Assembly: GCA_021234155.1 (NCBI GenBank)
Contig: JAJEKV010000035.1
Coordinates: 3,240,224-3,304,223, forward strand
Origin: Isoetes taiwanensis
Lineage: Eukaryota > Streptophyta > Lycopodiopsida > Isoetales > Isoetaceae
Direction of reading: 5' to 3'
DNA: 64,000 nucleotides
The position numbers and the translations under genes were made by a program. Every line of letters starts with the position of its first letter. The first letter of the stretch is position 1. Under the pieces are notes generated by a model. The model saw nothing but the letters and a program-made list of their open reading frames with translations. It was not told the origin of the DNA and searched no databases. Positions 1-64,000 of the stretch are shown here, piece by piece.

Positions 1-133
1 CATATCTGGAAGGGAAAGCAGGCGAAAGACTGAGAAAGCCAATGAGGTATTAGTCTTCCCTGCCCCCCCACCAAAAAGGTGGGATTCATTGTGATCCTTG
101 GATTGACCAGAGGTTTTTGATATTAGTTGGCAG

Positions 134-861
134 TAAGAACCAGCTCTATGAATCGCGCTACAGGAGCTGCTGTCAATTCTATAGTACCTGTCACGGAGAA
201 AACATTAACTCCTGTTTTTGGAAATGGCCATGTTCCAGCTACAGTGGGTGTAACTTTACCCAATGGCCATAATACTGTTGCCTTTATTAACAGTGTTGAT
301 ATTGGACAATTGGAGCAATATCAACATGAAAAAGATCATCTTGAAGAGAGGTTGGTATTTACAATACTGGATTAGCATCTTTCTTTCATACAGTTTTGTA
401 TTGAACACCACTTGGCTGCATCTTTTTTAAGGCTGCATAACCTTGAACAATCTATGGTATGTGTAAAGGAAAGAAACGTAGACCTCGAAAGTAAGGTATA
501 TCAAGAATGTGTTTGTTGTTTCCTTTTTGCATTTTATTCTGGCGTTTAATTCTTGAGCATCATTCTCAGACTCTGGATTTGGAGCAACAAGTTTCTAAGT
601 TACAAGAGAATGTGGACAATCTGACTGAAGAACGAGATAATCTTCTTCTACAACGAGACAATTTATCGGAGACTTTGGAAGAAGAGAGAAAGCAACGAGA
701 GCTTGATGACCAGGAGATTCGCAAAAGACTAAAGGTCAGAGTGGTGAAGCACATAGTGATGATACATTGTCAAGGGACTTATCCTTGTCTTGTAACAGGT
801 TGCTCTTTTAAGGGTGAAGGAGCTTGAAGCAGAACGAACGAGGATGCAAGTCCGGAACTGA
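134..861 (+). CDS. 3' part of a spliced coiled-coil protein gene
   Basis: Four exons join in one frame: 134-350 (first ATG at 148; the gene may begin upstream, as the frame is open from 127), 432-495, 570-734 and 799-861 (TGA 859-861). Introns start with GT at 351, 496 and 735 and end with AG at 430-431, 568-569 and 797-798, and the phases (2, 0, 0) agree. From the end of exon 1 onward the product is a charged coiled coil rich in E, K, Q, R and L (for example LDLEQQVSKLQENV in exon 3). Exon 2 continues the heptads directly, which is the best support for this splice model. I do not recognise the family. No enzyme motif or membrane segment is visible. It is the most host-like gene in the window and could be an intact gene end or a decayed copy. 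Confidence 0.5.
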
Positions 862-1152
862 CATTTTTTGGCTGGCCATTCTTTTGTACATTCTCACATT
901 CTCACACACTAACCCCAGTTTGTCTGATGACCCTGAACCCCTTGTAAAGCTTACCAAAAGAGAGGGAGGTCTGGAAAGTTCTAAAAGAAATGAGCTTTAT
1001 GCCAAGGGAGCCTCTAGCACAAGGCTTTGAATGCTTTGCTGGCTAGTCATGCTGGAGCCTTCATGGAGAAAGGATACTTGGCTTCTGGTTGTCAGCTGCA
1101 TCTAGCTGTATTGTACTATAAGAATGATAAGACATCAAGATCCGTTCATTGA
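862..1152 (+). other. Exon-like coding remnants downstream of the coiled-coil gene
   Basis: After the TGA at 861, two short open stretches look protein-like. One is about 945-1030 (reads LTKREGGLESSKRNELYAKG). The other is 1018-1152 (reads ALNALLASHAGAFMEKGYLA and onward, stop at 1150-1152). No convincing splice sites join them to the upstream exons and the family is not recognised. They may be more of the same host gene or pseudogenised sequence. Confidence 0.25.
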
Positions 1153-1804
1153 GCATTGTTGGTCGTCCTATGAATAAGTCATTACACCTCTTTTACATGA
1201 GCTTACCAATGGTTTAATAGCAAATAAAACCAAACAAGTAATAGCAGTGTTGTCAACATTGATATCATCAAGCACAATAAGACTTGTAATCATTTGTCCT
1301 CCTTGCTAAGCCAAGAAAAATCTTTGAATTTGTTGAATTTTATTGAAATTCTTATAAATTCCTCTTTGATAAGAGGTGATCTGAAAATTAGCTCATCTTT
1401 GTGACGTTCCCATCACTCAATTTGTTCAACCGATCTATTGACTAGTCTGATGTACAACTTATATAAAAGACTCAGAAAAGTTACAACACCATCAAAGAAA
1501 TATTTTCTTTCCCAAAGTTTTTTTTTTCCTCTCTAAGGATGTATAACAATCTATATAAAAGACTCGGAATTATTAGATTATTAGATCAGACAGAGATAAG
1601 ATCTCTTCAATCTAATCTTTATCATCATTAGATTAGATAGCGTGCACACCAAATATTGATCATATAATCTATCCTTAATCTCTCGAAGTAGTTGGTCTAC
1701 CATTAATCTCTCGAAGTAGTCGATCCAAACTAGAAAGAATGTTTTTGAATACTAGATGCCGTCGACATTTTCGAATAGCCCAGGTCAATGCTCATATAAT
1801 TTAG
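1153..1804. other. AT-rich spacer, no gene seen
   Basis: No supported ORF. The only structure is a short direct repeat TTAATCTCTCGAAGTAGT, with copies near 1676 and 1703, and a run of Ts near 1520. Homology to the copy A element starts at about 1805. Confidence 0.5.
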
Positions 1805-2401
1805 AACATTAGTTTCTTGTCGTCCTCGGGTCTTCGTCGAAGCTCTGAACTTCCTGCTCAGCTTGTTGCCGCTCTTGGATGGGGTCGACTTCGATGAAGT
1901 CTTCCACATCGTCGTCATGCCCTCCTTCTTCTTCCTCGGGTTCTGAGCCTTCGTATTCTAGGAGCAGCCGATCTTCTACTGAGGAGGCAGGGGGCTCTAT
2001 GTTCAATGGATGGATAGAGGGTTCTCCTATTTGGGTTTGGGCTCAGTGAAACAAGAATATGGCTACAACAGCGGTGTAGAAGAAGTATCTTTTTCTGTTT
2101 ACTGACATAGAAATATAGTCCGGCATACGAGCAGCCTTGTTGTCTAACTACTTAGCAATGTTGGAAACATCACTCAATGCGGCTTGAAGAGCTGCCCTTG
2201 GCGCAAAATATCCTATGCATGGGGGAGCTCTACCAAGGAAGGACCTACTTTTGTCTGGAACTCTCACATGATCTCTTGGTAGAATGGGGTAGCATTTATT
2301 GTGGAACCTTCCTTTTGAAACATTGCGAAGACCGAGTTGGCGTCTGCTTCAGCTACATGAGCTGTGGCGCTGTATCATCTCCTGAAGGATGAAGTTGCCA
2401 T
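1805..2401 (-). pseudogene. Copy A of element protein X (N-terminal half, broken)
   Basis: Reading from an ATG at 2401, the translation aligns throughout with the X protein of copy B (42845-40773). Shared stretches include AHVAEAD, GPSLV.LPPC, IGEPSI and, in the acidic linker, QERQQAEQE followed by QSFDED. Several in-frame stops (for example near codon 9 and after FYQEIM) show it is dead. Homology ends at about 1805, so the C-terminal half is missing. The function of X is unknown; it is an extra ORF carried upstream of gag by this gypsy family. A TATA-like box lies about 110 bp upstream, as in copy B. Confidence 0.7.
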
Positions 2402-2507
2402 GATGCTGATGTGAACGGGGTTATCAAACAGATGTATGAGTGCCTTAGAGATCGAAAAGATCGCCTTAGAGTGAGGAGCGAAACTGTAGGTTGCAAATGA
2501 GGGTCAT

Positions 2508-2518
2508 GTGTATATATG
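2508..2518 (-). promoter_or_regulatory. TATA-like box upstream of X copy A
   Basis: A TATATA core lies about 110 bp before the X start codon, in the same relative place as CTATAAATAG before X in copy B. The surrounding leader (around 2520-2690) is also recognisably homologous to 42970-43160. Confidence 0.35.
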
Positions 2519-2695
2519 TTGGCAGAACCCTAATTTTGAAATTTTTAGGTTTTGGAAAAATCTATCATTTTGAGGCCTAATTAGGTGTTTCTCAGGTAGT
2601 TTGAGGTTGCGAGCATGCAGAAGACTTTCTAATGATCCTATTGCAACAAATTTCATCTAATTTGCGATGTTAAGTTATGGCTGTTTAAAGTCTGA

Positions 2696-2765
2696 CTACT
2701 CACACAATGCACGAGAGACTCGAGCTAAATTTTAACTAAGGCCCTGGGCGCACTCTGTGAGTAGT
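2696..2765. repeat. Imperfect palindrome A1 of the H3-family element
   Basis: The outer arms CTACTCACA...TGTGAGTAG pair, with a looser middle around CTAAATTTTAAC. It is one of seven related palindromes in the window and lies between the H3-like ORF and X, as in copies B and C. Confidence 0.65.
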
Positions 2766-2901
2766 GGGCGCCTGTTTGGGTCTTAGATGACTCCAAAATT
2801 TGGTAAGGAGGCAAAATCTTGCTTATCTAGAGGAGTGAAGCCAGTCAATATGCCCTTAATTTCTTGTTTTGTATTTGTCTAGGTGTAGATCCATGGTCAA
2901 A

Positions 2902-2968
2902 TACTCACATAGTGCGCGAGCGTCCCGAGCTAAATTTTAGCTAAGGGCCTAGGCGCACTTTGTGAGTA
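2902..2968. repeat. Imperfect palindrome A2 of the H3-family element
   Basis: The outer arms TACTCACATAGTGCGC and GCGCACTTTGTGAGTA are complementary at all but one position. The centre GCTAAATTTTAGC is itself almost palindromic. It lies 206 bp from A1; copies B and C have the same paired spacing of about 200 bp. Confidence 0.75.
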
Positions 2969-3145
2969 GTGAGGCTCCAATTGATCACTTTTTGTTCGAT
3001 TTAACTAAAATAAAACGTGGATGCTACTATTATGACTAGTTTCAAAGACATTATAACAACACTTAACTTATATTACCCAACTTTGTATTATAAAATTTTT
3101 ATAGTTCTACATATTTTACAAATTCTACACAATTTAACAGTCCTC

Positions 3146-3532
3146 CTACTTGATGAATTTGGCTAGCTTCACATCCCTAGGCCTGCAAGTTACTCTTTTA
3201 GTATGAAGAGCACATGCTAGAGAGTCTTTAAAATGTTGTACCAGCCTCTGCTCCGCTGCTTCTTGTAGTGCGAGCAACATATCGTATGTTACTCGCTTCT
3301 CCTTGTCGAATTTCTGCCAGATCTCACGCGTAAGGCAGCTCTTGGTAGCAGAAGTCCATAGCTCCTCTGGAAGTGCCAAATCTCCCAGGCAGCTTTCGCG
3401 AAGTAGGAATCTTTGTTCCTCTTCATGGGCTTCTTTGATGGTGCTGGTCTTTCAGGAGATGGCTTCAAGGTGTTTTGCTTTATGGGCCTTCCTCTTTCCA
3501 CGTACCGAACCTTGCGTTCTTCATAAGCAGCC
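3146..3532 (-). pseudogene. Copy A of the histone H3-like ORF
   Basis: The translation runs in one frame from 3532 to about 3345 (ends near WHFQRSYGLLLPRA) and then shifts frame to 3379-3146 (REIWQKFDKEKRVTYDMLLA, ALQEAAEQRLVQHF, then KRVT). It matches the copy B protein and the H3 fold: alpha-N, alpha-1, alpha-2 with ALQEA, and the HAKRVT-like loop (here HTKRVT). One frameshift and a truncated N-terminus make it non-functional. Homology to copy B continues upstream to 3532 and stops exactly where the 19-bp minisatellite begins, so the array has replaced or invaded the N-terminal coding part. Confidence 0.75.
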
Positions 3533-4441
3533 TAGGTGGCATGTTGGGGCCTAAGTGGAGCGCACATGGCATGTCTGAGCCACCGTTGGCATGTTGGAGC
3601 CCGTGTGGCATGTTTGAGCCACCGCCCATGTTGTGGCATGTTTGAGCCACCTTGGCATGATGGAGCCTAGGTGGCATGTTGGAGCCTGTGTGTCATGTTT
3701 GGGCCATCTTGGCATGTTTGAGTGACCTTGGCATGTTGGAGGCAAGGTGGCATCTTGGAGCGTGCGTAGCATGTTTGAGCCACCTTGGCATGTTTGAGTC
3801 TAGGTGGCATGTTGGAGCCTAGGTGGCATGTTTGAGCCACCTTGGCATGCTTGATCCTAGGTGGCATGTTGGAGCCTAGGTGGCATGTTTGAGCCACCTT
3901 GGCATGATGGAGCCTAGGTGGCATGTTGGAGACCACGTGGCATGTTTGAGCCACCTTGGCATGTTGGAGCCTAGGTGGCATGTTGAAGGCTGCATGGCAT
4001 GTTTGAGCCACCTTGGCATGTTGGAGCCAGGTGGCATATTGGCGCCTGCATGGCGTGTTTGAGCCACCTTGGCATGTTTGAGCCACCTTGGGCATGTTGG
4101 AGGCAAGGTGGCATCTTGGAGCACGCGTGGCATGTTTGAGCCACCTTGGCATGTTGGAGCCTAGGTGGCATGTTTGAGCCACCTTGGCATGTTTGAGCCT
4201 ACGAGGCATTTTGGAGCCTGCGTTCATGTTTGAGTCACCTTGGCATGTTTGATCCTAGGTGGCCTGTTGGAGCCTAGATGGCATCTTGGAGCGCGCGTGG
4301 CATTTATGGGCCACCTTGGCATGTTTGAGCCTAGGTGGCATGTTGGAGCCCGCATGGCATGTTTGAGCCACCTTGGCATGTTAGACCTTGTGGCATGTTG
4401 GAACCCGCATAGCATGTTTAAGCCACCTTGGCATGTTGACT
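3533..4441 (-). repeat. 19-bp minisatellite array 1 (about 48 units)
   Basis: Tandem 19-bp units of two interleaved types, GGCATGTTTGAGCCACCTT and GGCATGTTGGAGCCTAGGT, occur with point variants. Because 19 is not a multiple of 3 and the unit lacks stops in most phases, long frames stay open on both strands with a 57-bp (19-residue) period. These frames are artefacts of the repeat and I do not call them genes. The array begins inside the H3-like coding region of copy A. Confidence 0.9.
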
Positions 4442-5183
4442 TTGGCTAACTTTTGTCTCGACAAATGGCAATGGTTTATTGAAGGAGAGAAAATGACGTA
4501 TAAAGAGATGATTTTTTTGGGTGGAATGGTAGTAAAGCCTTGGGAAATAGCAAATCATGCCTTAAGAAGTAACATCATGGCTCATGAAAAGTACCATTGC
4601 AACTCGAGTGGTCTTCCAAACTTTAACTTTGGGGTCTTCAACCTTTGACTTCGTGTTCAAGATGCGTAGGCGATCAAATATTCTTCAAGAGATGCCTATA
4701 TGATGCCAAACTAGTGTCCATCTTTGGTTCTTCACTACAAGTTGCCAAGTGATGGATGTCTTCAAGTTTCACGCTCTACAAGGTCTCTCTCTCACACACA
4801 CATGTATGAAGTCAAATGCGAGTGAAGTGTGTCAAGCATGCATATGCTCTTGTATGCTGCCATTTTGTGGCAGTGATGGCATGTGGACAACTCAAAACAA
4901 CACTACCTTAAAAAACAATACCTTAAGAAAAATATCCCTTCAAAAAACCATACAGCCTGAGAAAACAACGCATCCTTAAAAAAGAAACTATGCCTCCTTA
5001 AAAAACCACACATTCTTTAAAAGAAAAAAAAAACTATAGCTCCTTAAGAAAAACTATAGCATATCCTTGAGAAACCACACGTCCGTCTAACTACGTGTAG
5101 GCTTTTTTCAAATCTTCAAAAAAACAACCCGTGTTATGTTTTTACTGTTGTTTTCAGCTGTGAACCAAATGTTAGGATTGTAG
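4442..5183. other. Spacer with A-rich degenerate repeats
   Basis: No gene supported. From about 4895 to 5075 there is a decayed A-rich repeat (variants of CCTTAAAAAAC and ACCACAC). The rest shows no feature. Confidence 0.45.
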
Positions 5184-5348
5184 TGGTGGCAGGCGGATCA
5201 GTTTATGGAGTGCTTGCAAACATTCCCAGAAAATATGGTTGTCTCTGTCATTGACTTTGCGGAGAACTATACGTTCAAAATCCCGCAGGACATAGAAACA
5301 TTGCATTGGCATAACGATCACTGTTATTTACTTGTACACATTACATGA
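5184..5348 (+). pseudogene. Fragment of unidentified protein with a DFAENY motif
   Basis: A 54-codon open stretch ends in TGA (5346-5348) and reads FMECLQTFPENMVVSVIDFA then ENYTFKIP...LHWHND. The strong DFAENY followed by LHWHNDHCYLLVHI resembles a motif I recall from uncharacterised, probably transposon-derived proteins in plants and animals. I cannot name the family with certainty. After the stop, about 50 more bases read as coding-like sequence (HAKKYEEASLVVGVR). It has no start and no partner exons, so it is a relic. Confidence 0.35.
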
Positions 5349-5476
5349 GGCATGCAAAGAAATACGAGGAGGCAAGTCTTGTTGTTGGTGTCCGCAGTGC
5401 ACGAAGCGACTAGCTAATTCCTGCAGTTAAAGACTAATTATTCTTTATAATACTTTGTTTACAGAACGATGCTTGC

Positions 5477-5951
5477 TTAATAGAAATAATTCCTTGCCTT
5501 TGAATCTAACTTTGGACAATGTCGTTCCAAAGTGGAGAATTCTTGTATATAGTTATCCAATGATTGCCCTTTCTGTCTACACTCCATGAATTTATTCATC
5601 TGTATGGTATGAAAGGAAGGTGGACAATATTTTGATACGAAGAGTTCCTTGAAAGTCTCCCAAGCTACTTCCTCATCAGTCACCTTATGTGCTGTCTTAT
5701 GATGATTCCACCACATTAAAGCATTCCCAATCAAGCTCAATGCCACGACTCCCACCTTTTCTTCTTTAGGAACTTGTCTTACAACAAAATAATTTTCATC
5801 TTTCTGAATCCAAGCTTCTGTCTTAACTCCATCCTTATCGAAACCATCAAATAGTTCCAACTTGTATTTCTTGGCAATCTCCTTTAAAGCAGATGACTTC
5901 TTTTGTGCCTGAGAACTTTCCTTCCCTTGGCTCATAGGTATAGATAATGCT
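5477..5951 (-). pseudogene. Old gypsy gag, 3' portion (split by the copia insertion)
   Basis: Encodes a Retrotrans_gag-type region: ELFDGFDKDGVKTEAWIQ, then NALMWWNHHKTA, then QSLDNYIQEFSTLERHCP. This is the capsid-like fold typical of gypsy Gag. It is interrupted at 5956 by the copia element 5957-15135 and continues on the other side at 15136-15480. No protease or RT follows, so only a gag piece of this older element remains. Confidence 0.7.
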
Positions 5952-5956
5952 GTATC

Positions 5957-6158
5957 TGTTGAATTTACTAGTTTACTAGGAAAAACACAAGTAAGAGAGG
6001 AATGCACCACAAAAGAAGACACGTTTATTGTATATAATATATGTTACAATATATAGGCACCATAAAGGTCCACACATGGAAAAAGGTGAAAGCTATAAGG
6101 AGCTCTCGTTGCCTTTTTATAAAGGCACGCTGCCTTAATATAGGCAGCTTCACTAACA
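5957..6158 (-). repeat. 3' LTR of copia element
   Basis: 202 bp, TG...CA, matching 14936-15135. It is preceded in element sense by the polypurine tract AGGTGGGG (about 6158-6167). Confidence 0.93.
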
Positions 6159-6347
6159 CCCCACCTGCGACTTTAGTCTTTCACCAAATAAGATATAGAA
6201 AATATCGTGTCCAAAAATGAAGACCAAATATTGCAACTCACAACTCATAGATAATCTCCCCACTTGCAAATTTGGTCTCGCACTCGGATGAAAAAAACCT
6301 TTGGTGGCCACAAAGGAAAAAATCCGAGTGCTACAATTTTCTAATAT

Positions 6348-7971
6348 CTATTCCTGTGATTTGATAATAAACCTAAATGCAGAAGAGAATCTTCTCTTGA
6401 TTGCCAAAATAGTGTCACCCACATAAAGCGCAATCACCATAAAATATTCTTGAAAGCATCTTATATTCACATTGGAATCTGCAAAACTTAGAAATCCATC
6501 AGAAAAATAAGAGTTCACTTTGGCATACCAATCTCTAGAAGTTTGTCTTAAACTTCTAAGATGCACTCGCAAGTATCCTTTTCCAACAAACGCCTCAACA
6601 TCTTCCACTTTTGGGTGTAAAGACCCAATATCCACATTAGGAATTAGGCTATCAAGTATCTCAAAATCGCTAAGAACAACATTATAGTCATGACGATGAG
6701 TGACCATGTCAGCCATAATAGACTCATCAAACACTGCATCACGACTAGTAATGATTCTTCGCGTAGTAATATCATAAAAACGGTATTCTTGTGCCTCCAC
6801 AGTATAGCCTACGAAGATGGCTTTGAGGCCAACTGGATCAAGCTTCTTTCTCTTCTCTTTTGGAATATGAACATAGGCGAGACAACCAAAAACTCGCAAA
6901 TTTTGAACATTTGGTTTGACTCCTGTCCATAATTGCAAAGGAGTTACGCCTTTCAGAGAAGAAGTTACTGTTCGATTTTGCACATGATCCAAGCCAGCAT
7001 GAATAAGCATACATCGAACAACATTGATTATCGCACATTCTTGATACTCAACAATACCATTTTGCTGAGGGGAATCAGTGATGATAGGCTCACAAGCTAT
7101 ACCATGCTCTTCACAAAAACACTTGAATTGAGCAGACGTGAATTCCCCACTATTGTCAGTACGTAATCTCTTGATCACTTTACCAATTTGAGTCTCCACC
7201 ATATTCTTAAACACTTGGAATTTGGTGAAGACCAGAGACTTCGTAGAGATAAAATATACAATATGGGAAAAATCATCTACAATTTCTACAAACAAGATGA
7301 AATATCGTGCACCACTCAAAGCACAAGTTAGTGGGCCACATATACCAGCATGCACAAGCTCCAAAAGCTGTGTTGCACGTTTTCCTTTCTCATTGAAAGG
7401 ATGGCAATGTTGCTTCCCAACAGCACACGCCTCACATACAATTGATGCAGTGCTACTCAATGATAGACCATCGACAGTTCTATCCGAGGCCATATTCAAT
7501 AAATATTGGAAGTCGACATGTGCAAAACGACAATGCCACAGTGTACTTGATTCATCTCCACTGGCAGTCATAAGATTCACAAAATCATCAGTCAATTTAA
7601 GCTCGTACAATCGACCTTTGTCTCTGGGCAACTCCAAGTACACATCCATCTTGAATGAAGCTATATAATCGTCTATCAAAGTGTGTGGATAGACCAAGAT
7701 CAACAAGCCTAGACACAGAAATGAGGTTCCGGCATAAACCAGGTACATGTAAGACACCACACAAGACTTGCACACCACTGGAAGTATCAACATGAATATC
7801 TCCAATGCCTTTAACATCATGAGTCGTGTTATCACCAAGAAACACAAGTTTTCTAAGTTGAAGCGAGCGATAATTCCTCAACCAATGCCTATGAAAAGTC
7901 ATGTGCTGTGTTGCACCAGAATCAATAATCATGGAAACAACAGCTCCTGTAGAAAACCCGGCTTCAGAAGC
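6348..7971 (-). pseudogene. Copia pol remnant: protease, integrase, stub of RT
   Basis: Read in element sense: protease with MIIDSGATQHM (around 7920); GAG-pre-integrase LWHCRFAHVDF with the CEACAVGKQH zinc site; integrase core with LRTDNSGEF and SPQQNGIVEY (the last catalytic E context is altered, VEYQE where VERKN is usual). The frame then jumps from the region after integrase to a short RT C-terminal piece (TSRDWYAKV, then IALYVGDTILA). The RT catalytic YVDD has become YVGD, most RT motifs and all of RNase H are absent, and at least one frameshift is present (near 7600-7850). It cannot retrotranspose by itself. The gag-protease frame resumes correctly across the nested gypsy: codons ending at 13963 continue at 7971. 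Confidence 0.85.
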
Positions 7972-8151
7972 TGAAAGGAACCCCAAGAGAGAGAATTCCA
8001 GTTTACTATAATACTCTTTCTTATATTACGTAACTCAAAAATGGTACAATAGAGGACATAAGTCCCAAAATGAAAAGTCATGTCTCAAAAGACGTATAAA
8101 AGTATAAATACAATATCTTATGTATTTCTACCATGATCATGGTTTCTTACA
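7972..8151 (-). repeat. 3' LTR of nested gypsy
   Basis: 180 bp, pairs with 13778-13957. The polypurine stretch AAGGGAA precedes it in element sense. Confidence 0.93.
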
Positions 8152-8180
8152 TTCCCTTCGACTTAAAGAAGACAATGTCC

Positions 8181-10889
8181 TCATTGTCGAAGTCCCAAGT
8201 ATTCTTTCAGAATCTCAGGATAGTCAGCGACAAAGGAAGATGATTCCCATGTTGCATCTTCGATAGGCAAACCTTTCCATTGGACCAAGTATTCCAATAC
8301 CGTTGTTCGACGGGTCAGAACTCTCTCTCTCGTATCCAAGATCTTAAGAGGTTCCACTAGAATCTTATTGCCTTCAACAAATTGAGGTGGCGGTGCATCC
8401 TCAGGTTCCAACTGAGTTGTTTCACTTTCAATGAAAGGTTTCAAGAGTGAAACGTGAAATACTGGATGGATTTTCTTCCATGTGACGGGAAGCTTAAGTT
8501 CATAACTTACATCATTGAACTTGCGCAATATTTCATAAGGTCCAAAGTATCTTGCTCGTAACTTTGGATATTTCTTGTTCACGGAAGCATAACGGTGTGG
8601 TGCAATGTACACCAACACCTTCTCTCCCAACGAAAATTCTAAATGTCTTCGATGGCGATCAGCAAACTTCTTTTGTTGGAGTTGTGCATGACTTAACTTA
8701 TCTCTTACGGCAGTAATAATACCACCCATCTCCTCAACAACTTGATTAGCCATCTCTACTCGAGAATTCGCCAACCAATTAGCAGGTGTCCGAGGAGTAA
8801 AGCCATATGCTGCATGGAAAGGAGCAACACCTGTAGAAGCATGCAATGAGCTATTATAGGCAAACTCTATGAGTGGAAGATAATCTTCCCACAATGTAGG
8901 TTTATTTGCAGTATAGCTTCGTAACATAGCTTCCAGAGTTCGATTAGTCCTTTCTGTTTGACCATCCGTTTCAGGATGATAAGATGAACTAAACTTAAGT
9001 TCTGTTCCAAGAGACTCAAATAAACTTGTCCAAAAATGACCAGTAAATTTAGAATCTCGATCAGACACAATAGACTTAGGGAGACCATGTAGCTTAAAAA
9101 CATCTTTAATAAATAGTTGAGCTACCTGGCTGCCGGTAATGGCTTTCTTACATGGCAAAAAATGTGCCAACTTAGTCAATCGGTCAACAATGACCAAGAT
9201 TGCATCATTCTTTCGTAAGGTTCTTGGGAGTCTTGTGATAAAATCCATAGATATTGATTCCCATCTCTCCTTTGGGATATCTAATGGATGTAAGAGCCCA
9301 GCAGGACGGTGAGTATCAAGCTTCATGCGTTGACACACCAAACATCCTTGGACAAAACGTTCAATATCAGTTTTCATGCGTGGCCAATAATACACAGAAG
9401 CCACGTGTTCATAAGTCTTAGAGAAACCGGGATGTGCAACATATGGTTTCTCATGGGCTTCCCTAATTATAAGAGAACGAGATGGTTTACAATTAGGTAC
9501 ACATAAACGATTCTTAAAATAAAGAAGATTTTCTTGAAGAGAATAATCTTTATAGAGAGAAATCTCAGCTTGACTCCGTTCTTTCCTAGTCAAGCTAGAG
9601 AAAACTTGCTTAAATTCTGGATCATGCTTATAAAGTGATGGAAATTGGCTAGCAAAGTCAGTGGTGACCACTGAAATTGCATTAGCATGAGCTCTTCGAC
9701 TCAGAGCATCTGCCACCACATTCTTACTTCCAGGAATGTAAATGATTTCAAAGGGCTGGAAGTTGGCTATGAATGCAAGCCATCTTGCTTGTCGTTTATT
9801 CATAACAGGTTGTGTAGAATAATAGCGTAAAGCTTGATGGTCAGTTTTAACACAAAAGTGAGCATTCATTAAGTAATGCTTCCATTTCTGGAGAGCATAA
9901 ATCATAGCTAGAAATTCTTTATCATAAACAGAATAATTAGCTTCTGCACTAGAAAACTTATGACTTTCATAAGCAATAACTTTTCCCTCTTGCATTAATA
10001 CAGCTTTGATCCCATAATCACTTGCGTCTGTCATAACATCATAAGGCTTGTGAGGATCTGCAATGGTCAAAATAGAAGCCATTGTTAATGCATTCTTAAG
10101 GTTCATAAAGCTTCGATCAGCTTGTTGAGTCCATCGAAATGGAACATTCTTACGCAACAAATTAGTCAAAGGTGTTGCTTCTAGAGAGAAATTCTTAACA
10201 AACTTACGATAAAAACTTGCAAGACCAAGAAAGGATCTTACATCATGTTGGTACTTTGGTACAGGCCATGTGCGTATTGCCATAACCTTCTGTGGATCAA
10301 CTGAAATTCCCTGGGCAGAGATAAAATGTCTCAAGTATTCAATATGATCTCTAAAGAAGAAACTTTTCTTAGGATTAATAAAATATTGATGTTTTTGCAA
10401 TAGAGTCAAAACAACTTTTACCAATTCCTCATGTTCTTCTCGGCTCTTAGAATACACAAGAATGTCATTGAGATACACAATAACACCCTTCTGAAGATGG
10501 TCACGAAATAGATCATTCATGGCTGCCATAAATGTGGCAGGAGCATTAGTTAGACCAAAAGGCATAACCATATATTCATAGTGACCAAAGTGTGTTCTAA
10601 AGGCCGTCTTATGTTCATGACCTTCTTTAATCCTTATCTGATGATATCCGCTTTTCAAATCAATCTTAGAAAAATATTTGCTACCTTGAAGACGATCTAA
10701 AAGATCATCAATACGTGGCAGCGGGTATCGATTCTTGATAGTTATCTTGTTGAGCGCACGATAATCCACACAAAGCCGCATGCTCTTGTCCTTTTTCTTT
10801 ACCAATAACACAGGTGCACCATAAGGACTACGACTTGGGCGGATATAACCTCGCTCAAGAAGATCGGCAAGCTGACGCTCGATCTCCAA
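8181..10889 (-). CDS. Gypsy pol: RT, RNase H, integrase, chromodomain
   Basis: One open frame of 902 codons. RT: LCVDYRALNKITIKNRYPLP (about residues 39-58), YFSKIDLKSGYHQI, and [12 protein letters not shown] (109-120). RNase H: VMTDASDYG and VKTDHQALRYY. Integrase: zinc-finger region with HPGFSKTYEHV and CLVCQRMK, then the DDE core in MDFITRLP, IVSDRDSKF and DGQTERTNR. C-terminus: chromodomain with EYLVQWKGLPIEDATWE. The upstream boundary at 10889 is a frame break, as pol reading continues in another frame toward the protease. The odd point is the RT active site, which reads YLNDIL at residues 139-144 instead of YLDDIL: Asn replaces the first catalytic Asp (codon at 10469-10467, AAT). Confidence 0.93.
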   Translation of the reverse strand: MEIERQLADLLERGYIRPSRSPYGAPVLLVKKKDKSMRLCVDYRALNKITIKNRYPLPRIDDLLDRLQGSKYFSKIDLKSGYHQIRIKEGHEHKTAFRTHFGHYEYMVMPFGLTNAPATFMAAMNDLFRDHLQKGVIVYLNDILVYSKSREEHEELVKVVLTLLQKHQYFINPKKSFFFRDHIEYLRHFISAQGISVDPQKVMAIRTWPVPKYQHDVRSFLGLASFYRKFVKNFSLEATPLTNLLRKNVPFRWTQQADRSFMNLKNALTMASILTIADPHKPYDVMTDASDYGIKAVLMQEGKVIAYESHKFSSAEANYSVYDKEFLAMIYALQKWKHYLMNAHFCVKTDHQALRYYSTQPVMNKRQARWLAFIANFQPFEIIYIPGSKNVVADALSRRAHANAISVVTTDFASQFPSLYKHDPEFKQVFSSLTRKERSQAEISLYKDYSLQENLLYFKNRLCVPNCKPSRSLIIREAHEKPYVAHPGFSKTYEHVASVYYWPRMKTDIERFVQGCLVCQRMKLDTHRPAGLLHPLDIPKERWESISMDFITRLPRTLRKNDAILVIVDRLTKLAHFLPCKKAITGSQVAQLFIKDVFKLHGLPKSIVSDRDSKFTGHFWTSLFESLGTELKFSSSYHPETDGQTERTNRTLEAMLRSYTANKPTLWEDYLPLIEFAYNSSLHASTGVAPFHAAYGFTPRTPANWLANSRVEMANQVVEEMGGIITAVRDKLSHAQLQQKKFADRHRRHLEFSLGEKVLVYIAPHRYASVNKKYPKLRARYFGPYEILRKFNDVSYELKLPVTWKKIHPVFHVSLLKPFIESETTQLEPEDAPPPQFVEGNKILVEPLKILDTRERVLTRRTTVLEYLVQWKGLPIEDATWESSSFVADYPEILKEYLGLRQ

Positions 10890-11097
10890 AGATTCTTGAT
10901 GCGAGACTCAATATGGAGCTCGAGATGGAGGAGCGGACCCTGGAGCAATGTCAATCGCATGGTCCACAATCCTTCGTGGAGGTAGCTCCGGACTGGAGTC
11001 CTGCATTAGAAAGGTCTTAAATTCATGAAGAGGAAATGTAGGTGGAAAGACGGAAAAGTCAACACCCTTCTTAGTTTCCTCATTTTCATATGCTTTA

Positions 11098-12895
11098 TCA
11101 TGTACAAGTAAGATAAACAATTGAGCTTGTTGTATTACGTACCAACTTCTTAACTTGAATGGCCGAGAGTAATGAAGTCGATGGTAAATCGCGCTCCCCT
11201 TGCAATTCATATCTTTTTCCGTCCACCTGAAGTTTCATAACATGTCTTCGAAAGCTGATGAACGGATCATACTTCCACAACCACTCTTGACCAATAATCA
11301 TATCAATATGAGTCAATTCCATGACTGCAAAAGAATCTCGTGCATGAAAAGTCTGAATTCGATAGGTAATATCCTCCACTTTATCAGAGGAGATTTGAGA
11401 ACTTCCATCAGCGACTTGGACATCAAGTGGCTGGTCGTGGGGACTGGTTGGGAGTCTTAACTTAGTGGCCATGGTGCGTGAAATAAAATTATGAGAACAC
11501 CCTGAGTCTACTAAAATAATAAAGTCCTGGCCTCTTAAGGACCCCTTGATCTTAAAAGTGTCATTTGGTAAAAATGGGGTGTCTTTTACTTGGGCGACCC
11601 CCACAAATACCACATTGTTGGATCCTGTATTCTTACTTTTCTTATCATTGTTCTTAGGGTTATCCCCTTCATTCTTAGTATTGCTCTTATATTTCTTATG
11701 GGGACATTGGTAAAACATATGCCCACCTTTTCCATATATATAACATAAGCCTTTTTGTCTGTACTCTGTCTTTTGTCGATCATTGAGTTTCTTGAAGACA
11801 GGTTTAGAACTTTGGTGAGGATCCTTATTATTAGAGGAAATTCGAATTGAAGCATTTTGATCAGTACCTTTTTGATCAAGATCAGGTATGAAGTCTGCTA
11901 CTGCCTCAACGAGTTCAATCGCATCTTGAAGATCTTCAGGAGATGATTTCTCAACTTCTCTTCTTACATACTTCTTTAGTCCCCAAAGAAATTGATGCAG
12001 CTTCGTCTTCTCCGTTAGATCCTCAATCTCCAAAACACAGGATGTAAAATCTTGCCCATAGGAAGCAATGCTTCCTGTTTGGCGTAATTCATGTAACTTA
12101 TCCCTCAATTTGAGATCGGCATTAGAAGGTATGAAATAGTTCCGTAATTTCTTAATAAACTTGGGCCATGTTTCAATCTTATGTGCCTGCCCTAATTGAA
12201 CAGCCTTGGTATGGCGTCGCCACCATGACAAGGCATCCTTTTCTAAGGAGTTTGAGGCACAAAGGACCTTCTCTGAGTTTGGGGTTTCGGCAGATTGAAA
12301 ATATTGTTCCATTTTAAAAATCCAATCGGAGAGGATCGTCTTATTTCTAGCCCCCATTATATGGTTTAGGCAAAGGAGGAACATAAGATTTCTTATCTCT
12401 TTTTAAAAGGTGGTATAATTGTTTAACCTCTGGAGAGAAGTCATTGGGTTCCTCTTTGCCTTTTTGTCTATCTCCCTTCTCTTCGTCTTCATCCGAGTCC
12501 TCATCACGCCTGCGCCTACGGCTTCCTTCACTTCGTAACTCGGCGAGTTGGGCAGCCATAGTATGAAGTTGCGCACGCAGGTCATGCATTTCCTCTTGGA
12601 GAGGGTCCCCGATGTCGAAGTCCTCTCCCTCCAAGTCCACGTCCAAGCGGTCCCCATGATTAGAGTCCTCAGGTTTCTCATGTTTATCGTCTTCAAGTTT
12701 AACATCTTGAAGCGTTTCCATATCAGGAGGAGCTGAAGTGCTTGCCTCTGGCTTGGGATCGCTTTCTTTGGGTGGGTCTCTAGGGGGAGATGCCCCCACC
12801 GTTGGAGTGGTACTAGATTCTTTTAGAGGGACGTCTTTTCTTAAAGGATACGGGGAGCGCGTTGGCACCACCCGTGGCTTGTCTTCCTTAGGCAT
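11098..12895 (-). pseudogene. Gypsy gag-protease of the nested element (one frameshift)
   Basis: The start at 12895 gives an acidic, proline-rich N-terminus (to 12347) with SRRRRRDEDSDEDEEKG. The reading then shifts to the frame 12384-11098. That frame carries the Gag capsid region (DALSWWRRHTKAV, LRNYFIPSNADLKLRDKLHE), a zinc knuckle reading CYIYGKGGHMFYQC (second Cys replaced by Tyr, so imperfect) and the aspartic protease ILVDSGCSHNFIS. Between 11098 and 10889 further coding sequence in a third frame (LPPRRIVDHAIDI) links to RT. In-frame spacing and family order support a single original gag-pol. Confidence 0.85.
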
Positions 12896-13777
12896 CTTAA
12901 ATAACCTTCAAAATGCACTAGGTTATTTCAACGTAGCACAAGCTTCTTAATCTTAAAAGTTTCAACAAGAATTTTAGAAGCTTTCGTAAATTAAAAATAA
13001 CAATTTGAAGGTTAGAAGAATCTCAAGAAAGTTGTCAAGGAGAATCGACCCCTCGACCTTGAATGTCCCACACTAAAATCTTTCCTACAATAAACAATCA
13101 CTTAATACTTAACAAGGAACTATTAAAAAAAACTATTAAGCCTTGTTAAATGTTATCCTATTTGATTTCTTATCCTGGAGGGTTTGTTGCCCTTTTTATT
13201 TTTCTTCATGTCCTCTTCCTGTTCGGCGGTTTCCGGCCACAGCACCCAGTGCCGTTTCGACAGTGCAGGTTGTGAGGTGTACATGTTACAGCCCCAATCC
13301 GGCCAGATCTCGGACCTGCAGAGTCTTCTTGTCGCCCTGGCCACAGAGTCGGACCGATTTTCGGCAGGGTTTCCTTGCAAGGGACAGATTTTCGGCAGGA
13401 TTCCTGCCCAGATTTGCAGTCGGCAAAGTTCTTGCACAGATTTGCAGGTATGAGGGGTTCTTGCAGGTATTTGTAGTCGGCAGGGTTCTTGCACAGATTT
13501 CTTGCGAGATTTCTTTGAAGGTTCTTGATCAGATTTTCAGCAACCTTGCTTAAAGCACATGGATTTTGGCCGGAAATGCCATGGATTTTTAAGGCAGATC
13601 TTGCCGAATGCTGTTCCTATTATTCTTATTGCAATTCTATTCGAAATTTCTTACGTTTCCTTTTCATTTGTCCATAGCATAAATTAATTCTAGAAACAAA
13701 ATAAATGCAGGAAAGACTCACCTGGTTTTGAGTTTGCTTCTGATTGTCCTTTAGATCTTTTAAGCTCTGATACCAAT
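12896..13777 (-). other. 5' leader of nested gypsy with degenerate short repeats
   Basis: Lies between the PBS and gag. From about 13340 to 13540 there are decayed repeats of motifs like TTTTCGGCAGG and TTCTTGCACAGATTTG. No gene supported. Confidence 0.4.
13764..13775 (-). promoter_or_regulatory. Primer binding site of nested gypsy
   Basis: TGGTATCAGAGC on the minus strand, two bases inside the 5' LTR, matches the common plant initiator tRNA-Met site. Confidence 0.85.
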
Positions 13778-13957
13778 TGAAAGGAACCCCAAGAGAGAGA
13801 ATGCCAGTTTACTATAATACTATTTCTTATATTACGTAACTCAAAAATGGTACAATAGAGGACATAAGTCCCAAAATGAAAAGTCATGTCTCAAAAGACG
13901 TATAAAAGTATAAATACAATATCTTATGTATTTCTACCATGATCGTGGTTTCTTACA
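13778..13957 (-). repeat. 5' LTR of nested gypsy
   Basis: 180 bp, identical to 7972-8151 except at three positions. It is flanked on the outer side by the target duplication GAAGC. Confidence 0.93.
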
Positions 13958-14881
13958 GAAGCTTCATCACATGCAACACTTGCATGTTCATCTGAAATAT
14001 GAGGCCCATCTCGGATTGCCTGGAGTAAAGCTTTATGCTCATTAACAAAGCGTTTATAATAACATTCGCTTTCAATGTGATTTGTCTTTTTACAATAGGC
14101 ACAAACAATCTTTGACTTAGGTTGCTCAAGTCTAGCCAATTGCTGTGGATCACCTCCATGAGGCCAGCTTCTACTGCGACTGCGAGTAGCCTTTGTATCA
14201 GTAGCAAAGGCCGCATTTTCAGCTTCTCGACCTCGTTTCTTACTATCAACAATTAAAGCCTGATCTTCATGTAGAGCTTGCTTGTGCAACTTTCGAACCC
14301 CATCTTTTAGTGATTCACAAGCGCGATCTAATGTCATAGATTTTTTATTGGCAAGCACAGTCATAAGAGTCTGAAGCTCTTCCGGCATGGATTCCAGAAA
14401 ATAGACATGTTGATCATGCGGAATACTAGCACCAGCTGCGGACAGTGCTTCTAGAAGCGCTTTAAATTTATCCACATGTTCGTCAAACGAATCATTCAAA
14501 CAATACTGCAATGATGTAAGATCCTTGCGGAGACTAAGCACTTCATGCATAGTCTTCTTCATATAAGTTTTTTCCAAATACTTCCATACTTCACTAGAAG
14601 TAACAAAATCCTTAGCATCCATTAAAATAGATTCTTTGAGTGCATAGAGAATCAATGCTCGAGCTGTTTGATCTTTTTTCATTCCATTCATCTACATCCT
14701 TAACCCAAGCATCGTATGCAGCACCGTTCTGAACAAGACTACCAGTAATTGCATCAACCGGCTGCACCGGAAGAATATTATTTCCGGTCACAATTCCAAA
14801 AAGCTTTTCGCTTTGCAGGATGAGCTCCATCTTGATCTTCCAGGTTGGATATCCAAAAAACATACAAAGTTTTCGTCCCAA
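13958..14881 (-). pseudogene. Copia gag
   Basis: The N-terminal part (14881-14612) has the UBN2-type start YPTWKIKMELIL and DAWVKDVDEW. A frameshift near 14650 leads into the second frame (14691-13958) with ARALILYALKES, EVWKYLEKTYMK and LPQ-like helices. It ends in a zinc knuckle CAYCKKTNHIESEC (C-x2-C-x4-H-x4-C). The frame runs into the target duplication and resumes at 7971 with the protease, showing that the gypsy inserted between knuckle and protease. Confidence 0.85.
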
Positions 14882-14923
14882 TGAGCCCTCGAAAATTCAC
14901 AACCGCTCCAGAACCAGATGCAA

Positions 14924-14935
14924 GCTCTGATACCA
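14924..14935 (-). promoter_or_regulatory. Primer binding site of copia element
   Basis: TGGTATCAGAGC directly abuts the 5' LTR end (14936). Confidence 0.85.
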
Positions 14936-15135
14936 TGTTGAATTTACTAGTTTACTAGGAAAAACACAAGTAAGAGAGGAATGCACCACGAAAGAAGACA
15001 CGTTTATTGTATAATATATGTTACAATATATAGGCACCATAAAGGTCCACACATGGAAAAAGGTGAAAGCTATAAGGAGCTCTCGTTGCCTTTTTATAAA
15101 GGCACGCTGCCTTAATATAGGCAGCTTCGCTAACA
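14936..15135 (-). repeat. 5' LTR of copia element
   Basis: 200 bp, TG...CA, flanked by GTATC at 15136-15140. Pairs with 5957-6158. Confidence 0.93.
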
Positions 15136-15480
15136 GTATCATCTTCTTTATTCCTTTTCTTCCGCCTAGAGTGCGAGCTTAGGGGCATAAAGGATTCTCG
15201 TTCCCCTTAAATAGTTTGCAAATTTAAGATCTCTAACCTGTCTTTGTCCTTGTCGCAGTGTCTCAATTTTCATTTGCAAGTTTTGCATTTGCTATGCACT
15301 AACTCGATTCAGATCAGTAAGTTGGTTCTCTATGCTTGTTTGGAAGCTTAAGAAAGCTTGCAACATAGAGGATTCTAAAGTTTTTTCCATTGCGTCAAAA
15401 CTACTCTCCTCTCGATTGGCATTACTAGCAGCATGATGAAGACTAGATTTATGTTTCCCAGGAGGTAATTCTATATGGAG
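15136..15480 (-). pseudogene. Old gypsy gag, 5' portion
   Basis: Reads NANREESSFDAMEKTLESSM and FLSFQTSIENQLTDLNRV (coiled-coil N-terminal Gag), then after a stop and a frame change a basic stretch SHSRRKKRNKED. That stretch runs into the copia target duplication and on into the gag piece at 5956-5477. It supports one gag split by the insertion. Confidence 0.6.
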
Positions 15481-16409
15481 AATACATAAAAAATTTCGTA
15501 CTCAATGAACTCTATAGATCTATCGAAATAACATCAAATTATCTGAGCTTTCAAAACACATTCCTATCATATTTTTGCTTCCATGATTCTTATAGAGAGC
15601 CAGGCATAGTCACCACATTCCTTACCTATTACCCATGTCCTCATTCATTCCATTTATTGATTTGCATCCATTAAATGATCATATAATGAACTAGGTTAAT
15701 TAGCTAATAACAACATGAAAATTTTAACATTAACAGTTAGCAAACCACCAGTTGCCCATTCTAGTCTTACACTTGTAAGACCTGCCTCTACATCTTGAGT
15801 TTCCTCAAGTTGGAAGGGGAAGCAACATGTTTCAATACATAGCCATATACTACCCACTGGTGGATTGATCCTCCGCAACCACAGCTTCTCTACTTCGGGT
15901 TCCACGGGTGCCACTAAATGTCCAGCGTGTCCAGCATTTCGCTCTACTATAATGTTGTCAGATCCACATAGGCATGTCCGATGTCTTTTAATGGCAGACA
16001 TCCCATATAGTAAATCCATGTACATAAAAAAAAAATATTTATGAACCCCGAATTAATTACTGAGGAAAAACCAACGATTATGTCATAGTTCTCCATCATG
16101 TCTTGGAAGCAATCACTATCGGTAAATATGACGGTCCTTCGCTCGACACTTGTTGTTATTTAAATGCTTAACACAATGCTCAAGATCCACAGGTGCAGAA
16201 CCTACATGTCGTCCCCAAATCCCAATTAATATGTTGCGGTATGCCTAAGCTACGGGTCTCTAGCTCAGGAATAACCCTCACCTAGAAGCAACTCGACGTG
16301 ACCAGCATCGAGTCCACACTAGTGAGCTTCATCAGTGCCCACTCACTAGTGTTGAGTGCTTAACACTCGTGGCCTTGATTTCTGCTTATTCTCCTCGAAG
16401 AGATGTGGG
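15481..16409. other. Unassigned region with a 109-codon minus-strand ORF
   Basis: The minus-strand frame 16025-15696 is open for 109 codons, is not repetitive and looks protein-like (VEKLWLRRINPPVGSIWLCI, then FPFQLEETQDVEAG). I do not recognise it. No start context, partner exon or domain supports a firm gene call. The rest of the interval shows nothing. Confidence 0.25.
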
Positions 16410-17073
16410 CAGATGGCTCAAACATGCCAAATGAGCTCCAATATGCCACCTAGGCTCAAATATGCCAAGGTGGCTCAAACATGCCATCTAGGCTCCAACA
16501 TGCCACCTAGACTCCAACATGCCAAGGTGGCTCAAGCATGCCACGTGGGCTCCAACATGCCATCTAGGCTCCATCATGCCAAGGTGGCTCAGACATGCCA
16601 CCTAGGCTCCGACATGCCATGATGGCCCAAACATGCCACGCAGGCTCCAACATGCCACCTAGGCTCCATCATGCCAAGGTGGCTCAAACATGCCACGTGG
16701 GCTCCAACATGCACCTAGGCTCCAACATGCCAAGGTGGCTCAAACATGCCATGCGGGCTCCAACATGCCACCTAGGCTCCAGCATGCCAAGGTGGCTCAA
16801 ACATGCCACCTCGGCTCCAACATGCCAAGGTGGCTCAAACATGCCACGTGCGCTCCAAGATGCCACCTAGGCTCCAACATGCCATTTAGAATCAAACATG
16901 CCAAGGTAGCTCAAAAATGCAAGGTGGTTCAAACATGCCATGCAGGATTCAACATGCCATCTAGGCTCTAGCATGCCAAGGTAGCTCAAACATGCCACGC
17001 GGGCTCAAATATGCCACCTAGACTCCAACATGCCAAGCTGGCTCAAATATACCACCTAGTCTCCAACATGCTT
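16410..17073 (+). repeat. 19-bp minisatellite array 2 (about 34 units)
   Basis: The same two 19-bp unit types as array 1 but inverted, e.g. ATGCCAAGGTGGCTCAAAC and ATGCCACCTAGGCTCCAAC. A few units have lost a base or part of the unit (near 16710 and 16920). The open frames through it are repeat artefacts. It is not next to a recognisable H3-like ORF. Confidence 0.9.
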
Positions 17074-17929
17074 TCCCTTCCTCCCTCCCTCCCTCCCAAG
17101 TCAAACAAGACCAGGACTTTGCGCGGCTACCTCACTTGAGGAAAGAGGCCAAGTCCCAGGAGATGGACTCCAAAAATGTTCCCAAGGAAGCCTTTTTCAA
17201 GGGCGCTCCTCCTCGGAGGTCGTATCTTGATGCCTCCCCCCGGCTCGGTTTCCCTATTCAACTGCACCAGGATCCTGCTTCGAGCAAGTGCAAAAAAATC
17301 CAAGATCGGTCTGGGATAACTTATCAAACCGCGAAGCATCTTGCGAGCGACCGTGTAGAAACCTAATTGTTTTATCGCTCGGGCAGTACGGAGGCTCCAG
17401 AATGGCGATTTAACTTCGCCATATCGTCTGGAATGGCAAAAATACCCTAGTGACTAAGTGGCACGGTCGGTTTTAGCAACGAAATAAATACGAACACTCT
17501 ACATGGCAGTATTCCGCAGCCACCTCCTAGATCAATTGACTATGAATGTGTTGGACATGAGCTATTTTGGCACTTCTTGGAGAAGGGATGGTTTTCTGCT
17601 CACAAAACTATGTCCCAGGGTCATGTTGATGTTTTGATTCCATTCGCAGAGCCAATTCACAGTTTCGGAGTCCGTGGCCAGGGGCCTTCACGAGAGGACT
17701 TTTGGGGCGAGCTACTTCCAGGGGATTTTAAGGGGTCTTCTTATGGCATCCATACTCTCTCTCTCTCTCTGCGTGATGATATGACGCAATTCGAATCTGA
17801 CTAGGATATGACTTCTGAAACTTAAACCACGTGTGTTGCTAGGTTACTGTAGGGTTTTTACGTTATGGAGGTCAAGTTTTGGCCGTTTGCACTTGGGACA
17901 TGATCAAGAAATAGATCTAGCCCGCTATG
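17074..17929. other. Unassigned sequence
   Basis: A CCCTCC run near 17085 and a TC microsatellite (about 17757-17769) are the only clear structures. No supported gene. Confidence 0.4.
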
Positions 17930-18268
17930 GGTCCCCAGTAGCCACGCTCAACAAGGACCCCCATCCACTTTGCCACTAGCCTCATTGTGTAGTGCTAAGT
18001 CATTCCATAGCCCCCGTAGTCGGTGAGTTCCTATGCACAGGCCGCAATATAATGTTAACTAAGGGGTCTAAACCAGAAGCATCATCTAATAGTGGCTACT
18101 AGGTCTCTACCCCCCTTCCCCATACAAGAGGAGCAGGGTTCAAGATCTAGACTGAGGGTTCTATAATGGCTCTATTAGAGATACGAAATGCTAACTCATT
18201 TGGAATTCTAACTTCCAGATGATCTACCAAGAACTCTAACCCAAATACCTGCTCCTGAAGAACTCCTT
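17930..18268 (-). repeat. Diverged LTR fragment related to the LTR at 23704-24887
   Basis: The block AGGTCTCTACCCCCCTTCCC near 18100 and the flanking 300 bp align in order with 24130-24480 of the complete LTR (for example GGGTTCTAT...GGCT and TACCTG.TCCT). It stops at 18268, where a second LTR-like terminus begins. Confidence 0.5.
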
Positions 18269-18330
18269 TGTGACGTCCCCTGCTCATATACGGTGCACTC
18301 ACCGTATACAAACAGGAGTTCATCCCCCTC
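18269..18330 (-). repeat. LTR terminus, same family as 23704
   Basis: About 60 bp starting TGTGACGTCCCCTGCTCATA matches the start of the complete LTR, including a small hairpin (ATACGGTG...CACCGTAT). After that the sequences diverge. It may be the 3' LTR end of copy C or a related subfamily; the matching far end was not found. Confidence 0.5.
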
Positions 18331-21300
18331 AATAAGACACATTAAAGCTTATTATACATGGGCACACCTTACCTAAGGCTAGAACGCATCCACCCATTGA
18401 GCCGGCGCGGAGTAATTTGGAGATGACTTGGTCGTTGCATTGCTCCCATATTTTTGCTCCACTTCACTGGTGTAGTTAGCTATCACGTCAGTCTCGCACG
18501 TTGAAGGCCTCCTGTTCATTCGCTTCGGCCATTGCCGGAGTGAACTCTATTCTACGGGTCGGTCATTTCGATGCAAGTACGTTCAATCATAAGATTGAGC
18601 CCTCCCACTTTCTTCGAAAAGAAAATGGTCCTGCACCCCTTCAATGACGTTACAACGTCATATCTATTCTCTCCCCTTAAGAGGTTATACGCTTCTTACT
18701 TAGCGCATTAATTTACTAGCCTTAGCTAGCATATATAACCGTCTAAGATGGATGCACATATTATGTTATCATTTATTTCAATATAATTACGGGTTACCTA
18801 CTTAGTTAGAACGATTCTAAACCACAAGGTCATCATGACAATTCCTTTTGTCTCAAAAGACTATTTGATTACTATAATTCTTATTTTAAATGTACCTTAC
18901 ATGTATTATTCTTTTATATTCTAGAGATTCCCCCTTTCTTAGTTATTTAACTCTTGAAATATTCCTACCAATCGAATTGATGCCATCGTAACAAGTTGGC
19001 CGGACTTGCTAGATTACTTCTTTTCTTTCGGTTGGATTATTCTTTTGGAGGTACTAGATTTATACATGGTCAACAATTATCCTAGTAATGGTTCCTTCTT
19101 AGCGAGGTGATCAATCTCACCAAGTGGTTTCAATATGTTGGATGTCTGTTAACAATCGTGTATAATTTTAGTTACTCCTATGCGTTTCCTTCCCAATACT
19201 TGACGCTTAGCTCAATATTGGGACAATCCTTTCAGCGAGAATATCTGGAAATGCCTTCTAATCCCAATATGGATGTTACCGTCCATACATTTAACCTACT
19301 AGGCCCCATGGCCTTAGATCCTCGAGCTTGCTAGAAGCTCATCCACTCGTTGCTTGCTTGAAGCAGCAAGGTAACGTTCTTCCGAGTCGCTCGATACTTC
19401 AGTCTCCTCGACGGTGGCTCCTCTTTGATGTAGAGGTTGACTTTGTTCGTTCGAAGCCTCTCATTGCTGGTGGCTTGATGGTGTAGTTGATGACTTGAAA
19501 TCTTCCATGCCGCTTTTCAAAAGCCTGGAGGTGGCGCCGTTGCAACAGATCTTTCATCTTGAACTTTTTATCTTGGCAGCTAAAGGACGACTCTGTATCC
19601 GATATTGTTTCTTCGACTCCATCGACGTCTCATACGTCAAGTCCTCTTGTCGTTATCGTGTTGCTCGAAGAGTGTTGACGATGTTAATTGCTTCACCCCT
19701 GCAAATTGCCTGACATCTCTTCCTTTGATCTGTTACGCTATGGGAGGGAAGGAATAACAAGGGAACTATATATGCAAAGCATATAACTTACATAATTACA
19801 ATTACTACTAGAGCTATTAGGTCCCCCTTGTGCCTCCCTTCGAGTTGCACACCTACTCCTTGACAATGTCATCGGTGTTCCACCCGGTGCAATGGTGTTG
19901 ACGATCTATATCCTCCTATTTGTACGTCAGCTCGTACTCCGGGGTAACTTGTTGATATACTTGGGCCCTCCGATGTTTGTCGGCTATGTCACAACATGCT
20001 TTACATCACATTCTAACTAAAGGTGTGCTGGTCATTGATGCTTCGACATTTTGATCTGCTTCCTGATCCTGTTCTCGGGCGGTAATTGTTCCCCCCTTCA
20101 TGATACTTGAAGCTATTTGGAGGCGTCTCTTGAGGCTGTGCGCGATTCCTTTGGCTATACTCCTCTGGAGTTGTTCTCTTCTGCAGTTGCTCTTTGAATC
20201 GTCCATCCTTGGGTTCACCAAGTTGCATGCAAGTCCGCGTGCATTTCTCCCTCGTACTTGCTCTTCCATTTTGATCTTGGGCTATAGTTGTGCTTCCTTG
20301 CTTCTCATTTGGTAGTCGAAGTGAAGGAGCTTCCTGATCTAAGCGTTAAATCCGTAAAACATGACTCTAAACTCATGTTTCTCCACTATATCTGTGAACG
20401 CCCGAGATATACAATAGACATATACGAATTTACATTGGGATTTTAATTCATCCACTTTTCCAAAACAACTACGAAGATCTACTTAAATGTTTATACTCCT
20501 TTAGGGTTTCCCCTCCTCCTAAAGTGTTTGATTCTTCGGTTTTGCTGCCTCTTCTTCGTTCTGGTTGACTCCAGGATTCCTTTGAGATGCTGCTACTATT
20601 ATTGAACTTCATGTCTGATCCGAGCTCGTCACGCCAAGTTGCGAAGAGTGTTCGTCGATGTGATCCCTTGAAAAAGATGCTCCTCCTTAATGTGTATGTT
20701 CGTCGTGAGGAATGCGGTGACCGCTCAACGTCCCTACATGCGGTGTGTTGTTGCAAGGTTGCCGATGTGCAGTGCCGTTGATCGCTTGAGTAGGATCACC
20801 TGGCTGTTGCAGTCGGGCATTCTTGAATGTCTTCGAAGCTCTGAGATCGTGGTCGGTAGGCAGGCATTGTCATTCCTCCGCAGGTTGAATTTCTGAGTGC
20901 GACTCCTGTTGCTTGGGCTTTGCTTCATTCCGAGGTGCCTCTACTGTGAATGGAAGTGTGGTCATCACCATTGCCCCTACCATGGCTCCTTCTGGTCACC
21001 TTTGCGTGATTTGTACCTGCTGGCTAGGTTGTCTCCTCCGTCCCTTGGGTCCTATCCATTCGAGTCTTGCACTCCTGCACTGATGTAGTAAAGTCGCCCT
21101 TCCTTTGGTTTCTAGGTGTTTCTGGGTCCTGAATTCATGTTCGAGCAGAATATTCTCCTCCTTGATCTTGCCCCTAATGCTGATATAGGCCTTCAAGTTG
21201 GAGATGTTCCTTTCCTGATATGCGTCTCCTCCCCCTCATGGTCTCCTACTTTTTGGAACCGATAAAAGTTCTCCTGCTGGTGCAAGGGAGCTGGAATCTC

Positions 21301-22450
21301 GTCCTGGTCAGCCTTAGGTGCTTTGTGGTGGCCTAGCTTGGTTGCTCCTTTTGTTGACGTTGCATGACATTCGCTTGAGCTGCTGGGCTGCAAGGTCGTG
21401 GTTGTCTTCCCTCCGGTTTCTATACGCTCCTGTGTCACCATGACTTCTCTCCTCGACGGAAGATTATGCCCTCTGACCTTAGCTCGTGATGCCAACGTGG
21501 CATCGATGTCTAACGTCTTCCTGCACCTGTATTTTGCTGCCTTGCGTTCTTCCATTTGAACTCATGTGCGTCGAGTTGGTGAAGACGTCGAGATCCTCTT
21601 TCTGATGTGACCTCGTGGACGTGGTAGCCGGGAGGTTGACATCTAGAAATTTCTTGATGCCGTTTGTCACAAAATATTCTTCCCATTTGATGAAGATTGA
21701 TGATAGGCCGGTGGTCTCCTGTTCTACTCGTTTGTCGGTTGAGGTGTTTGTCGTTGTGCTTCTCTCTCTTGGGTCTGCCTTTTGGGCCTCCTCTCCTTGT
21801 CTGTCTGTACATCGGCTGGGACCTCGATGTCTTCAAGAAGTTGTGCCTCTAGCTCATCTGTGGCTCTGGCCCTGTATTTCGACAGCAACGCTCGTATATC
21901 CTAGAGTCTAAGGGTCTACTTGAAGGGCTCTCCTACAACATTCTGGGCTCTATAAGCAAGCAAGGTGGCTTGAGCAGCATTACTGGAGACATATCTATAA
22001 TCTACAAGTCTATGGCCATTAGGACGTGTGGTATGGCATGAATTGAGGTTTGTTTTGCAAAGCCTTCATGATGTTTGAGGCATACTCTAAGGTCCTAGCA
22101 AAGTTGGTTTGGGGGGTCCAATCTCTACACATGGAGTGACTTGGGCAGCTCTAGACTCTAGCTCCTTTCTAGGTATCCTGGCAATAGGGAAGTGTCAATG
22201 TGGCGGCTATATAAGTCAAACTCTATTAGAAGGACATAGAATTAGGTCAAGGTTTATGCCTTTGGCATGAGCAGAGGTGATGTACAAACAGTTGAACTTG
22301 GGTTGCTATGCTAAGGTCTAGATGACTATAACAACGGGGTGTTCTTGAGCACATCTATCTAGGAGTAAGGCATCAGCTTCGAGCCGAGAGCAATACTTGC
22401 GAGGTACTACTGGGGTATGCTTCTATTTACAAACAAACCACAGTTTGGAA
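18331..22450 (-). other. Decayed, probably retroelement sequence without a clear gene
   Basis: Several short minus-strand frames (for example 21836-21510, 21555-21193, 20269-20006) are rich in R, Q, H, T and S, like old gag-type sequence. None carries a recognisable motif and stops are frequent. I cannot assign domains. Below the palindromes at 22620-22899, weak similarity to the X leader of copies A and B ends near 22450. Confidence 0.35.
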
Positions 22451-22619
22451 AAACAATTCAAGGGTTTGAGAAATTTTGGTCATTTTGAGCTGGGGTTTGA
22501 CATTTCTAGCCTAATTTGAGGTCATAAATAGATTCTAGGCTGTCTAACGGTCCTATTGCAATAAATTTCAGGCGATTTGGAGCTCTGTAGCTCAAGTTAT
22601 GGAGGTTTAAAGTTTGGGG

Positions 22620-22686
22620 GTCTCACACATTGCGCTCAGACAAAAAATGGGAGTTTCATTTTTGCTCCTGGCGCGATGTGTGAGAC
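22620..22686. repeat. Palindrome C1 of the H3-family element
   Basis: The arms GTCTCACACATTGCGC and GCGCGATGTGTGAGAC pair. The inner part AAAAAATGGGAGTTTCATTT is also self-complementary, making a nearly continuous hairpin of about 67 nt. Confidence 0.8.
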
Positions 22687-22832
22687 ATCGACTCTAATTG
22701 GGTTAAACTTGTCTAATTTGGGTGATATGAGGGTCTAATCATGCTAGACTCATCGAGTTAGGCAGAATTGACCCCTTACTTGGTCAATTTGGAGGTGTTT
22801 TGGTCTAGTTTAGGACTAGTTTAGGTATGAAG

Positions 22833-22899
22833 GTCTCACACGCTGCGCCCAGATCAAAAATGAGAGTTTCATTTTTGCTCCTGGCGCGACGTGTGAGAC
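22833..22899. repeat. Palindrome C2 of the H3-family element
   Basis: The arms GTCTCACACGCTGCGCCCAG and CTGGCGCGACGTGTGAGAC pair almost completely. The spacing to C1 is 213 bp. Confidence 0.8.
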
Positions 22900-23049
22900 A
22901 TCCTCTCAAATTGGTCTAAAATGTCCGTTTTGACTAAAACAAAAGCTGGAACTTACTAACTCAACTTAATTAGGTAAGATTACACACGTTACTTAGTCCA
23001 AAACTCTTTATATTAACAAAAAATTTCCATCATTTACAAAATTTTACTG

Positions 23050-23340
23050 TGGATCTCCCTTGATGTAGCTGGCAAGCTACATGTCCTCCTTCATTAATGT
23101 CACCCTCTTCGCATGAACTGTGCAGGCTGTTCAGCAATGTAAAGTGGTGGGGGCAGGACCCATCTGGGTGTGTTGTAAAGTGTCACATGTCCGATAGGAC
23201 GCTGCCTTGTGGCGTGACGTTAAAATCTCTTCTTCTTCTTCGTCTTCTGTTGCTTCTTGAACCTTGGTCTCCTGGTCTTGTTCTGCCCTCTCACTCTTCT
23301 TTATCTCTCGCTTTATCTGCTCGTACACTTCTTGGGTCTA
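23050..23340 (-). pseudogene. Copy C of the H3-like ORF (internally deleted)
   Basis: The N-terminal part resembles the basic/acidic linker of copy B (VYEQIKREIKKSERAEQ, then EATEDEEEEE). After a stop near 23100 only the very end of the H3 fold remains: HAKRVTLMKEDM, a stop, then LASYIK. Most of the histone fold is deleted. It sits between palindromes C3 and C2, in the same position as in copies A and B, and downstream of the LTR and PBS of copy C. Confidence 0.65.
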
Positions 23341-23433
23341 ATATACAAATCTAACTAATTTTTACCTTAAAACTCGATCTAGCATGTTACCTTATTAAAA
23401 TTCATCAAGTATTAAGGTGTTTATGGCCTAATA

Positions 23434-23498
23434 TCTCACACGTTGCGCCCAGATCAAAAATGGGAGTTTCATTTTTGCTCCTGGCGCGACGTGTGAGA
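23434..23498. repeat. Palindrome C3, upstream of the H3-like ORF
   Basis: The arms TCTCACACGTTGCGCCCAG and CTGGCGCGACGTGTGAGA pair. It is the only one of the seven that lies on the LTR side of the H3-like ORF, about 190 bp after the PBS. Confidence 0.8.
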
Positions 23499-23690
23499 CC
23501 TTCTTGCTTTTGAAGGTTTTGGCTCACTATTTTTAATCTTTTTATGTTCTAATTCACTTACAGTTACTAGCTTAGCATATATTATAAAAAATGAGAAAAA
23601 TTTTTCCCATTTTTCGAGGTTTGAGGATCCTATCAAGTTAGTACTACTGGGAGCATGGTCAATGCTTTGCTCTTGGTCTCCAAGAACATT

Positions 23691-23702
23691 GCTCTGATAC
23701 CA
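23691..23702 (-). promoter_or_regulatory. Primer binding site of copy C element
   Basis: TGGTATCAGAGC on the minus strand, one base from the LTR end. It fixes the LTR as a 5' LTR and the H3-like ORF as the first internal gene. Confidence 0.85.
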
Positions 23703-23703
23703 C

Positions 23704-24887
23704 TGTGACGTCCCCTACTCATATACGGTGCCCGCACCGTATACAAACAGGAGTTCATCCCCCATACCAGCTCCATACTGATACAGGGCCCTCCACGTAT
23801 CACTGCAACCTTGATGAGTTCCAGTGGGAAGAATGAAGGGGTCATTTACCCTGTCTTCCTCAGGGCATACCTAGCTGCAGAAGCATAAACATACATGTCA
23901 GTATACAACATCAACATCACATAACCATCTCGAAGGATGGCTCATCACATATCTGCATAGACAAATATCAGTACATCACATGGGGAATCCTACCCAAGGC
24001 TCAGACTCAAGGGAATGACTGACGGCTTGGGTCTCCAGAGTTCATTGCAGACAGAATTCATGGCAATGGATTTGGCTGGCATGAGAACATGGCTTAGGGT
24101 AGTCCACTCTATCCGCCCCTCCTGTGCACACTTTGCAGAGTAGGTTGAAGAGTGTTGGGACCTGACTGTAGCCCGCCGGATGCATAGCCAAAAGGCCGAA
24201 TACTAGTAATGCACTAAAGGGACTAGCTAGAAGCATCAACTACTAAGCTGTAGGTCTCTACCCCCCTTCCCAATACAATTGAGTCCACAGAGATCATCCA
24301 TACATCAGTATCATCACAGAACTAAAGAATAATATAGAAGTTATGTTCTTTAGTTAGGGCTCGCTATCTAGGGTTCTATGTGGCTGCTATGGGCAATTCA
24401 ATAGGCTAAACCTGCTAACTCTGTGCCCGGAAGGCGGATTAGGCTATTGAATTGACGAAATACCTGGTCCTTGGTTCGCTCCTCTTGCTCCAAATGCGTC
24501 CATGTCGCTGTCTTGCTTCGAGATGCGGTCGAAAAGGAAATCTGACGAGCTAGGGCGCTCAGGCAGATCTTGGGAGTCAGGATTGACTCTTGAGGCGCGT
24601 GAAACGGAGCTCAGAAAGTTCGTGGGCGAAAAAGGGAAAGTTAGGGTTTGGTTGCCTTATGTAGGCTATCAGTTAGGGTTAGGGTTTCCATGACCCTTGG
24701 TATGTCTTTTAATGGTTAATGGTCTAAAGTGCGCACATTAATAAGTGTGCGCACCATTGCAAGTTACCCCCTAGGGCGCCACTTGCTTGGCTACACGTCG
24801 GCGTACACGTCAATCGAGATGGCGTGTATACGTGACGAGGCAGTACAGTATACGTCTTAGGACCATATACTGTGCTGGAACGTCACA
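23704..24887 (-). repeat. 5' LTR (1184 bp) of the H3-family gypsy copy C
   Basis: Runs TGTGACGT...ACGTCACA with 8-bp perfect inverted ends. Its outer end joins directly to the integrase gene of copy B, cutting it just after the first catalytic Asp. The inner end is followed by the PBS. Hairpins lie near both ends: ATACGGTGCCCGCACCGTAT at about 23718-23737, and CAGTATA...TATACTG near 24846-24873. Confidence 0.85.
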
Positions 24888-26590
24888 TTCTTGCTGTCCT
24901 CGGGAGCCCTGTTATGAAGTCCATACTGATGACTTCCCACTTAGCGTTCGGCACCGCTAATGGTTCCAATGCTCCTGGAATTCGAAGCTGCTCTGCCTTC
25001 GTCTGCTGACAAAGCTGACACTTTTTGATGTAGCAAGCGATCTGCTTCTTCATCCCTGGTCAATAATAACTGCTGCACACTTTGAAATATGTCTTCATAA
25101 ATCCTGCGTGGCCAGCTATAGGACTGTTGTGGGTATCATGGAGAATCAACTTCCTCACTCCTGATGATTCAGGCACACACAACTTATTCTTATGGTACAA
25201 AAGCTTACCTTCCTTCCTAAAGTTCTTGGTCTCGCTCTCCTTATCTGTTCTTGCCTCTTTGCACATGCTCGCCCACACTTCCTTGAAGTCTGCATCTGTC
25301 GGCAAGGTTTCTTCGATCTTCCTTCCGAACTCGCTGGTGAGCGTCGAGATTGCGTTGCAGTTAACTCTTGTTGTCAGAGGATGCCTTGAAAGCGCATCTG
25401 CTACCACATTGAGCTTCCCCGGCTTATAAACTATAACAAAATCGCATTCTTCGAGGAACTCCATCCACCTTCGCTGCCTCAGGTTGAGATGTGGTTGCGT
25501 GAACATGTATTGAAGGCTCTGATGATCCGTATCCAGCTGGAACTTCCTTCCCAATAGGTAGTGGCTCCAAATTCTTAGTGCTCTGACAACTGCAAGCAAC
25601 TCTTGGTCATGAGTCGGGTAGCGCGTTTCGGCGTCGTTCATCTTTCAGAGTCATAAGCCACTACCCGCTCTTCCTGCATCGGTACTGCACCTGTGGCAAT
25701 TTTACTTGCATCTGTCGCCACAAGTTTGTCATTCTCGGGGTCTGGCAGGGTCAGGACGGGGGCGGTTGTCAAAGCTTCCTTCAACATCTCGAATCCTGCT
25801 TGGGCTTTCTTCTGCCAGTGATCTGCCCAATCCTATAATACCCTGCTAGGCCGAGAAAGCTTCTGACCTTGTGGATGTTCTTCGGCGCCGGCCAATATAT
25901 GACTGCTTCGATCTTGGCAGGATCCGTCGAAATCCCCTCCGCTAAGATCACGTGCCCCAGATACAATACCCTCTCCGTTGCGAAGTGGCACTTCGACAAC
26001 TTAGCGTACAACTGGTGCCTTCTTAGCTTCTCGAGCACTTTCCTAAGGTGTTGTACGTGTTCTTCCAGGGATTTGCTGTACACTAGAATATCATCAAAGA
26101 ATACTATGACAAAAGTATCCAAAAACTCCCTGAAGATGTCGTTCATAAGCCTCATGAACGTTGCTGGTGCATTTGACAAACCAAACGGCATTAGGTGAAC
26201 TCGTAATGCCCATACCTAGTCCTGAATGCTGTTTTGTGGATGTCTTCTTCCTTAATCATGATCTGATGGTACCCCGACCTCAGGTCTATCTTGGAGAAAA
26301 CCTTCGTGCATTGGAACTGATCTATCAGGTCGTCCAATCTCGGGAGTGCATACTTATTCTTGATGGTGTGCTTGTTTAGCTGCCTGTAATCTATAAGCTG
26401 CCATCCTTCTTCTTCACAAAAAGGATGGGTGCCCCAAATGGTGAGACGCTAGGTTTAATGAACCCTAGGTCAAGCAACTCCTGCAATTGCTTCTTCAACT
26501 TGGCCAGCTCTTGTGTCGTCATCCTGTACGGTGCTTTGCTCGTCGGCTTCGTACCTGGTTCGAGTGCTATCTCGCACTCGACTCCCCTGT
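24888..26590 (-). pseudogene. Copy B pol: RT, RNase H and truncated integrase
   Basis: RT reads from about 26590: [13 protein letters not shown]-like start, [41 protein letters not shown], and an intact [10 protein letters not shown] active site. A small deletion removes residues before DYRQL, and a stop lies just before MPFGL. RNase H (25641 onward) has YPTHDQELLAVV and LDTDHQSL, and the preceding frame is shifted. The integrase N-terminal zinc region (HDTHNSPIAGHAGFMKTYF, CQLCQQTKAEQ) is followed by VISMDFITGLPRT and then the LTR of copy C. The rest of integrase is not found in the window. The lineage is the same as copy D. Confidence 0.85.
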
Positions 26591-27867
26591 AAGGAGGAAG
26601 TTGCTTGATCTGTCTGGGAAGAGATCATGAAACTCCTTTACCAACTTAGCTATCTGCTTTGGTAATTTGCTGAGCACCTTATCTTCCTTGCTTTCGTCTG
26701 ACTCGGGCTCTTCGATCTGAAGCTTGAAGACATAGGCTACCTGCTCGCTCTTTATGTACTTGAGCAGCCGCTTACTAGACATACATTGCATGATAGGAAC
26801 AACTTCTTTACCTGCAATTTCTATGATCTTGCCGTTGGGCGCCGTCAAGGTCACTTTATGGTTTCCACAATCGATGATGGCCTTTGCTGGAGTGAGGTAC
26901 TCCATGCCGATGATCAAATCATACTTCCCGATGTTCATCACTTCTGCTCCCATTTGGATGTTGATCCCTGGCAAATCGATGTCGAAATTTATCCTCTTAC
27001 CTGTCGTGTGTCTCACTGCCCCGCTTGCTAACACCACGGGTCTCGGCTTTGACTTCAACGGCTTGAGCTTCAACATCTCGACCATTCTTGAAGACGCAAA
27101 ATTGTGGGTGCTCCCCGTATCTATCAGGACTATAAAAGACTTGGCCTTGGCTTTCCCTACTGTGGAGATTACCTGATACTGATTTTCTGCTTGGTCTGAA
27201 TCTATAATTGCAAAGATGTGACACTCACCCTGAATGAAGTCGCGTGCTTCCCCGCCGTCGTCGTCAGAGGGAGTCTCCCATCCACCCATCTCTGCTAATG
27301 CCGCATTCATGACAAAAGGGCAGTTTGCTGTTCCGTGGCCTGGCTGGAAGCACCTGAAGCAGAGCTGTTTCTCAATGCACTCCTGCCTCTTCTCCTTAGG
27401 TATTGATTGTAAAAAGGATCGCACCGCTTTCGAATAATTTGACCCTTCTTGCTGCGGCTTATTCTTGAAGGATACCTGTTTCTTTTCCTGCTGCTTTCCA
27501 TAACTGCCACTGTATGGAGCCTTTGCTGGTCCTGGACTAGCTGCCCTAGGGCTATAACTTCCCGTTGCTTTGCCCTTATCCTGGTAGTACTACTATTTCT
27601 GCCCACTGTTCTGAGGGCCGGATCCTTGCAGGCTGACTGCTTTCGATTCCGCTTCTGATACTGTTCGAAGATTAATTGCTCTTACCAGCTTCTTTATCTC
27701 GTCGTTTAATCCCTCGATGTACCCTTCCACTGCATGGCGTTCACTCAGCTTCGGCACATAAAGCCTCAGTTTCATGAACTCTTCCGTGTATTTCTGCACT
27801 GACTTGTTGCCCTGCTCTAGCCGATAGAATTGCTGCATCATGTGGCATTTGTGCTCCCTTGGCACAT
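26567..27867 (-). pseudogene. Copy B gag C-terminus and protease
   Basis: Gag (27867-27593) reads HYVPREHKCHMMQQFYRLEQ and KLRLYVPKLSERHAVEGYIE. The zinc knuckle is CFRCFQPGHGTANC. The aspartic protease has FIVLIDTGSTHNFASS and later DLIIGMEYL. The gag frame is interrupted at 27875 by the hAT element and resumes at 39926. A frameshift lies near 27590-27600. Confidence 0.85.
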
Positions 27868-28075
27868 AGTGGTGCCAGGGCTCAAATTTGACGGCTTTCA
27901 TGCCTGTTTTTGGCATTTTTGCCTGTCAAAACAAGCAAAAATAAAATTTGTATTGCAAATGAAAGGTAAGCAATGACCAAATGCCTGTCATACAGAAGGG
28001 CCATCAAAATACATATTTGTCATTTGAAAGGCTAGAAATTTGAATTGTCCTGTCATTTTTTTTTATTTTTAGCAC

Positions 28076-28260
28076 GCCAGCCTAACCAAGCGTGCAACCC
28101 TCCTTGCAATTCCAGGCTATCCACGTAGCAACTACATGTCAGCAGAATCTGATATGGCATGGTCTAAACCGTAAGATCTTCAGATTTGCAGATCGACCGC
28201 TATTAAAATTAGAAAAAGGCATAAAAATACAGACAGAGACGGAGTCGTTTGCAATCTCTG
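28076..28260 (+). repeat. Internal direct repeat, copy 1
   Basis: About 180 bp starting GCCAGCCTAACCAAGCGTGC recurs, diverged, at 32485-32690. Both copies have the order of that motif, TATCCACGTA, AGATCTTCA, then AAAATTAGAAAA. The first copy lies close to the left terminal repeat of the hAT element. It may be a duplicated captured promoter or leader. Confidence 0.7.
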
Positions 28261-29056
28261 CGCTCCCGCATTACATTTTCTCTTGCTTTCGTAGGATTTT
28301 CTTCTACCCTAGATCTGAAGAAAGAAGCAGATAGAATCTGCATCTTCCTATCCCCTTCTGTTTTTCATTGCTTTCAGTTTCCTTTCATTTCTCTTTCAGT
28401 TTCTGCCGTTTATTTGGAAAAGTTTGTATGGAGCGGATCAGAAAAAGGGCCATCAGAAAAAAAGAGCTTGGAGGTCGAACTACTTCTCACCTGTCCCGTA
28501 GCTCTATTTTGAGCCCGAGTTAGGGTGGTTTGTGAGCATTTGCTCTGGGGATAGAACTCGGTTTCTTAAGTTTGGCTATGGCAGAAGCTTGTGTAGTATC
28601 TAATGTATGTGATTTCTGATTCTTACTACCGTAAGTTGCATGTGATATCTTCTCAACCTTTCTTTCTTGATCTATGTAGGGTTCAAACGATCTTGCCAGA
28701 ACCATGTGCCAGAACAATCGCAAACAATTTATGCTGGGCCAGGAGAATGCAATGGGCAGAGAAATAAAGTTATTTTTGTATCTAATTTACTCACCTTTTC
28801 ATCAATAGTTATCACCGTGAAGTTGAAGTGAGGTACTAGCTTCTGTCGACAGCTTGCCTAGTATTTTATACTTGCAACTTTCCATTTAGAATGCTTCTTG
28901 GGAAGTTCTTTCATTGTGAAAAGGGGTTTTGCAAGCATAGGTCAGGATGCATTTGAGTATTAAAACTGCTGGTACAAGCTTTTCACATGGTACAAGCTTT
29001 TCACAAATTGACATTCGGAAAAGGTAAAAGAGATTGCTGAAGAATGCACTTACAAG

Positions 29057-29326
29057 TTGGACTGGCCCTTCATTCAAGAGTTGTCGTGTCATGATCACAT
29101 AATTGTTGTTATCAGCACGTTGGTGGATGTTAAAAAAAAGGGAAACGTGCTGCATATTACAACAGGAGTTAAAGCCATGGTGCAGTTGGATCTTAGCGAC
29201 ATTGGCAGCAATGTTAGACTCAAGGCAGAACCATGTTCAAACAATCTTGATAGAACAATGTGCTTGTCTGAGGCAAAAGATCAGAGAAATAGAGACTCCA
29301 GACTCCAGATTGACGGCCTTCTGTAG
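29057..29326 (+). pseudogene. Exon-like captured coding fragment 1 in the hAT element
   Basis: An open stretch reads DWPFIQELSCHDHIIVVIST, LVDVKKKGNVLHITTGVKAM and VQLDLSDIGSNVRLKAEPC, and looks like real protein rather than random translation. The frame extends upstream to about 29030 (EIAEECTYKL). The family is not recognised and no start or splice context is certain. It is flanked by non-coding sequence. Probably host gene DNA carried inside the transposon. Confidence 0.3.
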
Positions 29327-30470
29327 TCCAATGAAAAGTAGGAAGTTTACAGGCTTTTTGCAGAAATGTCCAAGTAAGGGATCGAGGCTGGTGTTACATT
29401 ATTTTATTCAACAAAGCATGTCAATATAAACAAAGTTCCTGAGCAGATTCTATGGTTCACGGTATGGTGAAACTTTCTCTCATTTACTTAGGAATATTGA
29501 TTTGTTTTGTTTGTGTCTTATTTCTGGTTGTAAATTGAATCTTTTTTAACAGGGCTGTTCCGCGAGGGTAGGCAGATCATGACATACCTCTTACTAGACG
29601 CGTGATTGTTGGTAAGCTCAAGGAAAGCATCTGAGTGCCTGAATTGATTTGGAAATTAAATTTTACCATCTTAAATGGATTTGTTATTTATTATTTAATT
29701 ATGTTTAGCAAAAGGAGATATGCACTACCAACTATCACTATTTCATTTATGCATTTCCTTGCAGTGATGGCACAATCACTAGAACATCACAAGTCTGGTT
29801 CTTTTTCTATCATGTCATCATAGACATATAATGCTGCTCTTGCTAGAATATGCTGGATTGAACTTTAATAGGGATGTGCAATTTTGGAACTTTCTCGTGC
29901 TAATCTTATAGGTGACAGTGTTCAGACAAGAAAATGAAGTGAAATAGGATACTTCGGAGGCATAGTATTTTCTTTCTTCATCGCAATTCTTGGGAATAAA
30001 CTTTTTATTTCCTTGACCCCAGTTGTAAGACATGAAACACGCCATGTGACCTTGAAAGTTTAGAAGACATATTATATCAGGCCCAAAACTTGCTGCTTCT
30101 ACCAAGAACAAAAGAGAGATTGTTGAGGAACCAGAATATACAATGACCATATCTTGTGGTATGCATGTTTAATTGATCTATTTAAGGTTAATTGATCTGA
30201 AGGGAGTGTTGAAGGAAGATTGGAAAGCAACTGAAAGACCATTGGCAATAGCATTTGTTGTAGTCTCTCTGAAAGAGTATAATGCCTGTTTAGCTACTTT
30301 TGGACCTTATTTGTGTTATGCACATGTCACTGATCTCATTCGACACTTTAATTTATTAATATGAGCTTTAACAACAAGTTTGAATGTTCCAGCAGTAGCT
30401 TTAATATGAGCTTAACAGATGTAGCTTTAATACTGATAATGATGCATTGCTCTTTGTCCTCTAGGCAGTT

Positions 30471-30816
30471 CCATTATTGCTGGAAGGCATTTCTCTTCTT
30501 TCCAGAAATAATGCTGATGTAAAATTCTAGTCAGTGTGTTTGATGGAAATATCATCTCTCATCCTTGATGTAAACCAAGGTAAGCTTAATGTTGAACCTA
30601 GCATTGTTAGTGTTTGAATTGTTGAAGCATGGCACAAATGCAGTTAGGCTGGCTTTGGTTTGTAATCTTGCAAGCAGAAAACTTCCTCAAGACAATGTTA
30701 TTGACATACTACAACATCTTATCTGTTTGAGTAGATATCCCAAATATGTGGGACGTGAACGGTGTGCTTTACTGTGTGCAGATTTGCCGAGATATGAAAT
30801 GCTTGTACTCAGATGA
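30471..30816 (+). pseudogene. Exon-like captured coding fragment 2 in the hAT element
   Basis: After an AG (GGCAG near 30470) the sequence reads VPLLLEGISLLSRNNADVKF, a stop, and LMEISSLILDVNQ before a GT (GTAAGC near 30580). A following open frame (30589-30816) reads LLKHGTNAVRLALVCNLASR and DILQHLICLSRYPKYVG. These look like helical-repeat protein pieces in two exons. The family is not recognised. Confidence 0.3.
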
Positions 30817-32484
30817 TTCGTGAAACAACACTGCATGCCTTTCTGCACTTATTGGCCTGCTATTTGCTTGCTTATTTCCATCAAGTACACTTCCGTTCAT
30901 TATCAATGGCAAATCGAATATCAACCAAGGCATTTCCATCTAGTACATCAAACCTTTTTGGATCTTATGAACCTGATTGTAGGCGCTTCCCACTTACAAT
31001 TTCCCAGTGACTATAAGTGAGTTGTGATCCATGTCCCTTAAGATTCTTCTTAAAGATCCATTTGCCTAGCAAGAGAATTGTGAACTCCATGCACCATTGT
31101 CCATGAGAGACCTGTAATCGAGCTTCCATTTACAAGCTTCAGTAAAGGATTATCCATTCAAACGTCATAAAGATGCAAGGTAAGTATTTTTTTTGTATTT
31201 TTGCAAGACGGTTCTTCAATGCCAAGCACTAGTTGGCATCTGGGGGATGCGGATGAGCAGGATAATCTTTAAACAATATACCAGGATATAATAGACCCGC
31301 AAGGATACCAAGTTTGCTTTTATCTTTGATTGTCTGATCAATACAGTCATGTACTTAAGATTTTTTAAAGTGTGTCTATCTCTAAAACCTAACTTTACTT
31401 ATATTAGATGATTTTTATCTTTTTTATAACGAGTAAGTTGATGTGGTATGAGGCATCCCAAATTACCTTCCTACAATTGCAAACACCTTCCTACAATTGC
31501 AACAGTGTAGTCGTGTTTCTACAATTGCAAATGATATACTCATATTCATGCACTTAAATTTGCTTTTCAAACCAAACAACAATTTCAATGTCATTATTGC
31601 ATCTCCACAACTAGAGGCACTGCATTAGGGTAAAAAATTTGCAAAGTGTTTCTTGGTTTTGTTAACAGAAACACACGTTTGTCTTCAAGCATTCAACATG
31701 AAATCAAGCAAGGCAAAAAATGATTGAAACATCACTCCACCTTTTCTAAGGAAACTATTGCTTGCCAAATAAATAATCGTTTGCTAAGTACTTCTAAGTC
31801 AATTGATGGCCAAAACTGAGTAAATGCATCAAACAAACTCGATAGCAAGTAATTTTTAGGAGTTATTCTAATTTCCTAGCACTAGGGAGGTCACCTCATT
31901 GTGTGACTTGTGACCGAGTTTATAAATGTGGCCCCATAATTGGCTTAACAATTTGCTTGCTTGATGGTTGTTAGCATATATCCCAATTCCTCTGGAACTC
32001 ATGCCGATGTTTTATCATATGTGTAGATCACCCAACTATCATGTCATCTAGCTAGATGGATGCATATGAGCCTTCAACTTTCGAATATAAACGTCTAGGT
32101 TTTTGTAATACATTGATTGGGTTTAAGCTTCAATTGTGTAATTAATTCATGAGGTGAGTGAATTTCTCTTAAATGAAATTTTGCGTCAGTAGATGTCAAT
32201 AGGCATTGAAATGATATGATAACACAGTCTCAATAGATTAGATGGTTTATCTAAATTGGTTTCTAGTTGTTACTAAAAGTGCATCATGCCAAATACCATT
32301 GATACAAAATACGCATCCTGCCAAATTCCACAATGTAATATACCACAACTTAATGTTACTGAAAATGCATCCTACCAAGGGCCTGCCAAATACCACAGCT
32401 TAATGGCACCAAACTTAAATGCCGAATAAATTCGACTTTAGCAAAGTCATAAAGAATCAGTTTTCTCGTGTGATAATTTTTAGC

Positions 32485-32692
32485 TTGCCAGCCTAACCAA
32501 GCGTGCAACCCTCCTTGCAATTCTAGCCTATCCACGTATCACCTCCACCTCATCGAAAACTGATGTGGCAATAGCTATCACCATTAGATCTTCATTTTGC
32601 AAGATCTAGGGCTATGAAAATTAGAAAAGGCCTAAAAATATATACGGAGAGTAGAATGGGTGCCGATTGCTTCTCTTCCCTGCTTGAACTTT
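32485..32692 (+). repeat. Internal direct repeat, copy 2
   Basis: Diverged second copy of 28076-28260, cut at its right by the terminal-inverted-repeat element that begins at 32693. Confidence 0.65.
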
Positions 32693-33921
32693 GGCCCTTT
32701 TTCCACGGCAGTCTTATTTTATGGCTGTCGTATTTTTATAAGACACCCTTTTGGGTTCCATGTCAGCTCCACATCATAGATAAGACACGTCCTAAAAATT
32801 TGATTTCCCATTACGTAAATATAAGACATGTCTAGTTAAGATAAGACATGTCTTATAATCTGGGTTTTCCACAGACCATTTTTTTCAAATCTGAGCAAAG
32901 ACCTGTTGCAGCAATCTACAAGGGAAAGCTGGAAATTCGACCTGCAAAAGCTTTGTGCAATTTCTTGGAGCTGCAAAGCGACTTGCAAGAGCTTCAAGTT
33001 TTCATGCTTAGAAGCTTTTTTGCTGCATATCTTCCAGAAAATATGGTCTCCAGAAGAACCAGAAGAATTGGATTTGCAAAAGAACAACCCACATAAAAAA
33101 CAAGCCAGTTGATGATTTTTAAAAAAGAAATCCTACAAGCCTAGAAGCTTGAATGATTACCGGAATCGAAGCAAGAATCGAAGCTTGAAGCAAGAATCAC
33201 CGGAATGATTACAGGAATGAAGACTGATTACAGGAATGAAGACTGATTATCCATCTTCATCTCTGCTTCAAAACGCCTCTGCTTTTCAAAACGCCATCTT
33301 TACAGGAATGAAGACTGATTATCCATCTTTTCATCTCTGCTTGAAGATACGCTTCCAGATCAAATTCTTGAAGATTTGTTTCCAGATAAAAGCTTGAATA
33401 TTGGCTTCGGAACCAAAACCTTCAAGATTTGCTTACGCATGAAAACCTTCAAGGTTTGCTTACGTCTGATCCAGTTGCACAGATCCGGCGGCAAATCCGT
33501 TCTGCAATCCGACGCTTAATCCGACCTGTCAATGCAAATCCGAAACCTGATATTTATAAAGTATGGCCTTTGGCCTTTTCCATTCCGTTCCCGACGATTC
33601 AATCTGCTGAAGGTCTGCAAGTCGACGATCCATTCTATGGCCAGGCTGACGATCCATTCCGGTAATGGCTGCTTCTTCTGTTTACTCTTTTTTATGACAC
33701 CCTAAAGATCCGGCAGAGCAGCCCTGTGATAGGATAGAAATACATACCTTATTTTGTGGCGGGGGGTTTCCCCCGGAATAAAATGCTCCACTCAACTTGT
33801 ACGGAACCCATTTAAGACATGTCTTAAATTGTGTAGTGGAAAACCTATGGTGACTTATTATCTTACGTGGCCCAATAATATTAAGCTAAATATAAGACAG
33901 AGGTGCCATGGAAAAAGGGCC
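32693..33921. mobile_element. 1.2-kb terminal-inverted-repeat element nested in the hAT
   Basis: The ends are inverted: GGCCCTTTTTCCACGGCA at 32693-32710 and, reversed, GGCCCTTTTTCCATGGCA at 33921-33904 (one mismatch). They are followed on both sides by a GTCTTAT motif and by AAGACATGTCTT palindromes near 32846 and 33814. TTT flanks each end and could be a 3-bp target duplication. The GGCC start and short duplication fit PIF/Harbinger-type or similar elements, but no transposase is seen. Inside, 33140-33330 contains short local duplications (ATTACAGGAATGAAGACTGA). Confidence 0.55.
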
Positions 33922-35194
33922 TTTCTCCTTCAGTATGTCAGTTTCCCTCTAGTTTTTTTTTCTCCTTCTCTATGTGCGGGAGTGGGCTTTTGCTTTTGTT
34001 TCTTTCTTTGCTTTACATTTATGTTTCTGGCATGCAGATATGACGAGCCAGTGCTCTTCCCTTTCGCTCAACAACCAGTGCCCATAGCCAAGGTTCTGCA
34101 GTCGGATACTTAGGCCTATCGGATCTGTCTCTTCGGCATTAGAATAGATCTATGCAAGAGGTTATTTTGCTTCCTTCATTTTTTTCTCTAACGCTTTCTA
34201 TTACAGGGTTTGATTTGATTGGCCTGCGCTAACTCTAGAATGGCCAGCCATGTGACCGACCTGGAGGTTCTTTTGCAGGGTTTTGGCTCTGCCATGGTCG
34301 GCTATATGATCGGCCTCAATCCTTGCAAGGTCAACCTGAACTTGCCATGGCCATGCGTTTTTGACCGGCCTGCATTTTCAAATTCGCTGCTTGAATGCGG
34401 CTTTAAGAACCTCCACCAGAGTTCATGGCCGACCATGTGTTTTTCTTGATGTGTAATCTGTTTCAGCAATTTTCAGTCAGCAAAGGAAAACAAGTAATCA
34501 TCACGAAATTTGATAGAGAAAAGAAACAGATAGAAACGAATCTCCAGTCCTCCTTCTTGCATCTTTTAACCTCAAAATTTGTTCTGATATTCTCCAAAGA
34601 ATAAACTAGGTGTGGACCATAATAATGCCTCAAGCATGGGGCCATTGCTCCTATTTTGATTGCTTTCTTTTGCTTGAGAATTTTGCTTGATGATGAGATG
34701 AGCCAGGGCTTCATCACTATCTACCTTTTCTGATATCATTAGCATGGGGAAGAAGTGGCAAAACCATTCCTGCCAATGGATCTCTTTGCTCTTCAGCACT
34801 CTTCCAGTCTCAATAACTGAGGTACTATTGTTCGCTTTATTTCTGAGATAAAATTCTTGGCATGAGCAGGATCGTTTTATGTTCTTAATCTCTCAACATG
34901 GACACATTGCATTGAAAGCTTTTACGCTCACTTTCTTAGCATCTATTGCCAATGCCATGAGGACTACCGTATCAAATTGTGCCATGTAAATCCATTAATG
35001 ATATATAGGATATTCCTTTTAGCCACCCAACTACAGTGAGATAAAATGTCTACCTAGATGGTAGGAAGAAAGTGCAATTGATTTCAAATACATCCTTGGA
35101 CACAAGGACTGTCACTGTGTTCATTGCTTCTAATTCCAAAACCGAGATCATATTGTTTCCCTTAATGGGCATACCATCTGACTCGCACGTTGCT

Positions 35195-35630
35195 TTGTTG
35201 AAAAATAACATGCTCCACTCTTAATGGGCACACCATTTCAAGTCCTTTCATCTTGACTTATTCTGTGATAACAGTTATGAATGCCATAGACTAGCAACCA
35301 ACTTGTCTCTCAAACCATGTTAGAAAACTGAGGATGGACCGAAGATGGGATATTGAATCTAGAGCCTCCTTCATACAAGCCAAATTGAGCAAGCAGCCTA
35401 TGTTTGTGCTCAAATAAGGGCGCACGTCTGCCTTGTTGAAAAATAACATGCTCCACCATTAATGGGCACACCATTTCAAGTCCTTTTCATCTTGACCTAT
35501 TCTGTGACAACAGTTATGAATGCCATAGACTAGCAACCAACTTGTCTCACAAACCATGTGAGAAAACTGAGGATGGACCGAAGATGGGATATTGAATCTA
35601 GAGCCTATGTTTGTGCTCAAATAAGGACTA
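35195..35630. repeat. 238-bp tandem duplication
   Basis: TTGTTGAAAAATAACATGCT begins at 35195 and again at 35433. The copies stay highly similar to about 35625, except that the second lacks roughly 30-40 bp (the part containing CAAGCCAAATTGAGCAAGCA). No gene lies in it. Confidence 0.8.
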
Positions 35631-36022
35631 TTCTACATGTGCATGGTGTCAGAAGCATACAATTTTGGTGGAAAGTTATTTACAGGAGAGTTGAAGCCTT
35701 TGATCCTGCTGTCTAGATTTGCCAATTGGAGGGTGCTGATCATATGTACCTACGTTGAGCATAGTCTTCTACTTCTGTAAAGAATTTTAGATTTAAGAGT
35801 TGTGCTGTATAGCGATCAACTCAAGGCCAATCTAGCTCCTCGCTGATGCCAGAACTACTCTTTATTGCATAAGTACCTACCAATTTTTCCACTGCTTGCA
35901 TTGAACAAATGAAGATATACATTTCTTATCATTATGAGTTGTTATAAGGTTGTGGGTTTGAAAAAGCCAATGATACCTTCCTCTTATGATGTACTAGGCA
36001 GGGCAGACAATTCCAGTATAAT

Positions 36023-36472
36023 TTGGTTGTGCCCAATTTAAAACTGAACAGGCAGGAGGTGAACCAGCATGATTTGGAGAAGCTCTATGTATCAAACAAT
36101 AGCAGTGTTAGTAACAGGACATATGAACAAAAGCTTCTACAGAGCTGTCTTCCAAAAGAAAACTTTCACAAGGAGAGTTTTCTAAACATTTTATCCAATG
36201 GTTTTATAGTCAGGCCTGGTTATCTTGACATTGACTTCCAAAATAAATTGAGATTCTCAACGGGACAGTTCATGGTGTCCTCTCCTCGGCTGGAAACTGA
36301 GCTGGGGTGTGCTAAACATTTTAGCCGAGAGGATCGGGAATGCACTTTATGCAATTTGGACATGGTGGCGTCGGAGGAACATTTCATCCATTCAGAAGCC
36401 AAGAGCATTAAACATCTTAACTGTTCTTGCAAACAAGCATGTTACACTGCCTTGATCAACCGCTGCTTTTGA
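36023..36472 (+). pseudogene. Possible LINE-type reverse transcriptase C-terminal fragment
   Basis: The 149-codon open frame contains NKLRFSTGQFMVSSPRLETE followed by RECTLCNLDMVASEEHFIHS. This resembles the C-terminal zinc-binding tail of plant non-LTR reverse transcriptases (a C-x2-C pair followed by E-x-HF). No RT or endonuclease motifs precede it. It is a fragment inside the hAT element. Assignment is by pattern only. Confidence 0.35.
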
Positions 36473-36479
36473 AGAGACA

Positions 36480-39400
36480 TGGCCATCCAAGGAAGTCTCA
36501 GTTGGCCCTCTTCCATTTTGTATGTATTATCATTACCCTTTATAATTATTCTGTTACAGCATTTGTGAGCAGCCCATTTGTACCACCACTCTTCATTCAG
36601 CCTTGTGATTCATCAGACAATGAGCTTCACCTAATAAGCCATGTATGCTCGCATTTAATGTAGGTGGGGAAACAGTATTATATAACAACACTTGAATGTA
36701 CTATCATCTGTAGAAGGTCCAAAATGTACATGAAGATTCTCCTCTAATTAACAAGTTTTTGGGTGCCCAAATGAAAGTTGCAGCAGTTTTGTTTCATCAT
36801 AAAAAAAAGGGAAAATGATATCTTTTGTTCCTGTAGCCTGCTAGTTACCTCTCCTACTTATTTCTAGTAATGGCACGTAAAGATACTTGCACGTCATTAT
36901 GGAGGATTATAAGCCCCACTACATTGCCACGTTGCTTAAAAGATGGTTGGATATCCCGTTGATAGCTAAGGAAATAATTCCCACTCACTTGCATTTTGCA
37001 TTTTGCAGGCCTCTAAACTCTTGTCTTGCGACTTTGTTATTTGCATATTTAGCAAGAAACATCTCACTTTCATTACAACATGCAATTGCACATATTATAT
37101 TTATTTGCCCGACCCCCCAAGTATAGATTATATTTTAGCAGATTTTGACTTCATTAATGTGTCTCTTGTAATTGTGCATTTTGCTTTCTATGAAACGAGT
37201 GGCACATGTTCTAGTACAGTAGACTCCTAGGTTGTAACAAAAGCTTCAGGTGCATGTTGAAAAACATGTCTTGGAGATTTCTACCTTGTTTAAGTTGCTC
37301 AATCCACTAGATGTATTTTAACATTGTAGCGATCTTTGCAACCTAGTAGCCATGCAACCCCTCATTGAAGTTGGCAATTTTTCACGTTGCAAGAGAACCT
37401 TATTTTTCAATACTCGTAACAAGCATTATTTGCATCATTAAAAAAGCATTATTTGCATCATTAAAAAAGCAAATTCAAGGCTGGAAATCATTTATGCCCC
37501 TTGTGCTTTTTTTGGCTTTGTTCTCTACAAATGTGAACAACGCATTTGAACACTATATGACAACAAATTATCTGTTGCAAAAACTATCGAAAGTTTAGAA
37601 CATCTCATTTGCCCACCATATGAAGATAAACTATCCAATGCAAAAATTGCCGAACCTAAAACTATCGAGTTCAAATGCATATCAATATTGTTAATTTGGG
37701 ATTTTCAAGATTGTCTGATAATGTTTTCATCCCTAATCAAATGCAAAACTAAATCCAAGCCTAAAATTGCCCAATCCTCCTGTTGCGCCTAACTGTCAAA
37801 CATAACACAATACAATTTCAATCTCAAATGCTACTTTAATAATCATAAACACATGTAATCTAAAACTAAATAATAAGGAAGAAACAAAACATCTACATCG
37901 CAAATCAACTCCTAACACAACTAACAATGACACAGGTAAAACAACACCGACGATAAAGATATATTGCCTAACGTGCAATAAGAACAACAAGAAATACATC
38001 GGACAAACAACAAACCTATCAACAAGGTATAAACAGCAGAAATCAAAACCAAATCTCAAAATGGCAGCAGACGTCTATAAGTACAAACCTTTTAGAAGAA
38101 ACCAAAACCAAGAAAATGCCAAATGAAATCGAAAGACATTACATAAACCTCTACCACACAACAAAAGATGGCTACAACAACCTCATATCTTGCCCATCTA
38201 AAACTAAGAAATACTGGTATCTTAAACGAAGAGGCATCATATAAACCACATATGCTATTCCAACCATGGACAATAAATTTCAATATAAATCTTAATTATT
38301 TTTTCCCTCCGCCTTTATTTTCTACAGCCTCTGGCGTGCCTTTTTGCTAGTTTTATTTTTTTGTAAATAAAATGATATAATCTATAGGCCCATATACAAA
38401 AATATATGATCCATCCAAATAACCTTTAAGGTAATGAATTTAAAAACGCTTCATGGGCATAGCAAATTAGACACCATCCTTGAAAAAAGGAAAAAACTAT
38501 AAAATACCCTTAATTTTGCCACATACCCCTAACTTTTGACAAATTTATGGAATGCCCCTGGTCAACGTACAACGTATTTTGTAGTTTTAAGAATTGTTCA
38601 AATACCCTTTAATTCTTCACACTCTCTTATGTTTCATTTAAATTTCCAGAACGCCCCTTGTGACATATAACGTGTGTTTTTTGAATTTTCAAAAGTTTTA
38701 ATATTCACAAAATACCCCTAAGTTATGATAAAATATTTGAAATTCCCATTAGGCCAACAACATATGTTTTTTTTTTCAAATTTGAATACTTCAAAGTTCA
38801 CAACATATCTTTAAGATTCAACAAAACAATTCAATTGCCAAAGTCAATACAAAAAAAAAAAAAAATTCAATTGCCAAAATCAATACCAAACAATTCAAAT
38901 GCCAAATGAGTCACAAATTGTCAAGTAGATGGGTGCCTTGCATGTCCATGAGTTATGGTCCCTATCCTTGCATCTACTACAACGATGAACTTCCTTCACT
39001 TCTTCTTTACCCCGAATCCTCTTTGTTCTTGGGTGCCCTGGAGGTCTTCTTATCATTGGAGGCAATATCATACATAGAACAGTAGGAACAATAACAGGGT
39101 GCTCATCTCATTGCAAGATTGGTGCAGAACACTTGCAAATCCTTGTTAAGAATCCTTGCTCCAGAATATCGTTGCTGCAGATAGTTGTGACAGATCTTGA
39201 TCCAAAAATCGTTGTGGGTTCTAGGCTTGTGGCACAATTTGCTGATGCAAATAGCTCTTGAATCTCGCAATGGAGATGGAGATGGAATGGAGAATCCTAC
39301 TGGCAAAACGAAATTGAAGATGGAGGTGCTATTAGCAGAACGCTGAAGATGGAGAATCCTACTGGCAAAAACCTATCTCATCTATTCATTCATGGATCAA

Positions 39401-39897
39401 GATAAAGACAACGTAAGTAAGTTCAGACTTAGATCATTCGCTCTATATTATTGTGATTTCTTGCTTTTTCTTGATCCTTGCATTTCTGTAGTTTTCAAAT
39501 TTTCATTATAGGGTGGCTTCTTTAAGCTAAAAAAAAAGGGAAGGCCAATCAATGTAGATCTATGCTTTCTTTCTGCAAATTCTCTAAGATCATAGTTGCA
39601 AGCTCAGGCTCTCAAAAGCAACAGCAGTCTAACATAGTTCTTGAGGAGACCATAGAAATTATAGAAGGTTCTTGTAATGTACAGAAGAACAAACCTATTG
39701 TTGATGTATTTTTAAAACTTAATTATATTATTACCAGTTTATAATAGACTTTATCACTTGTTTCTTTTTTTTACATAAAAAAAATAGTTTCGGTCATTTG
39801 AGATTTTTTTCTTGCATTTGAAATGTTAAAATTGAAAGACTTCCTGTCATGCGAAAGGCATAAATTTTTTTTGCCTGTCACAAGAAAATTAGGGGTA
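36480..39897. other. AT-rich interior of the hAT element
   Basis: No gene is supported over these 3.4 kb. Visible structures are a short duplication of GCATTATTTGCATCATTAAA at 37430-37470 and poly-A/T runs near 38770 and 38850. Confidence 0.45.
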
Positions 39898-39925
39898 GCC
39901 TTCAAATTTGAGCACTGAGTGGCGC

Positions 39926-40593
39926 TTGAATGCCTTTGAGAATTTCCGAAACCTGCAGCTGTCTCGGCTTAGCTTATGTGTTTTTGCATACCCTTTCCAC
40001 CATATACGATCTGCGCCCTTGAGGTCGGCTGTTGCCACCCTGCCTTTGTCTTTGTCCTTCATTCCGTATGTATTCCCATATTCCCTCATCTCGTCCAGCC
40101 AGGCCTCTGCCTCCATGCCTGACCGACTGTCACCTGAGAACTGTTCAAGCTTTCTTGCCTTCCATACATTGCTCAGTGCCGAATCTACTTTCTTCTGGTA
40201 GTCTGAGGTCCTTGTGTCCCCGAGGCTGCCATCTCTACGGTCCTGCACCTCTTTCACCTCTTCCTCGGAGTCGGAGTCCGAATGTGAGCTTGTGTCGGAG
40301 GAGTCCGTGCTAGGGGACCTCCTCCTCTTGCTCTTCTTCTTATCCTTTCCCGTCTTTCAAGGTGGTGCTTGCGGCAATTGGACGTTGTGATCAGGGCCAA
40401 CTGCTGCTTGCACTGTCAATAAGGCCTTTATTTCTTGAAGGTCCGATCTCATCTGCGACATCTCCTCTTCGGGAGTCATGGGGCCGAATTCTTCATACAT
40501 GTTCCTTGCTGGGTGCTGTCTGGCCGGAGTCTCTTCATCTCTATGGACTCGCCGGTCTTGCTCAGCTGTTCTTGGACCTCTAGCTGCATACAC
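39926..40593 (-). pseudogene. Copy B gag, N-terminal part
   Basis: A first frame (40593-40357) carries EEFGPMTPEEEMSQMRSDLQ, aligned with copy D Gag (RLTPERELLLMKRQL). After a break comes a KKKSKRRRSPSTDSSDTSSH basic/serine linker, then the Gag core (40257-39926) with SALSNVWKARKLEQFSGDSR, EAWLDEMREYG and GADRIWWKGYAKTHKL. It is cut by the hAT right end at 39917 and continues at 27867. A possible splice acceptor (TTGTGTATGCAG) just before the first frame could mean Gag is made from a spliced RNA. Confidence 0.8.
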
Positions 40594-40772
40594 AAGTAGA
40601 TCGTAGCCTTACGGTTAGCTTTCTTTTTTTTATTGCATTATATTCTTGCTGATATAGTTGTGGAAACAAAATACATCAACAAAACATTTAGAATGCCAAA
40701 CAAAATGTATTTATATATATAGTAAACTTAATTACAATGCTTCTGGGATCACGAGTCTAACTATTCTTGGAA

Positions 40773-42845
40773 TCACCGGCAGGATGGGTTATCCTCAAAG
40801 AACTTCTTAACCTGGGCCGTTCCTACCGAGCGTCCCAAGTTTCTGAGGATGTTCGTTGGTGTTCCGCCCTGCAAGGCTGTCACCAAATCTTCCACTCTGC
40901 GGTCGAAAGTGTAGGCCGCGGTCACTACTAATCTTCCCTGCCGTCGGTAGGGTACCGCGAAGTCAAAGATATCAAGTGCCACCGTTCTCTTGACTAGGAT
41001 GACATGGTCAACTGTTAGAATCAGCCGAGCATGCCTACCAAATCCTGAGAATGCGATGAGCATAAATACTCCTTCTTCGCCCCTTGGGCTGAATTTGTGG
41101 TGGATGATCGCTATTCTCCCGTCCAACAGCAGAGGAAGGTAATACCTTATCGACTTGTCCCTGCCCGTTGCTGTTGATTCTTCGTCGGGTCGGGCACTAG
41201 CTCTATGTCTTCCCGCATATTCATCGACGTGAACCTCCGTCAGGTCTCTGTGGTCCCTTATTATTGATGCGAGGCTTGTCAGGTTGATCTCGCCTCTTCT
41301 CTGGACACCTGTGGAACAGGGTTGCCCTTAAGGCCATATCTGCATAGGCGTGATTTAGAAGGTGAGGCGAATCATAAGCTTTCTATATTAATTTTGTAGG
41401 CGATTACTTTTTGCGACTTGAACTGTTTCATAGAAACTTTGGCGAACCTTGCCAACTTTAATGTGGTAATTGAAATAAATAAATTAGATGTCAATTCACA
41501 TGCAACTTACAGGATTAAGGAAACCTATTATGTTTAGCAAAATTTGAGTAGTTGTTGATTTTTTGAGTATTCTACTATGGTCCACTAGAGCTAGCAAACA
41601 ATTACTTGATCTACAATTAAGGGGATAATCTATGATCCTAAACACTTAGATCCATGGAACTGGAGACGAAACTCTAGATCTGAGCTTAAAAATGCATGGC
41701 TAATTTAAGAAAGGCGGGCGGACGAAATGGTAAAACTTTGGCGAAAGAATATAATTTATTTTCAATAGTAACCTATTCAGATTTAGTATCTCATTTTTGA
41801 AAATATTCAAAATATAGCCATTTGGCTATAAATAGCCCCTTAAGGGCAACCCTGCTGTGGAAGCTGGTGTCGAAAAACTCGGCATCAAAATACTTGTGGA
41901 CTTGCCGCGGATCCCCATCCGTTCTTGGATGGCGTAGAATTCTTCTTCGGAAGGCAGATCCCGAGCTGTCATCAATTGTCGGACGCTGCTATATGCCTCG
42001 ATATCTGAAATCGACTTCTCGATGTAAGTGTCAGCTTCTCTTACGTTGATTGGGATGTCGGAAGCCTCCCGATCGATAAACTCATCTAGATCTGGTTGTT
42101 GCCGCAGAAGGTGCAGCAACTCATCGCGTCTGTACTCCCTGGCTCTGTATTGGGGGAGGTTCTGGATGTCACTCAGGAGCAGATACTCCTGGAAGCTGAT
42201 GATGATGGGAGCTAGGCTTGTGATACCTAGCCCGAGCGGGGGAGCAATCCTGTTGGTCTGCACGTCCTCGTCGAAAGACTGGATCTCCTGCTCTGCTTGT
42301 TGCCGCTCCTGGTCCGGGTTGAACTCGACGTAGTCTTCGTCGTCTGAGTCGAGCTCTTCGTCTTCGGCTCTTCCTTCTTGCTCCGCTTGATACTGCAAGA
42401 GGAGCTGACCATCTGCTGAAGAGGCTATGGGGTCTACATCCATGGCCTGGATAGAGGGTTCCCCGATTGGGTTTTGGGCACGGTGAGAGAGAAAGATGGC
42501 TATGGCAGCGGTATAGGAGAAATATTTTGCCCTATTAACTGTCATGACCATGTAGTCTGGCATCCTAGCAACCTTGTTGTTCAGGTACTTGGCAATGTTC
42601 GGGACATCACCCAAGGCTGCTTGGAGGGATTGCTTAGGAACAAAATATCCTGTACAAGGGGGAAGCTGTACTAAGGATGGTCCTACCCTAGCTTGGAACT
42701 CAGTCATGACTTCCTGATAGAATGGGGTTGCCTACAAGGTGGCTTGGATGTCTATCTCCTTCTGGAAAACTGCAAAAATGGCATTGATGTCAGCCTCAGC
42801 CACATGAGCACTGGCGTTGTACCAGCGCCTGAATGCTGGAGCCAT
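40773..42845 (-). pseudogene. Copy B element protein X (about 500 aa, unknown function)
   Basis: The ATG at 42845 starts AFRRWYNASAHVAEADINAI. Codon 38 is TAG, after which the frame stays open into the MITE at 41854. Removing the MITE and one target duplication lets the same frame resume at 41308 and run to 40773, so X is one protein of about 500 codons. Layout: helical N-terminus (ALGDVPNIAKYLNNKVARMP), acidic linker (EELDSDDEDYVEFN), middle with PIIISFQEYLLLSDI, and a C-terminal beta-rich region (LTVDHVILVKRTVALDIFDF, GRLVVTAAYTFDRR). Copy D has the same architecture. It lies between the H3-like ORF and gag on the same strand. No known domain recognised. Confidence 0.75.
41317..41854. mobile_element. 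538-bp hAT MITE inside the X gene
   Basis: The terminal inverted repeats are CAGGGTTGCCCTTAAGG (41317 onward) and CCTTAAGGGCAACCCTG (ending 41854), a 17-bp perfect match. They are flanked by a perfect 8-bp target duplication CTGTGGAA at 41309-41316 and 41855-41862. It is AT-rich and has no coding content. Its excision restores the X frame, which confirms the boundaries. Confidence 0.95.
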
Positions 42846-42957
42846 TGATCTTGACTGAATGGGACTAGCAAATAGCTCTTGAAGCGCCTCAGGGAGCTGG
42901 AAAATTGCCTAAATGCTGGGAGCAAACCTGTAAGATGCTAACTGAGATATGGGGGGT

Positions 42958-42967
42958 CTATTTATAG
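42958..42967 (-). promoter_or_regulatory. TATA box for X copy B
   Basis: CTATAAATAG lies about 113 bp upstream of the X ATG (42845), downstream of the palindrome pair. An internal promoter is inferred from its conserved place in copies A and B and a similar box in copy D. Confidence 0.5.
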
Positions 42968-43160
42968 GAAAAAGGGAAAACCCTAATTTTTAGAAAACTT
43001 AGAAAACTTTAGGGTTCGACAAATCTCACCTATTTTGAGGTTTAAATGAGGATTTGAAGGCTAATTTGAGGGTATGCGCCTGAATAAGACTATCTAATAA
43101 ACCTACTGCAACAAATTTGAGGTCAATTGGAGGTGGCATGAAAGAGATAATGCTAAAAAT

Positions 43161-43225
43161 ACTCACGGTGTGCGCTAGAAAGCTGACCTAAAATTTAGGT
43201 CGAGGTCCTGGCGCATACCGTGAGT
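43161..43225. repeat. Palindrome B1 of the H3-family element
   Basis: The arms ACTCACGGTGTGCGC and GCGCATACCGTGAGT pair at 14 of 15 positions, and the odd one could form G-U in RNA. The centre GACCTAAAATTTAGGTC is a perfect palindrome. Confidence 0.88.
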
Positions 43226-43363
43226 AATTTGGCCCTATTTGGTCAAAAATTATCTAAACAGGATGAACTAAGGGTCAAAACATGATGGTCTCACCGAGAT
43301 ATGCAAGATTGACCCCTTATTTGCCCAGTTTGGAGATGGTTAGGACCCTTTTTGATGCGAAAT

Positions 43364-43428
43364 ACTCACGGTGTGTGCCTGGGGCCTGATCTAAAATTTA
43401 GGTCGATGCTCTGACGCATACCGTGAGT
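43364..43428. repeat. Palindrome B2 of the H3-family element
   Basis: The arms ACTCACGGTGTG and CATACCGTGAGT flank a centre GATCTAAAATTTAGGTC. It lies 203 bp from B1. Confidence 0.85.
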
Positions 43429-43566
43429 AATTTCCCACTCCTTGACCAGATGAAGTCCATTTTAACTAAAACAAAAAGCAAATACTTCAACCTTAACAAT
43501 AATTTTTTTACAGTTAGAACTTGTTCTACAAAACTTTTTATTTACAAAATTTATTATTTACAAGAA

Positions 43567-44412
43567 CTAGCGTTCTCCTTTTATGTGACTTGCCAATTGC
43601 ATGTCCTTCTTCATTAATGTCACTCTCTTAGCGTGCGAAGCGCACGCCTTCGAGTCTTCAAAGTGCTGCACCAACTTCTGCTCTACTGCCTCCTGTAAAG
43701 CTAGCAGCATTTCACATGTGACTCTCTTGCTTTTGTCAAATTCTTGTACGACCTCCTTCACGAGCCTGGCGAATGGTGCTCGAGGGATGAGAAAGCCGTA
43801 ACTTCTCTGAAAATGCCGGATCTCTCGGATTGCTTGCGCCAGTCTCGACCCAAGCTTCTTCGCTACTGGCTTCTTTGGTGGTATCGGCTTCACTGGGGGC
43901 AGCTTGATAGTCTTCTTCTTAGATGGCCATCCTCCCTCGACGAATGTTACCTTGTTTGCCTGATAGTAGGTGTTGTAGGCCTCCCACATCCGCATGTACT
44001 CCTTGTAAGCCTTGAGCTTCTTCTGATAGACCTTGAGATGGTCGACCACATATGACTCCCGTGCAGGTCGGGCCGGCTTCTTCGGATCTTTCTCCTGCCC
44101 CCACGTGGGATATGGTGGGGATACCTCGCCCGTCTGATCCTCGTCCGCCGGTTTTGAGGAGCTCCCTACCTCTTGATCTCTTTTTGGGGAGGGCTCGTAA
44201 TCTTCGTCATCCTCGTCGTCAGAGAATGAGGGCTGGTCGGGCTGCCGTTCTCTGATGACAATTTTGACCATCGGTGTCTTCTTCAATTTTCTCTTGGGCT
44301 CCTCCTTGCCCTTCCCTTTGAGCTTCTTCCTTACCTCCGCCTCCTGTTCTTCCAACTTCGTTTTCTTCTCGGCCGTTCTCCTCTTGATGCGTCGTAACTT
44401 CGTCTTTCGCAT
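43567..44412 (-). CDS. Histone H3/CENH3-like protein encoded by the gypsy-family element
   Basis: 281 codons from ATG at 44412, uninterrupted. Residues about 1-60 are highly basic (RRIKRRTAEKKTKLEEQE, GKGKEEPKRKLKKTP). Next come an acidic DDEDDEDYEPSP patch, a tyrosine-rich helix (VYQKKLKAYKEYMRMWEA) and a KKPVAKK linker. Residues 196-281 are an H3 histone fold: alpha-N REIRHFQRSYGFLIP, alpha-1 PFARLVKEVVQEF, alpha-2 LLALQEAVEQKLVQHFED, then HAKRVTLMKKDMQLA and a GER end. By eye about half of the positions equal canonical H3. REIRHFQ, LIP and RVTLM-KD are closer to plant CENH3, but loop 1 has the canonical length. It should be nuclear and could enter nucleosomes; this is inferred. A TATA-like box precedes it. 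Related broken copies at 3146-3532 and 23050-23340 show it belongs to the element. Confidence 0.85.
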   Translation of the reverse strand: MRKTKLRRIKRRTAEKKTKLEEQEAEVRKKLKGKGKEEPKRKLKKTPMVKIVIRERQPDQPSFSDDEDDEDYEPSPKRDQEVGSSSKPADEDQTGEVSPPYPTWGQEKDPKKPARPARESYVVDHLKVYQKKLKAYKEYMRMWEAYNTYYQANKVTFVEGGWPSKKKTIKLPPVKPIPPKKPVAKKLGSRLAQAIREIRHFQRSYGFLIPRAPFARLVKEVVQEFDKSKRVTCEMLLALQEAVEQKLVQHFEDSKACASHAKRVTLMKKDMQLASHIKGER

Positions 44413-44490
44413 TTGGATCCAGGCCTTGACTTCTTCTTCCAGGGTGGGTTCGGGAGAGGGCTCCTTCTGGAGAGGGTATAAACTGTGACA

Positions 44491-44506
44491 TATATTATAT
44501 AAATAG
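44491..44506 (-). promoter_or_regulatory. TATA-like box upstream of the H3-like ORF
   Basis: CTATTTATATAATATA lies about 80 bp before the ATG at 44412. A promoter role is inferred from position only. Confidence 0.35.
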
Positions 44507-44557
44507 ACAAGAAAACATAGAAAGAAAGTCTCCTAAATCATCTAAGTAGGAAGGTAC

Positions 44558-44778
44558 CTTAACGATCAGGGCAGATTGACACGCATGGCCATCGCTACTG
44601 CCATCTACATTTGGAGGTCTTGATGATTTAGTTACATCGTTTTCCAAGACATTTGCTGCTGAAACAGAACTATTAGACTCTTGGGTTGTTGAAAGGGTAC
44701 GGTCCAAACCAGCTGGACGTCTTTCAGGTAACCACTACTTAAGTGTTGCTGAAGCCTCTTGTCGCAACCTTTCTGGGA
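44558..44778 (-). pseudogene. Exon-like fragment upstream of the H3-like ORF
   Basis: Bounded by TTTTTTATAG at its start and AAG followed by GTACCT at its end, it reads PERLRQEASATLK, a stop, then WLPERRPAGLDRTLSTTQES and VTKSSRPPNVDGSSDGHACQ. It may be a host exon, or an N-terminal exon of the H3-like gene, but joining it directly to the downstream AG gives the wrong frame. Family not recognised. Confidence 0.3.
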
Positions 44779-45076
44779 CTATAAAAAATGTTAGAATTCA
44801 ACTCGACTTTCTCATTAAAAAGATACTATAGATCCACTATTTATACAAAAGAAAGAGAAGAGACTGATTGATTTGATTATGTCAATACTATTGATTTGAT
44901 TATGACTGCTTATTCTTTAAACTGGTGGTTTGGTGCAATACAATGAATTTCCAATCACAAACACTGTGCTGAAGTAGACACTATAGATGGTCAAGCAAGT
45001 GTATCCAGATTACTAAAAAAATAGAAGACATAGAAAAAGCAGTATATTATAATACAAAAGAATGCCATAGAAATAG

Positions 45077-45169
45077 TCAATGGGAATTTGAAAGATAAGA
45101 AAAGAAGAGAAATTGACATCTTTGCTAGGATTAACTAGAAAAGGATTATATGCAGTAATTTTTGCAACA
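45077..45169 (+). repeat. 5' LTR remnant (93 bp)
   Basis: From TCAATGGGAATTTGAAAG to TTTTTGCAACA, every base matches 50122-50214. Upstream of 45077 the sequence is unrelated to the 3' LTR. Confidence 0.9.
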
Positions 45170-45170
45170 G

Positions 45171-45182
45171 TGGTATCAGAGC
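45171..45182 (+). promoter_or_regulatory. Primer binding site of the copia element
   Basis: TGGTATCAGAGC, one base after the LTR end. Confidence 0.88.
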
Positions 45183-45201
45183 TATCTAATCCAAGAGCAG
45201 G

Positions 45202-46190
45202 ATGTCTACAAGGTTTGGAGCCAATCTTTTGAACTCCATAGATGTATTTAAAGGTGAAACAAAGTTTCAAGTTTGGAAGCAAAGTGTGAGGGAGGTACTT
45301 GAGTTTGAAAAATTATGGTATTTAGTTGACCCCAGTGTTGTTACCACAGCACCTGTAATTAGTGCAGCAGGTTCTAGTGCCAGCACGTCTTCAAGCTCAG
45401 TTGAAGGAGGAGGAAGTCAAAGGGATGCAGCTGGTACTGTTACCGTTACAGCAGGTGGTACTGCAGTGATTAGCATGGACGAGAAGGCAAGGATTATGGA
45501 GGCTCAGTCCATAATATGTCACAAAGTGGGAACGGTGATCAAGCTGAAACTTAGAGGTAAGTCTCCTGCTGATATGTGGAAGTTCATGCTAGAAAATTAT
45601 GAGCAGAAATCATCACCACAAATAGATGTGTTAGAGAAACAATTAAGGAGACTCAAATTATATGAGAAAGATAACATTGCTGAGTTTTTGGAAAAGTTTG
45701 AGTCAATAATAGCAGATTTAAAAGGTGCTGGAGTAGTTTTGTCTGAAGATTATCAGCTGCTAGCCATCTCTAGAGCAGTTTCTCATAATACCCAGCTGGC
45801 TACATTATTAAGGAATGTGGCAAGAACAAAGGAACATGCTATTAGAATGATAAGAACAGAATTTGAACAAATAAAAGGTGATGATGATCAGAGGTTATGT
45901 TTGTAAAACAGAAGAAAGGGAAGAAAAAATCGGATAAAAAGCAAATTGGTCCATGCTATAATTGTAATAGCTATGGGCATCTAAAAGTAAACTGTCCCAA
46001 GCTGGGTAAAGAAATAATTTGTTACAATTGTGAGGGAAAGGGCCATATTGCAACAAATTGTTCAAGCCCAAAAAGAGGAAAAGGGAAAAAATTTGATGGG
46101 AAAAAATCTGGAGGGTACAAATCCAAGCCAAGCCTAAATATTGCAAAGGAGACAAGTCAAGAAGAAGATGAGCAAGATGAGGACATTGAG
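45202..46190 (+). pseudogene. Copia gag (45-50 kb element)
   Basis: The frame 45202-45906 begins with STRFGANLLNSIDVFKGETK and carries UBN2-type Gag sequence (DMWKFMLENYEQKSSPQIDV, LRRLKLYEKDNIAEFLEKFE). A frameshift at about 45897-45906 leads into a basic segment with two zinc knuckles, CYNCNSYGHLKVNC and CYNCEGKGHIATNC. The protease follows in the same second frame. Confidence 0.88.
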
Positions 46191-47677
46191 GTAAATATGT
46201 CTAATTCTAAGATGGGGAAAAAAATGGATACTGACTTGCTTATCTTAGATTCAGGAGCTGAGAGATCAGTAACAGGGACCTCAAGCATTTTAAAAAATTG
46301 TCAAAGGAGAGAAAACGGACATGTACAATTTGGAAATGGAGATTTAAAAGAAATCAAGAATGTTGGTGTTTTAGAAATGTTTGACTTGGAGGGCAAAGCT
46401 GTGAAGTTAAAGAATGTGTTGTGCATACCTGGATTGATCAGAAATCTTATTTCAGTTTGTCAGCTTGTTGATCAAGGATATAAAGTTGTTTTTGAAATTT
46501 TTCTGGGAAATAAGAAAATGTTTATTGGGAAACGAGTTGGCAATTTATATGGGTTGAGCAGACATCATTTCTCTTGTGTAAATTTGCTAACTAGTCCATC
46601 CATTAAAACTTGGCATGAGAGGTTATGTCATGTCAACTCAAATACAATAGAGTTGCTAAATAAAAAGGGATACATCAAAGCAAGCTCTGATCAAACATCA
46701 CAACAAGTATGTACGGGGTGTATGCTTGGAAAACATAGTAGGTTGCCTTTTAAAAAAGCAAAGAAGAGGGCAAAAGGAATCCTAGATCTGATACACACAG
46801 ATTTGTGTGGACCTCTCAATGTTACTAGGCTAAGTGGGAAAAGGTATTTTATGACCTTAATAGATGACTTTAGTAGGAAAACTAAAGTATATTGTCTAAA
46901 GACAAAAGATGCACATTTGACAAATTCAGACAGTTCACAAATGAAGTAGAAACTGAGACAGGAAGGAAAATCAAATGCATAAGGTCTGACCGAGGAGGGG
47001 AATTCATGTCAGGAGAATTTAAAATGTTTTGTAAGAACAAAGGCATCAAAAGACAAGTTACTTGTAGATATTCTCCTCAGCAGAATGGTGTAGCTGAGAG
47101 GAAGAATCGAACAATTTTAAATGCAGTTAGAAGCATGTTAAAATCAGCAGGGCTACCCAACTTTTTGTGGGAAGAAGCAGTTCATACTGCTGTGAAGGTA
47201 CAAAATAAATTACCATCTCTTAGTATACAAGGAGGAATTCCCAATATGCTATGGTCTGGAAGTAAGCCGAGCTATGATGATTTGAAAGTCTATGGTTGCT
47301 TGGCATTTGTACACATTCCAAAAGAAAAAAGAAGGAAGCTGGATGACAGGGCATTGATTACATATCTTGTGGGATATGATGATCATTCTAAAGCTTATAG
47401 GTTATATGATCCTAAAGCAAGAAGAGTTATAATAAGTAGAGATGTTAACTTTGATGAAAATCAGGTCTATAAACCATTAACTAGCTCCAATACAAAACAA
47501 GTGGATGATACTCCATTGAAGGAATATGATATGAAATCTGAAACTACTGACAAAGATGTTGAAGTGAATGCAGACACGGATGATGAAGAAACTGGAGCTG
47601 ATATGACTGCAGACCTGCAAGAAAGAGTTGAGGAAACCTCAAGGGCTGTTGAAGAAGGACCTGCAGGTGAAGAATAA
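46191..47677 (+). pseudogene. Copia protease and integrase (45-50 kb element)
   Basis: Protease: LLILDSGAERSVTG. GAG-pre-integrase: TWHERLCHVNS and CTGCMLGKHSRLPF. Integrase: LIDDFSRK, then a frameshift near 46920, IRSDRGGEF and YSPQQNGVAERKNR, with the usual D-D-E residues present. The C-terminal signature FVHIPKEKRRKLDDRA and VGYDDHSKAYRLYDP ends near 47450. An acidic linker and a stop at 47675-47677 follow before RT. Confidence 0.88.
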
Positions 47678-49430
47678 GTGGAAATTGCACCTCAGCAAGC
47701 ACCTCCAAAGAAGAAAATACTAACTGAAGCAGAAAAACTGAAAACAGAATTGAACATTGACACTGCAACTCATGGTCGAGATGATGCTGGGAGGAGCAAA
47801 AGATTTCAGGAAGAACAACCTGAGGTACATGATATATTTGAAATTTTGATGCATTTAAGCCCTGAGGTACCAAGCACTCTTGAGGAAGTTTTAGGTTCTA
47901 AAGAAAAAAACCTATGGCTAGATGCAATGAAAGAGGAAATGGACTCTTTCATAAGAACTGACACTTTTGAGGTTGTTAAGAAACCAGAGGGTAAGAATAT
48001 TGTTGGTAATAAATGGATATTCAAAATCAAAACTGGAGCAGATGGAAAGTCCCCCAGGTACAAGGCAAGACTAGTAGCTCAGGGCTTTTCGCAAAAAAAG
48101 GGACAAGATTTTGATGAAACATTTTCTCCTCTGGTTAAATTGAATAGTGTCAGGATGTTGTTGGCTCTGGCAAATGCATGTAATCTAGAGATACATCACA
48201 TGGATGTTAAGACTGCTTTCCTTAATGCAAAACTTGATGAAGAGATTTTCATGAAGCAGGCACCAGGATTTGAGCAAGGAGAAGATAAGGTGTGGAAATT
48301 GAAAAGAGCAGTTTATGGCTTAAGGCAGTCACCCAGGGAATGGTATAAATGCATGGATACCTTCTTGACAGAGCAAGGATTTATCAAATTATTAAATGAT
48401 GGAAATTTGTACAAATTTGAATGCAAAGGTGGCTGGTGCATAATTGCACTACATTATGGTGGCAAAGGGAACTAAATGTTTGCAGACCTGTAAAGGATTA
48501 TTAAAAAACAGGTTTGAAATGTCGGATCTTGGTGAGCTCACAAAATTCTTGGGAATCGAAATGTCAAGAAATAGGGATAAAAGTGTTATTTTGTTGACTC
48601 AAAAAGAACAAATCAGAGGTATGCTTGAAAAGTTCAGGATGAAAGAATGCAATATCAGTAAAACTCCATCTATGCCAGGGTGTAAGTTGTCTCTTGATAT
48701 GTGTCCAAAAAATGATGAAGAAAGAAAAGCAATGGAGAAAATTCCGTATAGATCTTTAGTTGGCTGCTTGTCATATGTTGCCAACTGTACCAGACCAGAT
48801 GTAGCTCATAGTATGAACATACTCAGTAGATATAATAATAATCCAGGGAAGGATCATTGGACAGCTGCAAAAAGGGTGTTAAGATATTTGAAAGGTACCA
48901 TAGATATGGGAGTAGCTTATAGTTCACAGAATTTGACACTAACTACCTATTGTGATGCAGACTGGGCAGGGGATTTAGATGTAAGAAAGTCCACCTCTGG
49001 TTATCTTATGATGCTAGGAGGAGGTCCTATTGCATGGAAGTGCAGAAAACAAACATCCATAGCGTTATCTACAGCAGAAGCAGAGTATGCTTCTGCCACA
49101 TTATGTGCCAAGGAATTAATTTGGGAACGAAGATTGATATTGGAACTTGGCATTGATCAGCCAAACTCTACTGAAATGCTATGTGACAGCACAAGTTGTA
49201 TAGCTATGGCAAAAAACCCTGTAATGCATGAAAGGTCAAAGCATATAGAGCTGGAGATGCATTTTATTAGAGATGCTGTGAGTAAAGGTCTGATTAAGAT
49301 GAGCTACATTAACACCAATAGACAAATAGCAGATATTCTGACCAAAGTTCTACCAGAGAAAAGGTTTGTTGAGCTCAGGGAACAAATTATGCATGCTGAA
49401 ACACAGGATACAGTTGCAAACATGCCATGA
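47678..49430 (+). pseudogene. Copia RT and RNase H (45-50 kb element)
   Basis: RT: NKWIFKIKTGADGKSPRYKA, VAQGFSQKKGQDFDETFSPL, HHMDVKTAFLNAKLDEEIFM and YGLRQSPREWYKCMD. At the active site, where LYVDDM is expected, the frame reads LHYGGKGN and stops (48475). The continuation is in another frame (48444-49430) with LTKFLGIEMSR, then RNase H with CDADWAGDLDVRKSTSGYLM, ALSTAEAEYASATLCAKEL and ADILTKVLPEKRF. The missing YVDD and frameshift make it catalytically dead. Confidence 0.9.
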
Positions 49431-49438
49431 AGGGGAAG

Positions 49439-50214
49439 TGTTGAAATAAACAGTCATGACATGTTTTGAGCTGTCTAGGTTGTTTCTTAAGCAGGTCCAC
49501 AACATGCATGGAACTTGATGAAGATCATATCTTAAGTTGCAGACCATTCATATCCTAAGTTCTAACTACATATGAAGTTGTTATAACCACCAATTGGTTC
49601 AATAACAGGGATAACTCATAACCACCAATGGTTCAATAACAGGGATAACTCAATGGTTAATAAAATATTGGTTAATTTAATGATTCAATGGTTCGACCAG
49701 GAAAAAGTTGATATTACTGAACGATGCATGTGGGATAATAGTGAACGAAGAAAATAGCAGACTTAGAAAGTTGATCGGCAGCCGTAACCGCCGGATTGAT
49801 CTGCTATAAAGACTACAGGCTTAATTTGAAGAGGTGATCGGAAGGCAAGGTTGGAATTCGGCAAGGTTCTTTGCCGTCAAAGTGTTTAAGGAGGCCGATC
49901 ATTGGAGCTACAGTGAACTAGTTATAACCATTGCTACGGTGTTGTTAAAATTATTTCCTATGGTTATGATGGTTGAATGCATATTCAACAAGCTAAATAG
50001 TTAAGCAAGAAATTAGAGACCAAATTGTGGCTTTCTTGCTAGTTAAGAAGAACTCTTAGCTTGTATGATCTTGTCTTAATCCATTGTAGTTGCTTTGCTA
50101 CATGGTGTAACTCTACTTTGCTCAATGGGAATTTGAAAGATAAGAAAAGAAGAGAAATTGACATCTTTGCTAGGATTAACTAGAAAAGGATTATATGCAG
50201 TAATTTTTGCAACA
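49439..50214 (+). repeat. 3' LTR (776 bp) of the copia element
   Basis: Starts TGTTGAAATAAACAGTCATG right after the polypurine run AAGGGGAAG (49430-49438) and ends TTTTTGCAACA. It includes a 23-bp internal near-duplication around 49585-49635 (CAATAACAGGGATAACTCA). Confidence 0.88.
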
Positions 50215-50630
50215 AAGATCACATAAGTAACATGAAATTCATGAAAGCAAGATGAAAACACGAAAGTTTGGGCCATCAGCAACCCTCTATACATGGGCAG
50301 GTCACGTACCGCTCACTGGCTTGCACACGTCAGTACGTCAGTATTTACATATAATAAGTAAGTTGTGGTTGAAGGGACCATCCCCTATAAGAAAATAAAA
50401 GAAAAACCTATCTACAAGGGAACCTATCATGCCTATGGTTCGTAATTCATTGCGGCATAAGGAATGGCCAAGTTTCCATTATAGCCGAGATGAACGCGGC
50501 CTATCAACTACATGCTTTCTAAGCAATCCGCGGTCATGCCGACATTGACAATACACCACGTCCTAGAGAACAGCAAGGTGATCTCATCATCGGTAACTAC
50601 TTTTATTTACGATGCATCTACCCCCACAGC
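50215..50630. other. Region between copia LTR and copy D, possibly remains of the copy D 3' LTR
   Basis: It lies immediately downstream of the copy D stop codon in element sense and holds a purine run (GTGGGGGTAG, about 50616-50625 on the minus strand) that could be a polypurine tract. No matching 5' LTR was found, so this is only a suggestion. Confidence 0.25.
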
Positions 50631-52052
50631 CTACTGCATGATCCATGCCGAATCAAGCCTTCCAAGCTTACCGCCGGGTGTGGGGTTGATGACATCGTTG
50701 ATGGTGCGGCCTTGAGATTCCTGCATGAAGTCTAGATAGTGCTTTTCAAGGTCTATCTTCATCACCCACATAACATCCTCAGTTGGCAAGTGCTTCCACT
50801 TGACCAAATATTGGAGCATTTGAGTCCTTCTGGTCTGCTTATAGGCCCGATCAAGAAGAGCTTCAGGCACTATCTCTAGATGCTCTTCTGTCATTTCAAG
50901 GGTGGGTGTATCCAAGATCTCCTATGGATCCGGAGTATGTTGCTTCAGAAGACTCACGTGAAAGACCTTGTGGATCTTCAAGCGGGGTGGCAAATCCAAC
51001 CGATATGCCTGATCTCCAACACGTTCAATGATCTTAAATGGCCCAGCCCATCTGGGTGCCAGTTTCTTACAGTTACCAATCTTAAGCTTGGCTTGCTTAA
51101 CCTTAATCTTGAGCCAAACTGAATCACCCACTTGGAATACTCGTGGGGTCCTGTGCTTATCAGCCACACTTTTCTGACGACTACGTGCAGCCAATAAATA
51201 ACCACGAACTTCGTCAACCAAAGCTTGCATTTGCAAGAGTTGCTGAGAAACCTCCACTTTAGAAATAGGATTATGCCATGTGTCTGGAGTAAGGCATTGA
51301 TAACCATAATTTATCATGAAGGGAGACATTCTAGAAGACTCCTGTTTCATGCTGTTATAGGCAAACTCCACTAAATAAATATAGTCAGCCCACTGAGATT
51401 GCTTACTCCACACATAGCTTCGCAACATATCCTCTATAATGCGGTTGGTGTGCTCTGTCTGTCCATCCGTCTGAGGATGATATGCTGTACTCATAGCAAG
51501 CTTGGTCTGGATGGTGGCAAAGAAATCTTTCCAGAATGCACTTACAAACTTGAGATCCCTGTCGGATACTATCACTCGTGGCATCCCGTGTAATCTGAAG
51601 ATTTCCTTTGCAAACAGCAAAGCTGTGTCTAAGGCTATATCTGTGGTACGACATGGCAAGAAATGAGCCATCTTCGACAACTTGTCGACCACTACCATTA
51701 AGGCATCATATCCGCGGAGAGTACGTGGAAGGCCCACAATGAAATCCATGGTTATCACTTCCCATTTGGCGTTGGGCACATCCAGAGGTTGCAATTCTTC
51801 TGGAATCCTTAATTGTTCGGCCTTGGTTTGCTGACACGCTTGACATTGCTTAATGTATCTGGCAATGTCCTTCTTCATATGCGGCCAATAATAGCTGGAG
51901 TGAAACTTAAAGTAGGTCTTCATGAAACCTGCATGTCCAGCTATAGGGCTGTTGTGTGTATCATGGAGAATAAGCTTACGTACTCCTGAAGTCTCGGGTA
52001 CACACAACTTATCTTTGTAATAAAGCAAATTGCCCTCCTTCTTAATATGTAG
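50631..52052 (-). pseudogene. Copy D integrase and chromodomain
   Basis: Integrase zinc region: HDTHNSPIAGHAGFMKTYF and CQACQQTKAEQLRIP. Core: VITMDFIVGLPRT, VIVSDRDLKF and YHPQTDGQTEHTNRIIEDML (D-D-E present). The C-terminal part has KLKIGNCKKLAPRWAGPFKI and FHVSLLKQHTP, then one in-frame TAG (50922-50924), then a chromodomain-like tail QMLQYLVKWKHLPTEDVMW. It is split from RNase H by the insert at 52053-54512. The chromodomain places copies B and D near the chromovirus branch. Confidence 0.88.
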
Positions 52053-54512
52053 CACTATAACAGGGGGTTAATTTTGTATTTTTGTACGCTTTTCACTAAG
52101 GTTTTGCTATGATTTTGTGGTGTATTTTAATTGATGTACTAATGCGTACATCTAGAGTGCGCATACGCTTTCATTATTTTTTATGGCAATTAGACAATGG
52201 TTTAACCCCTTTGAAAAAAAAAAATTGTAATATGGCCCTCTCGAATCGTCTGCTGTTCTTCGATCTGCAGTAGAATTTTTTCGCTTTGGTTCCTCCGTGT
52301 TGCTCTCTTGCCTGCTTGAGGCATTTATTGCAGGGTTTGGTTGTCTTCGAGCCGTTATCTGCTCCATTTTGTCTTCGGCTATATCAAAGGAGTTATGAGC
52401 AGTTGTTGCAGGGTTGTTGGTCTCGAGCACTAGTCTTCAAGCATCTTGTTTCGCCTCTGGTTATCAACGGCCATCATAGGTTTTCCTGTAAAGATTATTT
52501 TCGGCTCTGCTATTCCGGTCTGAAGGGCTTCGACCATGTTTTATCCTTTAAGTTTTTCCCTCTAGCAATGGTGCAGAACCATGGAGGGATTGGACGAGTT
52601 GCAGAAGAAAGAATTAGGTTGCATAAGTTCTGAGATCAATTTTCATGGAGCTGGGAATTCTTCACTCGTCCTAAGACGGCATCTGCACTTATGAAACTGT
52701 AAGTCCTTTTTGTTACATTTCAATATTTCATCCAAAGTTCTAGGTCTCCAAATTTGATGAAAAGATGCATCACAAACAAATTCCGATGGCATTTCAATGT
52801 ATATTTTCTCTGTCTGGGCAAGACTACGAATTTGGCATCTATTTAAGGGCTAGTTAAATTGTATGAACAGCAGGCTTTGGTTAAAAAGCTTCACAAGTGA
52901 TTTTTCCTGCTTGTAGTGATGCTCTTATGCAGTGGCCTGAAGCTTCCAAATCGGCAGTGTAAGAAGGTACATGGTTTTTTCTCATAGCAATCATTCATCC
53001 TCCAAGAATGGCCATCTATCTTTTAAAAACTTAGTAACAGACCTGCAGCCATGCATTGCATCATGCATTGGATCTCATTGGAGTTGAATTTTGCAGAGCT
53101 AGTGGGTAAGCACCATCTAAGTTACCCTTTTGAAAGCGTCTACCTGGAAGACCTCTATATGAGATTAGACAATGTTCATGCACCAATTTTCCTTAAGTCT
53201 TTTGAATGATCAATTCCATTTGGAAGATGCGTGACTGGTCTACCCGACAAATTGAAGTCCTTTGTATTCCGGTGGCTCAGAACAAATTGAAGCTTCTAAT
53301 TGATTACATGGTTGGAGAAGCCATGGATTCGTCCGGTGTACTGAACTGGAGTGGTTTAGGATGACACATTTATTTATATGATAAAATTGCATTCACAAGA
53401 GATTGTTAGCTATTAACACATGCATATCATATTAGCAAGTCTACCTTGGCTAAGAGGCGCTGTAAATAAGAGGAGTTGCATAAATAGAAGCTTTCCTTCC
53501 TTTGTTGCTTGTTTCCTCGTTTTCTTTCTGTTTGTTCCAACATAGGAAATACTTTCTTCCGTTTCGTTTATTCTTTTATTAATATTCAGCTTGCCCCATA
53601 CCTAGTTGGAATTATCTTTGCTCTAAAGTAAAAAATGTAGCCGCTTTTCCTTGCAATGTTGCCATAGCTATTTTGCAGGTTGTATAATCTGACTGTACAT
53701 ATTTGACCAACATTAGGCTTTTGTGCTGCTTTGCTTATATGTAGGTATTATATTATGCAAATGGCAAACAAGCACCTCAGATACTTACATGCATGCAAGT
53801 AGACGGAATTACACTGGGTATTTGAGATGGATCTTTATCTCCATAACAATTCTGGTTCTGCACAAATTTAACTCTCCAATTGTACTGTTGCACCTCATAT
53901 AATTACATATATGCAACAAGTAGAAGGTGCTATGGCTATGCTATGGCTATTTGAGATGGATCCTTATGTCCATAACGATTTTCATTCTGACATAAATGAA
54001 ACTCTACGATGTACTACTATATGACATCAATGTCTATATCTATGTGGGTCCAATGTGTATGTGGGTCCAATTCTCACGTGGCTTAATTTTATATACTAAA
54101 AATAATGGTTTTGCTTATACATCCTTTTGTTTGTTTTGTAATGGTTATGCTGTAATTTATAATAAAATCTCTTATATCGTACATAATTTGTACTTAAGTT
54201 ATCATAGAGTTCATTTGTATCTAGAAGATTTATTTGTATGCACGTCGATGTTTTTAGGCCCCGAAGGGGCCAAATTTTTTTTTATAGCAATATAACCATT
54301 ACATTTTACACTTTGAAATTAAAATCCCCCTTAAACCCCCTTTGGTTTGGGTGCATATTCACACGGGGGGTGACATATATTCACCCCTTATTCCTTAATC
54401 TACACCATACACAAAGTTCCTCATTTGTGGGGTATGGATGTATAGGATTTGGTATACTGTATAACAAGATTTGCAAAATACTATAAGATTTGAGGTAATG
54501 TACTATATGGTG
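52053..54512. mobile_element. 2.5-kb insertion between RNase H and integrase of copy D
   Basis: Comparison with copy B (KEARTDKE then KEGKLLY) shows where foreign DNA splits copy D. The ends read CACTATAACAGG inward from 52053 and CACCATATAG inward from 54512, a weak inverted repeat that recalls a CACTA element. No clean target duplication was found. Inside are a diverged direct repeat of about 90 bp (near 53760-53870 and 53900-53985, sharing TATTTGAGATGGATC) and a 115-codon frame (52286-52633) without a known motif. Confidence 0.55.
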
Positions 54513-55977
54513 TGCGTGCCTCCTTATCTGTGCGTGCCTCCTTGGCTAAACTGCTCCACACTTCACGGAATTCTGGATCCGTGGCTAAGGTCTGCTCTAT
54601 CTGTTTTCCGAACTCACTGGTGAGCGTGGAAATCGCATTACAATGGGTTCGGGTTACCAAGGGATGACGCGACAAAGCATCCGCGACCACATTGTGCTTG
54701 CCCGACTTATACATAATCTCAAAATCATACTCCTCTAGAAATTCCATCCATCTTCTCTGACGAAGGTTGAGATTTGGTTGGGTAGAAAGATAACGGAGAC
54801 TCTGGTGCGTATCTAGCTGAAATCTCCTACCAAAAAGGTAGTGTCTCCATATACGCAAAGCGCAGACAACTGCTAACAATTCCTGATCATGGGTAGGGTA
54901 TCGCTGTTCGGTTTCATTCATCTTCTTAGAATCATACGCAATAACCTTACCTTCCTGCATTAGGACTCCCCCGGTAGCAATTTTACTAGCATCTACTTAT
55001 CTTTCTCTGGGTCCGGCAACGTGAGGACTGGTGCTGAACTCAAAGCATCCTTAAGCTTCTGAAAGCTTGTCTAGACCTTCGTCTTCCAGTGTTCTACCCA
55101 ATCCTTCACTTTCTCATGTTTTGTAAGGTCTGTGAGAGGCCCTGCAATCCTGGCAAAATCCTTGACAAATTTGCTGTAATACCCTGCCAAGCCCAAAAAA
55201 CTCCTGACCTCTGAAACATTACCTGGAATAGGCCAATCCTTAACTGCCTCTATCTTTGCTGGATCTGTAGCAATTCCCTCGGCTGAAATTACATGCCCCA
55301 AATAATCCACCTTTGGTGTGGCAAACTTGCACTTAGAGAACTTTGCAAAGAGTTGGTGGCGCCTCAGTTTCTGCAAGGCCAATCTAAGGTGTTTTTCATG
55401 CTCCTCAAGGGTTTTACTGTAGATGAGAATGTCATCAAAGAAAATGACAACAAAATCATCCAAGTATTCTCGGAAGACATCATTCATCAACCGCATAAAA
55501 GTTGCGGGGGCATTAGTTAAACCAAAAGGCATAACTGTGAATTCATAATGCCCGTATCTAGTACGGAAGGCAGATTTATGGATGTCGTCTTCTTTGATCC
55601 TTATCTGATGATACCCAAAGCGTAAGTCAATCTTTGAGAAGTATTTGGCCCCTTGCAATTGGTCCATAAGTAGGTAAAGCATAGCAATTCTTGATCGTAT
55701 GCTTGTTGAGCTGCCTATAGTCAATGCACATCCTCATAGAGCCATCCTTCTTCTTAACAAAAAGAATAGGAGCACCAAAAGGTGAAACACTAGGCCAAAT
55801 GAAGCCTAGATTCAATAGCTCCTGCAGTTGTTTCTTAAGTTCCGCCAACTCCTTACTAGTAGGCTTAGTACCCGGTTCCAAAGCTATCTCACATTCCACC
55901 CCTCTAAAAGGAGGAAGCTTCTGGATCTCCTTAAATTCTTTGATAAGACTAGCAATGTTCTCTGGCAATGCATCCAC
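54513..55977 (-). pseudogene. Copy D RT and RNase H
   Basis: RT starts near 55977 ([40 protein letters not shown]) and shifts frame near 55640-55720. It then has [37 protein letters not shown] (intact) and [15 protein letters not shown]. RNase H reads VLMQEGKVIAYDSKKM, YPTHDQELLAVV and LDTHQSL. The last lacks one codon relative to LDTDHQSL of copy B, removing a conserved Asp. The 3' end is cut by the insert at 54512. The duplicated TGCGTGCCTCCTT near 54513 is ordinary coding sequence (KEARTDKEART). Confidence 0.87.
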
Positions 55978-56061
55978 TACCTCCTTCTGTTTAGCATCCG
56001 ACTCAATGGAGGCAAGTCTGATAACGCAAAGTATCTTATCCTTGCGTATAGCCTTATCTAA

Positions 56062-56763
56062 CTACCTGATAGACATGGATTGCATAATTGGGTTTAATGG
56101 ATCACCTTTAATAGTTACTCGGGCTCCATTAGCTGCGTTGAAGGTCACTTCCCATTTTTCGCAGTCTATATTGGCTTTAGCAGATGCCAAGAACTCCATG
56201 CCAACAATAAGATCATATTTATCGATATCCATTAGCTCGGCCTCTAATGCAACTGGTGCACCTGACAACTGTATATTGAGGTTAATGCGACGGCCATTTA
56301 TATGTCTGATCTTACCGCTGGCTAAGGTTACTGGTCGCGGTCTGGATCTTAAAGTCTCAAGTTTCAATACCTGGGCCATTCTGGGAGAAGCAAAATTATG
56401 GGTACTGCCCATATCCATAAGAATAATAAAGGGCTTACTGTCTACCTGGCCTATAGTAGAAATAATGGCAGGCTGACTTTCAGCATTGCCGGTTTCAATA
56501 GCTGCAAGAATATGAGACGCACCATGAATATAGTCGTGGGCCTCCTTGTCAGCAGGTGGTGGAGACTCGAGATCGTCCCAATCGAGGTCGGCCATTGCCA
56601 GCTGAGCGGCTTGTGTGACATAGGGGCAGTTCTGCATCATGTGCCCGGGCCGCATACACCTGAAACATGACTTATCCTTGCGGAGCTGTTCTCGAGCCTC
56701 TTTAGGAATGGACTGTAAGAGGTCCCGAATTGAGCTGCTCATATTGTTCGGCTTATCCGGCAC
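56062..56763 (-). pseudogene. Copy D gag knuckle and protease
   Basis: Zinc knuckle CFRCMRPGHMMQNC. Protease FIILMDMGSTHNFASPRMAQ, where copy B has LIDTGSTHNFASS; Met replaces Thr beside the catalytic Asp. The retropepsin C-terminal motif DLIVGMEFLASAKANID is present. The frame is open over the whole interval. Confidence 0.85.
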
Positions 56764-56847
56764 GTTGAAGGTAACTTTCTTATCCTGTCGCCCATTTGAA
56801 TTTTGCTGAGGGGGTCCAGGACTTGGAGAATGAGGCTTATACGGTGT

Positions 56848-58007
56848 TTAAGGGCGAGGCTGAGAGTAAGAGGCGGGACGCTGATACTGGTTCTTTGGTA
56901 TGCCCTCCTCCTCAAGGCTCAGTGCCTTAGCCTCGGCCTCTGCAACAGATTTTGGGTCTATGGCCTTTACCATTCGTTTAATTGATGGTGCCAGCCCTTC
57001 AATATAACCTTCCACTGCCCTCTTCTCATTCATTTTTTTTTTTTTATTGAAGGCCTAAGTGTATATTAATGTATAGGTAACGGTACGAAATTTACTTTTT
57101 ACAGGGAAGTATAACCCAAAAACTTATAAACATATAAAAGTTTAAAGATGTTGAACGATCAGATCATGTGTTGTGGCCCTCTTCTCATTCATACCCGGCA
57201 CATACAGCCTCAAGCGCATGAATTCGTCAGTATGCCTGAACTGACATACTCTTCTGCTCCAACCTGTAGAAAGTCTGTATCTGTTGGCACTTGTGTGCAC
57301 GGGGCACATAGTGCGACTTAAAAGCCTTTGCAAACTTTTTAAACTTGCACCTGCTCTTGTCCAATTGTTTGGCCTTAGCATAACCTTTCCACCAAACCCT
57401 AGCTGCACCTGTAAGGTTGGTGGTGGCGACCTTCCCTGTATCCTTCTCGGTCATACCATATGATTTTCCAAATTCTTTCATCTCATCTAACCAAGATTCC
57501 GCATTAAGACCTCCCCTGGACTTACCATCAAACTGTGCTAATTTTGTGTTCTTCCATATACTGGTAATGGCTGTGTCCACGGTTTTGCGGTACTCCTTAT
57601 CCTTTTTAGCATGGTGACCTGACGACACGGATGATTTTGAAGATTCAGAGGTGTCGGTCTGTGAGGATGTGGCACTCTCGCTAGAAGAACAACTACGTCG
57701 CTTAGCATGGTGCTTCTTCTACAGGCACTGGTGCTGGTTCCGGTGCGGGTGGCTGCTGTGGTGGTGGACTCGGCGGTAATGGCGGTAACTCCGGTCCATT
57801 TTCAGGTGCGAACTGTGGAGGATTTGCGTTCAAAACATAGGCTTGCAGCTCCACCAATTGCCTCTTCATCAAAAGAAGCTCTCGCTCGGGTGTCAATCTG
57901 CCCGCATCCGAAGGGATATGCCAAGAGGCATTACGTACACCGTCTATATTCACATAAGAAGGTATAAGCAAGGGTAATATTATACAAAGTGTCACAATGA
58001 AGACCAT
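56848..58007 (-). pseudogene. Copy D gag
   Basis: The N-terminal part (58007-57702) has RLTPERELLLMKRQLVELQA and a proline-rich stretch. A frameshift leads into a serine-rich linker and the Gag core (57628-57227) with SIWKNTKLAQFDGKSRGGLN, GAARVWWKGYAKAKQLDKSR and KSHYVPRAHKCQQIQTFYRL. A 142-bp retroposon interrupts the segment RLYVPGMNEKRA at 57034-57175. The C-terminal segment VEGYIEGLAPSIKRMVKAID follows. Homologous to copy B Gag throughout. Confidence 0.85.
57034..57175 (-). mobile_element. 142-bp poly(A) retroposon in copy D gag
   Basis: Flanked by a perfect 17-bp target duplication GCCCTCTTCTCATTCAT (57017-57033 and 57176-57192). On the minus strand it ends in AATAAA merging into a run of As (the T run at 57034-57045). 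This is a 3' end made by LINE-type reverse transcription: a 5'-truncated LINE, a SINE, or the 3' end of an mRNA. No tRNA-like promoter boxes were recognised. Confidence 0.85.
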
Positions 58008-58130
58008 GTTGAACAGTACAATGAAACATAATAAAATAGTATATATTTATTATGTGATGGCTTATTGAAAAATGCCAACCCAAAATTACATTTATAAGCA
58101 ATACAAAGATTTATAATTGTCGAAACATAT

Positions 58131-59523
58131 TTAAGAACTAGGTCCCTCATCTTCCTCCATAGGCTGTGGAGGCGGTCTATAGCGTATTAAAGTGGTACTG
58201 GGGCTAGCAGAGAGGGTGGCTCGAGCTGCTGCATCCGGTGGTAGGCAAGTGGCCAAAGGTGCTGCGACAAGGAGACGCATATTAGTGCAGCCCGCCACGT
58301 CCCCCAATGCCACAATAGCAAGATCTCGTCGGACCAAAGTGATAGTGGTGGCATGATAACCAATCTTCTTATGGCCCGCCAAGGTGGATAATGCACAGAG
58401 TGCCCACCAGGATGCTTTAGATGGAGGCCCCAAATACTTGGAGAAGAAAAGGACCTCACCTTGTCGGAAGGCAGAAAGGAAAAATCGGGTCAACTGATTG
58501 CCCATTGCCTTAACCCGTGGATCCCTCGAGGTTTCTGTTTCCTTTTCCAAGTTAATGGGTATCCTCTCCTGGTCGGCCTCTTCCTTATCATCCCGAAGAC
58601 CTATCTTGGCATCACAAAGGTCTTCCTCCCCCTGATCCACCTCTGCCATAGTGATCTCCAATGGCTGACTTGTAGAAGGAAGGCGCATGTTAGCCGCAAA
58701 CTGCTTTGCAGGAGGCTGTGGATCATCGGTCAATATGAACTGCCGGAGAGACAAGAGGGTCTCAACGGGCTCTATCTCCGCTGGGCAGAATGTAAACAGT
58801 TCTTGGACTTGCGGCGGATGCACAACAGGCGTTGTGAAATCGACGAAGTCATCCTGTCAGAACTCTGCAAGGTCATATAGGACTTCAAGTTTTCGCCGGC
58901 CGTGCATATCGGCGATGACGCGGTAAGCCCACATGATATCCTCCAAAATGAGATACTCTTGGTTGTTTAAGAGTATAATGGGAAGAAGATCTAGCCCTTC
59001 AAGCTTCAGGGCTTTATCACGGCCTGTCGGTGCCTCCGTAGCCAGTTGCTTCCATCTTACAAAATCCTGCTCGTCGACGACTTCATCGTCTTCTGGGTCA
59101 GAGGGTACTGGCGTGGTAGGCTGCTCTGCAGGTATCTGTTCATCTTCTATGTACTGGTCCATAACTATTGCTAGTGCAAAACGAGCTTCAAAACAGAGCT
59201 CGCGGTCTATGGTGACAATAGGAAGGTTGGTCCCTCTTCTCCTAATACCCCTAAGAACATTACGTGTGTGATCATCATCTCCCAACATCTCCACCAAGGT
59301 GTTGAAGTCAAGGTACAACTGGGAGTCTGCTTCATTGAAGACACATGCAGGCACAATCTCTTCGTAGAAAAACTGAAGAGAACGCGTGTAGTCAGAATGA
59401 GCTTGCATGTTGTGGGATAAGATCCACTTGCTGGAGCAAATAGGGGTGCAGTACATCAAAGGGAACCGCAGGGTCCCAATGCTCACCATCCAAGTACCAT
59501 TGTTGTAGAGTAAGGCGGTCCAT
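58131..59523 (-). pseudogene. Copy D element protein X
   Basis: ATG at 59523 (MDRLTLQQWYLDGEHWD). A frameshift near 59400 leads into the main frame, which has one in-frame TGA (58857-58859) and ends at 58131. It aligns with copy B X in order: FYEEIVPACVF, an acidic linker (SDPEDDEVVDEQ), LDLLPIILLNNQEYLILEDI (compare PIIISFQEYLLLSDI), then ATTITLVRRDLAIVALGDV and MRLLVAAPL. Copies B and D share it despite strong sequence divergence, so the protein was probably kept by selection in the family. No H3-like ORF or palindrome is found upstream of this copy. Confidence 0.75.
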
Positions 59524-59655
59524 GACAAGCAAGGAACAAGGGAGGAGGAGGAAGGCGCTGAAGGCAAGGAGAGAAATGAAAACTTTACATCTTTTTGGCA
59601 CGTTTTCCTAGGTCACAAAAAAATATTATTTATTTAATAATTTTCATTTATCCTT

Positions 59656-59664
59656 CTATATATA
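59656..59664 (-). promoter_or_regulatory. TATA-like box upstream of X copy D
   Basis: TATATATAG lies about 130 bp before the ATG at 59523, comparable to the box in copy B. Confidence 0.35.
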
Positions 59665-60231
59665 AGATTACTAGCTTTTGGAATTATCTACGTATATTGG
59701 ACTGCTTTTTCCGGCGTCTTTTTTTTTTCCGGGAATACTCGTATTTCCCCTTGGCTTCGAGTTCTGGCCCAGGAGAGGCTGTAGGAGAACAGATAGGTTG
59801 CCCTAAATTCATCTGGCGTTTGTAATAGATGTGGCTTTGGTTTGCTTCCATCCATAAAATTATTGAGCGGCTACTCTTCCCCAGCACAACTAAGCTGGAG
59901 TTCATTTTTCAAAAATGCTGTGCTAGAAAAATCTGGCACAGGCCTAAAGCTCCAGTTTGCATTAGTTTTTAGACTCAGGTATCCAAAACGCATAAATTCG
60001 ACCGATCTTTTTATTGTTCTTATGATCAGTCTGGCTTCCAGTTGAAAACTTTGCAGGATTTTTTGTTTAAAAATGGCCCAAATGGCTCGTTCTTTCTGTG
60101 AGTTCTTCTAGGCCTGTAAATTGAGGAGTTTTTCTACACAATCACCCAAAATGAGCTATAGATCCAAGATAGGCAGAAGTTTTTTCTCTGTCCTCAATCA
60201 GCAATATCATGCGATCAAATTGTTCTGTGTA
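59665..60231. other. Unassigned sequence
   Basis: No LTR, PBS or H3-like ORF was found although it lies upstream of copy D in element sense. It includes the target duplication TGTGT (60227-60231) of the next element. Confidence 0.4.
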
Positions 60232-60432
60232 ATGAGCATACACGAAAAATAGAACAGCAGCGAAAGCATCTTCTATTATCTGCCTTTTCCTCTTATACAA
60301 ATTAGGGGTAGAAAGCAACCGCCACAATCAATTCCAGAATTAGCTCCACAGACTTAGGAGCAACCCTAGGCTTGATGCTCGATCAAACAGCAACAACTAA
60401 GGATACATGTCATTGCTTGTAGGTTCCAATAC
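60232..60432 (-). repeat. 3' LTR of deleted copia element
   Basis: 201 bp, pairs with 63156-63368. Confidence 0.9.
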
Positions 60433-60622
60433 TCCCCCTCAAGAATGACAAGTGCCAAATGACTCAAAGACTCTACTGAATTCTACAACACAAGCTGAAA
60501 TCAGAGAACATAAGGAAACTGGTGTAACTTCAACAACAAAAAAAAACTCCCCCTTCAGCCAAGTAAGAGGCAGAGCTCCCCCTCAGCTAAATAGGAGCTA
60601 TCGAATAGTACTTGATAATGGT

Positions 60623-61785
60623 CTAAGTACCAGCCTGCTCTACTTGTACCATGCCCATTTCATGGATACATTCTACAAACCTTTTCTTTGCCAAAGGCTT
60701 GGTTAGTGCATCTGCCGTCATGAAGTGTGTACTCAGATGTTTGATAATAACCTTGCCTTCCTCCACCTTCTCTCGTGTGAAGTGGTATTGGGTTTCAATA
60801 TGCTTTGCTTTAGTGAAATTACCAGGATTTTTCACTAAACATACTGCAGCCCTGTTGTCATTCATGATGGTGGTCGGTTCAACTTGTTCTGCTCCAATGC
60901 TTTTTAGAAGCCTTCGTAACCAAATGGCCTCCTTAGTGGCAGCACAAATAGCCATGTATTCGCTTTCACATGTACTTACATACAGCAGTAGCCTTTTGTT
61001 TCCTGCTGGACCAGCTAACAATTCCCCCTTGCAGCATGAAACAATAACCTGTTCGAGACTTCCTGAAGCTGTGATCTCCAGCATAATCAGCATCAACAAA
61101 GCCTGCTATGGTATCAGAGGGGATGCTCCACCTGTTTATGATATGCAATACCCAGACGGGAAGTGTGCTGTAAGTACCGTAAGATGCGCTTGACTGCTTG
61201 CCAGTGAGCGAGTCCTGGATTTTCAAGAAACTGGCTAACTGAAATGACACTTTCAGCTATGTCTGGACGGCTACAGACCATAAAATGCATTAAGGAACCA
61301 ACCACGCTTCTGTATGGAATATCTTTCATAGCCCTCTTGTCATCTGAGGTCTGAGGACACATTTCAAAGCTTAAGTCACTGGCTGCAGCAGGGGTACTAA
61401 TCTCTTTAGAGTGAAGCATATTGCACCTTGCAAGGAGTGACTCAATGCCTTTAGCTTGGTGTAATATAACACTATGGCTGATGGGATCTTTGCAGACCTG
61501 TATACCCAAGAAATACTTAAGAGGTCCCAAATCAGTCATGTGAAACCTCTTGGCAAGTGCAAGCTTGGTCTGTTGCATCAAATCTTTGGAGTTGGCTGCC
61601 AAGATCAAATCATCTACATAGAGAACGACAATGATAAGACTTGGCCCAAGCATTTTGAAGTACACATTCCAATCAGCATCACTCCTAGTGAATCCTTGGG
61701 ATGTAAAAAACGAATGGATGGTTTTGTACCACAGACGTGGAGACTGTTTGAGGCCATAAATAGCCTTTTTTAGTTTGCATACTCA
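60623..61785 (-). pseudogene. Copia RT C-terminus and RNase H
   Basis: Begins at the deletion junction with AIYGLKQSPRLWYKTI (61760-61700), then VVLYVDDLILAAN (intact YVDD), DLGPLKYFLGIQV, SLMHFMVCSRPDIAESV and LRYLQHTSRLGIAY. RNase H has VDADYAGDHSFRKSRTGYCF, a frameshift near 60980, STCESEYMAICAATKEAIWL and ADALTKPLAKKRFVE. It encodes only the end of pol. Confidence 0.88.
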
Positions 61786-63098
61786 GGTCTAACGACACAG
61801 CTCCTATTCCTCTGATGCTCAACCTGCCTTTGCCAATTTTTACTTTTCGGTTACCTGAAAGTTCCCTTAGATTCTGTATCAGCTCCTTATTGCTTGTCAT
61901 GTGATCACTAGCTCCAGAATCCAAATACCAGCTGCCCTGTGGTAATTCGGCCACTAGACCAAAAGATGTTTCATCAAATGAACTGCACCATGCATCATCT
62001 TCCCTGCAAAACATTTCTGCTACACTCTGAAATCCAGAGGTTAATACATGCAGAAACTTTATGAAAAACCAGCACAGAATTTGGAAAAACATTTCTGCAG
62101 ACACCTTATTAGGCTGCACCTTATTAGGCTGCGTGTCTTGCTTTGCCATAAAGGCTCTCGCAACCGAGATCATCGAGCCACTACTCAGTGGATGACTGTT
62201 TTTTAATGGCTTTATGTCCTTGAGCATCATGCCCTTTCTTCCTTCTAAAATCCTCCTCCTCTTTCTCAACCTTCTTATGTTTTCTTTTTCTTCTATCTGG
62301 ATCAGGACAATCTCTAGCTAGATGTCCAAACTTGTTACAATTGTAACATTTCCTAGATTCCCCGCCATCTTGTTTGCCCACCAATGCTTGACCTTCCTTG
62401 GAACCTCCCTTTCTAGAGGTGTTCTGATTCATTTCCTCCATGAGGATTTGCTGGGAAGCCCACTCCATTTGCACATGCTCTGAAGATCCAATAAGGTTCT
62501 TCACGTTATTATATGTAGCAGGCAGCCCTAACAAGAGTGCCCCTACAATCACATCATTGTCCAATGCCTTCTCCATACCCTGCAGTTGAAGAGCAGCAGC
62601 CTTAATTTTTGAGATATACTCTTCTGCTGATGCGCATTCCTTCAACTTTGTGGTGAACACCACTGCATAGAGATTGGCCTGTTGAGAGAAATGCTTCTTT
62701 CTATATGTCAATGAAAGTTGCTCCCAAGCTTCTTTAGCACTGTCTGCAGCTTCGACTTGTGCTATCAGGTTATCATCCAGGTACTTCATGATTTTGTTCC
62801 TGGCCTCCCAATCCCTTTGCATCCATCTGAGAAGAGCTTGTCTATCTGTCTCAGCTCCTTTGGGACACACACCAACTGTAGAAGGTTCAGCTTTGCTATC
62901 AGGATGTTGTGAAGAAACTCCCTTCACAATCTGAGCAGCAGTGGGTACTACAAGAGATCGTGTGGCTTGGATGGATGGCTCTGGTCTTGGCTCATCCCCA
63001 GACACGATATGCCAAAGGCCTTTCTCTGCTAGCTTTCCACGAACCTTAATAAACCAGTAGAAGGCATTGCTGTGAGATAACTTCTCAATCTTGCCCAT
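61786..63098 (-). pseudogene. Copia gag and protease N-terminus
   Basis: Gag starts at 63098 (MGKIEKLSHSNAFYWFIKVR), with EAWEQLSLTYRKK, LKECASAEEYISKIKAAALQ and a zinc knuckle CYNCNKFGHLARDC. A frameshift near 62200-62260 leads to the protease with GSWYLDSGASDHMTSNK and IRGIGAVSLDLS, where the reading breaks into RT sequence. Confidence 0.87.
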
Positions 63099-63142
63099 TT
63101 CCCTTTGCTCGCGAGACAGCTACCACCGAAAAGGATCGAGCC

Positions 63143-63154
63143 GCTCTGATACCA
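63143..63154 (-). promoter_or_regulatory. Primer binding site of deleted copia element
   Basis: TGGTATCAGAGC on the minus strand, one base from the 5' LTR. Confidence 0.85.
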
Positions 63155-63155
63155 T

Positions 63156-63368
63156 AATGAGCATACACGAAAAATAGAACAACAGCGAAAGCATCTTCTA
63201 TTATCTGCCTTTTCCTCTTATACAAATTAGGGCGGTGCCTAAAGTAGAAAGCAACCGCCACAATGAATTCCAGAATTAGCTCCACAGACTTAGGAGCAAC
63301 CCTAGGCTTGATGCTCGATCAAACAGCAACAACTAAGGATACATGTCATTGCTTGTAGGTTCCAATAC
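63156..63368 (-). repeat. 5' LTR of deleted copia element
   Basis: 213 bp. It carries a 12-bp insertion (CGGTGCCTAAAG region near 63232) relative to the 3' LTR. Confidence 0.9.
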
Positions 63369-63373
63369 TGTGT

Positions 63374-64000
63374 CTAATTTCTTCGTTGTCTCGATTAATA
63401 GAGCGAGCCTGCTGGGGCGAATTAAAAATCAGAAAAGCTGGAAAGTGGAATCCATTTCGCAAAATCGATGCATTCTTTACCCATTCTTTATAAATACCTG
63501 AACGAGATCCTCAAGAACATCTGCTGCTAAATATTTCCAACAAATCCAAGCAGTATTACATCATATTCTGGCTCTGAATATCAAATAGAGAGATCTCTGC
63601 ATTTATGGAAGGCCATTGGACTAGCCTAGAATCGAACCTAAAAGGCCCAATTCGACTGAGAGTAACCTGAACTTCCCAAGGCCAGCCTCTGAGTTGAATT
63701 AGGATTGCCTATGCTGCTTTCGGCTGTAGATTTCTGTCAATATATTCTCATAAAACACCTTGATTTAGGCGACAACTATCTCACAACAGAGTTTCCAGGC
63801 AAATAACAGCCTGGATGAGTGACCCAATTTTCCATCTAATCTATTCCTATACAGAGACTTGCTCTTCTGCCCAGCGGCCCAGAAAGCAATATGGGTGAGC
63901 CTATACAACGATAGCATGCTCTATTTTTTATTTTGCTTGCCATGTTACTCAAAAATCAGAAAAAACCTCTTGTGCTTACTGCCTATGGGCATTGCATGAC
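63374..64000. other. Unassigned sequence to the window end
   Basis: Continues the sequence that was interrupted at 60231. No gene, repeat or RNA recognised. Confidence 0.4.

Follow-up and report, generated by a model that had tools for sequence, protein, structure and literature searches.

The window, by which is meant the whole 64-kb stretch of DNA analysed, very probably holds members of a chromovirus-like Ty3/gypsy family that carries, ahead of gag, the gene for a histone H3 variant with its own N-terminal part of 190 residues. One copy of the element (A) has an open H3 reading frame, two others (C and D) have broken ones, and a related element (B) lies upstream of copy A on the same strand. 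An earlier note on this DNA, made from the letters alone, had claimed a 281-codon ORF ending in an H3 fold, its location inside a gypsy-family element, and broken relatives in two other copies; all three claims hold, as the fold is recovered by profile search and by predicted-structure match to nucleosomal H3, the ORF is colinear with gag-pol on one strand in copy A, and the relatives lie at 3525-3143 and 23127-23053, both on the minus strand. The H3 sequences of the window are as follows:

43567..44412, minus strand: H3 ORF of copy A, 281 aa, identified by ORF, Pfam search, PDB search and predicted structure
43570..43839, minus strand: histone fold of the copy A H3 ORF, from residue 192, where the Pfam match starts, and drawn to the last codon, residue 281
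23053..23127, minus strand: H3 remnant of copy C, 25 codons near the C-terminus with one stop (tblastn E 5.1e-7)
~23345-23220, minus strand: N-terminal H3 remnant of copy C, read by eye
3143..3525, minus strand: H3 pseudogene of copy D, residues 150-280 in two frames with one stop (tblastn E 3.4e-30)

Fold and proposed role of the H3 protein

The copy A ORF comprises 281 codons from its ATG, and the frame is open for 40 further codons upstream, to ~44532, with no second ATG there. The protein consists of a lineage-specific N-terminal part of ~190 residues and a C-terminal H3 fold. A search of the 281-aa product against histone profiles, as the earlier note had proposed, identifies PF00125 (Histone) at residues 192-277 with an E-value of 4.6e-25 and 88.7 bits (cut-off 26.4 bits), spanning profile positions 36-121 of 122. 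In PDB sequence searches the full protein matches 176 distinct chain sequences with E<=0.001, the top match being H3.3 (7ux9_E, 1.2e-22), and the 94-residue H3 domain alone retrieves H3 chains at E 1.8e-23. The AlphaFold2 model, built with 51 sequences in the alignment, places the helices of the fold at residues 188-204, 211-225, 233-260 and 268-277, with pLDDT values (means per ten residues) of 73-75 for 191-210 and 87-95 for 211-280, and 70.8 for the whole protein. Two extra helices are predicted in the N-terminal part (6-32 and 121-152), the rest of which is modelled with low confidence. Foldseek returns 428 PDB chains with E<=0.001 for this model, and the best 50 of the 428 are all nucleosome or histone-octamer entries by title.

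Aligned with plant H3.3, the copy A fold shows no gaps over 88 residues (H3 positions 47-134) and is 55% identical. The canonical H3 tail (ARTKQTARKS..., with K4, K9 and K27) is absent, ~190 unrelated residues standing in its place, and the initial MRKTK bears only a faint likeness to it. At the positions that we take to form the H3-H3′ bundle (C110, H113, A114, R116, D123, L126 and I130), the canonical residue is found in 7/7 cases in copy A, 7/7 in copy C and 6/7 in copy D. Presumed DNA-contact positions are identical at six of nine in copy A (R49, R69, R83, K115, R116 and T118), the others being two R/K swaps and a change of R63 to P, and are kept at five of the eight readable in copy D. 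Presumed H4-facing positions are kept at 8/12 in copy A, with conservative changes at 74, 84 and 119 plus L103H, and at 7 of the 11 readable in copy D. Differences from H3.3 common to A and D are R56, P63, R64, D79, V84 and H103; they include the replacement of K56 by R and of K79 by D, as well as the altered nucleosome contacts R63P, F84V and L103H, to which copy D adds R49W.

An H3 variant gene that selection has long maintained in such an element suggests that the element manipulates host chromatin. As a tentative mechanism, read from sequence features and ranked ahead of a decoy or adaptor function and of a CENH3-like role at centromeres, the protein would pair with host H4 and enter host chromatin. 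The conserved core would provide the pairing, and the retained residues of the H3-H3′ four-helix bundle would allow entry into tetramers and nucleosomes. Without the canonical H3 tail, and without K56 and K79, nucleosomes of this kind would be free of the usual silencing marks and would expose an N-terminal arm specific to the element. This could allow the element to evade silencing or to guide its integration complex; the integrase of the sister copy B has a chromodomain. Identity and mechanism taken together, we lean towards this explanation as a whole.

The same residues bear on whether the protein needs to be deposited at all. The altered DNA-contact and core positions (P63, V84 and H103 in both A and D) and the lost canonical tail would also suit a binder or decoy that occupies H4, chaperones of the ASF1/CAF-1 type or H3-binding readers, or that links the integration complex to chromatin, without deposition; helices 6-32 and 121-152 would fit an adaptor, and H113, D123, L126 and I130, which presumably face chaperones, are kept. 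However, almost all residues of the H3-H3′ tetramer are retained in the three copies, although a pure H4 decoy would have no need of them. These features do not separate the two models decisively, and a role of this kind is considered somewhat unlikely.

Relatives of the H3 domain

Database searches place two groups of proteins near the element H3. The full-protein search yielded 165 matches with E<=0.001 among 1158 candidates, of which the best 120 were considered, and ranked the long-tailed H3 proteins P0001 and P0002 first, followed by plant CENH3 (Linum at 58% and Coffea at 60% identity). CENH3 is the best named match in this search, from which proteins under ~155 aa, canonical H3s (~136 aa) among them, were excluded. 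With the domain alone, 283 of 288 candidates gave E<=0.001, and CENH3-type and protist proteins were on top of the best 120.

Plant CENH3 rows contain the motifs REIRHFQ, LIP and RVTLMKKD, which had led the earlier note to see CENH3, more than canonical H3, as the better match. Set side by side, the scores do not support this preference: P0002 reaches 100.2 bits, a hypothetical protein of Cinchona 92.9, Coffea CENH3 91.8 and Linum CENH3 91.7, while plain plant H3.3 is nearly equal to the latter at 86.5. The better-scoring plant CENH3 proteins share 55-60% identity over ~88 residues with the element H3, but the plant CENH3 rows have a loop 1 one residue longer, a GGKG ending where the element reads HIKGER (GER), and another N-terminus.

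Two trees were calculated from 93 columns only. The first has 74 rows: copies A and D, the domains of two canonical H3s, and 70 proteins hand-picked for names and spread from the 229 fetched. The second has 69, five long rows having been dropped (copy D, Willaertia, Coptotermes, Trema and P0111). Inner branches are starred in 18 of 70 cases in the first tree, and the bootstrap is unsettled in both. The element is nearest to the long-tailed P0001 and P0114, with support of 87/91 when copy D is included and 99/93 when it is not, a group that was named after the tree had been seen and that may reflect long-branch pull, since the element sits on a long branch (a stem of 1.16 with D, an end branch of 1.55 without). 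Plant CENH3 clusters apart (with support of 100/97 in the first tree, the long row Willaertia being inside the cluster) and the element falls outside it in both trees, although the AU tests reject neither its placement with plant CENH3 (p-AU 0.445 and 0.329) nor its placement with canonical H3 (p-AU 0.366). Capture of a plant CENH3, and its use by the element for reaching or marking centromeric chromatin, would agree with the shared motifs, the best named matches and the p-AU values; set against the nearest relatives in both trees, the loop, the ending and the score of H3.3, this reading appears unlikely.

Long-tailed H3 proteins, 217-412 aa in length and grouped in clusters of ENA records with at most 24 members, are P0001, P0002, P0007, P0011, P0019, P0042, P0045, P0049, P0052, P0064, P0067, P0056, P0088, P0097 and P0102. 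In several of them a large novel stretch is inserted between an H3-like start and the H3 fold. They are possibly other element-borne H3s; in nine unusual H3 proteins checked for a gag domain, Pfam gives histone and otherwise only matches below the cut-off. An origin from giant viruses was rejected after scans of viral contigs with the H3 protein, P0042, P0102, P0001, ORF2 and integrase, which detect close relatives only, found no relative. Scans of prokaryotic genome contigs with H3 and integrase also found none.

Element copies, spacer and selection on the H3 gene

The gene order of copy A on the minus strand is H3, ORF2, ORF3, gag, a 12-kb insert, gag, protease, RT, RNase H and integrase, and copy B repeats the gypsy order of gag, protease, RT, RNase H and integrase on the H3 strand. 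The features of both elements, and of the insertion between them, are:

41826..42845, minus strand: ORF2 of copy A, 293 aa open from 42707, with a homologous extension to 42845 that holds one in-frame stop
40773..41126, minus strand: ORF3 ('o3') of copy A, 117 aa, with a relative in copy C
39902..40257, minus strand: 5′ part of copy A gag, 57% identical to copy B gag, stopping at the insertion
27892..39901, no strand assigned: later insertion of ~12 kb in copy A gag, with the 10-bp direct repeat TCAAATTTGA on both flanks
24889..27891, minus strand: remainder of copy A, with gag end (27871-27788), protease (27442-26777), RT (to 25781), RNase H and integrase start (25224-24889)
45077..50214, plus strand: later Copia insertion upstream of copy A, with identical 93-bp LTRs
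50634..59567, minus strand: copy B, related element, from ORFs, Pfam and alignments
59567-58857, 58823-58131 and 57628-57227, minus strand: ORF2-like frame, a further ORF and gag of copy B
56763-56062, 55724-55071, 54960-54481 and 52055-50922, minus strand: protease, RT, RNase H and integrase of copy B
50921-50634, minus strand: chromodomain of copy B (PF00385, E 6.3e-7), after a stop, at the C-terminal end of integrase

Since gag resumes at 27871 across the insert and leads on to protease, RT, RNase H and the beginning of integrase, the H3 gene is colinear with gag-pol. The TCAAATTTGA 10-mer stands on either side of the gag gap, at 39911-39902 and at 27891-27882 (and occurs once more from 38785), a pattern that a later insertion of ~12 kb would leave; the insert, in which no ORF was recognised by eye, is possibly a large DNA transposon. 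Copy A is dead, with a stop in ORF2, gag interrupted and integrase cut at 24889 by the LTR of copy C. The rest of its integrase, including the end, was not found within the window, for which reason a clean insertion of C into A is not provable, and neither LTRs nor a primer site were found within the window for A, B or D. No relative of ORF2 was found at E<=10 among 1213 protein-database candidates, and its AlphaFold model, made from two sequences, is uninformative (mean pLDDT 39.5); copy B has an ORF2 homologue ahead of gag-pol, 28% identical to that of copy A in a two-row alignment. Upstream of copy B no H3 is found in the 1.3 kb left free by the Copia insertion, which interrupts the stretch (best chance match E 0.077), so the presence of H3 is not established for every subfamily.

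The Copia insertion has its coding region split over several frames and no target-site duplication by eye; with identical LTRs, the split frames may stem from sequencing errors or a recombined copy. Between it and the H3 ORF, 44540-44790 is exon-like by eye, with a GT...AG intron-like end just before the ORF, and may be a captured host exon.

Copies C and D are represented, besides their H3 sequences, by:

23704..24887, minus strand: 5′ LTR of copy C, 1184 bp, TGTGACGT...ACGTCACA, ends read by eye
23691..23702, minus strand: primer-binding site TGGTATCAGAGC, one base beyond the copy C LTR
21328..21996, minus strand: weak ORF2 remnant of copy C, 26% identity (tblastn)
20895-20632, minus strand: ORF3 remnant of copy C
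18269..18328, minus strand: last 60 bp of a C-type LTR (95% identity), which may be where the 3′ LTR of copy C ends
1815..2269, minus strand: ORF2 remnant of copy D, 58% identical to that of A over 142 columns

Copy C reads LTR, primer site, hairpin, H3 remnant, two hairpins, ORF2 remnant and ORF3 remnant, and we take TGGTATCAGAGC to fit the usual plant primer site for initiator tRNA-Met; this site and the types of element present point to a plant as the probable host. No gag or pol was detected in its interior and no clear target duplication at its ends. H3 lies upstream of ORF2 in all three places where it is found (A, C and D). The earlier statement that H3 always comes first in the internal region stands for copy C, with LTR and primer site upstream, and agrees with the downstream gag-pol of copy A; the upstream side of copy D is a minisatellite and that of copy A is disturbed by Copia, where it is not checkable. 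The minisatellite directly upstream of copy D starts near 3525, where its H3 loses the N-terminal part.

The window also contains two large minisatellites of one family in opposite orientation (3567-4438 and 16415-17071), with a 19-bp unit and a 57-bp higher-order repeat. An LTR element at 5957-15135 has terminal repeats 98% identical, and nested within it is another at 7972-13957 (180-bp repeats, 98%) with an open 902-aa pol ORF that has a chromodomain-like end by eye.

The spacer between H3 and ORF2 holds, in all three copies, two imperfect 67-nt hairpins with starts 203-213 bp apart, and a TATA-like box:

43363..43429, minus strand: hairpin 1 of copy A, covariance model
43160..43226, minus strand: hairpin 2 of copy A, covariance model
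22620..22899, minus strand: hairpin pair of copy C (22899-22833 and 22686-22620), covariance model
23499-23433, minus strand: third hairpin, in copy C alone, located after the primer site and ahead of the H3 remnant, unlike the pairs
2697..2968, minus strand: hairpin pair of copy D (2968-2902 and 2763-2697), covariance model
42959..42966, minus strand: putative TATA-like box TATAAATA of copy A, 121 bp before the ORF2 start

A covariance model search of the window (E<=10) finds seven hairpin sites, all within copies A, C and D, and both strands score because the sequence is palindromic. The hairpins covary: 90.6% of 181 cells are paired and 34 cells are changed on both sides, each reached by 0/500 shuffles, and the covariation score is 0.515 against 0.229 in shuffles (0/500) and at most 0.174 when the partner is slid by 1-3 columns. 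Pairs with a double change (13/26; 61/500 shuffles as high) and further pair types (23; 248/500) are unremarkable. This sample is of seven sites from three elements only, and copies within one element are related. The palindrome may act as RNA or as DNA. Rfam at gathering threshold gave 0 matches, a tRNA gene search found none, and a bacterial promoter scan was uninformative. The TATA-like box precedes the ORF2 start by 121 bp in A, 122 bp in C and 117 bp in D, while its letters vary (TATAAATA, TGTAAATA and CATATATA, respectively) and C has ATA in place of the ORF2 start codon. Beyond the H3 stop, copy A has AATAAA boxes at 43555 and 43542, which were not found at this place in C and D. With the hairpins and the TATA-like box between them, and AATAAA in copy A, it is a reasonable reading that H3 would be expressed apart from ORF2-gag-pol.

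Between H3 and gag is an unusual place for a TATA-like box in an LTR element, and its near-fixed distance to ORF2 could mean that the spacer is the promoter part of a true LTR, in which case H3 would close an upstream element, behind its integrase, instead of opening the following one. A same-strand integrase does lie upstream of H3 for A (that of copy B) and for C (that of copy A). Against this arrangement, copy C has an LTR with primer site upstream of H3, no TGGTATCA site lies between the TATA box and ORF2 in the window-wide list, for which TGGTATCA was sought alone, the integrase of copy B has no hairpin after it, and integrase and H3 have a 5.1-kb Copia element between them, or else the LTR of C itself; it is accordingly regarded as very unlikely.

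Selection on the H3 gene was assessed by Nei-Gojobori counts over tblastn-aligned codons, with genes of the same window as yardsticks. As dS is saturated in most pairs, the proportions pS and pN are quoted, and the values for A against D and A against C include the time that D and C spent as pseudogenes:

H3, A against D: 126 codons, pS 0.864, pN 0.257
H3, A against C: 24 codons, pS 0.765, pN 0.124
gag, A against B: 97 codons, pS 0.879, pN 0.256
RT, B against A: 176 codons, pS 0.930, pN 0.172
RNase H, B against A: 138 codons, pS 0.804, pN 0.153
ORF2, A against D: 139 codons, pS 0.657, pN 0.238
ORF2, A against C: 205 codons, pS 0.774, pN 0.511 (poor alignment)
ORF3, A against C: 86 codons, pS 0.700, pN 0.408
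gag, against other gypsy families in the window: 94 codons, pS 0.779, pN 0.520
RT, against other gypsy families in the window: 194 codons, pS 0.850, pN 0.340
RNase H, against other gypsy families in the window: 142 codons, pS 0.766, pN 0.365

Differences at codon positions 1/2/3 between the H3 of A and D number 20/16/38 in 64 codons and 23/15/38 in 63. The saturated pS and low pN, like those of gag, indicate that the H3 gene was held by selection to a depth comparable with gag. Together with the identity of the element, it is very probable that the gene was present in the common ancestor of the three strongly diverged copies, all compared from one 64-kb window, and was kept by purifying selection. 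The dN/dS comparison proposed in the earlier note thus gives low pN at saturated pS among the copies within the window. A single recent processed pseudogene, unrelated to the other copies, which that note had named as the contrary outcome, is contradicted by these values and by the differences from H3.3 that A and D have in common. That a host H3 was picked up once by chance and carried passively, or is a host gene with elements inserted beside it, would be in line with two of the three H3 copies being broken and with the gene capture by plant transposable elements documented in the available text of a review (PMC7264820), but is highly implausible given saturated pS with low pN as in gag, the same ORF order, spacer hairpins and TATA spacing in 3/3 copies, and the LTR and primer site upstream of H3 in copy C.

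Significance and known systems

Plant genomes restrain LTR elements largely through H3-tail marks. An element whose own H3 lacks that tail and has been maintained by selection would counter this control directly, in the nucleosome itself, and would give chromatin biology a new tool. The question whether transposable elements alter chromatin by writing histones, instead of avoiding or reading marks, becomes testable with it. It also bears on the turnover of H3 variants such as CENH3, with mobile elements as a vehicle for histone genes. In its widest form, which we hold to be rather doubtful, the proposal is that the family builds nucleosomes without the canonical H3 tail from host H4 and its own H3 variant and that the long-tailed H3s (P0001, P0019, P0042, P0049 and others) are element-borne as well; this would imply silencing-resistant or specially marked chromatin on the element's own DNA or its target sites, and TE-encoded H3 as a recurrent strategy in eukaryotes.

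Among the papers listed by searches of the open-licence literature, which covers few subscription journals and no bioRxiv, none describes a histone gene in an LTR retrotransposon. In a review devoted to extra ORFs of plant LTR elements, the word 'histone' is absent from the main text (PMC7264820). A screen that covered 121 angiosperm genomes mentions no histone domain in the available section, and 'histone' occurs twice in the main text, in other contexts (PMC9289625). In the available text on the fungus P. lutzii, whose genome is TE-expanded, PF00125 and the zinc finger PF00098 are enriched among species-specific genes, an enrichment that may hide another TE-borne histone (PMC3203195); a further paper, so far as its available text goes, concerns H2A/H2B (PMC9719178), and that of another offers nothing relevant (PMC9709290).

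The nearest precedent is the hAT DNA transposon of the fungus Pyrenophora tritici-repentis, which, in the available text of its description, has an H3-like gene (H3L) inside a transposable element and multiplied with it, with H3L ESTs reported (PMC3538342). That element is a DNA transposon with terminal inverted repeats and recent copies, all 26 H3L genes being very similar (PMC3538342), whereas here the H3 ORF is colinear with gypsy genes of an LTR retrotransposon, the copies have diverged to synonymous saturation, and the H3 tail is replaced by a long novel N-terminal part. Single histones are also encoded by viruses, as bracovirus H4, the singlet H3-like histones of giant viruses and nudivirus Orf1 demonstrate in the available text of a review (PMC9145170). 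As here, a mobile or viral genome encodes a core histone, there thought to enter host nucleosomes, and Orf1 too has a long unrelated N-terminal part, but the carriers are DNA viruses; the main text has 'retrotranspos' and 'retrovirus' 0 times and 'transposon' once, in another sense (PMC9145170). Gypsy elements of Phalaenopsis orchids carry an m6A RNA demethylase ORF, by the available text of that report, and so represent a plant Ty3/gypsy lineage that took up a host-type domain in the form of an additional ORF and retained it, although the domain differs from histone (PMC9289625). Copy B shares with chromoviruses the order gag-PR-RT-RH-IN-chromodomain; A and B are unlike them in having two uncharacterised ORFs before gag and, in A, the H3 ORF before those.
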